Source of the DNA: Rhodococcus maanshanensis NBRC 100610
GTDB lineage: Bacteria; Actinomycetota; Actinomycetes; Mycobacteriales; Mycobacteriaceae
Direction: 5' to 3'
NCBI RefSeq assembly: GCF_001894865.1
Contig: NZ_BCXA01000051.1
Location: forward strand, 1-55,414
Length of the DNA: 55,414 nucleotides
Shown: positions 1 to 55,414 of the stretch, piece by piece
Layout: each line of letters opens with the position of its first letter
Numbering within the stretch: the stretch's first letter is position 1
Position numbers and translations under genes: made by a program
Notes under the pieces: model-generated
What the model was told of the DNA's origin: nothing
Seen by the model: only the letters and a program-made list of their open reading frames with translations
Databases searched by the model: none

Positions 1-581
1 TGAGACCGGCACGGTCGCCCCGAACCTGCTCGAGCGCGATTTCGAAGCCAGCGCACCGAACCAGAAATGGGTCACCGACGTGACCGAGTTCCGCGTCGGT
101 GAGGACAAGCTCTACCTGTCGCCGGTGATGGACCTGTTCGACCGACAGATCATCGCCTTCTCGGTCGGCACATCACCGAACCTGCAGTTGACCAACAGCT
201 CCCTGCGTGCCGCGATCGCGACCCTCGGCGACGGGCACACCCCGCTGGTGCACTCGGATCAGGGATTCCAGTACCAGCACGAGTCCTGGCGACGCTTGCT
301 CGCCGATGCCGGCGCGACCCAATCGATGTCCCGCAAGGGCAACTGCTTCGACAACGCCGTGATCGAGAACTTCTTCGGCCACCTCAAAGAAGAACTCTTC
401 CACCACGTCCGATACCTGAACAGCGACGCATTGGCCACCGCGCTGGACGAGTACATCCACTGGTACAACACCGCACGCATCTCCACAAAGCTCAAGGGCC
501 TGAGCCCGGTGCAATACCGGACCCAGGCCCTTTGCCGCTTAGGCTCCTACTTGGCCAGTCCAACTTTCGGGGACCAGTTCA
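1..581 (+). mobile_element. Right part of an IS3-family insertion sequence
   Basis: The window opens inside an IS element. It carries the DDE transposase domain of an IS3-type OrfB. About 40 bases after the coding part there is a typical IS3-type terminal repeat, TCCAACTTTCGGGGACCAGT followed by TCA, at 559-581. The element therefore ends at about 581, only 31 bases before the stop codon of accD6 on the other strand. The left end and any target-site duplication lie outside the window. The IS family call rests on the DDE spacing and the terminal repeat; the exact IS name cannot be given. Confidence 0.85.
2..542 (+). pseudogene. IS3-family transposase OrfB, 5' truncated by the window edge, frameshifted at its 3' end
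   Basis: The frame is open from base 2. It shows the integrase-like catalytic core: the first Asp in WVTDVTEF (77-79), the second Asp in LVHSDQGFQY, and the Glu in AVIENFFGHLKEE, followed by the C-terminal YIHWYNTARIS and LSPVQYRTQAL segments. The protein should end QALAA followed by TAG at 540-542. An extra T in the TTT run at 531-533 moves that stop out of frame, so the reading frame runs through the IS end and on to 892, antisense to accD6. This is either a real frameshift or a sequencing error. Because only a few C-terminal residues change, the enzyme may still be active. Confidence 0.7.
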
Positions 582-612
582 AGGTCGGGGGCCCTTCTCG
601 TCTCTGCTGCGA

Positions 613-2046
613 TCAGAGCGGGATGTTCTTGTGCTGTCCGCGGCCCGCAGGGGCGGCCGCCAGCGCGGCGGTGACCCGGCTGCGGGTCTTCGCGGGGTCG
701 ATCAGCTCGTCGACGACGCCGATCGCCATGGCGCGGCCGACGCCGCCCGCGATGGCCTCGTGCTCGGCGGCGAGGCGATCGTGCAGTGCCTCACGCTCCT
801 CCTCAGGCGCGGCGGCCAGTGCCCGCTTGTGCAGGATGCCGACGGCGGCCTTGGCGCCCATCACGGCGACCTCGGCATCCGGCCAGGCGTAGACGGCGGT
901 GGCGCCGAGGGCCCGCGAGTTCATCGCGATGTACGCGCCGCCGTAGATCTTCCTGGTCACCACGGTCACGCGGGGGACGGTGGCCTCGGCGAACGCGTGC
1001 AGCAGCTTGGCGCCGCGACGGACGACGCCCTCCCACTCCATGCTCACGCCGGGCAGGTAGCCCGGGACGTCGACGATCACGACCAGCGGGATGCCGAACA
1101 CGTCGCAGAGCCGGACGAAGCGCGCGGCCTTCTCGGCACTCTCCGAGTTGAGGCAGCCGCCGAGGCGCAGCGGATTGTTGGCGATCACGCCGACGGTGCG
1201 ACCGCCGAGGCGACCGAGACCGGTGACGATGCTGCGGGCGTAGTTGCCCTGCAGCTCCTCCAGGGTCGACTCGCCCTCGACGTTGTCGAGCAGCTCGTGC
1301 ACGATCGGACGCACATCGTAGGCACGCTTGGCCGATTCGGGCATCAGCGCACGCAGGTCGGTGTCGCCGTGTTCGGCCGCGGCCTGGTCGAAGGTGCCCT
1401 GGTCGCAGAACATCGACACCAGGCGGCGCGCACGGTTGAGCGCATCCAGCTCGTCGGTGGCCGCGATGTGCGCGACGCCCGACTTCTTGGTGTGGGTGTC
1501 CGGGCCGCCGAGGGACTCCATGTCGACCTGCTCGCCGGTGACCGAGCGGACCACGTCGGGGCCGGTCACGAAGACCCGTCCCTCGGGCGCCATGATCACG
1601 ACGTCGGTGAGCGCGGGGCCGTAGGCGGCGCCGCCAGCGGCGAAGCCGAGGACGACGGAGATCTGGGGGATGAGGCCGGACGCGCGCACCATCGCCTCGA
1701 ACACGAGGCCGACCGCGTGCAGGGCCTCCACGCCCTCCGCGAGCCGCGCACCGCCCGAATGCCAGATGCCGACGATCGGGGACTTCTCCTCGATCGCGGT
1801 GTTGATCGCGTTCACGATGTGCTTGCAGCCCTCGACACCCATCGCGCCGCCCATGACGGTCGCGTCGGAGCAGTAGGCGATCGTGCGAACTCCGTCGATC
1901 TCGCCGGTAGCGGCGAGCACACCGGACTTGTCACGATCGTGCAGCGGGACGGTGGTCCCTGCGTCGAAGAGGTTCTCGAGTCGCGCCATCGGGTCGCGGG
2001 GATCGAGCTGGGCATCGGATCGGGTGATCGGGGCCAAGATGGTCAT
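613..2046 (-). CDS. accD6: Acyl-CoA carboxylase carboxyltransferase (beta) subunit AccD6
   Basis: This 477-residue carboxyltransferase belongs to the acetyl/propionyl-CoA carboxylase beta family. It transfers carboxyl from carboxybiotin to acetyl-CoA to make malonyl-CoA for fatty acid elongation. Two crotonase-fold halves are visible. The N-terminal half carries GIWHSGGARLAEG and the oxyanion-type segment VLGFAAGGAAYGPALTD. The C-terminal half carries VVIVDVPGYLPG, RKIYGGAYIAMNS and AVMGAKAAVGILH. It is the last gene of the fabD-acpM-kasA-accD6 run, the same position as accD6 in mycobacteria, and starts 91 bases after kasA. An alpha (biotin) subunit is not in the window. The IS element begins 31 bases past its stop. 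Family assignment is firm; the AccD6 name rests on context. Confidence 0.93.
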   Translation of the reverse strand: MTILAPITRSDAQLDPRDPMARLENLFDAGTTVPLHDRDKSGVLAATGEIDGVRTIAYCSDATVMGGAMGVEGCKHIVNAINTAIEEKSPIVGIWHSGGARLAEGVEALHAVGLVFEAMVRASGLIPQISVVLGFAAGGAAYGPALTDVVIMAPEGRVFVTGPDVVRSVTGEQVDMESLGGPDTHTKKSGVAHIAATDELDALNRARRLVSMFCDQGTFDQAAAEHGDTDLRALMPESAKRAYDVRPIVHELLDNVEGESTLEELQGNYARSIVTGLGRLGGRTVGVIANNPLRLGGCLNSESAEKAARFVRLCDVFGIPLVVIVDVPGYLPGVSMEWEGVVRRGAKLLHAFAEATVPRVTVVTRKIYGGAYIAMNSRALGATAVYAWPDAEVAVMGAKAAVGILHKRALAAAPEEEREALHDRLAAEHEAIAGGVGRAMAIGVVDELIDPAKTRSRVTAALAAAPAGRGQHKNIPL

Positions 2047-2088
2047 CGCTTGTCCTCCTTGTACTGGCCGCCTGAGGCGGTAGTCGGG

Positions 2089-2117
2089 GTGGGGGCCCCG
2101 GGATGCGAGGCCCCCAC
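2089..2117 (-). other. Hairpin between kasA and accD6
   Basis: GTGGGGGCC (2089-2097) is the exact reverse complement of GGCCCCCAC (2109-2117), with an 11-base loop. It lies in the 91-base gap between the kasA stop and the accD6 start. There is no clear T run, so it may be an attenuator or an mRNA-processing or stability element that adjusts accD6 expression relative to kasA. Confidence 0.5.
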
Positions 2118-2137
2118 CATCGAGCTAGTCCGACCGG

Positions 2138-3388
2138 TCAGGCGCGGCCGAAGGCGAGCGCGACATTGTGCCCACCGAATCCAAATGAATTGTTGAGCGC
2201 GAAATCGATCTGGCCGTAACGGGGTTCACCCTTCACGACATCGAGATCGATCTCTGGATCCTGGTTGTCGAGATTGAGCGTGGGCGGAATGACTCCGTCA
2301 CGCACAGACAGGACCGTGAGCACGGCTTCGAGCGCACCGACGGCGCCGATGGAGTGCCCGAGAGCTGACTTCGGTGCGTACACCGCAGCGTGGCCACCGA
2401 CCGCGGACTTGATGGCAAGGGCCTCGGCCGTGTCCCCGATCGGCGTCGCCGTGGCGTGCGCGTTCACGTGGGTGATGTCGGACTTCGCCAGACCGGCGGT
2501 CTGGATCGCCCGGGTCATCGCACGGGCCGCGCCCGTGCCCTCGGGGTGCGGCGCCACGATGTGGTAGCCGTCCGAGGTGATGCCAGCACCCATCAGGCGT
2601 GCGTGGATGGTGGCCCCGCGCGCCTTGGCGTGCTCCTCGGTCTCGAGGACCATCAGTGCCCCGGCCTCGCCGAAGACGAAGCCGTCGCGATCCTTGTCGA
2701 AGGGGCGCGAGGCGGCCTTCGGATCGTCGTTGCGCGAACTCAGTGCCCGCATCATCGCGAAGCTCGCGATCGGCACGGGATCGATCTGGCCTTCGACTCC
2801 ACCGGTGACGACGATGTCGGCGTCACCCATGATGAGCATCCGGTACGCGTGCGCGATCGCTTCCGAGCCCGACGAGCACGCCGAGACGGGAGTGATCACG
2901 CCTGCGCGGGCGCCGAGCTCGAGCCCGACGACCGCGGCGGGACCGTTCGGCATCACCATCTGCACAGAGAAGGGCGACACCTTCCGGTATCCCTGGGTCT
3001 TGATCTTGTCGACGGCGTCGATCAGTGCCTCGCCGCCCCCGAGTCCGGTACCGAGGACAACGGCGAGCCGGTCCTTGTCCACCTCGGGGCTGCCCGCGTT
3101 CTGCCACACCTGGCGTCCGAGCACGAGAGCGAGTCGCTCCACGAAGCTCATCCGCCGGATCTCGACCCGGGAGAGTGCATCGTCGGGGCTCACCTTCAGG
3201 TGCCCGCCGATGCGGACCGGAAGGTCGTACTCCGCGATGAACGGATCGTCGAGGACGTCGATCCCGCTCTCGCCTGCGAGCAGGCCCTTCCACGTGGCAT
3301 CCACGTCACCAGCGATCGACGTCGAGGCCGCGAGGCTGGTGACGACGATGTTGGGGAAGTTCCTGGTGGAGGTCACGGGCCTGCTCAC
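2138..3388 (-). CDS. kasA: 3-oxoacyl-[ACP] synthase KasA (KAS II type)
   Basis: This 416-residue beta-ketoacyl-ACP synthase condenses malonyl-AcpM with growing acyl chains in FAS-II, which supplies meromycolate. The thiolase-fold Cys-His-His triad is intact: Cys in [10 protein letters not shown], His in [11 protein letters not shown], and His in [13 protein letters not shown], with the family's [10 protein letters not shown] near the C-terminus. Its ATG overlaps the acpM stop by four bases (3385-3388), indicating translational coupling. Mycobacteria carry kasB next to kasA; here accD6 follows directly, so this is the only KAS of the operon. Confidence 0.95.
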
Positions 3389-3690
3389 TCCTCGTTCGCG
3401 GAGTCGAGCTTCGCCTTGACGGCGTCAGCGGCTTCGCCACCCTCGGCCTCGAGCTTCTGGATGTAGCTGACGGCGTCGCCGACGGTGCGCAGGCTGGCGA
3501 GATCCTCGTCGGGGATCTTCACGCCGTACTTGTCCTCGGTCTGCACGGCGATCTCCACCATGGAGAGCGAGTCGATGTCGAGGTCGTCGACGAAGGACTT
3601 CTCGATGGTCACCTCGGACGGCTCGATGCCGGTGACCTCCTCGATGATCTCCGCGAGTCCGGCAATGATGTCTTCCTGGGTGGTGGCCAC
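3385..3690 (-). CDS. acpM: Meromycolate extension acyl carrier protein AcpM
   Basis: This 101-residue acyl carrier protein carries FAS-II intermediates on a 4'-phosphopantetheine arm. The attachment Ser is in the DIDSLSMVE motif. The first 80 or so residues are an ordinary four-helix ACP. A C-terminal extension rich in Ala, Glu and Lys (ending [10 protein letters not shown]) is typical of the longer mycobacterial AcpM. The gene overlaps kasA by four bases. The 119-base gap to fabD upstream holds a hairpin. Confidence 0.95.
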
Positions 3691-3731
3691 TTCGTGGCTC
3701 CCTTCTTGTTTGGTGTTACTTGGGTCTGGCC

Positions 3732-3755
3732 TTGGCCGGTCGGCAGACCGGCCAA
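3732..3755 (-). other. Hairpin in the fabD-acpM gap
   Basis: TTGGCCGGT (3732-3740) pairs exactly with ACCGGCCAA (3747-3755) around a six-base loop, about 40 bases upstream of the acpM start. It has no T run. It could be an RNA-processing or stability element that lets acpM, which is needed in excess, be expressed above fabD. That role is inferred. Confidence 0.45.
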
Positions 3756-3809
3756 TGTGGTGTGTGATCCTGCTGCGAGGCGCCTAGGGCCGCAGGATTG
3801 CGGCGGTCC

Positions 3810-4727
3810 TCATCCGAGTCCTGTGAGCTCGGACAGCGCTGGGATGTCGTCCGGCGTCTTGAGCGCCAGGGTGGGCGTGCCCTTCATCTCCCGCTTGGCG
3901 ATACCCACCAGGGTGCCGGCCGGGGGGAGTTCGGCGATCGCCGTGACCTGGGCCGCGCGCAGCGATTCGGTGCACAGGTCCCAGCGCACGGGCCTCGTCA
4001 CCTGGGCCGCCAGCTTGGCCAGCGCGTCGGCGCCGGAGGTGACCGGCTGACCGTCGGCGTTGGACAGGAGGGTGCGCGTCGGATCCGCGGGGCTGATGCG
4101 GGATGCCGCTTCGGTGACGGCTTCCTGCGCGGGCGCCATGAACGCGGTGTGGAACGCGCCCGCCACGGGCAGGGCCCGGACGCGGGCCTTCTCCGGCGGC
4201 GCGGCGGCGAGCTCCTCCAGGGAGCTGAGCAGGCCTGCCGCGACGATCTGGCCTGCCGCGTTCCGGTTCGCGGGCTCGAGGCCGAGCTCGGCGAGGCGGG
4301 CGAGGACGACCGCTTCGTCGCCGCCGAGCACCGCGGACATGCCGGTCGGCTGGAGCGCGCACGCCTTGGCCATCTCGGAGCCGCGGAGCGCGGCGAGCGC
4401 GACGGCGTCGTCCGAGGAGATCACTCCGGCGATGGCGGCCGCGGCCAGCTCACCGACCGAGTGGCCCGCGGCGATCACGTCCGCGGGGACGAGGCCACGG
4501 CGCTCGAGTTCCTCGAAGGCGAGCAGCGCGGCGGCGACCACGAGCGGCTGGGTGACCGAGGTGTCGGTGATCTCGTCGGCCGTGGCGGTGGTGCCAAGGC
4601 GTTCGAGGTCGAGGCCGGAGGCCTTCGACCAGATGGAAATGCGGTCTGCAGTGCCCGGCAGCTCCAGCCAAGGGCTGAGCATGCCGGGGGTTTGGGAGCC
4701 CTGACCCGGGGCAAGCAACGAAATCAC
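3810..4727 (-). CDS. fabD: Malonyl-CoA:ACP transacylase FabD
   Basis: This 305-residue enzyme loads malonyl from CoA onto AcpM to feed FAS-II. The N-terminal LLAPGQGSQTPGM and the nucleophile motif AAGHSVGELAAAA are visible, with the active-site His in the GAFHTAFMAPA segment. GTG at 4727 is preferred because the protein then starts VISLLAPGQGSQ, like mycobacterial FabD; an upstream GTG at 4742 would add five residues. It is the first gene of the FAS-II run and follows the PucR-type regulator gene after 127 bases. Confidence 0.94.
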   Translation of the reverse strand: MISLLAPGQGSQTPGMLSPWLELPGTADRISIWSKASGLDLERLGTTATADEITDTSVTQPLVVAAALLAFEELERRGLVPADVIAAGHSVGELAAAAIAGVISSDDAVALAALRGSEMAKACALQPTGMSAVLGGDEAVVLARLAELGLEPANRNAAGQIVAAGLLSSLEELAAAPPEKARVRALPVAGAFHTAFMAPAQEAVTEAASRISPADPTRTLLSNADGQPVTSGADALAKLAAQVTRPVRWDLCTESLRAAQVTAIAELPPAGTLVGIAKREMKGTPTLALKTPDDIPALSELTGLG

Positions 4728-4800
4728 AAGATAAGGGAACACTGTCCAGCGGTATGTGGGTGATGTTTTTGACCATCAACCTTGGACAAGTGTTTTGTAG

Positions 4801-4829
4801 GGTTCCCACAAAATCGCATGTGGGGAACC
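4801..4829 (-). promoter_or_regulatory. Imperfect palindrome upstream of fabD (candidate operator)
   Basis: GGTTCCCACA (4801-4810) and TGTGGGGAACC (4819-4829) form an inverted repeat, with one extra G in the right arm, around an eight-base spacer. It lies in the gap between the regulator gene and fabD. It could be the operator for the adjacent PucR-type regulator or another FAS-II regulator. It lacks a T run, which makes an intrinsic terminator less likely. Confidence 0.45.
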
Positions 4830-4854
4830 GGCATCGGAAGTGGGCGGCGGAACG

Positions 4855-6192
4855 TTACAAGTCGATCGCACGGTTTGTGAAGAATGTGATTGGAGTGACT
4901 GGATGGGTTGTTTCGTGACCGGCTTGAGCCAAGCGACCCACCGTTGACGCGACTCTGAGAACGTAGGCGTCGCGCGGGTTCATGGGGTCCCGGCCGGTGA
5001 TCTCACTGATCCTTTTAAGTCGATACCGGACAGTGTTGGGGTGCACGAACAGCTTGCGGGCGCAGGTCTCGACGGCGGCCCCGCAGTCGAGATAGGTCTC
5101 GAGGGTGTCGGTCAGTGCGGACCCCGCGACGGCCAGCGGCCGCACGAGCAGATCGATGAGCGAATCGAGGGCCGCCCGGTCGCCGAGCAGGGCCCGCTCG
5201 GGTAGCAGTTCACCCGCGTGGACCGGCCGCGGGGCGCCCCGCCAGCCGGCAACGGCCTCCATGCCCGCGAGGGCCTCCACCGCGCTGAAGTGCGCGGCGC
5301 TGAGGGTGCGGGTGGTCGGCCCGATCACCACGGGACCGTCGGAGAAGTTGGTGAGCAGATCCGTCATGAACTGATCGCCGTAGGGATCCTGCATGTCGCC
5401 GCTGACGACCATCACCAGCCGGGACCCCTGCACGACCGCGAGCGCGGCCCGCTCGTGCTTCTGGGCGATCGAGTGCACGGTGCTGACCACAGACACGCCC
5501 TGGTCCGGCGGCGGGGTGCCGACGAGAACGGTCGCGGGCGCGGTCGCGTCCCAGTTGAGTGTCGCTGCGCGGGAGAGCATGTCGGAGCCGGTGTCGCCGC
5601 GGACCACCGCATCGACGACGAGGGCCTCCAGTCGGGTGTCCCACGCGCCGCGGGACTCGGCGGCGCTCGCATAGACGGAGGCGGCGGCGAACCCGAGTTC
5701 GCGGCCGTAGCGCAGCACCGCCTCGGTGAGGGCGATGAGCTGTTGCTCGTTCCTGGCCAGCGCGGGCAGCCATTGCTCGAAGAACTCCATTGCCACCCGC
5801 ACCATGTCGACGGTCTGGCGCAGGGTCAGCCTGCGGGCCAGGTCCTGGGGGATGACCTGGAACGCCTCCATGCTGAACCGGATGTCGCCCTCGGGGTCCT
5901 TGAGCCATTCGAGGAAATTGACCACCGCGGTCTGCACGAGCAGTTGCACACTCGCCCGCTGGGCGGCGTCGAGGTCGCCGACGAACGGGAGCTGGTCCTG
6001 CATCGAGGTGATCGCCTCGGTGGAGAGTCGGCCGGAGAACTGCTTGACCCGGCGCAGCAGCGCGTCGGGCAGGGGGTCGCGGGGCTGACGTTGCCTGCCG
6101 AAAGCAGGCGCGGCCGTCGTCTGTGTCCCGTCGTCGGCGGAGCCGTCCACCGGGGTTTCCTGCTCGCCCATAGTCTCGAAACTTACGCCCAT
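4855..6192 (-). CDS. PucR-family transcriptional regulator upstream of the FAS-II operon
   Basis: This 445-residue protein ends in a PucR-type helix-turn-helix (YLDCGAAVETCARKLFVHPN, then TVRYRLKRISEITGRDP). The central part is a GGDEF-like PucR regulator domain (VLVGTPPPDQGVSVVSTVHS) and the N-terminal part is a helical sensor region. It occupies the place of Rv2242, between aceE and fabD. Related regulators of this type control fatty acid synthesis genes in Streptomyces, so control of the fabD operon is likely but inferred. ATG at 6192 is preferred because GAGG lies five bases upstream; ATG at 6171 is a weaker alternative. Confidence 0.88.
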   Translation of the reverse strand: MGVSFETMGEQETPVDGSADDGTQTTAAPAFGRQRQPRDPLPDALLRRVKQFSGRLSTEAITSMQDQLPFVGDLDAAQRASVQLLVQTAVVNFLEWLKDPEGDIRFSMEAFQVIPQDLARRLTLRQTVDMVRVAMEFFEQWLPALARNEQQLIALTEAVLRYGRELGFAAASVYASAAESRGAWDTRLEALVVDAVVRGDTGSDMLSRAATLNWDATAPATVLVGTPPPDQGVSVVSTVHSIAQKHERAALAVVQGSRLVMVVSGDMQDPYGDQFMTDLLTNFSDGPVVIGPTTRTLSAAHFSAVEALAGMEAVAGWRGAPRPVHAGELLPERALLGDRAALDSLIDLLVRPLAVAGSALTDTLETYLDCGAAVETCARKLFVHPNTVRYRLKRISEITGRDPMNPRDAYVLRVASTVGRLAQAGHETTHPVTPITFFTNRAIDL

Positions 6193-6200
6193 CGAGACCT

Positions 6201-6242
6201 CAGGCGCCCGGGGGCACGATCGACGTGCTCCCCGGGCGCCTG
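6201..6242 (-). terminator. Strong hairpin between aceE and the PucR-type gene
   Basis: CAGGCGCCCGGGGGCAC (6201-6217) pairs with GTGCTCCCCGGGCGCCTG (6225-6242), with one bulge and a seven-base loop. It lies between the aceE stop and the regulator start and ends beside the regulator's ribosome-binding site. It probably ends aceE transcripts or limits readthrough. Confidence 0.55.
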
Positions 6243-6282
6243 ATTTGTCAGGTGTCTATAAACGCCCGTGTACAGATAGTCG

Positions 6283-9096
6283 TCAGGCGCTGCCGGGGTC
6301 CTTCAGCGACTTCGGCGCCGCGAGGACGTCGTCGATCCGGTACTGCTTGGCGGCCGCCGCGGGGGTGTTGTGCTCGATCTTGCCCTCCTTGGCGAGGCCG
6401 GCCAGCACCGCAACCACGATCGACTCTGCGTCGACGTTGAAGTAGCGCCTGGCCGCGGTCCTGGTGTCGGAGAAGCCGAACCCGTCGGTGCCGAGCGTCG
6501 TGTACGCGCCGGGCACCCACTGCCGGATCTGGTCCGGGACCGCGCGCATCCAGTCCGAGGCCGCCACGAACGGGCCCTCGGCTCCTGCCAGCGCGGTGGT
6601 CACGTACGGCACCGCTGCGGTGGCCTGCGGGTTCCGCAGCGCCTGCCGCTCGCACTCGACGCCGTCGCGGCGCAGCTCGCCCCACGACGTCACCGACCAC
6701 ACGTCCGCCGCCACGCCCCAGTCCTCGGCCAGCAACTCCTGGGCGCGCAGGCCCTCCGGCATCGCGACGCCGGAGACCAGGATCTGTGCTCGCGCACCGG
6801 TGCCCTCGCTCTTGCTGTAGAGGTAGATGCCCTTGAGCAGGCCCTCGACGTCGAGGTCCGCCGGCTCGGCGGGCTGCACGTACGGCTCGTTGTAGATGGT
6901 CAGGTAGTAGAAGACGTTCTCGCCACCGAAACCGTCCTCGCCGGGCGTGCCGCCGTACATCCGGCGCAGGCCGTCCTTGACGATGTGCGCGATCTCGTAC
7001 GAGAAGGCCGGGTCGTAGGTCACCGCGGCGGGGTTCGTCGACGCCAGCAGCAGCGAGTGTCCGTCGGCGTGCTGGAGGCCCTCGCCCGTGAGCGTGGTCC
7101 GGCCGGCAGTGGCGCCGAGCACGAAACCGCGGGCCATCTGGTCGGCGGCAGCCCACAGCCCGTCGCCGGTCCGCTGGAAGCCGAACATCGAATAGAAGAT
7201 GTACAGCGGGATCATCGGCTCGCCGTGGGTGGCGTAGGAGGTGCCGACCGCGGTGAACGAGGCGGTGGAGCCTGCCTCGTTGATGCCCTCGTGCAGGATC
7301 TGGCCGATCGAGCTCTCCTTGTAGGCGAGCATCAGGTCGGCGTCGACGGAGGTGTACAGCTGGCCGTTGCGGTTGTAGATCTTCAGCGACGGGAACCACG
7401 AGTCCATGCCGAACGTGCGGGCCTCGTCGGGGATGATCGGCACGATCCGCTTGCCGATCTCCTTGTCGCGGAGCAGCTCCTTGAGGACCCGCACCAGCGC
7501 CATGGTGGTGGCGACCTCCTGCTTGCCCGAGCCCTTGCGGATCGCGTCGAGGGCGCTGATGTCCGGCACCGTCAGCGGCGCGACGTCGGTGCGGCGGGAG
7601 GGCAGGAACCCGCCCAGCTGCTTGCGGCGGTCGAGCATGTACTGGATCTCGGGGGCGTCCGCGCCGGGGTGGTAGTACGGCGGCAGGTACGGGTCCTTCT
7701 CCAGCTCCGCGTCGGAGATCGGGATCCGCTGCAGGTCGCGGAACGCCTTGAGGTCGTCGAGGGTCAGCTTCTTCATCTGGTGGGTCGCGTTGCGGCCCTC
7801 GAAGTGCTTGCCGAGGGTGTAGCCCTTGATGGTGTGCGCCAGGATGACCGTCGGCTGGCCCTTGTGTGCCAGCGCCGCCGCGTACGCCGCGTGGATCTTG
7901 CGGTAGTCGTGCCCGCCGCGCTTGAGGTTCCAGATCTCCTGGTCGGAGAGGTCCTTGACCAGTTCCTTGGTGCGGGGGTCGCGGCCGAAGAAGTGCTCGC
8001 GGACGTACCCGCCGTCGTTGGCCTTGTAGGTCTGGTAGTCACCGTCCGGGGTGGTGTTCATCAGGTTGACCAGCGCGCCGTCCTTGTCGGCGTGCAGCAG
8101 CGCGTCCCACTCGCGGCCCCAGACGACCTTGATGACGTTCCAGCCGGCACCGCGGAAGAACGACTCCAGCTCCTGGATGATCTTGCCGTTGCCGCGGACC
8201 GGGCCGTCGAGGCGCTGCAGGTTGCAGTTGACGACGAAGGTGAGGTTGTCCAGGCCCTCGGTGGCGGCCACGTGCGCCAGGCCCCGCGACTCCGGCTCGT
8301 CCATCTCGCCGTCGCCGAGGAAGGCCCAGACGTGCTGGTCGGAGGTGTCCTTGATGCCGCGATCGTGCAGGTAGTGGTTGAACCGGGCCTGGTAGATGGC
8401 GTTCATCGGGCCGAGGCCCATGGACACCGTGGGGAACTCCCAGAAGTCGGGCAGCAGTCGCGGGTGCGGGTACGACGGGAGGCCGCCGCCCGCGTCCGCG
8501 TGGCTGTGCTCCTGGCGGAAGCCGTCCATCTGCTCGGCCGGGATCCGGCCCTCGAGGAAGGCGCGGGCGTAGATGCCGGGCGAGGCATGACCCTGGATGA
8601 AGATCTGGTCGCCGCCGCCGGGGTGGTCCTTGCCGCGGAAGAAGTGGTTGAACCCGACCTCGTAGAGGGCCGCGGAGGACGCGTAGGTGGAGATGTGGCC
8701 GCCGACGCCGACGCCGGGGCGCTGCGCGCGGTGCACCATGACCGCGGCGTTCCAGCGGATCCAGGCGCGGTAGCGGCGCTCCACCTCCTCGTCGCCGGGG
8801 AACCACGGCTCGTTCTCGGTCGGGATGGTGTTCACGTAGTCGGTGGAGGTCAGCGCGGGAATGGACACGTGGTTCTCGCCCGCGCGCTCGAGCAGTCGCA
8901 GCATCAGGTAGCGGGCGCGCGCCGGGCCCGAGTTCTGCAGCAGGCCGTCGAAGCTGTCCAACCACTCGCTGGTCTCGTCGGGATCGATGTCGGGGAGATA
9001 TGAGGCCACCCCCTCACGAATCACGCGGACGCGGCCGTCGCCGCTGGGTGCGGGCTGCTGCGCTGGCGAGAATTGGTCCTGGGTGCGCTCGGACAA
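6283..9096 (-). CDS. aceE: Pyruvate dehydrogenase E1 component (homodimeric type)
   Basis: This protein of about 937 residues is the thiamine-diphosphate-dependent, homodimeric E1 that decarboxylates pyruvate and acetylates the lipoyl E2. Visible features are the N-terminal [19 protein letters not shown], the substrate-channel segment [20 protein letters not shown], the ThDP-binding motif [10 protein letters not shown] with a downstream NCNLQ, and the transketolase-type pyrimidine domain ([20 protein letters not shown]). TTG at 9096 is preferred because AAGGAG sits nine bases upstream; an ATG at 9114 overlaps that AAGGAG and has no good site of its own. The E2 partner gene and lipA/lipB lie at the far end of the window. 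Confidence 0.95.
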
Positions 9097-9386
9097 CGTA
9101 TGACTCTCCTTCATCGGGGAGGACGCTCGGTGCGGCGCCCAATCCATGCGAATCGCCTGTGTGACGGCGGTCCGCTTTACGCGTGATGGTGATCTGGCTC
9201 AATCCTGCCGTATCGGCCAGCGAGGGTCGACGGCGAGTCACAATCTGGTACGTCACAAAATCTTTGTTCGGTTTTTCGGTGGCGTCGGCTTGCGCGAGAG
9301 CCGTTCACCCTGTTCGCTTTCACTACTGATCCACACGGACCGGGTGCTGGAGGTTTCGGCCCCGACAACAAAAGGAGGACACCACC

Positions 9387-9809
9387 GTGGTCGCCGCGGC
9401 GGACGCCCAGAACTATGCCCAGAAACTCGGCATCACCAATGACATGGTTGTTCAGGAACTGGGTTGGGACGAGGACACCGACGATGCGCTGCGCGCATCG
9501 GTGGAGGAGACCATCGGTGGGGAGCTCCTCGACGAGGATTCAGATGAGGTGATCGACGTAGTCCTGCTGTGGTGGCGGGACGGCGACGGAGACCTCGTCG
9601 ACGCACTCATGGACGCGATCGGCCCCCTGGCCGACGAGGGTTTCGTGTGGGTACTCAGCCCCAAGACCGGACAGCCTGGCCATGTCGAGCCCAGCGAGAT
9701 CGCCGAGTCGGCGCCGACGGCGGGTCTGACCCAGACCTCGGCGGCGAACCTCGGCATGTGGAGCGGCAGTCGGCTGGTTCAGCCGAAGGCCCGCCCGGCC
9801 AAGCGCTGA
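9387..9809 (+). CDS. DUF3052 family protein
   Basis: This 140-residue acidic protein has the DUF3052 pattern (YAQKLGITNDMVVQELGWDED, DVVLLWWRDGDGDLVDAL, VWVLSPKTGQPGHVEPSEI). It matches the M. tuberculosis neighbour of ahpE, Rv2239c. Its function is unknown. GTG at 9387 has AAAGGAGG upstream. It is divergent from aceE across 290 bases that must carry both promoters, and lies 25 bases before ahpE, so the two are probably co-transcribed. Confidence 0.88.
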   Translation: MVAAADAQNYAQKLGITNDMVVQELGWDEDTDDALRASVEETIGGELLDEDSDEVIDVVLLWWRDGDGDLVDALMDAIGPLADEGFVWVLSPKTGQPGHVEPSEIAESAPTAGLTQTSAANLGMWSGSRLVQPKARPAKR

Positions 9810-9834
9810 TCGCACTACTCCAGAAGGAACCCCC

Positions 9835-10299
9835 ATGCCTCTCGACGTCGGTGCGATCGCTCCCGATTTCACCCTCAAGGACCAGAACAACCAGGAAGTG
9901 TCGCTCTCGGACTACCGGGGCAAGAAGAACGTCCTGATCGTGTTCTATCCGCTCGCCTTCACCGGTACCTGTCAGGGTGAGCTCTGCAAGGTCCGGGACG
10001 GGCTGCCGAAGTTCGAGAACGACGATGCCGCGGTGCTCGCGGTCTCCGTCGGTCCGCCGCCCACGCACAAGATCTGGGCGGCGGAGCAGGGGTACACCTT
10101 CCCGCTGCTGTCGGACTTCTGGCCGCACGGTGAGGTGGCCCAGGCCTACGACGTGTTCAACGACAAGGCCGGGTTCGCGAACCGCGGAACCTTCGTCGTG
10201 GACAAGGAGGGCTACATCCGGTTCGCCGAGATGAACGGTCCAGGAGAGGCCCGTGACCAGGCAGCTTGGGAGAATGCGCTCGCCGCGCTAGATTCCTGA
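9835..10299 (+). CDS. ahpE: Peroxiredoxin, AhpE type
   Basis: This 154-residue thioredoxin-fold peroxidase reduces hydroperoxides. The peroxidatic Cys46 is in PLAFTGTCQGELC, and the conserved VGPPPTHKIWAAEQGYTFPL and NRGTFVVDKEG segments mark it as AhpE. Family members in mycobacteria are described as one-Cys enzymes; this protein has a second Cys at position 51, five residues on, the spacing used by BCP/PrxQ enzymes for the resolving Cys. It follows the DUF3052 gene and is followed by tRNA-Val. Confidence 0.92.
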   Translation: MPLDVGAIAPDFTLKDQNNQEVSLSDYRGKKNVLIVFYPLAFTGTCQGELCKVRDGLPKFENDDAAVLAVSVGPPPTHKIWAAEQGYTFPLLSDFWPHGEVAQAYDVFNDKAGFANRGTFVVDKEGYIRFAEMNGPGEARDQAAWENALAALDS

Positions 10300-10329
10300 G
10301 TGCAATTCGACGGGAAACCGTCGGATTTC

Positions 10330-10401
10330 GGGCGTGTAGCTCAGTGGTAGAGCTCTGGTTTTACACACCAGCGGTCGGGGGTTCGAAACCCTCCGCGCCC
10401 A
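10330..10401 (+). tRNA. tRNA-Val (anticodon TAC)
   Basis: A full cloverleaf can be folded. The acceptor stem is GGGCGTG/CGCGCCC. The D arm is GCTC..GAGC. The anticodon stem CTGGT/ACCAG has loop TTTACAC, giving anticodon TAC. The T arm has loop TTCGAAA. The discriminator base is A. The 3' CCA is not encoded (the next bases are CCC). Confidence 0.97.
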
Positions 10402-10449
10402 CCCGCAGCCCGGACAGCTGAGTCGTCGATCTCGCTGTCGGACAGCCAA

Positions 10450-10482
10450 CAAGCCCCCCGCCTCGACGAGGCGGGGGGCTTG
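10450..10482 (+). terminator. Intrinsic terminator after tRNA-Val
   Basis: AAGCCCCCCGCCTC (10451-10464) pairs perfectly with GAGGCGGGGGGCTT (10468-10481) around a three-base loop, followed by TGTTCTGTTT. It ends the ahpE/tRNA transcript and may also serve the convergent gene at 10518. Confidence 0.85.
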
Positions 10483-10517
10483 TTCTGTTTCGTGGAGTGT
10501 GGGCCGTAGCCGGTCGG

Positions 10518-10934
10518 TCAGGAACCCAGCGGGAGGTAGCCGAAGAACACGTCGTCCACGCTGCCGAACATGCCCAGGAAGCCGAAGTCCGTCGACCCTG
10601 CCGACCCGAACGGGTTGCCCTGCCGGTGCCAGGTGGTGCAGCCGACGGAGTCGAGCCGGTCGCCGACCTTCAGATCGACGATCTGGTATTTGAAGTCAAT
10701 GTTGTGGCTCGGCGGATTGTCGCCGTCGGGGGTCATGACGACCTTGCAGGTCCAGCGCGTGCTCTCCGTCATGCGGGAGTAGTACGACCCCGGCTCCACG
10801 TCGACACCCGCCACGTAGGCGTGGCTGGTGGTGCCGGGAATGCTCACCGGGAGCGCGCTGGCGACTCCCGCGGTGCCGATGATGAGGCCGACTGCGGCGA
10901 TGGTGGCGCCGACGATTCCTGCGGATCTACGCAC
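10518..10934 (-). CDS. Small secreted protein of unknown function
   Basis: This protein of about 138 residues starts VRRSAGIVGATIAAVGLIIG and has a signal peptide with a likely cleavage after VASALP or nearby. The mature part (VEPGSYYSRMTESTRWTCKV, two Cys that could form a disulfide) is not a family I recognise. GTG at 10934 is chosen because GAGGGG lies seven bases upstream and the product then begins directly with the signal sequence; the frame could extend upstream to 11018. It stands alone on this strand, facing the terminator at 10450-10482. Confidence 0.7.
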   Translation of the reverse strand: MRRSAGIVGATIAAVGLIIGTAGVASALPVSIPGTTSHAYVAGVDVEPGSYYSRMTESTRWTCKVVMTPDGDNPPSHNIDFKYQIVDLKVGDRLDSVGCTTWHRQGNPFGSAGSTDFGFLGMFGSVDDVFFGYLPLGS

Positions 10935-11039
10935 TGTGGTTCCCCTCGTGGGTTGTGGAGTGAACCAGGCCACGCTAGTGGCCTCACGACGCTCGGGTCG
11001 TGAAAGTCGGCAATTCACGTGTGCCGTCCGCGCGGGTGG

Positions 11040-12164
11040 TCAGCCGCCGTATTGCGAACTCCACCAGGCGTCCTCGGCCGCGAGCCGATCGGCCACGCTC
11101 TGCGGCATGACGGCGCAGCTGTGCGGACCGAGTGGGTTATCGCTGGCCGCATCGGTGATGCCGACTGTCGCGACCGCTCCTTCCCAGCCGCCCATCTGCC
11201 GAATCCGCCCCGGTAGCTTGTTCTGGGCATTCGCGACGGTGCTGGCCACCAGCCATGTCCCGTCGCTCTCGATGTCGACGCCTCCACCCGGCGCTCGTCG
11301 GACGTCTTCGCCGAGCGGAAGAAGACCGGCCAGAGTTGCTGCGTCCCAGGGGTTGCTGTCCCACGGCGGACGGTTGAAGTAGTACCAGCTGGCGGCGCAG
11401 ACGCCGTACAGGTTCGGCCCGAACTGGGCATAGTTCAGATACAGCTCGAGCTGCCGCTTGTCGCCCACGAGGCTGAAGGGCCAGGACAGCCCGGCCTCCA
11501 CGCCCTTGCGGAAGACTCTTGCTCCTGCCGACTCGCCCCGGACGAGGAAGATGTTCTTCACGAGCTGCTGGGGGATGGTCGAGCCGGAGAGGTCCTTGCC
11601 GGTCTCGAGATAGGTCTGCGTCCGGTCGATGAATTCGCCGATGTGGAACGGCCCCTTGCGCGTGCCGAGTTCGGCGTCCTCGTGGGCGAGTACGGCCGCG
11701 ACGTAGTGCCTGCTGATGTAGTCGAGTGAGACTTCCTCGAAGACGGTGTTGCCGTCGGCGCTGTCCGTCAGCATGAACATCGTGCGGGGCGGCGTCCACA
11801 CGCGATAGATCGCGGGCGTCATGACGAGCCACACGACGAATCCGATCGCCATCCGTTTCGTCCACCGCCGCCAGGCGGGCCTCCGCGACCTGGGTGCTGC
11901 GGTGTCGGGGAACTCCGGGGTGGGAGGGACCGGAGGAGGTGGCCCCGGGTTCGGCGGCAGTGGTGGCGGCCATGCCGGGGCTTCCTGCCTCGCCTGCCGG
12001 AACCTCCGCCTCGCCGGGGGAGGTGGCCCGTACGGCGCGAGGTCGGCGGGCCTCGGGGTGTCGGGCGGCAGTGCGGGCCACGGCCGCCGCGACGTCGCGG
12101 CTGAGTACCGGGGCTGGGGCCGGGGAATCGGGCGGTTCTGGCTGTCGCCGGGTCGCTTGTTCAT
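11040..12164 (-). CDS. Membrane-anchored GT51 peptidoglycan transglycosylase (no transpeptidase domain)
   Basis: This 374-residue protein has a Pro-rich cytoplasmic N-terminus of about 110 residues, one membrane segment (MAIGFVVWLVMTPAIYRVW), and a glycosyltransferase 51 domain outside the membrane. The catalytic motifs are present: AVLAHEDAELG..HIGEF, GSTIPQQLVKNIFL, RKGVEAG, and QLELYLNYAQFGPNLYGV with AASWYYFNRPP. It has no penicillin-binding domain, like monofunctional MtgA, and polymerises lipid II glycan strands. The first Glu is kept, but the usual Phe and spacing of the EDxxFxxH motif differ, so it is a divergent member. Confidence 0.85.
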   Translation of the reverse strand: MNKRPGDSQNRPIPRPQPRYSAATSRRPWPALPPDTPRPADLAPYGPPPPARRRFRQARQEAPAWPPPLPPNPGPPPPVPPTPEFPDTAAPRSRRPAWRRWTKRMAIGFVVWLVMTPAIYRVWTPPRTMFMLTDSADGNTVFEEVSLDYISRHYVAAVLAHEDAELGTRKGPFHIGEFIDRTQTYLETGKDLSGSTIPQQLVKNIFLVRGESAGARVFRKGVEAGLSWPFSLVGDKRQLELYLNYAQFGPNLYGVCAASWYYFNRPPWDSNPWDAATLAGLLPLGEDVRRAPGGGVDIESDGTWLVASTVANAQNKLPGRIRQMGGWEGAVATVGITDAASDNPLGPHSCAVMPQSVADRLAAEDAWWSSQYGG

Positions 12165-12383
12165 GGTGCCTTGGAGAGCGGTGAGCGCGCGCCCGCGTTA
12201 CTGCCCGTCCGTGACGGTCGGCCCGTGAACGACGAGGCTCCGGTCGGCAGGCACCATGAGCACCGTGCGCTGCGCGCCGTCGACATCTCCTTCAGCGGCG
12301 GACCGCGCGAATCTCGTGAACACACCTAAAGGTTACCTAAGGCGAGTTGTGGCTCAGGTCACATGGATTGGCGGTCCGGTCGG

Positions 12384-12650
12384 TCAGGCGATCTGGTCGC
12401 TGCGTTCCGCGGGCGTGCCGTAGAGGTCGTCGAGGAGCCTCTCGCGGGCTCCCGCCCGACGCAGGCTCTCGAGCAGATCCGGCGACCGCAGCAGGTATGA
12501 GGTTTCTCGGAGGGCCTCGTAATGGGACCGTGAGATCAGGACAGCGCTACCGTGCTTGCCGCCGATCTCGATCGCGGCGGACTCGTCGTTTGCCCTCCGG
12601 ATCAACTTCTTCAGTCGCTTCCTCGCGGTCTTCACTTTCATTGCGGCCAC
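12384..12650 (-). CDS. Phd/YefM-family antitoxin without an adjacent toxin
   Basis: This small basic/acidic protein of about 88 residues has the Phd/YefM pattern: an N-terminal DNA-binding part (KTARKRLKKLIRRANDESAA), a strand pair IEIGGKHGSAVLISRSHYEA, and the C-terminal helix LRETSYLLRSPDLLESLRRA that normally wraps the toxin. GTG at 12650 has GGAG seven bases upstream; ATG at 12641 is possible. No toxin gene follows: 12165-12383 holds no coding frame. It is probably an orphan antitoxin that may act on a distant toxin or only as a DNA-binding protein. Confidence 0.75.
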   Translation of the reverse strand: MAAMKVKTARKRLKKLIRRANDESAAIEIGGKHGSAVLISRSHYEALRETSYLLRSPDLLESLRRAGARERLLDDLYGTPAERSDQIA

Positions 12651-12828
12651 AACGCATCTCCATTCCCGACGGATCTGACTCGTGAATCCTGCCACTACGT
12701 GGTCGGGTTGAACCCACTTCTGTGCCTCGGACACTCCCAAATTCTGTATCCGCCGCACGGAATGGCGCGTCTTCGACCTCGTCCCGCGCCCGGGGGCCGG
12801 CCGGATCGCACGGACTAGGGTCACCTGT

Positions 12829-13299
12829 GTGCGCCTGATCAACATCATCCAGTCCTGGCGGCTCGTCCCGGTGTGGCTGCGAATCCTGCTGCTGCTCGCC
12901 GGCGGCGCGAAGGTGTGGGGAGCCGGGATCTACGCGGGATGTCACTTCGGCGGCAAGGACATCCGGATGGGCCTCGGCACTTTCGTGAACAGGGGCGTGT
13001 TCTTCGACGGCACCGCGCCGATCACGCTTGGCAGGCAGGTCGCGGTCGGGCACCAGGTCGCGTTCATCACCAGCACCCACGAGATGGGCCCGGCCGACGG
13101 GCGTGGTGGTCGCGTCTACGACCTGCCGATCGTCGTCGGGGACGGCTGCTGGATCGGTGCGAGGGCGACGATCCTGCCCGGCGTCACCGTCGGGCCCGGT
13201 TGCATGATCGGCGCGGGCGCGGTGGTGACCAAGGACTGCGAGCCGAACGGCCTGTACGCCGGGAATCCGGCGCGACGGGTGCGGGATCTGCCCGCCTGA
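12829..13299 (+). CDS. Hexapeptide-repeat acyltransferase (maltose O-acetyltransferase type)
   Basis: This 156-residue protein has a left-handed beta-helix built of isoleucine-patch hexapeptides (ITLGRQVAVGHQV, VVGDGCWIGARATILPG, VTVGPGCMIGAGAVV), the catalytic-type His in STHEMGP, and the ending NGLYAGNPARRVRDLPA seen in NodL/LacA-type O-acetyltransferases. It probably acetylates a sugar or other envelope alcohol; the acceptor is unknown. GTG at 12829. It stands alone, facing the Excalibur gene. Confidence 0.88.
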   Translation: MRLINIIQSWRLVPVWLRILLLLAGGAKVWGAGIYAGCHFGGKDIRMGLGTFVNRGVFFDGTAPITLGRQVAVGHQVAFITSTHEMGPADGRGGRVYDLPIVVGDGCWIGARATILPGVTVGPGCMIGAGAVVTKDCEPNGLYAGNPARRVRDLPA

Positions 13300-13330
13300 T
13301 CACCGATTCCCTCGCGCGGCTTCGCGATTC

Positions 13331-13380
13331 GCGCGCCGTGCAGCGCGCGCCGTGCAGCGCGCGCCGTGCAGCGCGCGCGA
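13331..13380. repeat. Three tandem copies of a 14-base repeat
   Basis: GCGCGCCGTGCAGC occurs three times in a row (13331-13344, 13345-13358, 13359-13372), followed by a partial copy. It lies between two convergent genes. Each unit is partly self-complementary, so the array can fold into GC-rich stems and may help end transcription. Copy number could vary between strains. Confidence 0.85.
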
Positions 13381-13426
13381 TCCTGCGGGCGGCGCGGGAA
13401 CTCGCGCCGCCCACGGATGGGCGGCC

Positions 13427-14122
13427 CTACTTGTCGCAGGCGATGCCGTCCTTGTCCCGGTCCAGTTTGGGGCTGTAGCCGGGGTCGCCCTTGTACAGCG
13501 GTGCCGCTCCCGCCGCGATCGCGTCCTCGCACGATGAGAACTTGCCCGACGGCGAGGGCGCTTCGACGAGTGGTTGCGGCTTCGTGATCACCGGCGGCGG
13601 GGCAGGCATGCGTGTCGAAGTATCCGGAACGTAGGCGGGCGCGGGTGCACGGGTGGTGAGGGGGACGTCAGGAACGTAGGTCGTCGGCCTCGGCACGTCG
13701 ACCAGCGGCGCAGACTTCACGGGCGCGGGCAGCGCAGAGGAGCGGGCCGGTGTGGTCGCGGGCGTGGACGGGCGCGCCGTCGTCGTGGGTACGGTCCTCG
13801 AGATGGTCGGGGAGGAGGCGGGTGCGCTCGTGGACGAGCCCATCACCCCTGCGGTGACGGCGAGCACCGCTACGGCGGCCGCGCCTGCCACCAGCAGTGG
13901 GACGGTCTTCGACTTCTTCTTCTTCGGTTCGGGCTCCGGCTCCGGTTCGGGCTCCGGCTCGGCCGGGATGACCGGCAGCAGGGTGGTGGCGGTCGAATCC
14001 GGCGGCACGGGGCGCGTTGTCAGGGTCCATTCGTCGCCGTTCCAGTAGCGCTGGAATTCCGCGGCTCCGCTCGGCTCGGGATCGGGATACCAGCCGGGAG
14101 GGGGACCGCCGGGGTTCGTCAT
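13427..14122 (-). CDS. DUF2510 membrane protein with C-terminal Excalibur calcium-binding domain
   Basis: This 231-residue protein starts with a DUF2510 domain (PPGWYPDPEPSGAAEFQRYW, then NGDEWT). An acidic-to-basic stretch (EPEPEPEPEPKKKKSK) leads into a single membrane segment (LLVAGAAAVAVLAVTAGVMG). A Ser/Thr/Pro-rich linker of about 100 residues follows, then an Excalibur motif (FSSCEDAIAAGAAP..DRDKDGIACDK) with two Cys and the DxDxDGxxC loop. The Excalibur end is outside the cell and probably binds calcium. A thermonuclease-family gene, a family often fused to Excalibur, lies nearby at 14405. Confidence 0.87.
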   Translation of the reverse strand: MTNPGGPPPGWYPDPEPSGAAEFQRYWNGDEWTLTTRPVPPDSTATTLLPVIPAEPEPEPEPEPEPKKKKSKTVPLLVAGAAAVAVLAVTAGVMGSSTSAPASSPTISRTVPTTTARPSTPATTPARSSALPAPVKSAPLVDVPRPTTYVPDVPLTTRAPAPAYVPDTSTRMPAPPPVITKPQPLVEAPSPSGKFSSCEDAIAAGAAPLYKGDPGYSPKLDRDKDGIACDK

Positions 14123-14229
14123 GGGTGGTGTTACTCCTTTTGGGATGTGTGCCCGCCATGACTACCAGACGGGACGGACGCCACCGACATTCCCCGGCTC
14201 GTGACCGTCCGCCGACGTACGCTTGACCG

Positions 14230-14394
14230 ATGAAGATGGGAGCGGTGCTGACGCTCGTCGGGCTCGCGGTGCTGGCCTTCGGCCTCGGGCTGGCGGCGGC
14301 TCGGCTGGAGAGCGTCGGCTGGACCATCGCGCTCGGACTGCTGTGGCTCGTGATCGCCGCGGGCGCCCTCGCCCGGGTCCGTCGCAGCGGCTGA
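14230..14394 (+). CDS. Small two-helix membrane protein
   Basis: This 54-residue protein starts MKMGAVLTLVGLAVLAFGLG and has two hydrophobic helices (about residues 4-24 and 30-47) joined by ARLESVGW, ending in a basic ARVRRSG tail. It fits a small membrane protein with both ends inside. Codon use has the expected GC-rich third positions. No family is recognised. It is divergent from the DUF2510/Excalibur gene and convergent with the nuclease gene. Confidence 0.6.
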   Translation: MKMGAVLTLVGLAVLAFGLGLAAARLESVGWTIALGLLWLVIAAGALARVRRSG

Positions 14395-14404
14395 CCGGTA
14401 GCTG

Positions 14405-14980
14405 TCAGTTCCCTTCCTGCGGGGCCGAATCCGTGATCCCTGCGCAGGACGGCCCCCACAGGCCGGCGCCCGCCGCCCGTGCCTCGCCCTCGGCCCGCGC
14501 GATGTCCTCGGTCAGTCGACCGGTGCTGCGGCCGTAGGGGTACGCCTTGGCCATTCCGGCCCGGACGGCGCCGGTCCCGTAGTCGGAACCGTCGGGCAGC
14601 GTCAGGTAGGCGAGGGTGCGGCCGTAGTCGTCGACGGAGTCCGCCTGGGGATCGGTCGAGACCCGCACCGCGACACCGTCGAGCGCGGCGCGGGCGTAGG
14701 CGGTGGACTCCGGTCCCCAGCATCCGACGGTGTATCCCGCCTTCACCGTCTCGGGGGTGTCGATGCCAAGCACCCGGACCGTCAGTTCTCCCTCGCCGTC
14801 GCGCGCCCGCACCGTGTCGCCGTCGTACACGTACTCGACCGTCATCGCCCGCGGGTCGACCCGCGCCGCGGGTTCGGTGACCGTCCACCGGTCCGCCGCC
14901 ACCAGCGCCACACCCACCGCGACGGCGGCCCCCGCGCCGAGGGCGAGTACCCACTTCCTCCTTGGCGCAGGGGCGTTCAT
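14405..14980 (-). CDS. Secreted thermonuclease-family (SNase-like) nuclease
   Basis: This 191-residue protein has an N-terminal signal or anchor (RKWVLALGAGAAVAVGVALV) and a staphylococcal nuclease fold: VEYVYDGDTVRAR, VRVLGIDTPETVK with the metal Asp and Arg, the GPESTAYARAAL segment, and YGRTLAYLTLPDG. It probably cuts extracellular DNA or RNA in a calcium-dependent way. Its stop is 11 bases from the stop of the convergent 54-residue protein. Confidence 0.87.
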   Translation of the reverse strand: MNAPAPRRKWVLALGAGAAVAVGVALVAADRWTVTEPAARVDPRAMTVEYVYDGDTVRARDGEGELTVRVLGIDTPETVKAGYTVGCWGPESTAYARAALDGVAVRVSTDPQADSVDDYGRTLAYLTLPDGSDYGTGAVRAGMAKAYPYGRSTGRLTEDIARAEGEARAAGAGLWGPSCAGITDSAPQEGN

Positions 14981-14990
14981 CGGTCCGAGC

Positions 14991-16298
14991 CTAATCGGCG
15001 AGCACCCGGCGCATCACCGGTCGAGCCACGAGCGCGCTGGCCAGCACCAGGGCGATGCCCGCGGCCAGCGTGACACCGAGCTGCACCAACGCCATCGGGG
15101 TGGTGAGAACGACGGCGCCCGCGAGGGGGAACAGGAACAGCAGCGCGCCGCCCGCGCCTGCCAGCGCCATCACCACGACCGGGGTGCGGACCTGCCGGAT
15201 CCGGGCCCGGTCCATCACCTCGACGGGGGTGCCTGCCAGGGCGAGGCTTCGGTAGACCTGCCGGTTGTCCAGGATCGTCGACACCTGGGTGAGCGCCGAG
15301 GAGATCGCGGCGAGCGCGAAGGTCGCGCCGAGGGTGAACAGCACGCCGGTCCGCATGTCCGCGAAGATGAACTCCTGCCCTGGCTGGAGCTCCTGGCCCT
15401 CACCGTCGCCGATCGCGGCGAGCAACGAGGTGCCCGCCGCGACGAAGGCGGCCATCGTGACGCCGCTGACGGTGCGCCACACGGATTTCGGGTTGTCGAG
15501 CACCCGGCGCGCGGCGATCAGCGAGGCGGCGTCCCTCGACCGGGCGAGCATGATGCGGCCCAGCAGGGAGATCACGAACGGTCCGATCAGGGCGACGACG
15601 CCGAAGCAGACCGCGAGCCCCACCAGGATGGCCGCGACGCCCGGCATCGCGCCGCCGACGGCGGTCCACCCGATCAGGACCGCGACGGCGAGCACCGCGA
15701 TGAGCGCCTTGGGAGCGGGCCGGGGATTGCCCTGCGCGACGCCGAGCGGGCTGACGAACACCTGCCGCATGCCCAGCATCGAGGTGAGCGCGGCCAGCGC
15801 CGTCATCCCGAGCACCACCCCGAGCAACGGCAGGGCGCCGACCCAGAGCTCGGCGAGGTCGAAGGTGCGGCCCTGGAACCGCAGCTGCGCGACCAGCGGC
15901 AGCGCGGCGAGGTAGCCGACCACGCCGATCAGCGCGCCGACCAGGCCCTGCGCACCCGATTCGGCAGAGCACAGGGCGACGATCTGGCGCGGGGTGGCGC
16001 CAATCAGCCGCAGTGCCGCGAGCCGCTCGTCCCGGCGCCGCGCTCCGAGTCGCGCCGCGGCGAGTCCGAGGGTCACGGCGGGCACCACCATGAGTACCGA
16101 GGCCACGCCCGCGAGGGAGAGGTACATCTGCGCCTCCGGCTCGCCGGTGCGGCCGTCGAAGGCGCCGTACCCGCCGAGGACCGTGAGCAGCAGCGCGGTG
16201 GAGGCGGCGAAGGCGGTGACAGGAAGGGCGTAGGTGCTGATCGCCTTTCGGCCCTCGCCCCGCACCGTCAGCAGGGCGACGCGGGCGGTGGCGCTCAT
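14991..16298 (-). CDS. ABC transporter permease of the FtsX/MacB type
   Basis: This 435-residue integral membrane protein with FtsX-like domains has about eight membrane segments. A cytoplasmic stretch after the second or third segment reads ARRRDERLAALRLIGATP, the loop that contacts the ATPase in FtsX/MacB permeases. ATG at 16298 overlaps the stop of the ATPase gene by four bases, so the two are coupled. Such exporters move lipids, peptides or antibiotics; the substrate is unknown and no two-component system is adjacent. Confidence 0.87.
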   Translation of the reverse strand: MSATARVALLTVRGEGRKAISTYALPVTAFAASTALLLTVLGGYGAFDGRTGEPEAQMYLSLAGVASVLMVVPAVTLGLAAARLGARRRDERLAALRLIGATPRQIVALCSAESGAQGLVGALIGVVGYLAALPLVAQLRFQGRTFDLAELWVGALPLLGVVLGMTALAALTSMLGMRQVFVSPLGVAQGNPRPAPKALIAVLAVAVLIGWTAVGGAMPGVAAILVGLAVCFGVVALIGPFVISLLGRIMLARSRDAASLIAARRVLDNPKSVWRTVSGVTMAAFVAAGTSLLAAIGDGEGQELQPGQEFIFADMRTGVLFTLGATFALAAISSALTQVSTILDNRQVYRSLALAGTPVEVMDRARIRQVRTPVVVMALAGAGGALLFLFPLAGAVVLTTPMALVQLGVTLAAGIALVLASALVARPVMRRVLAD

Positions 16299-16987
16299 GC
16301 CGCCACCTGCTGCGCGACGAGGGAACCGGCCTGCATCACCAGCGTGCGATCGCACCAGCGGGCCACCTCGAGGTCGTGGGTGACCACCACGAGGGCGGAC
16401 CCGATCTGCTGTGCCGACTCCCGCAGCAGGCGCATCACCTCCCAGCTGGTCTGCGCGTCCAGCGCGCCGGTCGGCTCGTCCGCGAACAGCACCGAGGGTT
16501 TGGTCGCAAGGGCGCGGGCGATCGCCACCCGCTGTGACTGCCCGCCGGACATCTGGCCCGGCCGACGGTCCTGCAGACCGTCGAGGCCGAGTGGGGCGAA
16601 GAAGGTGTTCGCGGTGGCCTTGGCGTCGCGGATGGAGGCACCGTTGAGGATCAGCGGCAGTGCGACGTTCTCGATCGCGGGCAGTTCCGGGAGCAGCTGC
16701 CCGGACTGGAAGACGAAGCCGAAGGCCTCGCGCCGCAGCCGGCTGCGGTCGTTCTCGCCGAGGTTCTGGATGTGTTGCCCCGCGAGCAACACCGCGCCGG
16801 AGTCCGGTTTGACGATCCCCGACATGCAGTGCAGCAGGGTCGACTTGCCCGATCCGGACGGGCCCATGATCGCGGTCGCGGTGCCGGCCTGGATCTCCAG
16901 GCTGACGTCGCGGAGCACCGGGGCCTGCCCGAAGGACTTGCCGAGGGCGTGCACGGACAGGACGGGTGGCGGGGTCGGGATGGTCAT
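16295..16987 (-). CDS. ABC transporter ATP-binding protein (LolD/MacB type)
   Basis: This 230-residue ATPase powers the permease at 14991-16298. The Walker A is GPSGSGKST, the Q-loop region is FGFVFQSGQLLPEL, the signature is MSGGQSQRVAIARALA, the Walker B is VLFADEPTGALD, and the switch His is VVVTHD. ATG at 16987 has GGTGGA upstream; the frame could extend to 17059. It is divergent from cobD. Confidence 0.92.
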   Translation of the reverse strand: MTIPTPPPVLSVHALGKSFGQAPVLRDVSLEIQAGTATAIMGPSGSGKSTLLHCMSGIVKPDSGAVLLAGQHIQNLGENDRSRLRREAFGFVFQSGQLLPELPAIENVALPLILNGASIRDAKATANTFFAPLGLDGLQDRRPGQMSGGQSQRVAIARALATKPSVLFADEPTGALDAQTSWEVMRLLRESAQQIGSALVVVTHDLEVARWCDRTLVMQAGSLVAQQVAA

Positions 16988-17127
16988 GGTTCCACCGTCG
17001 CCGATGCGGGGTGTCCGAGTCATCGGACCGTCGCCGGATTCCGGGTGGCCCCGCATCATCCCCGGGTATGACTCGGACCCCGAGGCCGACCCGGATCGGC
17101 CGCCGGGGCCGCCGGGGGGCGAACCCG

Positions 17128-18147
17128 ATGCCGGTTGATAGAAATACCGGCGTGAACTTCAGCGGTCGCGCGACGGCGAGGGCGGCCGGGATCCTGCTCG
17201 GGTACGCGGCGGATCGGGCCGTGGCCGACCCCGTGCGGTGGCACCCTGTGGCCGGGTTCGGTCAGACCGCGGCGCTCCTCGAACGGCGCACGTACGCCGA
17301 TCGGCGCGCGGCGGGCACCGTGCACACCGCAGTCCTGGTCGGTGCGGTCACGGGCGTGACCCTGGTCGCCGTGCGATTCGGGCGCGGGCTGGGCTGGGCG
17401 GGGGAGACCGCGATCACCGCGGCCGCGACCTGGACCGCGCTCGGCGGCACCTCCCTGGTCCGCGTCGGCGCCGAGATGGCCGCGCGCGTCGAGGGCGGCG
17501 ACCTCGCCGCGGCCCGCGCGCTCATCCCGTCGCTGTGCGGGCGCGACCCGAACTCCCTCGACGCCGAGGGCCTGACAAGGGCCACCGTCGAATCGGTCGC
17601 CGAGAACACCTCCGATGCCACCGTCGGGCCGCTGTTCTGGGCGGCCGTCGCGGGGGCCCCTGGTGCGCTCGGCTACCGGGCGATCAACACCCTCGACGCG
17701 ATGATCGGCTACCGCTCGGACCGGTACCTGCGCTTCGGCTGGGCGGCGGCCCGGCTCGACGACCTGGTGAATCTGGTGCCCGCCCGCGTGACCGGGCTGC
17801 TCGCCGTGCTCACCGCGCCGGCCGTGGGCGGATCGCCCGCCGCCGCGGCGGCGGCGTGGCGGCGGGACGCGGCGGCGCATCCCAGCCCCAATGCCGGTGT
17901 CGCCGAGGCGTCGATGGCCGGCGCGCTGGGGGTGCGGCTCGGCGGTCGCACCGAGTATCCGCACGGCGTCGAGGAGCGGCCGACGCTCGGCGACGGTCCG
18001 CCGCCTGCCACCGCGGACCTGCGGCGGGTGGTGCGGCTCTCCTCGGCGGTGCAGATCGGCGCCGCGCTCGGGTCAGCGGCGCTTGCCGTAGCGATCGGCG
18101 AGCTTCGCCTCCGTCGCGGTCAGTGCCGCGGGCTCGGGCTGCGCTGA
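17128..18147 (+). CDS. cobD: Adenosylcobinamide-phosphate synthase CobD (CbiB)
   Basis: This integral membrane protein of about 339 residues attaches (R)-1-aminopropan-2-ol (or its phosphate) to adenosylcobyric acid. Typical segments are GYAADRAVADPVRWHPVAGF, the EGLTRATVESVAENTSDATV region, NTLDAMIGYRSDRY, and AHPSPNAGVAEASMAGALGV. ATG at 17128 is used; GTG at 17152 is an alternative start. The last 75 bases overlap the convergent SURF1 gene, which gives CobD an unusual basic C-terminus (LRLRRGQCRGLGLR). cobC, for the aminopropanol branch, lies 2 kb downstream. Confidence 0.93.
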   Translation: MPVDRNTGVNFSGRATARAAGILLGYAADRAVADPVRWHPVAGFGQTAALLERRTYADRRAAGTVHTAVLVGAVTGVTLVAVRFGRGLGWAGETAITAAATWTALGGTSLVRVGAEMAARVEGGDLAAARALIPSLCGRDPNSLDAEGLTRATVESVAENTSDATVGPLFWAAVAGAPGALGYRAINTLDAMIGYRSDRYLRFGWAAARLDDLVNLVPARVTGLLAVLTAPAVGGSPAAAAAAWRRDAAAHPSPNAGVAEASMAGALGVRLGGRTEYPHGVEERPTLGDGPPPATADLRRVVRLSSAVQIGAALGSAALAVAIGELRLRRGQCRGLGLR

Positions 18148-18987
18148 GCGACCGAACCGGCGCCGCGGCAGCGTGATGTCGTCGGTGGCGCCTGCGGGTT
18201 CGGCGGCGGGCGCAGGGGTGGCGGGGGCCGCCGCCGGCTCTGCGGCGCGGGAGCGGCGGCGCTCGCGGATCTCGGCGCGCGCGAAGTAGATCAGCCCGAG
18301 CGGGGCCATGATCCCGAACGCCAGCCACTGCAGCCCGTACGACAGGTACGGGCCCGCATCGAGCTGGGGCAGCGGGATCGGCTTCAGACCGCCCGGCTGG
18401 TCGGGGGCGAGCTGGAAGTAGGCGTCGACGGGCTCGAGGCCGAGCGTGGCACCGATCTGGCCCGCGTCGATGAAGTAGACCTGCTCGTAGCCGTTCTCCC
18501 GGATCGGGTCCTTGCCCGGCACGGTGCCCTCCGAGACCCGCGCCCGCGCGGTGACGGTCACCTGGTCGGTTGGCGCGGGTGCGAACGACGGCGGCACGGC
18601 GCCCTGCTCCGGGCGGGCATACCCGCGGTTGACCAGGACGATCCGGCCGTCGGTCAACCGCAGCGGGGTGATGACCTCGTAGGCGGGCGAATCCTCGATC
18701 GAGCGCAGCCGGATCAGGACGTCGCTGCCGGGCAGGTAGCTGCCGGTCAGGGTCACCTGGCGCCACTCGTCGTCCCGGTCCAGCGGTCCCGACTCGGGCA
18801 GGATCGACTCGACGGGCACCGGCTCGGCGTTGCTCGACTCCTCGATCAGCCGATTGCGGTGCTCGGTGTCGGTGTTCTTCCCGAGCTGCCACGGGGCGAG
18901 CACGGTGAAGCACATGAAGGCGAACCCGGCGACGACGGCGGCCAGCGCCAACCAGCCCGGACGCAGCAGAAACTTCAGCCTTCGCAC
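18073..18987 (-). CDS. SURF1-family cytochrome oxidase assembly protein
   Basis: This protein of about 304 residues has two membrane helices: one near the N-terminus (PGWLALAAVVAGFAFMCFTV, followed by LAPWQLGKN) and one near residue 230 (WLAFGIMAPLGLIYFARAEI). The part between them, outside the membrane, has SURF1 motifs (GRIVLVNRGYARPEQ, YFQLAPDQPGGL). A Pro/Ala-rich cytoplasmic tail ends the protein. SURF1 proteins assist assembly of the aa3 oxidase. GTG at 18987 is chosen because the product then begins just before the first helix; ATG at 19059 would overlap ptpA. Its 3' end overlaps cobD. Confidence 0.9.
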   Translation of the reverse strand: MRRLKFLLRPGWLALAAVVAGFAFMCFTVLAPWQLGKNTDTEHRNRLIEESSNAEPVPVESILPESGPLDRDDEWRQVTLTGSYLPGSDVLIRLRSIEDSPAYEVITPLRLTDGRIVLVNRGYARPEQGAVPPSFAPAPTDQVTVTARARVSEGTVPGKDPIRENGYEQVYFIDAGQIGATLGLEPVDAYFQLAPDQPGGLKPIPLPQLDAGPYLSYGLQWLAFGIMAPLGLIYFARAEIRERRRSRAAEPAAAPATPAPAAEPAGATDDITLPRRRFGRSAQPEPAALTATEAKLADRYGKRR

Positions 18988-19037
18988 GGTTCCACGGTAC
19001 TTGCCGCGCCGACCAGCCCGGTCGACCGGTGTCCGAT

Positions 19038-19541
19038 TCAGCGCTGCTCGCGTACCCACTGCAGCAGTCCGGGCACGGCGGCCTCGATCTGCTCGCGCAC
19101 GAGCTCGAAGTCGGCGCGGTCGCCGTAGTACGGGTCCGGCACCGAGTCGCCGTCCGCGTCGGGATCGAAGCTCCGCAGCAGACGACGCCGCTCCGTTGGC
19201 ACCCCGAGATGCGCCAGCGCGCGGTCGTGGCCGGTGTCGAGCGCGACCACCAGGTCGGCGTCGAGATGGTCGCGGTCGACCTGCGCCGCCCGGTGCCCGG
19301 TGGGGTAGCCGTGTCCGCGCAGCACCGCGTTGGTGCGGTCGTCGGCCTCGTGCCCGACGTGCCAGTCGCCGGTGCCCGCGCTCGACACCCGGACCCGCCC
19401 GTCGAGGCCAGCCTCGCGCAGGTGTCCGAGCAGGATCTTCTCGGCCATCGGGGACCGGCAGATGTTGCCGGTGCAGACGAAGGTGATGTGCAGTGGGAGG
19501 TCGGCGACATTCCCCGTCGCCGCGCTCGCCTCAGCCGGCAT
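19038..19541 (-). CDS. ptpA: Low-molecular-weight protein tyrosine phosphatase PtpA
   Basis: This 167-residue phosphatase has the CX5R loop FVCTGNICRSPMAE and the catalytic Asp in VPDPYYGDRADF. The fold is that of mycobacterial PtpA. ATG at 19541 has GGGAGG seven bases upstream and overlaps the end of the HAD gene by 11 bases, so the two are co-transcribed. In M. tuberculosis the equivalent HAD neighbour is reported to phosphorylate PtpA; the same pairing is kept here. Confidence 0.94.
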   Translation of the reverse strand: MPAEASAATGNVADLPLHITFVCTGNICRSPMAEKILLGHLREAGLDGRVRVSSAGTGDWHVGHEADDRTNAVLRGHGYPTGHRAAQVDRDHLDADLVVALDTGHDRALAHLGVPTERRRLLRSFDPDADGDSVPDPYYGDRADFELVREQIEAAVPGLLQWVREQR

Positions 19542-20205
19542 GGAGGACCCTCCCGAGCTCGTCGACGGTGTCAACCGACCATCGGGCGCCCTCGGCCTCC
19601 GCGGCGGAGCCGTAGCCCCAGCCGACGAACACCGTCGGGATGCCCCAGTGCGCGGCGCCGTGCACGTCGTGTTCGCGGTCGCCGACCATCACCACGTCGG
19701 GGGTGCCGCCGCTGCGCGCGTCGATCGGTTCGATGCCGAGTCCGCGGAGCGCGTGCTCGATCACGTCGACCTTCGCGCGCCGCGAGGTGTCGTCGGAGGC
19801 TCCGGCGATGACCTCGAAGTGCTCGGCGAGCGCGAAGTGTTCGAGGATCCGGCGCGCGAACCGTTCCGACTTGGACGTCGCGACCGCCAGCCGGGACCCG
19901 CGGCCCGCGGCGGTGGCGAGCAGGTCGCCGATGCCGTCGAACACCGCGTTCTCCGCCCAGCCGACCTCGTCGTAGCGCTCGAGGTAGCTGGCGAAGGCGC
20001 GCTGGGTGGTCTCCTCGTCGAGCCCGAGCGAGCGCAGGGTGTCCACCATCGGCGGCCCGACGATCCGGTCCAGCAGGGCGCCGTCGGGTTCGGGGGCGCC
20101 GACCGCGGCCAGCGCGTGCCGGAAGCCGGCCACGATGCCCGGCGCCGAATCGGTGAGGGTGCCGTCGAGGTCGAAGAGTGTCACGGTGGGGCTCACGCCC
20201 ACCAT
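19531..20205 (-). CDS. HAD-superfamily hydrolase (Gph/PtkA-like)
   Basis: This 224-residue protein has HAD motifs I (FDLDGTLTDSAPG), II (LAVATSKSERFARR), III (Lys in TSRRAKVDVIEHAL) and IV (DVVMVGDREHDVHGAA), with an alpha-helical type-1 cap. It resembles phosphoglycolate phosphatases and holds the position of PtkA (Rv2232) next to ptpA. Hydrolase or kinase activity cannot be told from sequence. ATG at 20205 is used; GTG six bases further on is an alternative. The 47-base divergent gap to cobC holds both promoters. Confidence 0.88.
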   Translation of the reverse strand: MVGVSPTVTLFDLDGTLTDSAPGIVAGFRHALAAVGAPEPDGALLDRIVGPPMVDTLRSLGLDEETTQRAFASYLERYDEVGWAENAVFDGIGDLLATAAGRGSRLAVATSKSERFARRILEHFALAEHFEVIAGASDDTSRRAKVDVIEHALRGLGIEPIDARSGGTPDVVMVGDREHDVHGAAHWGIPTVFVGWGYGSAAEAEGARWSVDTVDELGRVLHAG

Positions 20206-20252
20206 CCTGCCCGTTGTCCTGCCCGGCGACGCGACCGCCATAAACTCCCCTC

Positions 20253-21287
20253 GTGGACACCCGCTCCCCGCAGTGGACCGACCTGCGGCATCACGGCGAC
20301 ATCGACGCCGAACCCGGACTGCTCGACTTCGCCGTCAACGTGCGCGGCGACGGGCCGCCCGACTGGCTGCGCCGACGCCTGGTCGAGGCGCTGGGAACGC
20401 TGGGCCGATACCCGGAGGTCGCCGCGGAGGAGGCCGCGCGGGACCAGGTCGCAGCGCGGCACGGCCGCCGCCGCGACGAGGTGCTGCTGCTCTCGGGCGG
20501 CGCCGAGGGGTTCGCCATGCTGCCGCGGCTCGCGCCCGCGCGGGCGGCGCTGATCCACCCCTCGTTCACCGAGCCCGAGTGGGCGCTGCGGGAGGCGGGA
20601 GTCGCGGTCACGACGGTGATGCTGGACGAGCCGTACCGGCTCGATCCGGCCGCTGTCCCCGAGGACGCGGACCTGGTGGTGATCGGCAACCCGACCAACC
20701 CGACCTCGGTGCTGCACCCCGCCGCGGACATCCTGGCGATGCGCAGGCCCGGCCGGATCCTGGTCGTCGACGAGGCGTTCGGGGACGCCGTGCCGGGCGA
20801 GCCGGAGTCGCTGGCGGGGCTGTCCCTGCCCGACGTGCTGGTTCTGCGCAGCCTGACCAAGACGTTCGCGCTGGCGGGGCTGCGGTGCGGGTACGTGCTC
20901 GGTCCACCGGAGTTGTTGGCACGCCTGCAGGTCGGGCGGGCGCACTGGCCGCTCGGCAGCCTGCAGGTGGAGGCGATCCGGGCGTGCAGCGAGCCGGCCG
21001 CCGTCGCGTGGGCGCGCCGCGAGGCGGACGTGATCGAGGCCGAGCGCGCGGAGATGGTCGCGATGCTGACCGAGGCGGGCGTCGCCGTGCACGGTCCGGC
21101 GCGGGGGCCGTTCCTGCTGCTGCGGGTGCCGGACGGCGAGGCGGTGCGAGCGCGGCTGCGGGACAAGGGGATCGCGGTGCGCCGATGTGACACCTTCCCC
21201 GGCCTCGGCCCCGACCACCTGCGGGTCGCGGTCCGGGACTCCGCCCAGGCGCTGGTGTTGGTCGACGCGATGAGAGAGGTGCTGTGA
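20253..21287 (+). CDS. cobC: CobC-type PLP-dependent aminotransferase/decarboxylase (Rv2231c-like)
   Basis: This 344-residue fold-type I PLP enzyme is close to histidinol-phosphate aminotransferases and L-threonine-O-3-phosphate decarboxylase. Visible are the [20 protein letters not shown] cofactor region, [22 protein letters not shown], and the PLP Lys in [20 protein letters not shown]. In M. tuberculosis Rv2231c is named cobC and is thought to make aminopropanol phosphate for cobalamin. It overlaps the Nif3 gene start (TGATG). GTG start. Confidence 0.88.
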
Positions 21288-22417
21288 TGGCTGTTCGGCT
21301 GGCCGAGGTGATCGACGCGCTGGAGCAGGCCTATCCGCCCGCGCTGGCCGAGAGTTGGGACTCCGTCGGCCTGGTGTGCGGCGACCCCGCCGACGAGGTC
21401 AGCCGGGTGCTGATCGCCGTCGACGCCACCGAGTCGGTGGTCGAGGAGGCATTGGCCTGGGACGCGCAACTGCTGCTCGTGCACCATCCGCTGCTGCTAC
21501 GAGGGGTGGACACCGTCGGCGCGCACACCCCGAAGGGTGCGCTGGTACACCGGCTGATCCGGTCCGGGTGCGCGCTGTACACCGCGCACACCAACGCCGA
21601 CTCCGCGGATCCCGGGGTGTCCGACGCGCTGGCGCTGGCCCTTGGCCTGACGGTCACGGGCCCGCTGGACCCGGCGCCGGCCGAGCCGCTCGACAAGTGG
21701 GTGGTGATGGTCCCGACGACGGACACCGACGCCGTGCGCGGGGCGCTCTTCGCCGCCGGCGCGGGCGAGGTCGGGGACTACCGCGACTGCAGCTGGACGG
21801 TCACCGGCACCGGACAGTTCCTGCCGGGCGCGACCGCGAACCCGGCGCTGGGCGAGGTCGGCCGGCTCGAGCGGGTCGCCGAGGACCGGGTGGAGGTGGT
21901 GGCCAGGCGGTCGCTGCGACGCCGGGTGCTCGGCGCGCTGCGCGACGCCCACCCCTACGAGGAGCCGGCCTTCGACGTCCTCGAGCTGGCGGACACCGGG
22001 TCGCCGCGGGGCATCGGCCGGATCGGTGAGCTCGCGGCGCCGGAGACGTTGCGCCAGTTCACCGCCCGGGTGCGGGCCGCGCTGCCCGAGACCACCTGGG
22101 GCGTGCGCGCGGCGGGAGACCCGGACGCGCAGGTGCGGACGGTGGCGGTGTGCGGCGGGTCCGGCGACTCGCTGCTCGGCGTCGCCGCCGCCCGCGGTGT
22201 GGACGCCTACGTGACGGCCGACCTGCGTCATCACCCAGCGGACGAGCACCTGCGCGCGGGCGGCCCCGCGCTGGTCGACGTCGCGCACTGGGCCAGCGAG
22301 TTCCCCTGGTGCGTGCAGGCCAGGGGAGTGCTCGACGCCCGGTTCGCCGGGACCCCCGGCTGGGCGAGCGCCGTGTCCGCGGTCCGCACCGACCCGTGGA
22401 CGCTGGGCGGCTGCTAG
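21287..22417 (+). CDS. Nif3-like dinuclear metal centre protein
   Basis: This 376-residue protein of the Nif3/YbgI/YqfO family has the metal-binding N-terminal half ([31 protein letters not shown]) and the C-terminal half ([26 protein letters not shown]). A CutA1-like insert lies in the middle ([20 protein letters not shown]..). Members assemble into hexameric rings with two metals per subunit; a GTP cyclohydrolase-like role has been proposed but is not settled. Its ATG overlaps the cobC stop. Confidence 0.91.
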
Positions 22418-22445
22418 GGCACGTCTCCCAAATCCCTACCGGCGG

Positions 22446-23672
22446 CTAGCTCGTCGCCCGCACCCGCTCGGGCACGCTCTCGTAGCGGCTGACGTCGATG
22501 GCGTTCGCCGCCCGGGTGGAGATCCAGGCCAGCAGCCCGCTCAGCGGGCCGAAGGTCAGCACCTTGTACATCCGGTTGCGCTGGCCGAGCTTCTTCGCGG
22601 TCGGCGGGGCGAGGAAGGGACCGGCGCCCTTGGCGACCTTCTGGCAGGCCGTCGCGTAGCCGCGGATCTGCTCCTCGTACCGCGCGAACGCGGCGCGGTG
22701 GTCGCCGTCCGCGGCGGCCAGCTCGGCGGCCAGCACGTAGGCGCTGATCAGCGACATGCCTGCACCCATCCCGCCGCAGGTGGCGCCGTAGCCGGCGTCG
22801 CCGATCAGGGCGATCCGGCCCTGGCTGTAGCGGTCCATCTCGACCACGCTGATCGAGTCGAAGTAGAAGCTCGTCGCGGACTCGAGCTCGCGCATCAGGG
22901 TCTGCGTCCGCCAGCCGACGCCGGCCATGACGTCGGCGAGTATCCGCTTCTGCTGGTCGATGTCGCGGTGGTCGTAGTCGATGGGGGCCGACTCGAACAG
23001 GCACATGACCTCGCACTCGTCGCCGCTCCTGGTGCCGTACGCCATCACGCCGACGCCCGGCTCGTTGTAGAGGACGGTGTCGTCGCCGAGGTCGATCGTG
23101 TTGGGCGCGTTGAAGATAGCGACGTAGTAGCCGGACTGGGTGAGGAACCGGGACTCGTCACCGAAGGTCAGCTTGCGGACGTTGGAGTGCAGGCCGTCGG
23201 CGCCGATCACCAGGTCGAAGGTGCGCGGTGCGCCGTGTTCGAAGGTGACGTGCACGCCCTCGTCGGTGTCGGTCAGTCCGGTGATCGAGTCGCCGAAGAC
23301 GTACTCGGTGTAGGCCTCGGTCTTGTCGAACAGGAGCTGGGCGAGGTCGCCGCGCTGGATCTCGACGTCGCCGCCGGTGAACTCGGGGGGCAGGCTGGCG
23401 AGCGTCCGGCCGTCGGCGTCGATGACGTTCAGCCGGCCGCCGGGCGTGCGGAGTTCGCGGATCTCGTCGAGCAGGCCCATCCGGGTCAGCATCTGCAGGT
23501 GTGCCGCGCCACGGAAGTCGACAGCCTGGCCGCCCTCGCGCAGTCCCGGTGCGCGCTCGACGACGGTGGCGGAGAAACCGAATCGGTGCAGCCAGAACGC
23601 CAGGGCTGGGCCGGCCAGGCCGGCCCCGGAGATGAGGACGTTGCCGCTGCGTGCCGTTGTCGACTCGATCAT
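22446..23672 (-). CDS. FAD-dependent monooxygenase (PHBH fold)
   Basis: This 408-residue flavin hydroxylase has GAGLAGPALAFWLHRFGF at the N-terminus (Rossmann FAD motif), VVERAPGLREGG, the DLVIGADGLHSNVR motif, and the second FAD motif GRIALIGDAGYGATCGGMG. Relatives act on tetracyclines, anthracyclines or aromatic compounds; the substrate is unknown. ATG at 23672 has GGAGG six bases upstream. It is divergent from a TetR-type regulator, with three palindromes between them, so expression is probably induced by its substrate. Confidence 0.88.
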   Translation of the reverse strand: MIESTTARSGNVLISGAGLAGPALAFWLHRFGFSATVVERAPGLREGGQAVDFRGAAHLQMLTRMGLLDEIRELRTPGGRLNVIDADGRTLASLPPEFTGGDVEIQRGDLAQLLFDKTEAYTEYVFGDSITGLTDTDEGVHVTFEHGAPRTFDLVIGADGLHSNVRKLTFGDESRFLTQSGYYVAIFNAPNTIDLGDDTVLYNEPGVGVMAYGTRSGDECEVMCLFESAPIDYDHRDIDQQKRILADVMAGVGWRTQTLMRELESATSFYFDSISVVEMDRYSQGRIALIGDAGYGATCGGMGAGMSLISAYVLAAELAAADGDHRAAFARYEEQIRGYATACQKVAKGAGPFLAPPTAKKLGQRNRMYKVLTFGPLSGLLAWISTRAANAIDVSRYESVPERVRATS

Positions 23673-23693
23673 GGGTGCCTCCATATAGTAAGT

Positions 23694-23745
23694 GTGAATC
23701 GCATTCACTGTGAATGCCGTTCACGATTGAGTGTAGGTTATACAC
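23694..23745. promoter_or_regulatory. Three operator-like palindromes between the monooxygenase and tetR genes
   Basis: Three 15-base palindromes lie in the 124-base divergent gap: GTGAATCGCATTCAC (23694-23708), GTGAATGCCGTTCAC (23710-23724) and GTGTAGGTTATACAC (23731-23745). The first two share the GTGAA-N5-TTCAC pattern with centres 16 bases apart; the third has GTGTA-N5-TACAC. This is the expected layout for a TetR-family repressor controlling both directions. Confidence 0.78.
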
Positions 23746-23796
23746 AGTTTCGATTTGCGGTCAATCGCGGGCCGCGGCGACAACGGAGGAGAGCAG

Positions 23797-24501
23797 ATGA
23801 CCAGGGCATTCGAGCTGCTGTGGCGAGACGAGGAACCCGCGCGCCGGGGACGGCGCCCGAGCCTGAGCGTCCGGGAGGTGGTCGCGGCCGCCGTCGCCAT
23901 CGCCGATGCGGGTGGGCTCGATGCGGTGTCGCTGCAGCGAGTGGCCGCCGAGTTCGGGTTCACCACGACATCGCTGTACCGCTACGTCCCGGACAAGGCG
24001 ACGCTGCTCACGCTGATGCTGGACGAGGCGATCGGTCCGCCGCCCGACCTCGGCGACATCGAGGACGGCTGGCGGCCGCGGTTGGAGGCGTGGGCGCGCG
24101 AGCTCCACCGCCTGTTCGTGCGGCGCCCCTGGGTGCTCGCGTCGACCGGTGACGAGGGGGTGATGGGTCCGAATCAGCTCGGCTGGATGGACTCCGCGCT
24201 GCGCGCGTTCGCCGAGACCGGGTTGGCGCACCGCGATGTCCACCAACTGTTCCTGCTGCTCCTCGGGCATGTGCGAGGCGTCGCCGGTCAGGCGTCGTTG
24301 CCCGAGGCGACGGCCGAGCTGTGGCGCGGGGAGTGGCTCGGTTCGGTCTCGTCGATCGTCGATCGGCGCCGGGACGACTATCCCGCGCTGATCGACGCCA
24401 TCGACGGCGGCGCATTCGAGCCGGGGGACGGGGACGGGCTCGAGCTCGGGCTGCGATGCGTCCTCGACGGAATCGAGGTATTCGTCGCGCGGGCGCGGTG
24501 A
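23797..24501 (+). CDS. TetR/AcrR-family transcriptional regulator
   Basis: This 234-residue protein has an N-terminal TetR helix-turn-helix (REVVAAAVAIADAGGLDAVS, then FTTTSLYRYVPDKATLLTLM) and a TetR_C-type ligand domain. ATG at 23797 follows GGAGGAG. It is divergent from the FAD monooxygenase and most likely represses it and itself through the palindromes at 23694-23745. The ligand is unknown, but the pairing resembles drug-modifying or catabolic monooxygenase/repressor pairs. Confidence 0.9.
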   Translation: MTRAFELLWRDEEPARRGRRPSLSVREVVAAAVAIADAGGLDAVSLQRVAAEFGFTTTSLYRYVPDKATLLTLMLDEAIGPPPDLGDIEDGWRPRLEAWARELHRLFVRRPWVLASTGDEGVMGPNQLGWMDSALRAFAETGLAHRDVHQLFLLLLGHVRGVAGQASLPEATAELWRGEWLGSVSSIVDRRRDDYPALIDAIDGGAFEPGDGDGLELGLRCVLDGIEVFVARAR

Positions 24502-24589
24502 CCCTGCGCAGCTGTACTGTCGGCGGCCCGCAGAGCGGTACGGTAGCGGGGCCAATATCCCCACTCAGCACAAGCAGGAGCCCGCCCGC

Positions 24590-25327
24590 GTGAACGTCGA
24601 ACCCCGGATTCAGGCCAAGTTGCTCGACCTCGCCGCGGTGGATACCGAGCTGGCCAGGATCGCGCACCGCCGCCGGACGCTGCCCGAGCAGGAAGAGGTG
24701 CAGCGCCTCGAGTCCGACCGCGTGGCGCGCAAGGACGCCGCGGTCGCGGTGGAGATCGTCCTCGACGACCTGGATCGGGACATCAAGAAGCTCGAGGGTG
24801 AGGTGGACGCCGTCCGTCAGCGCGAGGAGCGCGACAGGAAGCTGCTCCAGAGCGGCACCGTCGGGGCCAAGCAGCTCACCGAGCTGGAGCACGAGCTCGG
24901 CAGCCTCGAGCGCAGGCAGTCGATCCTCGAGGACGAGCTGCTCGAGGTGATGGAGCGCCGCGAGGCCTCCCAGTCCGACTACGAGCACGCGGGCGCGCAG
25001 CTGAGCCAGATCGACGACGCCCTGATCGACGCCTCCCGTCGCCGCGACGACGCCGCCGCCGACCTCGACGCGGCCGAGCAGCGGTGCGTCGCCGATCGGG
25101 CCGCGCTCGAGCCGGAGTTCCCGGCCGACCTGCTCGCCATCTACGACCGTCAGCGGTCGGCAGGCGGCCCCGGTGCCGCGCTGCTGCAGGCCCGCCGGTG
25201 TGGCGCCTGCCGGATCGAGATCGACCGCGGCGAGATCTCCCGCATCGCGAAGGCCGACCCCGAGACGCTGATCCGCTGCCCCGAGTGCAACGCGATCATG
25301 GTGCGTACCAAGGAATCCGGGCTGTGA
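24590..25327 (+). CDS. Coiled-coil zinc-ribbon protein (CT398/Rv2229c type)
   Basis: This 245-residue protein is mostly a long antiparallel coiled coil (about residues 10-175, with EQEEVQRLESDRVARKDAAV and LTELEHELGSLERRQSILED) followed by a C4 zinc ribbon (RRCGACRIEI..IRCPECNAIMVR). The same arrangement is found in Rv2229c and CT398, which are thought to bind nucleic acid or partner proteins. The stop overlaps the GTG of the RNase H gene, so the two are coupled. GTG start after GCAGGAG. Confidence 0.9.
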   Translation: MNVEPRIQAKLLDLAAVDTELARIAHRRRTLPEQEEVQRLESDRVARKDAAVAVEIVLDDLDRDIKKLEGEVDAVRQREERDRKLLQSGTVGAKQLTELEHELGSLERRQSILEDELLEVMERREASQSDYEHAGAQLSQIDDALIDASRRRDDAAADLDAAEQRCVADRAALEPEFPADLLAIYDRQRSAGGPGAALLQARRCGACRIEIDRGEISRIAKADPETLIRCPECNAIMVRTKESGL

Positions 25328-26448
25328 CCCAGTCCGGGAGCTCCGGGCCCGGACATGTTTTCGTCGAGGCCGACGGCGGGTCGCGCGGGAACCCGGGGCC
25401 TGCCGGCTACGGCGCGGTCGTGTTCGACTCCGACCACGACCGGGTGCTGGCCGAACGGGGCGAATCCATCGGTATCGCGACCAACAACGTCGCCGAGTAC
25501 CGGGGGCTGATCGCCGGGCTGACCGCGGCCGCCGAGCTCGGCGCCCGTTCGGTGTCGGTGCGGATGGACTCGAAGCTGGTCGTCGAGCAGATGTCCGGGC
25601 GCTGGCAGGTCAAGCACCCGGACATGAAGCCGCTCGCCAGGCAGGCGGGCGAGCTGGCCGCCGGTTTCGACCGGGTGGACTACACCTGGATCCCCCGGGC
25701 CGAGAACTCGCACGCCGACGGGCTCGCGAACGAGGCCATGGACGGCCGGCCGACGAACCTGACGGCCCCCGCCTCCGCGGCGGAAACCGAGAAGCAGGCG
25801 CCCGCCCCGGTGTCGCCGGGATGGACGGGCGCGCTCGGCAAGCCGACCAGGATGCTGCTGCTGCGCCACGGGCAGACCGCGCTGTCGGTCGAGCGCCGCT
25901 ACTCCGGCCGCGGCAATCCCGAGCTGACCGACCTCGGTCTGACGCAGGCCCGCGCGGCCGCGAAGCGGATCGGCGAGCGCGGCGGCATCACGGCGGTCCT
26001 GACGTCGCCGCTGGGACGCGCGCGACAGACCGCCGAGGCGGTGGCCGCCGAGCTCGCCCTGCCGGTCCGGGTCCACGAGGGTCTGATCGAGACGGATTTC
26101 GGTGACTGGGAGGGACTGACCTTCGGGGAGGCGTCAGCGCGCGACCCGGAGCTGCACCGTCGGTGGATCTCCGACACCTCCGTCCGGCCGCCCGGCGGCG
26201 AGAGCTTCGACGAGGTGCGAGCGCGCATCGAGCGGGTGCGCGACGAGCTGGTGGCCGAGTTCCCCGGCGCGAACCTGCTGCTGGTCTCGCACGTCACGCC
26301 CATCAAGACCCTGCTGCAGATGGCATTGGACGTCGGGCCGTCCCTGCTCTACCGGCTGCATCTGGACCTGGCCTCGCTGTCCATCGCGGAGTTCTACCCC
26401 GACGGCGGCGCCTCGGTGCGCCTGGCCAACGACACCTCGCACCTGTAG
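25324..26448 (+). CDS. Bifunctional RNase H / histidine acid phosphatase
   Basis: This 374-residue fusion has an N-terminal type I RNase H domain (FVEADGGSRGNPGPAGYG, NVAEYRGLIAGL, RMDSKLVVEQMSGRW, ENSHADGLANEAMD, giving the D-E-D-D set). A linker of about 30 residues leads to a histidine phosphatase domain (MLLLRHGQTALSVERRYSGR, LTSPLGRARQTAEAV, ETDFGDWEG, LLLVSHVTP). The same fusion is known in mycobacteria as Rv2228c, where the phosphatase half acts on alpha-ribazole phosphate (CobC-like). GTG overlaps the preceding stop by three bases. Confidence 0.94.
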   Translation: MTQSGSSGPGHVFVEADGGSRGNPGPAGYGAVVFDSDHDRVLAERGESIGIATNNVAEYRGLIAGLTAAAELGARSVSVRMDSKLVVEQMSGRWQVKHPDMKPLARQAGELAAGFDRVDYTWIPRAENSHADGLANEAMDGRPTNLTAPASAAETEKQAPAPVSPGWTGALGKPTRMLLLRHGQTALSVERRYSGRGNPELTDLGLTQARAAAKRIGERGGITAVLTSPLGRARQTAEAVAAELALPVRVHEGLIETDFGDWEGLTFGEASARDPELHRRWISDTSVRPPGGESFDEVRARIERVRDELVAEFPGANLLLVSHVTPIKTLLQMALDVGPSLLYRLHLDLASLSIAEFYPDGGASVRLANDTSHL

Positions 26449-26470
26449 TGCGGCTGCGCCGCCCGTGAGT

Positions 26471-26498
26471 GATCTGTACCCCAATCGGGGTACAAATC
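26471..26498. promoter_or_regulatory. Inverted repeat upstream of the dicarboxylate symporter gene
   Basis: GATCTGTACCCC (26471-26482) and GGGGTACAAATC (26487-26498) form 12-base arms with one mismatch around AATC. The inner eight-base arms are exact. There is no T run, so this looks more like a protein-binding site than a terminator. It lies 23 bases after the RNase H stop and 242 bases before the symporter start. The rest of that gap is a long leader with no coding frame that I can support. Confidence 0.5.
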
Positions 26499-26740
26499 GC
26501 GCACGGGCGCGTGGCGCGTTTCTTAGCGGGGGTAACATGCTCCGGGTGAACTCGCTGCTGACCAGTCGACGGTATGTCGACAACTGTCTGCAGGCGAGCG
26601 CTGTCTGTACGCGCTGACCCATCCGCTTGTGTCACCCGGTCGACGTTTGTCCCGGGTCTGGCCCCCGTCAGCACTCCTCGCGCACCCACGCTGGAACGAG
26701 CGTGCCTTCAGCTGCGCACCCTTCACGAAAGGTCCGTCAC

Positions 26741-28135
26741 ATGTCGGCCCCCACCCTCACCCGCACCAGGCGTCTGCCCGGTTGGGCAACCTCCTTCGGA
26801 CCGCAGATCGTCGCCGGCCTGATCGCAGGCGTCCTCATCGGCCTGCTGGCCCGTTCGATGCCCAAGGCGGACGGCGGCAGCGCGAACTGGCTGACCGGCA
26901 CGGTCACCACCATCGGCTCGAGTTACGTCGCGCTGCTGACCGTCGCGGTGATCCCGCTGGTCTTCACGGCGATCGTCAGCTCCATCGCCAATCTCCGCCA
27001 GGTGGCCAACGCCGCCCGTCTCGCCGTCCAGACCCTGCTGTGGTTCGCGATCACCGCGTTCATCGCGGTGCTCATCGGCATCGCGGTCGGGCTGATCACC
27101 CAGCCCGGCTCGAACACCTCGGTCAATCCCGACGATGCCGGGGTGCCGAAGGGCTCCGGCTCCTGGTGGGCGTTCGTCACCGGCCTGGTGCCGCAGAACT
27201 TCCTCGCGCTCGGTGCGAAGACGACGGTCACCGACGCGGGCGCCGCGACCACCTCGCTGAGCTTCAACGTCCTGCAGTTGCTGGTCATCGCGATCGCGGT
27301 CGGGATCGCGGCGCTCAAGGTGGGGAAGAAGGCCGAGCCGTTCCTGGCGCTGAACGCCTCGCTCCTCGCGATCGTGCAGAAGGTGCTCTGGTGGATCATC
27401 CGGCTCGCCCCGATCGGGACCGCCGCGCTGATCGCGAAGGCCGTGGCCACCTACGGGTGGGACGCGATCGGTCAGCTGGGTGTGTTCACGTTGGCCGTCT
27501 ACATCGGCCTGGCCATCGTCTTCTTCGTCGTGTACCCGATTCTCGTTCGCGTGCACGGACTCTCGGTCAAGCAGTTCTTCTCGGGCGTGTGGCCTGCCAC
27601 CCAGCTCGGGTTCGTGTCCCGGTCCTCGATCGGCACCCTGCCGCTGACCGAGCGGGTCACCGAGCGCAACCTCGGCGTGCCGCGCGAGTACGCGTCGTTC
27701 GCGGTGCCGCTCGGCGCGACCACCAAGATGGACGGCTGCGCCGCCATCTACCCGGCCATCGCCGCGATCTTCGTGGCCCAGTTCTACGGCGTCGACCTGA
27801 GCCTGACGGACTACCTGCTGATCGTCGTGGTCTCGGTGATCGGTTCGGCCGCCACCGCGGGCACCACCGGTGCCACCGTGATGCTCACGCTGACCCTGTC
27901 CACCCTTGGTCTGCCGCTTGCCGGCGTCGGACTGTTGCTGGCCGTCGAGCCGATCGTCGACATGGGCCGCACCGCGCTCAACGTCACCGGGCAGGCGCTG
28001 GTCCCGACCATCGTCGCCAAGCGGGAGGGGATCCTCGACGAGGAGCTCTACAACGCGCCCCGCAACGGTGATCCGTTCGCCGAAGAGGACCCCGATCTGC
28101 CGCCGTCCGCGGAGAAGGTCCCCGCGACCGTCTGA
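26741..28135 (+). CDS. Dicarboxylate/amino acid:cation symporter (DAACS family)
   Basis: This 464-residue transporter of the glutamate/dicarboxylate symporter fold couples uptake to protons or sodium. About eight membrane helices and two re-entrant hairpins are predicted. Family motifs are SRSSIGTLPLTERV (serine-rich hairpin), PLGATTKMDGCAAIYPAIAA (the usual NMDG appears as KMDG), the ATAGTTGATVMLTLTLSTLG region, and VDMGRTALNVTGQA. ATG at 26741 has GAAAGG eight bases upstream. The substrate cannot be told; glutamate or C4-dicarboxylates are likely. Confidence 0.9.
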   Translation: MSAPTLTRTRRLPGWATSFGPQIVAGLIAGVLIGLLARSMPKADGGSANWLTGTVTTIGSSYVALLTVAVIPLVFTAIVSSIANLRQVANAARLAVQTLLWFAITAFIAVLIGIAVGLITQPGSNTSVNPDDAGVPKGSGSWWAFVTGLVPQNFLALGAKTTVTDAGAATTSLSFNVLQLLVIAIAVGIAALKVGKKAEPFLALNASLLAIVQKVLWWIIRLAPIGTAALIAKAVATYGWDAIGQLGVFTLAVYIGLAIVFFVVYPILVRVHGLSVKQFFSGVWPATQLGFVSRSSIGTLPLTERVTERNLGVPREYASFAVPLGATTKMDGCAAIYPAIAAIFVAQFYGVDLSLTDYLLIVVVSVIGSAATAGTTGATVMLTLTLSTLGLPLAGVGLLLAVEPIVDMGRTALNVTGQALVPTIVAKREGILDEELYNAPRNGDPFAEEDPDLPPSAEKVPATV

Positions 28136-28161
28136 CCGGACCCACCGGATCGCATCTGAGC

Positions 28162-28200
28162 GAAGCGCCCCGTCTCCCTGGTGTGGAGGCGGGGCGCTTC
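28162..28200 (+). terminator. Hairpin after the symporter gene
   Basis: GAAGCGCCCCGTCTCC (28162-28177) pairs with GGAGGCGGGGCGCTTC (28185-28200), with a single G-T type mismatch. It sits 26 bases past the symporter stop. It lacks a long T run but is the right place and shape for a terminator shared with the convergent MarR remnant. Confidence 0.7.
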
Positions 28201-28219
28201 GTGATCTCGGGGGACCGTG

Positions 28220-28602
28220 TCAGGACGCGTCCGGGCCCGCGAGGCGTTCCGCCTGTGCCCGCCCGACGGCCCCCGCCCGCTCGAGGCAGTCCGCGATGAC
28301 CGCCAGCTCCTCGTCGCGGTAGGTCTCCAGCACCGCGCCGAAGGCCTTCCCCGGCACGTCCCATGCCGCGCCGATCCGCGCCCTGGCCTCGGGGGCGAGC
28401 GTGACCAGTGACTTCCTCCGGTCCTGCGGATCGGCGTGGCGTTCCACGAGTCCTGCCTTGGCCATGCGGTCGACAAGGCGGGTCGCCGATCCCGAGCCAG
28501 CCCGGTCAGCCTGGCGATCTCGCCGGTGCTCACCGGCCCCGGCTCGACATCGAGCAGCGCGACGCACTGCAGGTCGGTGGGGTGCAGGCCGAGGTGATCT
28601 CT
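28220..28602 (-). pseudogene. MarR-family regulator remnant (5' deleted and frameshifted)
   Basis: Two reading frames together give a MarR protein. The upstream part reads HLGLHPTDLQCVALLDVEPG then PVSTGEIARLTGL. The downstream part reads GSGSATRLVDRMAKAGLVER then HADPQDRRKSLVTLAPEA and ends near LAGPDAS. They join only if one base is restored near 28494. The N-terminal 25 or so residues and the start codon are missing: an in-frame TAG at 28603-28605 ends the similarity at the point where the next gene's remnant begins. It is therefore inactive. Confidence 0.8.
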
Positions 28603-29095
28603 CTACGCCGCGGCTCAACAGATCGATGCCTTCATCGCCGCGGCGACGGCGGCGGGTGTCGAGCACATCGTGCTGCTGTCCTCGTCGTCCGTCCTCGCGC
28701 CGGATGCCGCAGCCGACATCATGGCCAGGTCTCACCTCGACGTCGAGAACGCCCTGCTGGCGTCGCCGATCCGCGCGACGCTGCTCCGCCCCGGCGCGTT
28801 CGCGGGCAATGCGCAGTCCTGGGCGTGGCCCATCAGGTCCGGCAGTCCGGTGAGCCTGCCGTACCCCGGCGCCCACAACGACCCGATCCACGAGGCGGAC
28901 GTCGCCGAGGCCGCGCTGGCCGTGCTCACCGATCCCGGCCTCGCGGGTCGCGCGTACACCCTCTCCGGTGCCGAATCCGTCACCTTCGCCGCCCAGATCG
29001 ATGTCCTCGAAGACGTCATCGGCAGGCCCATCGCCGTCAACCACGTCACCCGTGACGCCTGGAAGGCCGAGATGGCCGAGTTCGCCGCCTGCTGA
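28598..29095 (+). pseudogene. NmrA-like NAD(P)-binding protein remnant (5' deleted)
   Basis: The frame opens right after a TGA at 28595-28597 and reads LYAAAQQIDAFIAAATAAGV then EHIVLLSSSSV. It continues through LLRPGAFAGNAQSWAW, NDPIHEADVAEAALAVLTDP and YTLSGAESVTFAAQIDVLED. This is the C-terminal two thirds of an atypical short-chain dehydrogenase (NmrA/YtfG type). The first 75 or so residues, including the Rossmann glycine motif and the start codon, are missing. A GTG at 28670 could in theory start a shorter product, but it would lack the cofactor site. Confidence 0.78.
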
Positions 29096-29119
29096 CCCGA
29101 CGCGAGTCCTTCGTCAGTG

Positions 29120-30358
29120 TCAGAGCGCCAGCCACAGCGCGGCGACGGCGCCGACGATGGTCGGGGGAGTGCTGATCAGGCCGAGCATCGTGAAGGTGTT
29201 CAGCGAAGGCGGCTGACCACAGCGGGTCCCGACCCGGCGCCACAGCAGCGTCGCCAGGGACCCGGTGTAGGTGAGGTTCGGCCCGAGGTTCACCCCGATC
29301 AGCATCGCCAGCAGCAGTCCGGTCGGTGCGCCCGGCCCCAGGGCGCCGATCATCAGGAGTGTGGCCGGCAGGTTGTTGACCAGGTTCGCGGCGATCGCGG
29401 CGATGGACGCTGTCACCAGCAGTGCGGTGAACGATTCCGAATGCGGCAGCAGTCCGCCCACCCAATCGCCGACCTCCCCGGTGGTCAGGGGAGCGACCAG
29501 GATCCCAAGCGCGAGGACGAACACTGCGAAGTAGGGATCCGCCGCGGCGAGCATCGACCGTGGCCTGGTGCGCCCCTCCTTCAGAGCGGGCAGCCCGAGG
29601 AGGGCAACGCCCGCGACCGCGATCCACACCGGGGCCACCCCGATGATTCCGGACAGCGCGAAGCCGAGCAGGGTCAGGCCGAGGACCGTCAGCGCCCAGC
29701 GCGGCGGCGGCGCGAGCCGGCCCGGCGTCGAGGGCGGGGCCGGTTGGGGCGGCGCGGCGAGGTCGCGCGCGAAGAAGAGCCGGAACACCACGAACTCCAC
29801 GGCGATCGCGACGAACCACGGCAGGGCCATCAGGGAGGCGAAGTGGAGGAAGCCGAGGCCCGTCGCCGAGAAGGCCAGCAGGTTCGTCAGGTTCGAGACC
29901 GGTAACAGCGTCGACGCCGAGTTGGCCAGGTGCGCCGCGGCGTAGTTCACCGGGCGCGGCGAGACGCCCATCCTGGTCGCGGTCGCCAGGATCGCGGGCG
30001 TCAACAGCACCACCGTGGCATCCAGGCTCAGCACCGCGGTGGTAATCGCGCAGGCGGCGAACGCCAGTCCCAGCAGCCGCTTCGGGCGACCTCGGCTGCC
30101 GCGCCGCAGGACCGACGCGGTCCAGGTGAACACGCCGTTCGCGTCCGCGAGGTGGGCGAGCACGAGGATCGCGGCGAGGAACGCCACGGTCGGCCCGAGC
30201 GCACGCACCTCCTCGAGGGCCTCTGTCGGGGTCACCGCCCCGAGGCCGACCACGATCAGGGCGGCAGGAGCGGCGACGGCGACTTCGGGTAGTCCGTGCG
30301 GTCGGATGATCGCGGCGGCCAGCACCAGGGCGACGAGGGCGCCGACCAGCCAGACCAT
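29120..30358 (-). CDS. ArsB/SLC13-type membrane permease
   Basis: This 412-residue membrane protein has about ten to eleven helices and belongs to the ion transporter superfamily. It resembles ArsB: LGPTVAFLAAILVLAHLADA, TTAVLSLDATVVLLTPAILA, PVSNLTNLLAFSATGL in the first half, and ANLVNNLPATLLMIGALGPG then GVNLGPNLTYTGSLATLLW in the second. ArsB proteins export arsenite or antimonite. No arsR, arsC or other arsenic gene is nearby, so the substrate is uncertain. It starts 14 bases after the DUF1697 stop, in a possible two-gene unit. Confidence 0.83.
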   Translation of the reverse strand: MVWLVGALVALVLAAAIIRPHGLPEVAVAAPAALIVVGLGAVTPTEALEEVRALGPTVAFLAAILVLAHLADANGVFTWTASVLRRGSRGRPKRLLGLAFAACAITTAVLSLDATVVLLTPAILATATRMGVSPRPVNYAAAHLANSASTLLPVSNLTNLLAFSATGLGFLHFASLMALPWFVAIAVEFVVFRLFFARDLAAPPQPAPPSTPGRLAPPPRWALTVLGLTLLGFALSGIIGVAPVWIAVAGVALLGLPALKEGRTRPRSMLAAADPYFAVFVLALGILVAPLTTGEVGDWVGGLLPHSESFTALLVTASIAAIAANLVNNLPATLLMIGALGPGAPTGLLLAMLIGVNLGPNLTYTGSLATLLWRRVGTRCGQPPSLNTFTMLGLISTPPTIVGAVAALWLAL

Positions 30359-30381
30359 TCGGTGAGTACCTCAGCCGACCG

Positions 30382-30906
30382 TCACAGCAGCTTGCGCAGG
30401 GTGCGCAGGTTCCGGTTGGTCGTCGTCGACTTGTACTTGGCCTTGGCGCTGAGCTTTCCGAACGGGCTCTGCAGGGTCTGGCCGCGTTCGACGTGCCAGT
30501 ACAGGACGCCGTCGCCGAGTGCGACGGACTCGTCGCCGAGCGCGAGAGACTGTGCGGCGGCGAACATGTCGTCCAGCGACGCCGGGTCGGAGGACAGCAG
30601 AACGTACGGGTGCCACCCGTCCCGGTCGGCCTCGAACGGGAACGACTCGACGATCGCGGCCAGCGTCGGATGATCCACCAGCACGATCCAGGCGTCGTAG
30701 CCGAACCTCTCCCGCAGACAGGCCTCGATATCGGACTTGATCGCCTGCCGGTCGGTGCGGTCGGAGTCGAAAAGCACGTTGCCCGAGGCCAATACGGTCT
30801 TGACGCCGTCGAATCCGAGTCCGGAGATCGCGTCCTTGAGGTCCGCCATCTTGATGTTGATCCCGCCGACGTTGACGCCCCGGAGCAACGCGATGTATCT
30901 GGCCAT
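30382..30906 (-). CDS. DUF1697 family protein
   Basis: This 174-residue protein starts MARYIALLRGVNVGGINIKM and follows the DUF1697 pattern (KTVLASGNVLFDSD, ACLRERFGYDAWIVL, KLSAKAKYKSTTTNRNLRTL). Members are small cytoplasmic proteins of unknown function. It is divergent from rnpB and precedes the ArsB-like gene. Confidence 0.92.
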   Translation of the reverse strand: MARYIALLRGVNVGGINIKMADLKDAISGLGFDGVKTVLASGNVLFDSDRTDRQAIKSDIEACLRERFGYDAWIVLVDHPTLAAIVESFPFEADRDGWHPYVLLSSDPASLDDMFAAAQSLALGDESVALGDGVLYWHVERGQTLQSPFGKLSAKAKYKSTTTNRNLRTLRKLL

Positions 30907-30987
30907 GGCTAGACCGTAGACAGTCGACGCCGGTCAAACAAGCGTTCGAGTGTCAGAGCCGAGCGCGGCAGGCAGTAGTCTGTAGCG

Positions 30988-31409
<422 letters not shown>

Positions 31410-31454
31410 CCACTTACCGAGAAGGTGCGGGTCGGGAGTCGATACTCTCTGCCG

Positions 31455-32216
31455 ATGACACTGCTCAAGTCGTCGAGGGACGCCTTCCTCACTGTCGCCT
31501 CGCTCGTCTTCCTCGGGGCCTACGCACTCCCGATCCTGGTGGTGGGACTTCCGCAGGGAATGCGGCTCCTCTGCGACGTCACGATGATCGTCACGTGGGT
31601 CGCCTTCGCGCTCGACTACGGCGACCGACTCGTGCGGGCACGCGAGAAGTGGGACTTCATCAGGGCCAACCTCTTCGAACTGGTGGCACTGCTGCTCCCG
31701 GTGCTCCGTCCGCTGCGCCTGGTGGTGGTGTTGGCCGCACTCAGCCGCAGCATGGCCGGATCGTTCCGGGGCAGGGTCGGCGCATACGTGGTCGGCGGGG
31801 CCGGGCTGCTCGTGTTCTGCGCCGCCCTCGCGGTCCTCGACGCCGAACGTGCCAATCCGGACGCGAACATCACCGGGTTCGGGGACGCGCTCTGGTGGGG
31901 GGTGACGACGGTGACCACCGTCGGCTACGGGGATCGGTACCCGACCACTGCGGAGGGCCGCCTGATCGCGTTCGGGCTGATGCTCGGCGGCGTCGCGCTG
32001 CTCGGCGTCGTGACCGCGTCCCTGGCGTCCTGGTTCGTCGAACGGGTCGCCGCGGCCCAGGAGGACGGGACGAAGCACGCCACCGACGAGATCCACCGGC
32101 TCACCGCGGAGGTCGCCGACCTGAACCGGAGGCTCGCAGAGCAGGCGGGGATGCGCGGGCAGACCCCGGTGGCCGACGGATACAGCTATGCCCCCACCGA
32201 ATCGGCGGGGGCATAG
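31455..32216 (+). CDS. Voltage-gated-type potassium channel
   Basis: This 253-residue protein has hydrophobic segments consistent with S1-S6. An S4-like stretch (LLPVLRPLRLVVVLAALSR) holds spaced Arg residues. The pore helix and selectivity filter (GVTTVTTVGYGDRYPTT) are those of potassium channels. A short cytoplasmic coiled coil follows (HATDEIHRLTAEVADLNRRL). ATG at 31455 lies 45 bases after rnpB, so readthrough from the rnpB promoter is possible. A hairpin overlaps the stop codon. Confidence 0.9.
   Translation: MTLLKSSRDAFLTVASLVFLGAYALPILVVGLPQGMRLLCDVTMIVTWVAFALDYGDRLVRAREKWDFIRANLFELVALLLPVLRPLRLVVVLAALSRSMAGSFRGRVGAYVVGGAGLLVFCAALAVLDAERANPDANITGFGDALWWGVTTVTTVGYGDRYPTTAEGRLIAFGLMLGGVALLGVVTASLASWFVERVAAAQEDGTKHATDEIHRLTAEVADLNRRLAEQAGMRGQTPVADGYSYAPTESAGA
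32187..32215 (+). terminator. Hairpin overlapping the potassium channel stop codon
   Basis: TATGCCCCCACCGA (32187-32200) and TCGGCGGGGGCATA (32202-32215) match at 13 of 14 positions as an inverted repeat, so a stable stem with a short loop forms across the last codons and the TAG at 32214-32216. No T run follows. It may end or stabilise the channel transcript. Confidence 0.55.
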
Positions 32217-32231
32217 CCGGTGAAGCCGGAC

Positions 32232-32333
32232 CTAGACCGGGTTGACGACCAGGGTGGTCGCCCAGTGAGTGGCGGCTTCGGCTCCGAGATGCGGGAGGAG
32301 GGCATCGTAGAGCAGGTAAGACATGGGGGCCAT
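32232..32333 (-). CDS. Possible 33-residue protein
   Basis: A short frame reads MAPMSYLLYDALLPHLGAEA and ends ATHWATTLVVNPV. Codon third positions are GC-rich and GGAG lies ten bases before ATG at 32333. The product has a mildly hydrophobic, amphipathic pattern. It is convergent with the potassium channel gene. No family is recognised, and it could be a chance frame. Confidence 0.35.
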   Translation of the reverse strand: MAPMSYLLYDALLPHLGAEAATHWATTLVVNPV

Positions 32334-32541
32334 GCGGGTGATTCTCCATTTCATACGGGTTGAGGCGGAGCAGCGCGGAATCTCTCGAGTCCTGGATACG
32401 GGTGCGGTGGATGTGACACGCCGTACCCTGCCGCGCGTAAGAGTCTCATGCTTGCGTGCAGTCCTCAAGCGAACGGGCCGAAAAGATTTCGAGTCTTCGG
32501 TTCGGATGGTGAGGGTCGCGGGAACCGGGCACACTGAAGAC

Positions 32542-32730
32542 ATGAGCGAGGACGAAGAGCACCTCTGGTACTACTGCGTGTCGGACGGTTCGGTGCGTCA
32601 GGGCAAGGACGCCCGCGGGCTCGACCGGATGGGCCCCTATCCCGATCGCCAGACCGCCGAGCGTGCGTTGGAGATCGCCGCGGAGCGCAACAAGGCCGCG
32701 GACAAGGCCGAGGACGACTGGAACAACTGA
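32542..32730 (+). CDS. Small SPOR-like protein
   Basis: This 62-residue, highly charged protein (EEHLWYYCVSDGSVRQGKDA then RGLDRMGPYPDRQTAERAL) has the aromatic strand and the GPY-DRxTAxxAL helix pattern seen in SPOR-like domains. It has no signal peptide or membrane segment. It precedes the RNB gene by 46 bases and may share its transcript. The function is unknown. Confidence 0.75.
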   Translation: MSEDEEHLWYYCVSDGSVRQGKDARGLDRMGPYPDRQTAERALEIAAERNKAADKAEDDWNN

Positions 32731-32776
32731 CGGTCGGCCGCGTGGTCGCCGCGAGCCATTACTCTCGGCAGTTGTG

Positions 32777-34198
32777 ATGACGCGTATCTCAGCCCGCGGG
32801 ATCGACTTCGGTGCCATCCGGACCGACTTCTCGCTGACCGCCGATTTTCCCCCGAGGGCCGTCGCGGAGGCGGAGTCCGCGGTCGACCGGTTCGCGGCCG
32901 AGCGCGCGGACCGCACCGACCTGGCGCTGGTCACCATCGACCCGCCGACGTCCATGGACCTCGACCAGGCCCTGCACCTCGAGCGCACGCCAACCGGGTT
33001 CGTCCTGCACTACGCGATCGCTGACGTCGGGGCCGTCGTGGTCCCCGGCGGCGGCCTGGATGCGGAGGTCCGGCGGCGCGGGCAGACCTTCTACCTGCCT
33101 GACGGGTCGCTGCCGCTGCACCCGCGGGTGATGTCCGAGGGTGCCGTCAGCCTGCTGCCCGATCTGGTGCGGCCTGCCGCCCTCTGGCGAATCGAGCTCG
33201 ACGAGCGGGCGGAGCCGGTCTCCGTCGAGGTCACGCGCGCCCTGGTGCGATCGGTCGCACGGTTCGATTACGCGGGGGTGCAGGCGGATTCGGAGTCCGG
33301 ATCGTTGCATCCCTCGATCGCGGCGCTGCCCGAGTTCGGCAAGCTGCGACTCGCATCCGCGATCGACCGCGGCGCGATCGAGCTCAAGCTGCCCGAGCAG
33401 GAGGTGGTCGGCGACGGCGACGGCTGGCGGCTCGAGCTGCAGCCACGCACCGAGGCCGACGACTGGAACGCGGAGGTGTCGCTGCTGACCGGGATGTGCG
33501 CGGCACAGCTGATGATCGACGCGGGCATCGGACTGCTGCGCACGCTGCCTGCCCCGGCGGCTGGCGCGGTCGCGGCCCTGCGCAAGGCCGCGAGCGCACT
33601 CGGCATGGACTGGCCGACGCAGGTCCCGGTCGGCGAGTTCCTCGCGGGGCTGGAGCCGAACACGCCAGCGACGCTGGTGATGATGACCGAGGCGACCTCC
33701 CTGCTACGGGGAGCGGGCTATGCCGCGTTCGACGGCGAGGTCCCCGAGCTGGTCACACATTCCGGGATCGGCGCCCCGTACGCCCACGTCACCGCTCCGC
33801 TGCGGCGCCTCTCGGACCGGTTCAGCACCGAGGTGTGCCTGGCGGTCTGCGCGGGAACGCCGGTGCCGCAATGGGTTCGCGAGGCGCTGCCCTCCCTGTC
33901 GGATCTGATGAGGGGCTCGGACACGTTGGCCAACAAGGTCGACCGTGCCTGTGTGGACCTCACCGAGGCCACCCTGCTCGCCGGCCGCGAGGGGGAGGTG
34001 TTCGAGGCGGTGGTGCTGCGCGGGGTTGACGGCAAGCGCGAGGCCGAGGTCTTCGCGCCGCAGGCGACGGTCATCGGCAAGTGCCTCGGCGATCCGCCGG
34101 AGGGCGAGGCGGTGTCGGTCCGCCTGGTTCAGGCCGACGTGGCCGAGCGGACGGTGAAGTTCGGCTACCCGGCTACAGCTTCCGGCTCGCAGACCTGA
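32777..34198 (+). CDS. RNB-domain ribonuclease (RNase II/R-like, short form)
   Basis: This 473-residue protein is built around an RNB 3'-5' exoribonuclease domain. The metal site TIDPPTSMDLDQALHL keeps three of the four Asp residues; the fourth is Gln. Other RNB segments are YAIADVGAVVVPGGGLDAEV, RRRGQTFYLPDGSLPLHPRV and APYAHVTAPLRRLSDRFSTE. It lacks the N-terminal cold-shock domains of RNase II/R and has only a short C-terminal region. ATG at 32777 follows GTG at 32774, either of which could be used. Its last 26 bases overlap the convergent CHAD gene. Confidence 0.87.
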   Translation: MTRISARGIDFGAIRTDFSLTADFPPRAVAEAESAVDRFAAERADRTDLALVTIDPPTSMDLDQALHLERTPTGFVLHYAIADVGAVVVPGGGLDAEVRRRGQTFYLPDGSLPLHPRVMSEGAVSLLPDLVRPAALWRIELDERAEPVSVEVTRALVRSVARFDYAGVQADSESGSLHPSIAALPEFGKLRLASAIDRGAIELKLPEQEVVGDGDGWRLELQPRTEADDWNAEVSLLTGMCAAQLMIDAGIGLLRTLPAPAAGAVAALRKAASALGMDWPTQVPVGEFLAGLEPNTPATLVMMTEATSLLRGAGYAAFDGEVPELVTHSGIGAPYAHVTAPLRRLSDRFSTEVCLAVCAGTPVPQWVREALPSLSDLMRGSDTLANKVDRACVDLTEATLLAGREGEVFEAVVLRGVDGKREAEVFAPQATVIGKCLGDPPEGEAVSVRLVQADVAERTVKFGYPATASGSQT

Positions 34199-35045
34199 TC
34201 TTGCGCACCAGCTTTCGCGACCGCGGCACGGCGACTCGAACCCGGTCGGCCTCGACGGCTGTCAGCACGCCGTAGGTGAAGGTGTCCTCGCCCGCGCCGC
34301 GGGCCAGGTCGGCCGCGGCCAGCAGCCGGGACCGTGCGACCACGGAATCGTGGTGATCGCCGAGCACGGTCTGCAGCTTCTTCGCCGCCTTGCCTGCCCG
34401 CACGGGCGAGGGACGGGTGGATGCGGCGGCCTCCGCGGCGTACCGGAGCGCCTTGGCGCGCTTGCGGACCGTGTGCAGGCGCTCCGGCGTCGGTTCGCCG
34501 GTGCCTCCCGCGGTGAGTCCGGCCTTCCTCGCCGCCTTGCGCACCCTGCGACGGGCGTGGTGCAGCCCGGACCGGACCGCGTCGTGCCGCTGCGGGGCCG
34601 CCGCGAGCAGGGCGTCCAGCGCGGCGAGGAGCGCCTCGTAGCGCGGGCCGTCGAGCGTGGCGACCGCCTCGGTGTGCGCGTCGCGGTAGGCGAGCTCGTT
34701 GGTCTCGATCAGGCGGTGGCGGACGGGCCCGCGGATCAGTTCGGGAGGCTGCGCGTCGAGGAGCTCGCGAAACCGCTCGGCCATCACCTCGGCGTCCCTG
34801 GCGTTGCCGAGAACCGTACCCAGCCATCGGAGTTCGGCCCGCACGCCGTCGGTGTCACCGTCCGGGAACAGCGACCGGTAGCTGCCGAGCGCGCTGCGCA
34901 GGCGCCGCGCCGACACCCGCATCTGGTGCACGGAGTCGAACTCGTCGCGGCGCACCCCGTCGGCGTGCGCATCCAGTTCGTCGGCGTGCTCGCGCAGCGC
35001 CGCCAGCACGACCGTGGTTCCGTCCGATGTGCGCCCCTTGCCCAT
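34173..35045 (-). CDS. CHAD domain protein
   Basis: This 290-residue helical protein has conserved His, Arg and Lys on repeated helices: DSVHQMRVSARRLRSALGSY, LRWLGTVLGNARDAEVMAER, LHHARRRVRKAARKAGL, LHTVRKRAKALRYAAEAAA and KKLQTVLGDHHDSVVARSRL. CHAD domains bind polyphosphate. In M. tuberculosis the protein at this place (Rv2226) has a CYTH domain fused to CHAD; here only CHAD is present. Confidence 0.9.
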   Translation of the reverse strand: MGKGRTSDGTTVVLAALREHADELDAHADGVRRDEFDSVHQMRVSARRLRSALGSYRSLFPDGDTDGVRAELRWLGTVLGNARDAEVMAERFRELLDAQPPELIRGPVRHRLIETNELAYRDAHTEAVATLDGPRYEALLAALDALLAAAPQRHDAVRSGLHHARRRVRKAARKAGLTAGGTGEPTPERLHTVRKRAKALRYAAEAAASTRPSPVRAGKAAKKLQTVLGDHHDSVVARSRLLAAADLARGAGEDTFTYGVLTAVEADRVRVAVPRSRKLVRKIRSASRKL

Positions 35046-35093
35046 ACCTCAGGTCTACCCGCCCGCGTCCGTCGCTGTCGAGAGTTGCGCGCG

Positions 35094-36050
35094 TCAGCCG
35101 CGAAAGGTGTCGGTCGCCTCGACCAGGTGATGGGTGATCCCCGGCTCGTTGGCGGCGTGCCCGGCGTCGTCGACGATCACCAGTCGGGCCGACGGCCAGG
35201 CCCGGTGCAGGGCCCACGCGCTGGTCGTCGGGCACACCACGTCGTACCGGCCCTGCACGATCACCGCCGGGATCGTCTCGAGCGCGGCGATGTCCCGGAG
35301 CAACTGGCCTTCCGCGAGGAATCCGTGATTGCGGAAGTAGTGGTTCTCGATCCGCGCGAACGCCAGGGCGAAGCGCGGCTCTGCGCTCTCCTCGACACGC
35401 GCGGGCCTCGGCAGCAGCGAACTGGTGGCGCCCTCCCAGGTGGACCAGGCGACGGCGGCAGCAAGCGCGACGTCGGCGTCGGGGGAGTGCAGCAGGCGGT
35501 GGTACGCCTCGACGAGGTCGCCGCCGCGCTCGGCCTCGGGCACCGGGGCGAGGAAGCCCTCCCACAGGTCGGGGTAGATCGCGCTCGCGCCGCCGTTGTA
35601 GTACCAGTCGATCTCGCTGCGGCGCAGCAGGAACACCCCGCGCAGCACGAGCTCGGTGACCCGGTCCGGGTTGGCCTGCGCGTACGCCAATGCGAGCGTC
35701 GAACCCCAGGAACCGCCGAAGACCTGCCAGCGCTGCACCCCGAGATGGGTGCGCAGGGCCTCGATGTCGGCGATGAGGTGCTGTGTGGTGTTCACCGACA
35801 GGTCCGCGCCGTCGGCGACGTGCGGGGTCGAACGCCCGCAGCCGCGCTGATCGAACAGCACGATCCGGTAGGCGTCGGGGTCGAAGAACCGGCGGTGGTC
35901 CGCGGTGGTGCCGCCGCCGGGCCCGCCGTGCAGGAACACGACGGGCTTGCCGTCGGGATTGCCGCTGACCTCCCAGTAGATGCGCTGCCCGTCGCCGACG
36001 TCGAGGTGCCCGGCGCGGTGCGGCTCGATCTCGGGGTACAGGTCCCGCAT
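35094..36050 (-). CDS. pip: Proline iminopeptidase
   Basis: This 318-residue alpha/beta hydrolase of peptidase family S33 removes N-terminal proline from peptides. It shows the oxyanion region VVFLHGGPGGGTT, RIVLFDQRGCGRSTPH, the nucleophile elbow QVFGGSWGSTLALAYAQ, the acid Asp in IVQGRYDVVCP, and the His in VDDAGHAANEPG. ATG at 36050 is six bases past the stop of the lipoprotein gene, so the two form a unit. Confidence 0.93.
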   Translation of the reverse strand: MRDLYPEIEPHRAGHLDVGDGQRIYWEVSGNPDGKPVVFLHGGPGGGTTADHRRFFDPDAYRIVLFDQRGCGRSTPHVADGADLSVNTTQHLIADIEALRTHLGVQRWQVFGGSWGSTLALAYAQANPDRVTELVLRGVFLLRRSEIDWYYNGGASAIYPDLWEGFLAPVPEAERGGDLVEAYHRLLHSPDADVALAAAVAWSTWEGATSSLLPRPARVEESAEPRFALAFARIENHYFRNHGFLAEGQLLRDIAALETIPAVIVQGRYDVVCPTTSAWALHRAWPSARLVIVDDAGHAANEPGITHHLVEATDTFRG

Positions 36051-36055
36051 CGGTG

Positions 36056-36496
36056 TCAGAACCCGATCAGGCCCGATGCCAGGTCCGGGATCCGCAGCGA
36101 TTCGATCGCCTCGGCGCGCACATCCGGGCACTGCGCCTGGGTGATCGCGTCGATCCGCGCCTTGTTGCCCATCAGCTCGATGACGTTGAGGCCGTTCTGG
36201 GCGGCCCAGGTGCCGACGACCGTGTTCAGCCCGCCCTTGCCGATGGTCGGGGTGTAGGTGCGCCAGCTCTGCAGCTGTGCCTGCATGTCCGAGCACAGCT
36301 GGGCGGCCTGCGCCTCGGTGACGCCGCCTGCGACGACGCCGCCCGGCGCCGGGGCGGCGGAGGTGCCGGGCAGGGTGCCCGTGCCGCCGCTCGGCGCGGG
36401 GGCGGGTGCAGGGGCGTTCTCGGTGGCGCAGCCGCTCGCGAGAGCAACGACAGCAGCGGCTCCGGCGACGGCGGCCGCGAGACGACGATGGAACAT
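36056..36496 (-). CDS. Putative lipoprotein, DUF-type
   Basis: This 146-residue protein has a lipoprotein signal with lipobox LASGC (Cys23), then a Pro/Ala/Gly linker, then a conserved-looking domain (AAQLCSDMQAQLQSWRTYTP, NTVVGTWAAQNGLNVIELMG). It is anchored outside the membrane. No family name can be given. It is expressed just ahead of pip. Confidence 0.78.
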   Translation of the reverse strand: MFHRRLAAAVAGAAAVVALASGCATENAPAPAPAPSGGTGTLPGTSAAPAPGGVVAGGVTEAQAAQLCSDMQAQLQSWRTYTPTIGKGGLNTVVGTWAAQNGLNVIELMGNKARIDAITQAQCPDVRAEAIESLRIPDLASGLIGF

Positions 36497-36526
36497 GTAG
36501 GCACCCTGTCTTTCGGTGAAGTGTGT

Positions 36527-36552
36527 GGCGCGCGCGGGATACCGCGCGCGCC
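36527..36552 (-). terminator. GC hairpin upstream of the lipoprotein gene
   Basis: GGCGCGCGCGG (36527-36537) pairs exactly with CCGCGCGCGCC (36542-36552) around a four-base loop. It may add to the terminator of panB or shape the lipoprotein gene's leader. Confidence 0.5.
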
Positions 36553-36572
36553 GTTGTCATCGAGTGTGCCAT

Positions 36573-36619
36573 CGCGCGACGACAACCCGCCCCGCGAGAG
36601 GGCGGATCGTCGTCGCGCG
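36573..36619 (-). terminator. Strong hairpin just downstream of panB
   Basis: CGCGCGACGAC plus CCCGCCC (36573-36592) pairs with GGGCGG plus GTCGTCGCGCG (36600-36619), interrupted by a small internal loop. It begins 12 bases after the panB stop and probably terminates panB. Confidence 0.7.
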
Positions 36620-36630
36620 TGGAGCAGGCG

Positions 36631-37479
36631 TCAGAAGCTGTGTTCCTCGGCGGGGAAGGTGCCGGACCGGACCTCGGCGGCGTAGGCGGCCGCCGCGCCG
36701 CGCAGGTCGTCGCCGACGGCGGCGAACTTCTTGACGAACTTGGCGGTCTTGCCGCTGGTGTACCCGGCCATGTCCTGCCAGACCAGCACCTGGGCATCGC
36801 ACTCGGAGCCAGCGCCGATGCCGACGGTCGGGATCGTCAGCTTCCTGGTGACCTGCCCGGCGATTTCGGCGGGCACCATCTCCATGACCACGGAGAACGC
36901 GCCGGCCTCCTGCACGGCGATGGCGTCGGCGACGAGCTGCTCGGCGCCGTCGCCGCGGCCCTGCACGCGGAAGCCGCCGAGGCTGTTCACGGACTGCGGG
37001 GTGAACCCGATGTGCGCCATCACCGGGATTCCCGCCGCGGTGATCGCGGCGATCTGCGGGGCGACGCGCTCGCCGCCCTCGAGCTTGACCGCGTGTGCCT
37101 GGCCCTCCTTCATGAACCGGGTGGCGGTGGCCAGTGCCTGCTCGGGGGAGGACTCGTAGCTGCCGAACGGCAGGTCGGCGACGACGAGGGCGTTCGGGGC
37201 GCCGCGGACCACGCCGCGGACCAGGGGGATCAGCTCGTCGATGGTGATCGGCACCGTCGTGTCGTAGCCGTACACGACGTTGGCGGCGGAGTCGCCGACC
37301 AGGAGTACCGGGATGCCGGCCTCCTCGAAGAGCCGCGCGGTCGAGTAGTCGTACGCGGTGAGCATCGCCCAGCGCTCACCCTCGGCCTTCATGGCCTGCA
37401 GGTGATGGGTGCGGATCTTGGTTCGCTTGGCGGCCGGCTGAGCGGGCGCGGAACCGTAGGGCGCAGTGTTATCGGACAT
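36631..37479 (-). CDS. panB: 3-methyl-2-oxobutanoate hydroxymethyltransferase
   Basis: This 282-residue TIM-barrel enzyme adds hydroxymethyl from methylene-THF to ketoisovalerate in pantothenate synthesis. Visible are [20 protein letters not shown], the Mg-binding [38 protein letters not shown] with the conserved [21 protein letters not shown], and [20 protein letters not shown]. Length matches the family. It begins the divergent unit facing the DUF559 gene's end. Confidence 0.96.
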
Positions 37480-37616
37480 CAGTGTCCCTTTCGTGCCTCG
37501 AGGCCCAGTGCGGGTCCCCGGGTTGTGGGTGATGACGTAGCTCAGTCTGCCACCGGCCGATCACCCCGAGAACAGGCGGTGACGTGCAATTGGTCACACC
37601 GGCCGTGGTCGATTGT

Positions 37617-37655
37617 GGGAAGGATCGGCCCCGCATTCCGGGGCCGATCCTTCCC
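37617..37655. repeat. Perfect hairpin element, copy 1, next to the DUF559 gene
   Basis: GGGAAGGATCGGCCCCG (37617-37633) is the exact reverse complement of the 17 bases at 37639-37655, around loop CATTC. It ends eight bases from the DUF559 stop. A near-identical copy lies in inverted orientation at 38588-38630, on the other side of that gene. No T run follows. Confidence 0.9.
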
Positions 37656-37662
37656 GCATTGG

Positions 37663-38538
37663 TTACGAGCGGCTGCCGAGTGCCGAGACGATCTGCTGCA
37701 GGACGGAATCCGGGTCGTGTCGAAGCTGGTGCCAGGTGAAGCGCAGCACGTGCCAGCCGGCGTTGACCAGGATGTTCTGTCGCCGGGCATCGTTGTTGAA
37801 CCGGGCCACGTCGCGGTGCCAGGCCCACCCGTCCACTTCGATCGCAACGCGGCTGCGTACGAACGCCACATCGATCTCGTAGCCACAGCTGGTGACGTGG
37901 GTACTCCAGCCGGTCAGTTCCGAGCCCCGCAGCAACCGCAGCAGCATTCGCTCGGCTTCCGACGCGCCGCCCTCGCCTGCCGAGCGGAGCAGCCGGGTGG
38001 CCGCGGCGGTGCCGAACCGTCCGCTGTTTCGCTCGTGCACTGCCTCCAGGATCGCGAGGGTCGTGTGCCGTTGCAGCGCTCGGTCCATCAATGCCGATCC
38101 GTCCCGGAGCTCGACGGCGGCCTCCAGGACGGTCAGCGGGAGCTCGGTGATGCGCAGGCCGCGAACTGTGCCGATATCGCTCCAGTGCAGGTCGCGCCGC
38201 CGGATGCGGATCCGATCCCGGTTCTTGACGGCGCGGGCGCGGGGGATCGTGACCAGGTCGTCGGCGGGAGGTCGGTCGGTGAGACCGAGCCACCAGGCCG
38301 CGCTGGTTCCGCTCGCCACGGCGTCCGGTCCGGCGGCGAACACCGACGCGCGCAACCGCGCCGCCCGAGTGAGCTGCCGGTCGGACCGTAGGTAGACGCC
38401 CCGGTACAGACGACGCCACTGACCGGTGCTGACCCGGCGGTCGACGGCTGTCGTGCTCATGCCCGCCGACCGCGCCTGCCCCAGGGTGATGACGCCGTCC
38501 TGGTTTGCCATCACGGCGTGCACGGCGATCGGAGTCAT
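37663..38538 (-). CDS. AbiEi-type winged-helix plus DUF559 (Vsr-like) nuclease protein
   Basis: This 291-residue protein has two parts. The N-terminal AbiEi-type antitoxin domain reads VITLGQARSAGMSTTAVDRR, then RLYRGVYL. The C-terminal DUF559 domain, of the very-short-patch-repair endonuclease fold, has the catalytic-type residues in GYEIDVAFVRSRVAIEVDGW followed by AWHRDVARFNNDARRQNILV and HVLRFTWHQL. The Asp, the ExDG and the His are kept. The gene stands alone between panB and the Hip1-like gene and is bracketed by two inverted hairpin copies, as if it were one unit. ATG at 38538 is used; a later ATG is possible. Confidence 0.85.
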   Translation of the reverse strand: MTPIAVHAVMANQDGVITLGQARSAGMSTTAVDRRVSTGQWRRLYRGVYLRSDRQLTRAARLRASVFAAGPDAVASGTSAAWWLGLTDRPPADDLVTIPRARAVKNRDRIRIRRRDLHWSDIGTVRGLRITELPLTVLEAAVELRDGSALMDRALQRHTTLAILEAVHERNSGRFGTAAATRLLRSAGEGGASEAERMLLRLLRGSELTGWSTHVTSCGYEIDVAFVRSRVAIEVDGWAWHRDVARFNNDARRQNILVNAGWHVLRFTWHQLRHDPDSVLQQIVSALGSRS

Positions 38539-38587
38539 GTCGTCTTGGACGTCGGCCGGACCGCCTCGCGTTCCAACCGACGCGCAG

Positions 38588-38630
38588 TTCGGCAGGATCG
38601 GCCCCGGAATGCGGGGTCGATCCTGCCGAA
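38588..38630. repeat. Near-perfect hairpin element, copy 2, inverted relative to copy 1
   Basis: TTCGGCAGGATCGGCCCCG (38588-38606) pairs with 38612-38630 at 18 of 19 positions, around loop GAATG. The core GGATCGGCCCCG and the loop (reverse complement of CATTC) match copy 1 in inverted orientation. It lies 50 bases upstream of the DUF559 start and 47 bases before the Hip1-like gene. Confidence 0.9.
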
Positions 38631-38676
38631 AGAGCGCGGACCGGCCCGTTTCGGGGCCCGTGGCACCATCGATGGC

Positions 38677-40251
38677 ATGCCGATATCGCGCCGAGTCCCT
38701 GTCGCCCTGGCCGTGGGAGCGCTCGTCGCAGCCATGGCCGCCGGATGCGGGAGCGTGGTCGACGGGGCCGCCAAGGGTGAGCCCGCAGGCGGGGCTGCGG
38801 GCGACTTCGGTCCCGGTGCGGGCACGGTGCCCGCGGGCTTGGAGGCGTTCTACACGCAGACCCCGCAGTGGGAGTCCTGTGAGCGCTACAGCACCGACGG
38901 GATGCCGCTGTCCAGCAGGATCGAGTGCGCCGAGATCACCGTGCCGGTGGACTACGCGGACCCGTCGGGCGACACCGCCAAGATCGCGATCTCCCGGAGC
39001 CAGGCGACCGGCTCGAAGATCGGTTCCGTGCTGGTCAACCCAGGCGGTCCCGGCGCCTCCGGCTTGTCGATGGCGACCGAGGGCTCGGGCACCGCGTTGG
39101 GCGAACGGTTCGACGTGATCGGGTTCGACCCGCGCGGGATCGGTGCGTCGACACCGCAGGTGCGCTGCCTGACGCCCGCAGAGAACGACGAGAAGCGCGC
39201 GGATCCCGGCGTGGACATGAGCCCGGAGGGGATCGCCAGGACCGAGGCGAAGAACGCCGACTACGCGCGCAAGTGCGCCGAGCGGACCGGCGCCGAGTTC
39301 CTCGAGCACGTCGGCACCCGCGAGGTGGTTCGGGACATGGACGTGATCCGGTCGGTGCTCGGCGACGAGAAGCTCAGCTATCTCGGGTACTCCTACGGCA
39401 CCCGGCTCGGCTCGAGCTACGCCGAGACGTTCCCCGCGAACGTGCGCGCGATGGTGCTCGACGGTGCGCTCGACCCGAACCAGGATCCGGTCGAGGAGGT
39501 GGTGCTGCAGGCGGCCGGCTTCCAGACGGCGTTCGACGCGTTCGCGGCGGACTGCGCGGCGTCGGACGACTGCCCGCTCGGCACCGACCCGGCCCGGTTC
39601 ACCGCGAGGTTCCAGGAGCTGGTCGATCCGCTGGTGGACAAGCCGGCGGACACCACCGATCCAAGGGGCCTCGGCTACCGGGACGCGATCACCGGGGTCC
39701 AGCAGGCGCTGTACTCGCAGAACCTGTGGGGGGCGCTGCGCGGAGGGCTCAGCTCGCTGGCCGACGGCCACGGCGACACCCTCCTGCAGCTGGCCGACAC
39801 GTACGAGGGTCGCCAGGCGGACGGCAGTTACAGCAACATCGATGACGTGTTCAACGCGGTTCGGTGCGTCGACGACCCGCCGGTCACCGATCGGGCCGAG
39901 GCCGGCGCGGCGGACACCGAGTTCCGGCGGGCCGCCCCGTTCCTCGACGACGGCCGCGGCACGGGCAATGCCCCGCTGGACACCTGCGCCTTCTGGCCGG
40001 TGCCCAGCTCGGGGGCCCCGCACACGATCGATGCGCCGGGCCTGCCGCCCCTCGTCGTGATCTCGACGACCGAGGATCCCGCCACGCCGTACCAGGCCGG
40101 AGTGGAGCTGGCCAAGCAGCTCGGGGCCTCGCTGATCACGTACCGGGGGACCCAGCACACCGTCGCGATGAGCGGCGTCTCCTGCGTCGACGACCCCGTC
40201 GTCGAGTACCTCACCGAGCTGACCGAACCCCAGCCCGACCTCACGTGTTAG
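38677..40251 (+). CDS. Hip1/CaeA-like serine hydrolase lipoprotein
   Basis: This 524-residue alpha/beta hydrolase has a lipoprotein signal (MAAGCGS lipobox). Motifs are VLVNPGGPGASGLSMATEG, VIGFDPRGIGAS, the nucleophile elbow YLGYSYGTRLGSSYAETFP, and a C-terminal TAP-like segment (VVISTTEDPATPYQAGVELA, then RGTQHTVA with the catalytic His). It is anchored at the cell surface. It matches Rv2224c/Rv2223c by position and family; M. tuberculosis has two such genes side by side, here there is one. Confidence 0.9.
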   Translation: MPISRRVPVALAVGALVAAMAAGCGSVVDGAAKGEPAGGAAGDFGPGAGTVPAGLEAFYTQTPQWESCERYSTDGMPLSSRIECAEITVPVDYADPSGDTAKIAISRSQATGSKIGSVLVNPGGPGASGLSMATEGSGTALGERFDVIGFDPRGIGASTPQVRCLTPAENDEKRADPGVDMSPEGIARTEAKNADYARKCAERTGAEFLEHVGTREVVRDMDVIRSVLGDEKLSYLGYSYGTRLGSSYAETFPANVRAMVLDGALDPNQDPVEEVVLQAAGFQTAFDAFAADCAASDDCPLGTDPARFTARFQELVDPLVDKPADTTDPRGLGYRDAITGVQQALYSQNLWGALRGGLSSLADGHGDTLLQLADTYEGRQADGSYSNIDDVFNAVRCVDDPPVTDRAEAGAADTEFRRAAPFLDDGRGTGNAPLDTCAFWPVPSSGAPHTIDAPGLPPLVVISTTEDPATPYQAGVELAKQLGASLITYRGTQHTVAMSGVSCVDDPVVEYLTELTEPQPDLTC

Positions 40252-40283
40252 TAACCGATTTCACGATGTAACACAGATTTAAC
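40251..40283 (+). promoter_or_regulatory. Weak GlnR-like boxes upstream of glnA2
   Basis: GTAAC at 40251-40255 and 40268-40272, the latter followed by six bases and TTAAC (40279-40283), resemble the GTnAC-N6-GnAAC pattern of GlnR sites. The match is partial. It is supported mostly by the good box before glnA1. Confidence 0.35.
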
Positions 40284-40306
40284 GGACTTTGCCTACTCTC
40301 GCGGAC

Positions 40307-41647
40307 ATGGATCGCCAAAAGGAATTCGTGCTCCGCACCCTCGAAGAGCGCGACATCCGTTTTGTCCGACTGTGGTTCACCGATGTGCTCGGCTACCTGA
40401 AGTCGGTGGCGATCGCCCCGGCCGAGCTCGAGGGTGCCTTCAGCGAGGGCATCGGGTTCGACGGCTCGGCCATCGAGGGCTTCTCGCGGGTCTCGGAGGC
40501 GGACACCGTCGCCAAGCCGGATCCGTCGACGTTCCAGATCCTGCCGTGGGCGCACAAGGACGGCGCCCAGCACTCGGCGCGCATGTTCTGCGACATCGCG
40601 ATGCCGGACGGGACCCCGTCGTGGGCCGACCCCCGCCACGTGCTGCGCCGACAGCTGAGCAAGGCGAGCGACCTCGGGTTCAGCTGCTACGTGCACCCCG
40701 AGATCGAGTTCTTCCTGCTCGAGAACGGCCCCGTCGACGGCACCCCGCCGGTGCCCGCGGACAGCGGCGGCTACTTCGACCAGGCCGTGCACGACTCGGC
40801 GCCGAACTTCCGCAGGCACGCCATCGACGCGCTCGAGTCGATGGGCATCTCGGTCGAGTTCAGCCATCACGAGGCCGCGCCAGGGCAGCAGGAGATCGAC
40901 CTGCGTTACGCCGACGCACTGTCGATGGCCGACAACGTGATGACCTTCCGCTACATCGTGAAGGAGGTCGCGATCAACGAGGGCGTTCGCGCGACCTTCA
41001 TGCCCAAGCCGTTCAGCGATCAGGCCGGGTCGGCCATGCACACCCACATGAGCCTGTTCGAGGGCGAGAACAACGCCTTCCACAACCCGGATGACCCGAT
41101 GCAGCTCTCGGACACCGGCAAGGCGTTCATCGCGGGCATCCTCGAGCACGCCAACGAGATCAGCGCGGTGACCAACCAGTGGGTGAACTCCTACAAGCGG
41201 CTGATCCACGGCGGCGAGGCCCCGACCGCCGCGTCCTGGGGACCGTCGAACCGCTCGGCCCTGATCCGGGTGCCGATGTACACGCCGAACAAGGCGTCGT
41301 CGCGCCGCGTCGAGATCCGCAGCCCAGACTCGGCCTGCAACCCGTATCTCACCTTCGCGGTGCTGCTCGCCGCCGGACTCCGTGGCATCGAGAAGGGCTA
41401 CGAGCTGCCGCCCGAGGCCGAGGACGACGTCTGGTCGCTGACCTCGGCGGAGCGCAGGGCGATGGGCTACAAGGAGCTGCCGAGCAGCCTCGACACCGCG
41501 CTGCGCGAGATGGAGCGCTCGGAGCTGGTGGCCGAGGCCCTCGGCGAGCACGTGTTCGATTTCTTCCTGCGCAACAAGCGGCGCGAGTGGGAGGAGTATC
41601 GCAGCCAGGTGACCCCGTTCGAGATCAAGACCTACCTGGGTCTGTAA
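40307..41647 (+). CDS. glnA2: Glutamine synthetase GlnA2 (type I)
   Basis: This 446-residue glutamine synthetase family enzyme lacks the long C-terminal region of GlnA1. Segments: FTDVLGYLKSVAIAPAELEG, GIGFDGSAIEGF, CYVHPEIEFFLLE with metal Glu, HHEAAPGQQEIDLRYADAL, AGSAMHTHMSLFEG, VPMYTPNKASSRRVEIRSPD. It forms a transcription unit with glnE, six bases downstream. Length equals mycobacterial GlnA2. It could act on glutamate or polyamines; which one is not clear from sequence. Confidence 0.93.
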   Translation: MDRQKEFVLRTLEERDIRFVRLWFTDVLGYLKSVAIAPAELEGAFSEGIGFDGSAIEGFSRVSEADTVAKPDPSTFQILPWAHKDGAQHSARMFCDIAMPDGTPSWADPRHVLRRQLSKASDLGFSCYVHPEIEFFLLENGPVDGTPPVPADSGGYFDQAVHDSAPNFRRHAIDALESMGISVEFSHHEAAPGQQEIDLRYADALSMADNVMTFRYIVKEVAINEGVRATFMPKPFSDQAGSAMHTHMSLFEGENNAFHNPDDPMQLSDTGKAFIAGILEHANEISAVTNQWVNSYKRLIHGGEAPTAASWGPSNRSALIRVPMYTPNKASSRRVEIRSPDSACNPYLTFAVLLAAGLRGIEKGYELPPEAEDDVWSLTSAERRAMGYKELPSSLDTALREMERSELVAEALGEHVFDFFLRNKRREWEEYRSQVTPFEIKTYLGL

Positions 41648-41653
41648 GCGCAG

Positions 41654-44600
41654 ATGGTCAAGCCGCCTACCGCCCGTTCCACCATCCCCAGCGTCGGCCG
41701 TCTCGGCCTCGTCGAGCCGACCGCGGGGGACGAGCTCGCCCACCTCGACTGGGCCAACCCGGAGAGCCTGGAGCTGCTCTGGGCGCTCTCGCGCGCCGCG
41801 AATGCCGACCTGGCACTGCGCACCCTGGTCCGTGTGAAGGACGGTCTCGGTGACGGGTGGGCCGAGCTCGATGCCGAACTCCGCACCGATACGGCCTTGC
41901 GGGGCAAACTGTTCGGGTTGATCGGTGCATCCAGCGCGTTCGGTGACCACCTCGTCGCCGACCCGTCCGGGTGGAAGCTGCTGGCGGGGGAGTCCCAGCT
42001 GCCGAGCCGAGACGAGCTCACCGACGAGCTGCTGGCCAGCGTGCAGGCCACCCCCGACGGCAGCGCGTCCGAGACCAACCTGGTGTACCGGGCGGGGATC
42101 ACCGGACCCGCCGCGATCGCCGCGCTGCGCAAGACCTACCGCGACCAGCTGATGGTGCTGGCGGCCGCCGACCTGGCGGCCACCGTCGAGAACGAGCCCG
42201 TCTTGCCGTACCAGACGGTCGGGCGACAGCTCTCCGACATGGCCGACGCCGCGCTCACGGGGGCGCTCGCTGTCGCGGTCGCGGAGATCTATCCCGACGG
42301 GCCGTGTCCGGCCCGGCTCGCCGTGATCGCGATGGGCAAATGCGGTGCGCGCGAACTGAACTACGTCAGCGATGTCGACGTGGTGTTCGTCGCGGAGCCC
42401 TCGGATGCGTCCACCAGCCGGCTCGCGGGCGAGCTGATGCGGGTGGGTTCGGCCGCCTTCTTCGAGGTCGACGCGGCGTTGCGGCCCGAGGGCAAGCGCG
42501 GCGAGCTGGTGCGTACCCTCGACTCGCACATCGCGTACTACAAGCGCTGGGCCAAGACCTGGGAGTTCCAGGCGCTGCTCAAGGCGCGACCGGCGACCGG
42601 CGACCTCGGCCTCGGCGAACGCTACGTCGACGCGCTGAACCCGATGGTGTGGACGGCCTCGGAGCGCGAGGATTTCGTCGTCGACCTGCAGGCCATGCGC
42701 CGTCGGGTCGAGGAGATGGTGCCGCCGGAGCTGCGCGAGCGGGAGATCAAGCTCGGCCGTGGCAGTCTGCGCGACGTCGAGTTCGCGGTGCAGTTGTTGC
42801 AGCTGGTGCACGGGCGCGCGGACGAGTCGCTGCACGTGAAGAGCACCGTCGACGCGCTGACCGCCCTCGCGGCCGGCGGCTATGTCGGGCGCGACGACGC
42901 CGCGAATCTCGCTGCGTCGTACGAGTTCCTGCGCTTGATCGAGCACCGGCTGCAGTTGCAGAAGCTCAAGCGAACCCACACGCTGCCGCCCGCGCACGAC
43001 GAGGAGGCGCTGCGCTGGCTCGCCCGCGCCGCGCACATGCGTCCGGACGGCCAGCGGGACGCGCTCGGCGTGCTCAATGCCGAGGTCAAGCGCAACGCGC
43101 ACCGGATCCGTCGCCTGCACGCCAAGCTCTTCTACCGCCCGCTGCTGGAATCGGTTGCCCGGCTGGACAAGGACGCGATCCGGTTGAGCCCGGACGCGGC
43201 GACGCGTCAGCTCGCGGCGCTCGGCTACACCGCGCCCGAGAACGCCCTCGGTCACCTGAAGGCGTTGACCGGCGGCGCATCGCGCAAGGGGCGGATCCAG
43301 GCCCTGCTGCTGCCGACGCTGCTCGAATGGCTCAGCGACACCCCGGATCCCGACGCCGGACTACTCGCCTACCGCAGGCTGTCCGAGGCCATGCTGGAGC
43401 AGGACTGGTTCCTTCGGGTCCTGCGTGACGAGGGCGCGGTGGCCCAGCGCCTGATGATCGTGCTCGGGTCGTCCGCGTACATCCCGGACCTGCTGATCAA
43501 GGCCCCGGACGTGCTGCGGCTGTTCGCCGATGGGCCGGCGGGCCCCCGGCTGCTCGACATCGACCCGGACGAGGTCGCCCGCGGGATCCTGTCTTCCTCT
43601 GCGCGCTATGACGACCCGGCGCGTGCTGTCGGTGCCGCCCGCTCGCTGCGCAGGCACGAGCTGGCGCGGGTGGCGTCGGCCGACGTGCTGGGAATGCTCG
43701 ACGTCCCGCAGGTGTGTCGCGCCCTGTCCTCGGTGTGGGCGGCCGTGCTCGGTGCCGCGCTCGACGCGGTGATCCGGGCCAGCGAGGCCGAACTGGGCGG
43801 ACCGGCACCCGCGTCGTTCGCGGTGATCGGGATGGGCAGGCTCGGCGGCGGGGAGCTCGGTTACGGCTCGGACGCGGACGTGCTGTTCGTCTGCGAGCCC
43901 AGGCCGGGCGAGGACGAGGTCCGGGCGGTCAAGTGGGCCAACAGCATCGCGGATCGGGTGCAGAAGCTGCTCGGCGCGCCGAGCACGGACCCGCCGCTCG
44001 AGGTGGACACCGGCCTGCGCCCGGAGGGCCGCAACGGTCCGCTGGTGCGGACGCTGGCGTCGTACGAGGCGTACTACCGACAGTGGGCGCAGGCCTGGGA
44101 GATCCAGGCGCTGCTGCGCGCGCACACCGCCGCGGGCGACCCGGATCTCGCACTGCGGTTCCTGCACATGATCGACCAGACCCGGTACCCGGAGGGCGGG
44201 GTCTCCGAACAGGCGGTCCGCGAGATCCGGCGGATCAAGGCCAGGGTCGACTCCGAGCGGTTGCCGCGCGGCGCCGACCCGGCCACCCACACCAAGCTCG
44301 GACGCGGCGGGCTCGCCGACGTGGAGTGGACGGTCCAGCTGATCCAGCTCCGGCACGCCCACGATGTGCCCGCCCTGCACAACACCTCGACCCTGCAGAC
44401 GCTGGATGCGATCGGCGCCGCGGAACTGATGAGCGAGACGGACATCGAGCTGTTGCGCGAGGCCTGGCTCACGGCGACCAAGGCCCGCAACGCCCTGGTC
44501 CTGGTGCGCGGCAAACCAACCGATCAGCTGCCGGGACCTGGCCGGGTTCTGTCCGCGGTCGCGGCGGTCGCCGGCTGGGACTCCGGCGACGCCGGGGAGT

Positions 44601-44668
44601 TCCTGGACAACTACCTGCGCGTCACGCGCCGGGCGAAGGCCGTGGTGGAGCACACCTTCGGCGCCTGA
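41654..44668 (+). CDS. glnE: Glutamine synthetase adenylyltransferase/deadenylase
   Basis: This 1004-residue enzyme switches GlnA by adding or removing AMP. Two nucleotidyltransferase domains are visible. The N-terminal deadenylase half has [21 protein letters not shown]-type residues (in two blocks, [20 protein letters not shown] and VVFVAEP). The C-terminal adenylyltransferase half has [20 protein letters not shown] then LFVCEP. Each is followed by a GlnD-UR_UTase-like helical domain ([40 protein letters not shown]). Its target GlnA1 is encoded 3.8 kb away. Confidence 0.95.
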
Positions 44669-44677
44669 CCGCGGATC

Positions 44678-45778
44678 TCACGGGCAGAGCGCGTGCGAGA
44701 GCAGGGCCTCGCTGTCGGTCTGCCGGGTCGGGATCTGGGTGAGGGTGATGGTCACCGCCCTGCCCTCGGTGCTCGCGCCGGACAGGGTGTAGTAGCCGGG
44801 GATTCCCCCGGTGTGGCCGACGTACCTGACCCCGCAGGGCAGGTCGCTGGATCCGACGCCGAGGCCGTACCCCATGCCCCCGGCCTCGTCGGCGGCCGGT
44901 TGCGCCTTCGTCATCTCGTCCAGTTGTGCACGGGGAACCACCTTTCCGTCCAGCAGGGCCAGCCAGAACCTGTTGAGGTCGCGGCCGGTGGAGACCAGGG
45001 CACCCGCGGACCATGGCACCGAGGGCTCGATCATCGAGACGTCGGCGACGACGCCGTCGACGTCCTGGTATCCGGACGGGTGCGGGCCCCGGATCGCGCG
45101 CTCGCCCGGGCCGGGAAGGTAGGTGTCCTCGAGGCCGAGGGGCCCGAGGATGCGGGTGGTGAGCTCGTCGGTGTAGCTGTGCCGGGTCACCGCCTCGATC
45201 AGCATGCCGAGCACGATGTAGTTGGTGTTGGTGTAGAGGAAGCGGGAACCCGGTGGGAACTGCGCCGGTTTGGCCATCGCGATCGCCACCGCCTGTGCCG
45301 GGGTGATCGTGCGGTTCTCGGTCGCGGCGACCAGTTCGTCCGCCCCTGGCTCGCCCGCGAACTCGGGCAGCCCGCTGCGATGCTGCATGAGCTGCCGGAC
45401 CGTGATCGCCGTGCCGTCCCCGCCCGCACCCGCGATCAGGCCGGGCAGGTAGCTCTCGATGGCGCGGTCGAGATCGATCTTTCCCTCCGCCACCAGCTGC
45501 ATGATGACCGCGGACGTGAAGGTCTTGGTGATGCTGCCCACTCGGACGCGGCTGTCGTCGGCGATCTCGGCGCCCGTCGTGCGATCGCCGACACCGCTCG
45601 TCAGGACCGTGGTGGTGCTGCCCGCGCTCACGGTCGTCACGGCGCCAACGACCCCCGCGCTCGTCAGCCCGTCGAGGTCGGTCTGCAGGGTGCGGGTGCG
45701 CTCGAAATCCGCACAGCCACTGAGCAGTAGGGCGATCGCGGCGATGGCGGCGGTGATCGCCGGCTTCTGTGGTCGCAT
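44678..45778 (-). CDS. Serine hydrolase lipoprotein (beta-lactamase / DD-peptidase family)
   Basis: This 366-residue protein of the class C beta-lactamase fold has a lipoprotein signal (LLLSGCADFE). Motif one is VGSITKTFTSAVI (SxTK), motif two FLYTNTNYIVLGML (YxN), and a late HTGGIPGYYTLSG (the KTG equivalent). It probably acts on peptidoglycan peptides or esters; beta-lactam hydrolysis is not implied. ATG at 45778 is used. It is divergent from the M-box/mgtC unit. Confidence 0.88.
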   Translation of the reverse strand: MRPQKPAITAAIAAIALLLSGCADFERTRTLQTDLDGLTSAGVVGAVTTVSAGSTTTVLTSGVGDRTTGAEIADDSRVRVGSITKTFTSAVIMQLVAEGKIDLDRAIESYLPGLIAGAGGDGTAITVRQLMQHRSGLPEFAGEPGADELVAATENRTITPAQAVAIAMAKPAQFPPGSRFLYTNTNYIVLGMLIEAVTRHSYTDELTTRILGPLGLEDTYLPGPGERAIRGPHPSGYQDVDGVVADVSMIEPSVPWSAGALVSTGRDLNRFWLALLDGKVVPRAQLDEMTKAQPAADEAGGMGYGLGVGSSDLPCGVRYVGHTGGIPGYYTLSGASTEGRAVTITLTQIPTRQTDSEALLSHALCP

Positions 45779-45902
45779 GGCGATGACCGTACGGACGGGG
45801 CCGATCGGTGTCATCGGGGTTACCCCCGATCTGTGCCCTGATCTTCGGTCGGGGATGGGCCGCGGCGACCTGACGGGCCCCGGCGTCGGCGGCGTTCGTG
45901 GG

Positions 45903-45931
45903 TTGCCCCGCCCGGACATCGCACCTACGGT
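45903..45931 (+). promoter_or_regulatory. Likely promoter of the M-box/mgtC unit
   Basis: TTGCCC (45903-45908) and TACGGT (45926-45931) are 17 bases apart and lie 14 bases before the start of the riboswitch, giving a transcript that begins just ahead of the aptamer. Confidence 0.55.
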
Positions 45932-45944
45932 GGAAACGCAGCAC

Positions 45945-46092
45945 CTCGTTAGGCGAGGCTCCTGCACGAACACAGGCCACTGATCTGACGACGTCGAGAG
46001 ACGCCCAAGATCAGGACAGATCTCCCCGGCTTAAGGGGTGATCCCAAGTGGCTTCCCTCCGGGATACGTCGTGCAGTGTCAAAGCCCTTACG
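45945..46092 (+). ncRNA. M-box magnesium riboswitch (ykoK leader)
   Basis: The opening CTCGTTAGGCGAGGCTCCTG, the internal ACGTCGAGAGACGCCCAAGA and the closing GTGCAGTGTCAAAGCCCTTA match the conserved parts of the M-box. M-boxes sense magnesium and turn off magnesium transport genes when magnesium is plentiful. An mgtC gene follows. The small ORF at 46103 lies between. Exact ends are estimated. Confidence 0.9.
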
Positions 46093-46102
46093 TGGAGGTG
46101 TC

Positions 46103-46276
46103 ATGTCGACGGAATCCCGACCGGACGATGGTGGATTCGGCCTCGTGTGCTCGCAGGTTCCACCGCGGCGGTGTCCATCCGCTCGCGGCAGCCCGACGCA
46201 CGAGGAGGTGACCACCGTGGATGACCCGCCCAGTCGAGTTTTGACGCAACGCATTTCGGCCGACGGTGGTCGCTGA
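46103..46276 (+). CDS. Small ORF between the M-box and mgtC
   Basis: This 57-residue frame starts MSTESRPDDGGFGLVCSQVP and continues PRRCPSARGSPTHEEVTTVD then DPPSRVLTQRISADGGR. ATG at 46103 has GTGGAGG five bases upstream, the best ribosome-binding site in this leader. It lies 10 bases after the riboswitch and 78 bases before mgtC. It is rich in Pro, Arg and Ser, with two Pro-Pro pairs. It could be a regulatory leader peptide for mgtC or a small protein of its own. No family is recognised. Confidence 0.6.
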   Translation: MSTESRPDDGGFGLVCSQVPPRRCPSARGSPTHEEVTTVDDPPSRVLTQRISADGGR

Positions 46277-46354
46277 GGCGACTGGTCTCGCCCACCGCGG
46301 TCCTTCCCTTCACGACCCTTGCGCCGATTCGGTACAGGGGACTAGGAGTTGAAA

Positions 46355-47122
46355 ATGGATACGACGGTGATCATCCTGCGCGTCGTGCTCGGCCTCACGC
46401 TGGGCGCGGCGGTCGGGATCGAGCGACAGTGGCGGTCCCGGCTGGCCGGGCTACGGACCAACGCCCTGGTCAGCCTCGGGGCGACGCTCTTCGTGATTCT
46501 CGGTGCCTACAGCTTCGACGGTCCGGGAGCCGACCCGACTCGTGTTGCCGCACAGATCGTTTCGGGTATCGGTTTCCTCGGGGCCGGCGTGATCATGAAG
46601 CAGGGCGCCTCGATCACGGGGCTGAACACGGCGGCGACGCTGTGGGCGACCGCAGCGATCGGCGCGCTGGCAGGCGGTGGGATGTACTGGGCGGCGGTGA
46701 TCGGCACCGTGGCCATCATGGCGGCGAACACCCTGCTGCGCCCGCTCGGCCGGTTGATGGACCACCAGCCGGCCACCAAGGGGCGCGAGATGCCCGCGGC
46801 CGAGTACGTCTTCGAGGTGACGTGCCGCGATGACGCCGAGGCCCACGTGCGCGGGCTCGCCGTGCAGGCGGTCTCCCGCCCGGAGTTCCGGCTGCGATCC
46901 GTGCGCTCGTTCGATCTGCCCGAGACCGGCGAGGTGACGGTGCTGGCGGAGCTGACGGCCGACGAACGGGACGACCGACTGCTCGAGAGCGCGGTCAGCA
47001 GGCTCAGCATGGAGCCGCTGGTGACGCACGTGCGCTGGACGGTGGAGACCGACTCTCGCTGCGCTCGGCCCGCCGCCGAGTGTGCACCTGCCGTCACCCG
47101 CTCTCGGCCGACGTCACGGTAG
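46355..47122 (+). CDS. mgtC: MgtC/SapB family protein
   Basis: This 255-residue protein has the MgtC membrane domain of about five helices (LRVVLGLTLGAAVGIERQWR, LVSLGATLFVILGAYSF, IVSGIGFLGAGVIMKQG, LNTAATLWATAAIGALAGGG) and a C-terminal ACT-like soluble domain. MgtC proteins help cells survive low magnesium. AGGAG precedes ATG at 46355. The last 25 residues or so (CARPAAECAPAVTRSRPTSR) are encoded by an inverted repeat and are probably an acquired tail. The M-box upstream controls it. Confidence 0.92.
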   Translation: MDTTVIILRVVLGLTLGAAVGIERQWRSRLAGLRTNALVSLGATLFVILGAYSFDGPGADPTRVAAQIVSGIGFLGAGVIMKQGASITGLNTAATLWATAAIGALAGGGMYWAAVIGTVAIMAANTLLRPLGRLMDHQPATKGREMPAAEYVFEVTCRDDAEAHVRGLAVQAVSRPEFRLRSVRSFDLPETGEVTVLAELTADERDDRLLESAVSRLSMEPLVTHVRWTVETDSRCARPAAECAPAVTRSRPTSR

Positions 47123-47136
47123 GTGCACACTCGGCG
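47074..47136. repeat. Inverted repeat across the 3' end of mgtC
   Basis: The 24-base arms at 47074-47097 and 47113-47136 match at 22 of 24 positions, with core CGCCGAGTGTGCACCT. They are separated by 15 bases. The mgtC stop lies in the right arm. A second inverted pair, GCGAAACGCCGC (47134-47145) with GCGGCGTTTCGC (47198-47209), follows immediately. Confidence 0.85.
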
Positions 47137-47279
47137 AAACGCCGCTGGAACTCGGACGACCGTCCATGAATGGGTGCCTGGCGGAGCCCGGAATTTTGCG
47201 GCGTTTCGCTCACCCGTCGCCGCGACCGGAAGTTACAGTCAGTCCCGACTCGTCCTTCGTCGTCAAGGTGGGGATCGAC

Positions 47280-47672
47280 ATGAAACTGATGACCCGAACG
47301 TCAGTATCGGCACTGTTCGCCGCGGCGGTGCTAGCGGCAGGAGCGGGAACCGCATACGCAGGCCCGATCGCCCAGGAGGACGGCCCGCCGCGACCGGTGA
47401 TCCCGGGGGTGCACCTGGTCGACCAGAAACAGGCGGCGCTGGAGAACATGCTCAACGAGCTCAATCTCGGTTGGGCCAACGGCGGCGCGGCAGGAACCGC
47501 GATCGGCGCGGCCATCGGGCTCGGCGTCGGATGCCTCTCGATGTTCCCCGGCAGCCTCGCCGGATGCATGATCGGGTTGCCGACCGGTGCCGTGACCGGC
47601 GCGCTCATCGGAATCGGCAATGGAAACCCCAAGGCGCAGAAGGCGATCGAGGATTACATCAACACCCCATAG
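47280..47672 (+). CDS. Small secreted glycine-zipper protein
   Basis: This 130-residue protein has a signal peptide (SALFAAAVLAAGAGTAYAGP, cleavage after AYA). The mature part has a glycine-rich membrane-like segment with glycine zippers (GGAAGTAIGAAIGLGVGCLS, GLPTGAVTGALIGIGNGNPK) and two Cys residues. Similar small exported proteins are common in Nocardiaceae; their function is unknown. ATG at 47280. Confidence 0.8.
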   Translation: MKLMTRTSVSALFAAAVLAAGAGTAYAGPIAQEDGPPRPVIPGVHLVDQKQAALENMLNELNLGWANGGAAGTAIGAAIGLGVGCLSMFPGSLAGCMIGLPTGAVTGALIGIGNGNPKAQKAIEDYINTP

Positions 47673-47680
47673 CGGGGTGT

Positions 47681-47711
47681 CGCGCTCGCGCCTGGATTCG
47701 GTGCGAGCGCG
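47681..47711 (+). terminator. Hairpin after the secreted protein gene
   Basis: CGCGCTCGC (47681-47689) pairs with GCGAGCGCG (47703-47711), nine bases past the stop. There is no strong T run. Confidence 0.55.
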
Positions 47712-47794
47712 TGGGCGCACATCAACCGGGGAGTCGGTACGGATCCCGAGCGGGTAACAGACAAATCGCCCCAAGTACCCAAATGTCACGAAAC

Positions 47795-47905
47795 GGGTAC
47801 CCGTCCGGGTAGTTCTCCCGATGTCTCGATTGGGTAACGAAGGAACTCTGGGTTCCGCCAGTCGACCGAGCCACACGAGGCATCGGTCAGCGGACCACCC
47901 GGAGG
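47795..47905 (+). promoter_or_regulatory. Possible ydaO-type (c-di-AMP) riboswitch in the NlpC/P60 leader
   Basis: The leader contains GATTGGGTAACGAAGGAAC and, further on, GAGGCATCGGTCAGCGGACC, which resemble the GGGTAACGGAGGA and CCCGTCAGCTAACC blocks of ydaO riboswitches. In actinobacteria this riboswitch often precedes NlpC/P60 and resuscitation-promoting factor genes, as here. The match is by eye and incomplete, and other explanations (for example MtrA-like GTAAC sites) remain open. Confidence 0.4.
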
Positions 47906-47914
47906 ACCCCTCGT

Positions 47915-48445
47915 ATGAGCAAGCACCGCCTGCAGAAGAACAACCGACTGACCCGTGGAATGCTGCTGGGGGCGATCACCGCGGGAGCGGTGCTGATCCC
48001 CGTCGCCCCCGCGATGGCACAGCCACTGAGCATCCCCGGTCTCGGGAACATCGAGGTCCCCGGCCTGCCGCCTGCCGGCGCGATCTCTCCAAATGCGGTG
48101 GTCAGCCACGGGCAGCGCGCACTGGACGCGGCGCAGACCAAGATCGGCGCGCCCTACGTGTGGGGCGCGACCGGCCCCGACTCCTTCGACTGCTCGGGTC
48201 TGGTCCAGTGGGCGTACCGGCAGGCCGGCGTGTCCGTCCCGCGGACGACCTATGACCAGATCAACGGCGGAACGCCGGTCGGCAAGGGTGACCTGCAGCC
48301 GGGCGACGTCGTGCTGTTCTACGGCACCGAGCATGTCGGCCTGTACGCAGGCGGCGGGATGGTCGTGCACGCGCCGACGCCCGGCCAGTCGGTCAAGCGG
48401 GCGCCCCTCGACTCGATGCCCTTCACCGCGGCCCGGCGGTACTGA
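47915..48445 (+). CDS. Secreted NlpC/P60 (C40) peptidoglycan hydrolase
   Basis: This 176-residue protein has a signal peptide (MLLGAITAGAVLIPVAPAMA, cut before QPL). A C40 catalytic domain follows: YVWGATGPDSFDCSGLVQWA with nucleophile Cys, DQINGGTPVGKGDLQPGDVV, and HVGLYAGGGMVVHAPTPG with catalytic His. It lacks extra binding domains, like the small mycobacterial RipD/RipB group. It cleaves peptide stems in the cell wall. A long structured leader may regulate it. Confidence 0.92.
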   Translation: MSKHRLQKNNRLTRGMLLGAITAGAVLIPVAPAMAQPLSIPGLGNIEVPGLPPAGAISPNAVVSHGQRALDAAQTKIGAPYVWGATGPDSFDCSGLVQWAYRQAGVSVPRTTYDQINGGTPVGKGDLQPGDVVLFYGTEHVGLYAGGGMVVHAPTPGQSVKRAPLDSMPFTAARRY

Positions 48446-48457
48446 CCCCCTCAGGAC

Positions 48458-48493
48458 AACGGCGCCCCGACCAGAACTGGTCGGGGCGCCGTT
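48458..48493. terminator. Bidirectional terminator between the NlpC/P60 gene and glnA1
   Basis: AACGGCGCCCCGACCAG (48458-48474) pairs exactly with CTGGTCGGGGCGCCGTT (48477-48493). TGTGTGTT follows on the plus strand. It serves both convergent genes. Confidence 0.85.
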
Positions 48494-48520
48494 GTGTGTT
48501 CAGTTGTCAGCTGTGACGAC

Positions 48521-49957
48521 TTAGACGTCGTAGTACAGCTGGAACTCGTACGGGTGCGGCCGCAGGTTGACCGGGGCGATCTCCTGCTCGCGCTTGATCG
48601 AGATCCAGGTCTCGATCAGGTCGGTGGTGAACACGCCGCCCTCGGTGAGGTACTCGTGGTCCTCCTCGAGCCGGTTGATGACGGCCTCGAGGCTGGTGGG
48701 GGCCTGCGGGATGTTGCGGGCCTCCTCCGGCGGGAGCTCGTAGAGGTCCTTGTCGACCGGGGCCATCGGCTCGATCTTGTTCTTGATGCCGTCCAGGCCG
48801 GCCATCATCTGCGCGGCGAAGTTCAGGTACGGGTTGCCCGAGGAGTCCGGCGCGCGGAACTCGAGGCGCTTGGCCTTCGGGTTGTTGCCGGTGATCGGGA
48901 TGCGCACGGCCGCGGAGCGGTTGCGCTGGCTGTACACCAGGTTGATGGGGGCCTCGTAGCCCGGCACCAGGCGGTGGTACGAGTTGATGGTCGGGTTGGT
49001 GAACGCCAGCAGCGACGGCGCGTGGTGCAGGATGCCGCCGATGTAGTGGCGCGCCATGTCGGACAGGCCCGCGTAGCCGGACTCGTCGTGGAACAGCGGC
49101 TTGCCGTCCTTCCACAGCGACTGGTGCACGTGCATACCCGAGCCGTTGTCGCCGAACAGCGGCTTCGGCATGAAGGTGGCCGACTTGCCGTGCTGCCAGG
49201 CGGTGTTCTTCACGATGTACTTGAACAGCTGCAGGTCATCCGCGGCCGCGAGCAGCGTGTTGAACTTGTAGTTGATCTCCTGCTGGCCGCCGGTGCCCAC
49301 CTCGTGGTGGCCGCGCTCGAGCTCGAAGCCCGCGTTCTGCAGGTTGGTGGAGATCTCGTCGCGAAGGTCGACGTAGTGGTCGTACGGCGCGACGGGGAAG
49401 TAGCCACCCTTCGCGCGGACCTTGTAGCCGAGGTTCGGGGTGCCGTCTGCGTTGCGCTCGTTGCCGGTGTTCCAGGAACCCGAGACCGCGTCGAGCTTGT
49501 AGAACGCGCCGTTCATGCTCGAGTCGTAGGCGACGCTGTCGAAGATGTAGAACTCGGCCTCGGCACCGAAGAACGCGGTGTCGGCGATGCCGGTGGACTT
49601 CAGGTACTCCTCGGCCTTGCGCGCGACGTTGCGGGGGTCGCGGCTGTAGGACTCGCGGGTGAACGGGTCGTGCACGAAGAAGTTGATGTTCAGCGTCTTG
49701 GCGGCGCGGAACGGGTCGAGCTGCGCGGTGCTGACGTCGGGCAGCAGCATCATGTCCGACTCGTGGATCGACTGGAAGCCGCGAACCGAGGAACCGTCGA
49801 ACGCGAGGCCGTCCTCGAAGACGTCCTTGTTGAACGCCGAGGCCGGGATCGAGAAGTGCTGCTGGACGCCCGGCAGGTCGCTGAACCGGATGTCGACGTA
49901 CTCGACCTTTTCGTCGGCTATGTAGTTGATGACCTCTTCGGCCGTGGTGAACGCCAC
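48521..49957 (-). CDS. glnA: Glutamine synthetase type I-beta (GlnA1)
   Basis: This 478-residue enzyme makes glutamine from glutamate, ammonia and ATP. Motifs are [34 protein letters not shown] (metal Glu), [55 protein letters not shown], and the regulatory Tyr in [15 protein letters not shown], the adenylylation target of GlnE. A good GlnR box lies about 100 bases upstream. In mycobacteria this is the main secreted/assimilatory GS; the C-terminal [15 protein letters not shown] is typical. Confidence 0.97.
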
Positions 49958-50056
49958 GCGTGTGCTCCTTCAGTTGGTGCCTGCCGATTGTGCATTCCGG
50001 CGGCTTGCGTCGACACAGACGGTATGGACCTGGTGTTGCCCAGCAATCAAGGTTGT

Positions 50057-50072
50057 GTTTCGCCAGTGTTAC
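50057..50072 (-). promoter_or_regulatory. GlnR box upstream of glnA1
   Basis: On the minus strand the sequence is GTAAC-ACTGGC-GAAAC, an exact match to the GTnAC-N6-GAAAC consensus for the nitrogen regulator GlnR. It lies 100-115 bases upstream of the glnA1 start, as expected for activation under nitrogen limitation. Confidence 0.65.
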
Positions 50073-50139
50073 ACGTCTTGGAAAACGGTATATCTCACAC
50101 CCCGTGATCGACCCGCCACGCTGGGCCTATCCTGGATGC

Positions 50140-50616
50140 ATGGCGCGAAGTACCGGATCCTGGCTCTCTGGCCCCTCGGCGGCCCTTCCCAAGGGGGAGG
50201 ACGGCACCGAGAACCGCTACAAGGGCGAGCTGCTCGGATTGCCGGAGACGGGCCCCGGCTCGTTGGTCGGCACCGGTCGACGGCTCGCGGCGTTCATGAT
50301 CGACTGGCTGATGGGCGGGGGTGTCGCGCTGCTGTTCCTCGGCGGGAACGCGCTCGACGGCCGGCTCGGCAGCATCATCCTGATGGTCTGGTTCGTCGTC
50401 GGCGTGGTCACCGTGTCGCTGTTCTCGTTCACCCCCGGTCAGTTCTGCGTGGGACTGCAGGTGGCCCGGGTCGACGCACCGGTGCCCGTCGGCGTCGTGC
50501 GGGCGCTGGCCCGGCAGGTGCTGCTGGTGTTCGTCGTGCCCGCGCTGATCACCGACCTCGACGGCCGCGGCATGCACGACCGCGCCACCGGCACCGCGCT
50601 GGTTCGCTCGCGCTGA
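50140..50616 (+). CDS. RDD-family membrane protein
   Basis: This 158-residue protein has the RDD motif at GTGRRLAAFMIDWLM and three membrane segments (GVALLFLGGNAL, SIILMVWFVVGVVTVSLFSF, LLVFVVPALI), ending LDGRGMHDRATGTALVRSR. It fits Rv2219A by position. Its role is unknown; RDD proteins have been linked to ion transport. ATG at 50140 is in frame with the motif. It is divergent from glnA1. Confidence 0.88.
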   Translation: MARSTGSWLSGPSAALPKGEDGTENRYKGELLGLPETGPGSLVGTGRRLAAFMIDWLMGGGVALLFLGGNALDGRLGSIILMVWFVVGVVTVSLFSFTPGQFCVGLQVARVDAPVPVGVVRALARQVLLVFVVPALITDLDGRGMHDRATGTALVRSR

Positions 50617-50630
50617 CTCCACCAAGCCAG

Positions 50631-50665
50631 AAGTGCCCTCGACGTGATTCACGTCGAGGGCACTT
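50631..50665. terminator. Bidirectional terminator between RDD and DUF4191 genes
   Basis: AAGTGCCCTCGACGTG (50631-50646) pairs exactly with CACGTCGAGGGCACTT (50650-50665) around ATT, followed by TGG on the plus strand. It serves both convergent genes. Confidence 0.85.
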
Positions 50666-50682
50666 TGGTTGTGAGGGGAGGG

Positions 50683-51423
50683 TTAGCGCCTGCGCATCGT
50701 GCGCTGGACGCCCTTCATCTTGGCGCCGCCGGGCAGCGGACCCTTCGGCATGGCCGGGCCGCCGCGGGTACCGAGTGCCGCCAGCCGCGCCTCGATCGTG
50801 TCCATCCGCTTGGTGTCGATGTTCTTCGGCAGCTTCGCGAGGTACTTCTGCAGCTGCGACAGCGGCACCTGGCCCTCGTCGTTGCCGATGATGATGTCGT
50901 AGATCGGGGTGTCGCCCACGAGTCGCGCGGTCTTCTTCTTCTCCTGGGCGAGAAGGGACTTCACCCGCTGAGGCGAACCCTCGGCGACCAGGATGACGCC
51001 CGGCCTGCCGATCACCCGGTGCACGGCGTCGAGCTGGGTGGTGCCCGCGATCGCGTTGGACACCCGCCACCCGCCCTGCATGTTGTCCAGTGCCCACGCG
51101 CCTGCGCCCGCCTGGCCCTCGGCCTTGCCGTACACGGTCTTCTGCACACGCCTGCCGAAGATGATGAACGCGGCGAGCACACCGAGCAGAATGCCGATCG
51201 GCAGCAGGAACCACTGGATTCCGAAGATGAGGCCGACCAGGAAGAACACCACGGCGAGGCCGACGACGGCGCCGATCATCAGCGGCAGCAGCAGCTTGTC
51301 TTCCTTGCGCTGCATCTGGAACGCCTGCCAGAGCTGGCTCCTGCGCTCCTTCGATGCCTGCTTACGGGCCGCTTTCGCCGCAGCCTTCGCCTCTTTGGTG
51401 GGCTTGCCCTTGCCGTTCGCCAT
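50683..51423 (-). CDS. DUF4191 membrane protein
   Basis: This 246-residue protein starts with a basic, Ala-rich cytoplasmic stretch (KGKPTKEAKAAAKAARKQ). Two adjacent membrane helices (LLLPLMIGAVVGLAVVFFLV and IQWFLLPIGILLGVLAAFII) are followed by a cytoplasmic DUF4191 domain and a basic tail (KMKGVQRTMRRR). It matches Rv2219 and precedes nothing but the terminator; lipA lies 56 bases upstream, so lipB-lipA-DUF4191 may be one transcript. Function unknown. Confidence 0.9.
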   Translation of the reverse strand: MANGKGKPTKEAKAAAKAARKQASKERRSQLWQAFQMQRKEDKLLLPLMIGAVVGLAVVFFLVGLIFGIQWFLLPIGILLGVLAAFIIFGRRVQKTVYGKAEGQAGAGAWALDNMQGGWRVSNAIAGTTQLDAVHRVIGRPGVILVAEGSPQRVKSLLAQEKKKTARLVGDTPIYDIIIGNDEGQVPLSQLQKYLAKLPKNIDTKRMDTIEARLAALGTRGGPAMPKGPLPGGAKMKGVQRTMRRR

Positions 51424-51479
51424 ACGTCACAGGATACGTCCCTGGCCGCAGGCGAATCGCACCCGAGTGGTGGTCGGGC

Positions 51480-52493
51480 TCAGGCGCGGGCGAGCCGCTC
51501 CATCAGCGAGCTGGCTTCCTGCGAGGCGCTGCCCCCGTCGGCGAGATGTGCCTGGCCCTCGGGCAGCTCGCGGCCGTGGTGCGCCATCGCCTGTGCGTAG
51601 AGGCGACCGGCCCGGTAGGAGGAGCGGACCAGCGGTCCGGCCATCACGCCTGCGAAGCCGAGTTCGGTGGCGAACTCGGAGTGCTCGACGAACTCCTCCG
51701 GCTTGACCCAGCGCTCGACCGGGTGATGCCGCGGGGACGGACGCAGGTACTGCGTGATGGTGATGATGTCGCAGCCGGCCTCGTGCAGGTCGATCAGCGC
51801 CTGCTGGATCTCCTCGGGCGTCTCGCCCATGCCGAGGATCAGGTTCGACTTGGTGACCAGTCCGAAATCGCGGGCGGCGGTGATGACCCCGAGCGAGCGC
51901 TCGTACCGGAACGCCGGACGGATGCGCTTGAAGATCCGCGGCACGGTCTCGACGTTGTGCGCGAGGACCTCCGGCCGCGACTCGAACACCTCGGCCAGCA
52001 GGTCCGGTTTGCCGTTGAAGTCGGGGATCAGGTTCTCGACGCCGGTGCCGGGGTTGAGGGCGTGGATCTGACGAACCGTCTCGGCGTACAGCCAGGCGCC
52101 GCCGTCCTCGAGGTCGTCGCGGGCGACGCCGGTGATCGTCGAGTACCGCAGGCCCATCGCCTGGACCGACTCGGCGACGCGGCGCGGCTCGTCGCGGTCG
52201 AGCGCGTCCGGCTTACCGGTGTCGATCTGGCAGAAGTCGCATCGACGGGTGCACTGTTCGCCGCCGATGAGGAAGGTGGCCTCGCGGTCTTCCCAGCACT
52301 CGTAGATGTTGGGGCAGCCCGCTTCCTCGCAGACCGTGTGCAGACCCTCCCGCTTGACCAGACCCTTGAGCTCGGAGTATTCCGGGCCCATCTTGGCTCG
52401 GGTCTTGATCCAGTTGGGTTTGCGTTCGATGGGGGTCTCCGCGTTTCGGATCTCGATACGGAGCAGCTTGCGTCCTTCTGGGGCCACAGTCAC
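51480..52493 (-). CDS. lipA: Lipoyl synthase
   Basis: This 337-residue radical SAM enzyme inserts two sulfurs into protein-bound octanoyl groups. The auxiliary cluster motif is [13 protein letters not shown] and the radical SAM motif is [20 protein letters not shown] and the family serine in [11 protein letters not shown] are also present. GTG at 52493 is used. Its targets include the E2 protein encoded at 54369. It lies 62 bases after lipB. Confidence 0.97.
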
Positions 52494-52555
52494 GGCTCCG
52501 ATGCTACGCCCGGCGTGCGGACGCCGATCGACCGGGAGACGGCAGGCGATGAACC

Positions 52556-53320
52556 TCAGGCGAACCGGTGGGTGGTGAACCGGGTCGGCGCGACCGCGGC
52601 CGCCTCGTCGAAGGTGATGCGCTCGATGTCGTGCTCGGTGACCTGGAGCTCGCCGTCGAGCGCGGCCGATACCGCGGCGACCACCGCAGGGGTGATCTCG
52701 GCGACGGTGACCGTCCGCCCGAGTTCGCGCGAGAGCGAGGTGACGCCCGCGTCGGCGATGCCGCACGGGATGATCTCGTCGAAGGCCCCGAGGTCCGCGT
52801 CGCAGTTGATCGCGAAGCCGTGCATCGCGACCCCGCGCTGCATCCGCACGCCGATCGCCGCGATCTTGCGCTCGGGCAGCCAGGAACCACCGGTCAGCGA
52901 GGCGGGCAGCCACACGCCCGAGCGGCCCTCGACACGACCGCACCCGATGCCGAGATCGGTGCAGACCGAGATCAGTGCCTCCTCGATGCGCCGGACGTAG
53001 TTCACGACGTCGACCGGCACGGCGAGCTTGACGATCGGGTAGCCGACCAGCTGCCCTGGCCCGTGCCAGGTGAGCTTGCCGCCGCGGTCGACATCGATCA
53101 CCGGCGTGCCGTCGGTGGGCCGATCCTCCGGGGCCGTGCGGCGTCCGGCGGTGTACACGGACGGGTGCTCGAGCAGCAGCAGGGTGTCGCGCCCGCCGTC
53201 CGCGGCCCGTTCGGCGGCGAGCTCGCGCTGCAGATCCCACGCCGTCAGGTAGTCGACTGTGCCGAGGTTCCTCACCTCGAGGGAATCCGTGCTGAACCGA
53301 ACCGAGGAAGTGGCGCCCAT
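52556..53320 (-). CDS. lipB: Octanoyl-[ACP]:protein octanoyltransferase
   Basis: This 254-residue enzyme transfers octanoyl from ACP to lipoyl domains. The motifs are [56 protein letters not shown] with the catalytic Lys, and [16 protein letters not shown] with the catalytic Cys. ATG at 53320 gives the usual length. It is upstream of lipA in the same unit. Confidence 0.96.
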
Positions 53321-53378
53321 GGGGCACACGTTACGCCCGGCCCGCCTGCCCGCTCGGCGCGGTCCGGGCCGGAGGCGG

Positions 53379-54269
53379 TCAGTCCGACAGCGCGGCGTCG
53401 ATCGCCTCGCCGATCGTGTTGTGGTGGAAGGTGAATCCGGCACCCTCCAGTGCCGCGGGCAGGACCCGCTGCCCGGTCAGGGCGACCTCGTCCGCGATCT
53501 CGCCGACGAGGGCGCGCACCGCGAATCCGGGCACCACCCACGGCGTCGGGCGGTGCAGGGCGCGGCCCAGCTCGGCGGTGAAGGACGCGTTGGTCGCGGG
53601 CGATGGCCCGGCGAGATTCACCGGCCCGCTCAGCGTCTCGGTGCGCAGCGCGAACGCGATGGCGGCGAGCTCGTCCTCGAGGGAGATCCAGGACAGGTAC
53701 TGCCGCCCGGTGCCGAGCCGGCCGCCGAGCCCGAACCGGAACAGCGGACGCAGGCGACCGAGCAGCCCGCCCCGCGGTGAGATCACCGACGCGCTCCGCA
53801 GCAGCACGGTGCGCACCCCGGCCTCGCGGGCGGGCGCGGTCGCCGCTTCCCAGTCGCGGCACAGGTCGGCAAGGAACCCGGTTCCCGCCGTTGCGGTCTC
53901 GTCGACGACCCGCTCGCCGGTGTGGCCGTAATAGCCGACCGCGCTGGCGTTGAGCAGGGTCGGCACCCCGGCGTCCGCCACCGCCCGCGAGATCACGTCG
54001 GTGGCCGTGATCCGGCTGTCCCGCAGCGTCTGCTTGAACACGCCGTTCCATCGGGTGTCGCCGAAATTCGCGCCGCACAGATTCACCACCGCGTCCGCGT
54101 CGGCGAGGGCGCGTTCGTCCAGTTCGCCGCGCTCGGGCGTCCACCGGAACTCGTCCGGACCCGCGGCGGGCCGCCGCACCAGTCGCCGGATCTCGTGGCC
54201 GTCTGCCCGCAGCGATGCCACAAGGGACGACCCGATCAAGCCGGACGAGCCGGCGATTGTCACTCGCAT
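53379..54269 (-). CDS. TIGR01777-family NAD(P)-binding epimerase-like protein
   Basis: This 296-residue extended short-chain dehydrogenase of the YfcH/SulA type has [20 protein letters not shown] (cofactor motif), [40 protein letters not shown], and a C-terminal DUF1731 segment ([20 protein letters not shown]). It matches Rv2216. The substrate is unknown. ATG at 54269 follows GGAGG. Confidence 0.92.
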
Positions 54270-54368
54270 CGTGCTGCCTCCTGACGCCGTCGGGGGCACC
54301 ATCGGTGATCCGATGGTGCCCCCGACGGGCGTGTCCGTGCTGCCGATCTATCGGTCGAGCGGGACGAG

Positions 54369-55414
54369 CTAGAGCCCCAGGTCCGCCTCGAAGGACGCTT
54401 CCTCGAGCCGCTGCTTGATCGTGGTGAGGAACCGGCCTGCGTCGGCGCCGTCGATCAGGCGGTGGTCGTAGGTGAGCGGCAGGTAGCACATCGACCGGAC
54501 GCCGATGGACTCGTTGCCGTTCTCGTCGGTGATCACCATCGGGCGCTTGACGATCGCACCGGTGCCGAGCATGGCGGCCTGCGGCGGCACCAGGATCGGG
54601 GTGTCGAACAGGGCGCCCTGGCTGCCGATGTTGGTGATCGTGAAGGTGCCACCGGCGAGCTCGTCCGGCTTGAGGCCGCCGGAGCGGGCCCGCTTCGCGA
54701 TGTCCGCGATCGCCCGGGCCAGGCCGGCCAGGGACAGGTCGCCCGCGTTGTGGATCACCGGGGAGAGCAGGCCCTGCTCGGTGTCCACAGCGATGCCGAG
54801 GTGCTCGGCCGCGTGGTACGTGATCTCCTTGGCGTCCTCGTTGTAGCTGGCGTTGACGTTCGGGTGTGCCCCGAGCGCCTCGACGACGGCCTTCGCGAAG
54901 AACGGCAGGAAGGTCAGGTTCACGCCCTCGCGCTCGGCGAACCCGGCCTTGGCCTGGGCGCGCAGGGCGGCGATCTTGGTGACGTCGACCTCGAAGGTCT
55001 GGGTCAGCTGCGCGGTGGTCTGCAGCGACTCCCGGGTCTTCACCGCGGTGATCTGGCGGATCCGGTTGACCTTCTGGGTGGTGCCGCGCAGGTGCGCGAG
55101 CTCGGGCCGGACACCAGCGGCCGGTGCGGCCGGTGCCGCGGCAGCGGCGGCCGCAGGGGCGGCGGCCGGGGCCTTCTTCGCCTCGGCGGCGGCCAGCACG
55201 TCCTGCTTGCGGATGCGTCCACCGACGCCGGTGCCGGTGACCGTCGCGAGGTCGACGTTGTTGTCGGTGGCCAGCTTCCGGACCAGCGGGGTCACGTACG
55301 GGCTGCCGTCAGCGGACGGTGCGGCCGCAGCGGCGGGCGCAGGCGCGGCCGGAGCGGGGGCCGGCGCCGGGGGAGCCGGGGGTGCCGGAGGTGCGGCGGC
55401 CGGTGCCGGGGGTG
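54369..55414 (-). CDS. sucB: Dihydrolipoamide acyltransferase E2 (DlaT/SucB), 5' end outside the window
   Basis: The visible C-terminal part of about 348 residues has an Ala/Pro-rich linker, an E1/E3-binding domain ([39 protein letters not shown]), a second linker, and a 2-oxoacid dehydrogenase catalytic domain with the active-site motif [17 protein letters not shown]. In M. tuberculosis the equivalent DlaT serves the pyruvate dehydrogenase and peroxynitrite reductase complexes; the AceE encoded at 6283 would be its partner. The lipoyl domains lie past the window edge. Confidence 0.92.

Follow-up and report, generated by a model that had tools for sequence, protein, structure and literature searches.

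DUF559 is listed in Pfam as a protein of unknown function. In the accounts drawn on here, REP palindromes, the partners of RAYT genes, are described as occurring in over 100 copies (PMC2817692) and as carrying a GTAG-type tetranucleotide at one end (PMC3733652), the homing endonuclease I-Bth0305I as dimerising on a target of nearly 60 bp (PMC3943268), and AbiEi antitoxins as binding inverted repeats in their own promoters (PMC7319586). A locus with a likeness to each of these lies in the window, by which we mean the whole stretch of DNA analysed, 55,414 nucleotides of Rhodococcus maanshanensis NBRC 100610 (contig NZ_BCXA01000051.1), where a gene for an AbiEi-DUF559 fusion nuclease stands between two long palindromes.

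The locus and the encoded protein

The features of the locus are as follows.

36631..37479, minus strand: panB, flanking host gene (ORF; named from the initial annotation and sequence reading)
37612..38633, minus strand: proposed mobile unit, made up of palindrome, 46 bp, AbiEi-DUF559 gene and palindrome, with the 49-bp palindrome registers as its ends
37612-37660: downstream palindrome register, 49 bp, centre base 37636
37617..37655, unstranded: downstream palindrome, 17-bp perfect arms, 5-nt centre, loop CATTC
37663..38538, minus strand: AbiEi-DUF559 fusion nuclease gene, 291 aa, ATG at 38538, stop at 37663-37665
37666..37968, minus strand: part coding for the predicted nuclease domain, residues 191-291, Vsr/I-Bth0305I fold
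37975..38538, minus strand: part coding for the AbiEi-like region, residues 1-188, proposed palindrome binder
38585-38633: upstream palindrome register, 49 bp, centre base 38609
38588..38630, unstranded: upstream palindrome, 19-bp arms with one mismatch, 5-nt centre, loop GAATG
38677..40251, plus strand: Hip1/CaeA-like hydrolase, flanking host gene (ORF, ATG at 38677; named from the initial annotation)

Both hairpins lie where the initial annotation had placed them, with the arms and loops it gave, and the 37-mers of the two palindromes are 92% identical when inverted vs 84% when direct, so that its description of the copies at this locus as inverted was correct. The unit would end at 37612 and 38633, as judged from the palindrome registers and from other loci. 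Seven bases separate the downstream hairpin from the nuclease gene stop codon (37663-37665), and 49 separate the upstream hairpin from the ATG beginning at 38538; the hydrolase gene and the nuclease gene point away from each other, which places the upstream palindrome between their starts. Of the flanking genes, panB is matched at 1e-60 in 39 of 41 related genomes.

With up to three mismatches allowed, a pattern of the palindrome core has four matches in the window (two sites on both strands), whereas 100 shuffles of the window gave 0.06 on average and never more than 2. These shuffles, together with the reversed-pattern control, the flank-match statistics and the same-geometry control given below, rule out a chance origin of the hairpins. 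No Rfam family was found at either hairpin; the Rfam matches in the window are RNase P RNA (30993-31408) and an M-box magnesium riboswitch (45938-46104), both over the gathering score, one tRNA, and nothing else. Further long near-perfect hairpins, perhaps terminators, occur in the window at 10448-10484, 28161-28201, 48456-48495, 50631-50665 and 54287-54328.

The window protein matches three Pfam families over their cut-offs, MTES_1575 (2.8e-13), DUF559 (1.2e-12) and AbiEi_4 (1.1e-10), all of which are also matched at E 0.01 in 35 of 35 members of A1, with the nuclease domain retained in every one. Pfam scans of the window protein and these 35 members returned DUF559, MTES_1575, AbiEi families, Vsr (3 members) and NOMO_6th, and no Y1/HUH transposase family. 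Comparison of an AlphaFold model of the protein (mean pLDDT 90.8) with known structures, using VIA-align 2 to re-align the top-ranked Foldseek chains, predicts an AbiEi fold joined to an I-Bth0305I/Vsr fold; residues 1-188 would form the former, as in the AbiEi antitoxins 6y8q and Rv2827c (1zel), and the nuclease domain resembles I-Bth0305I (3r3p) in fold and sequence profile. The nuclease domain, of predicted Vsr/I-Bth0305I fold, keeps its acidic and His residues: E196, D223, E234, D236, H241 and D250 are invariant. Pfam and the fold comparison thus bear out the earlier reading of this gene as a DUF559 gene with a Vsr-type fold that keeps its acidic and His residues. In the named collection the protein comes closest to one of Rhodococcus oryzae (92%).

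Matched palindromes around relatives of the gene

Relatives were gathered by protein search and their loci then fetched. At 1e-25, relatives occur in 120 of 301 family genomes; drawn from part of the matches listed for these 120 genomes, 149 loci with the gene reduce to 122 distinct ones, window included. Each was given the score of the best local alignment of two 200-bp segments, one spanning the start of the gene and the other its end (match 1, mismatch -2, gaps -4/-1). This flank score is at least 20 in 80 of the 122 distinct loci and at least 18 in 82; 40 loci lack a score of 18 or more. Between different loci 1.14% of pairs score at least 20, and placements of the same geometry elsewhere in the same loci do so in 0 of 546 cases (3 of 546 at 18 or more), so that the association of such palindromes with other DUF559 genes, a point raised by the initial annotation, is borne out among relatives. 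Hairpins with arms of at least 8 are present on both flanks in 52 of the 82 loci scoring at least 18, on one flank in 18 and on neither in 12. The distance from the upstream copy to the chosen start has a median of 45 bp (quartiles 42-49) and is approximate, because start codons were picked by script. The downstream copy is found at the stop codon, between 20 bp ahead of the end of the codon and 25 bp past it, in 80 of 82 loci.

More distant relatives show a flank score of at least 20 in 7 of 22 distinct loci. This set comprised 35 loci, of which 6 are paralogs from the window's own genome, and 32 were scored (L010, L303 and L318 were unscored); the 22 exclude the paralogs, three duplicates, L220 (start wrongly placed, score 200) and L225 (a gene already in the panel). 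The own-genome DUF559 paralogs score 21 (L005), 39 (L006), 33 (L009), 17 (L008) and 10 (L007). Each of L005, L006, L008 and L009 has its own, different matched flanking repeats, those of L006 and L008 having a GTCGAGTGTG core in common.

Centres could be assigned in 157 of 164 flanks. The centre is odd in 153 of the 157, and 113 of these 153 have the form CG-N5-CG. Among the 142 palindromes whose 49-bp register is complete, the arms are highly complementary at positions 3-8 and 13-18, with a dip to about 0.6 at positions 9-10, and -17/+17 are complementary in 142 of 142, usually as G/C. Overall symmetry is partly built in, because centres were chosen for maximal symmetry; the positional bases and the dip at 9-10 are free of this bias. 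The common plan would suit the site of one protein family and, equally, a folded hairpin whose stem is weak midway. CG-N5-CG also occurs in 9 of 30 other long hairpins of the same loci, some of which are perhaps solo copies, and for this reason it was not used alone as a marker. Where both palindromes of a locus could be centred (63 loci), 35 pairs are more alike in direct orientation, 21 in inverted orientation and 7 are tied, so that there is no single transposon-like orientation; a strictly inverted arrangement was rejected as a general rule, inverted being the better fit in just those 21 of 63.

Palindrome sequence varies between loci and agrees within a locus: 49-bp identity in the 63 loci averages 0.82 within and 0.43 between loci, the former to be read in the light of these loci having been preselected for matching flanks. 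Palindrome type and protein change together. Across 82 loci, protein identity and palindrome similarity are correlated (Mantel r 0.53, p 0.0005; pairs are not independent), and the coefficient is 0.36 when only the 3182 pairs that share no flank are taken. Taken by protein region, Mantel r is 0.41 for the wHTH, 0.54 for the middle and 0.42 for the nuclease, values not decisive enough to make a single region the one that sets specificity. In 31 of 42 orthologous-site pairs a palindrome resembles its partner in the locus more closely than its orthologue, which suggests concerted change of the flanking palindromes; loci entered this test on the strength of a good match between their own two flanks, a choice that tilts it towards the 31. 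In the other 11 pairs orthologous palindromes are at least as alike as those within a locus, as plain descent predicts; all 11 are at protein identity of 0.78 or more, and the pair of the window and L011 is among them.

Solo palindromes and sites without the gene

A longer palindrome pattern has four sites in the whole genome of the window strain, two at the gene and one solo copy each at C13:19089 and C30:16952, and its reversed form, used as a control, has 0 matches there. By ORF reading both solos lie between convergent genes, of which heuristic gene calling supports just the right-hand gene of the C30 site. Four sites in total rule out a high-copy REP family in this genome. Dispersal is found in a related genus, g45: of 301 family genomes, 18 match a GATTTCGG-type pattern, and g45 accounts for 12 of the 18, with 4-24 matches per genome, some of these gene-flanking; the reversed pattern has no matches in the 301. 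Of the further genomic copies that the initial annotation asked about, the own genome has just the two solos, so that REP-like dispersal is seen only in other genomes. Within g45, matches occur in 11 of 15 genomes that have the gene vs 1 of 13 without it (Fisher p 0.0006, kinship ignored).

We fetched 44 such palindromes from seven g45 genomes, of which 6 lie inside called ORFs. No DUF559 match at 1e-6 was found near the fetched solos. Best or tied matches are to the gene palindromes of their own genome for 33 of 39 solos (the 44 minus five from G288, which is without a gene to compare), and G306, which has two genes of different types, has solos of both types. At the phoH stop, a palindrome of this general type is present, by eye, in about 13 of 30 g45 loci, in several versions. 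Some solos occur in pairs about 0.4 to 2.7 kb apart, at C1:13190/13973 and 29802/30225 in G275 (L246, L247) and at C1:647064/649724 and 1500614/1502319 in G306 (L240, L243); these could be composite units or remnants.

Positions of the solos bear on the possibility that all of these palindromes are ordinary terminators, intrinsic or bidirectional, which end transcription of the nuclease gene and its neighbours and owe their likeness to chance or shared ancestry. For 35 of the 38 non-ORF solos a called 3' end is at most 30 bp away, vs 597 of 1360 random intergenic placements, and 14 lie between two gene 3' ends, as judged from heuristic gene calls some of which look like antisense artefacts; the convergent genes around the two own-genome solos point the same way, as does the frequency of long hairpins elsewhere in the window. 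It is likely that solos are used as terminators. As an account of the whole, this explanation is nonetheless unlikely: the upstream copy lies between divergent gene starts, prediction of T-tract terminators over 30000-45000 made one call, at 41545, and none at the hairpins, and matched copies around one gene family, type-matching with the nuclease and a common architecture would all be left unexplained.

Sites without the gene are found at panB and elsewhere. The caeA-panB interval, measured to the start of the panB match, is 1200 bp in the window and G001, 238 bp in G002 (a congener) and 233 bp in G004. The initial annotation had proposed that relatives might have this site without the gene and with at most one hairpin; G002 is such a case, with one palindrome of the same type, and G004 has, by eye, a decayed palindrome. 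In each of these two genomes seven candidates were scored and no protein relative was reported at 1e-25. Both sites fit insertion at a solo palindrome as well as loss leaving one, and the direction of events at panB is one that we infer. At a second site, in R. spelaei, a monooxygenase gene and a RidA-like gene converge (names by sequence reading), with a unit between their stops; at the corresponding junction G000 and G001 are without the gene and have one hairpin of a different type. Two further observations concern panB in other genera. In G020 a 62% identical nuclease gene lies beside panB (L069 and L106), on the opposite strand and with a different palindrome type, whereas in the window gene and panB share a strand. 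Upstream of panB in G014 (L070), where the family-genome search at 1e-25 reported no protein relative, there is by eye an unrelated long hairpin with arms of about 23 bases.

The 82 loci fall into 26 flank-context clusters, 12 of them single, by a lenient test for shared flanks; a count of 37 clusters was discarded as too high, several pairs flagged in it as unshared in fact sharing a flank. At 65-80% protein identity a flank is shared by 39 of 141 pairs and at 80% or more by 22 of 22, with no pair of the latter found at different sites. Different sites thus occur at moderate, not small, protein distance, and as all 22 close pairs share flanks, no recent move is seen and movement looks slow. 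Alignments between pairs unshared on one side, which by definition are without long homology there, mostly end inside the palindrome (376 of 397 on the left, 338 of 387 on the right), and those that reach the outer arm stop within it in 17 of 21 and 44 of 49 cases, respectively. For example, when L038 and L045 (78% protein identity) are compared over 2 kb on each side, plus strand, the block of homology runs almost exactly from palindrome to palindrome; the same comparison of L040 and L045 gives a like block, except that L040 has an additional solo copy in its left flank.

These comparisons also bear on a strict free-standing homing endonuclease, which would cut the empty allele at the same site and be copied by allelic repair, the dispersed solos having another cause. 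The I-Bth0305I nuclease fold, the panB site with one palindrome and no gene, and the many copies at orthologous sites (58 pairs; all 22 close pairs) agree with it. We consider it improbable nevertheless: intact target-like palindromes persist on both sides of the gene, so that insertion would leave the host site unprotected, some related copies are at different sites with palindromes as their limits, and solos are usually of the gene's own type.

A proposed unit and its relation to known systems

It is unlikely that the palindromes are simply operators, with the AbiEi-like domain regulating its own gene through the upstream copy and the solos forming a regulon without mobility, for although AbiEi antitoxins are described as binding promoter repeats (PMC7319586) and the upstream copy keeps a nearly constant distance from the start, a second copy is at the stop codon, solos lie at 3' ends (2 of 38 near a 5' end without a 3' end), all 35 of the members scanned retain the nuclease domain, and copies occupy different chromosomal contexts; autoregulation through the upstream palindrome may coexist with mobility.

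We therefore return to the reading in which gene and palindromes belong together, and regard it as probable, with some room for doubt, that they form one selfish unit of roughly 1 kb. The AbiEi-like half would bind the arms of its own palindrome type, most likely as a dimer, and the Vsr/I-Bth0305I-type half would nick or cut near the CG-N5-CG centre. Host enzymes would repair the break with the palindromes serving as shared ends; such repair would occasionally move or copy the palindrome-gene-palindrome unit to solo palindromes or gene 3' ends, leave or spread solo palindromes, and keep the two flanking palindromes alike. Dimeric binding, cutting and the repair route are the presumptive parts of this scheme. 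Binding and cutting of the palindrome by the protein is the simplest reading of fold and co-variation, which in turn agree with the earlier suggestion that the nuclease recognises its palindrome; to this extent the suggestion is a deduction from sequence and predicted structure. The suggestion of a small mobile or homing unit gains support from the G002 site, from the palindromes around the gene in most relatives examined, from the co-variation and, in some pairs, from the limits of homology, tempered by the lack of any close pair at different sites and by the two solos of the own genome. The data support a gene that, with its cognate palindromes, changes place as a unit on an evolutionary scale, leaving or spreading palindromes.

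A limited literature search, with bioRxiv and most subscription journals outside its scope, found no description of such palindrome-flanked units and no paper on AbiEi and DUF559 together; papers naming DUF559 did not concern palindromes by title or start of abstract, and those found for DUF559 with palindrome look unrelated. The joint change of enzyme and palindromes across many relatives, at different places in the chromosome, points to a kind of tiny mobile element not recognised before. We lean, if only somewhat, towards a separate class of prokaryotic mobile element across the window's phylum, in which an AbiEi-Vsr nuclease would recognise, cut and spread its own palindromic ends, so that REP-like families would exist without an HUH transposase and REP-type systems would have evolved at least twice. 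Such a reading would give one large branch of DUF559 a testable role, account for the intergenic palindrome families of Rhodococcus and related bacteria, and suggest that an unrelated enzyme has given rise to REP-like systems; the many enzyme-palindrome pairs diversified in nature would be rich material on how nucleases shift from one target sequence to another.

Among known systems, intrinsic terminators differ in the T-tract that follows a G+C-rich stem, no terminator of this kind having been called at the window hairpins. With regard to AbiE type IV toxin-antitoxin systems, the neighbours here are panB and the Hip1-like gene (names by reading). AbiEi antitoxins (6y8q, Rv2827c 1zel) share the AbiEi fold predicted for residues 1-188, and the difference lies in the nuclease fusion, found in 35 of 35 A1 members. 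I-Bth0305I (3r3p), an EDxHD homing endonuclease, resembles the nuclease domain in fold and sequence profile, whereas the DNA-binding part here is AbiEi-like, the gene is free-standing and two palindromes flank it. RAYT genes with REP palindromes (REPtrons), to which the initial annotation had likened the layout, provide the closest plan, as that comparison holds for the gene between two palindromes, for a palindrome type that co-varies with the enzyme, and for dispersed solo palindromes whose type follows the gene, as far as REPtrons are covered in the accounts drawn on (PMC2817692, PMC3733652). The differences are that the enzyme here is an AbiEi-Vsr-fold nuclease with no Y1/HUH family by Pfam, that the flanking copies are more often direct than inverted, that no genome has more than 24 matches to the single solo type that was counted, and that the palindromes are about 40-50 bp long with usually a CG-N5-CG centre. 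Because the plan is the same and the enzyme unrelated, the locus works like a RAYT/REP unit and is not a member of that family.
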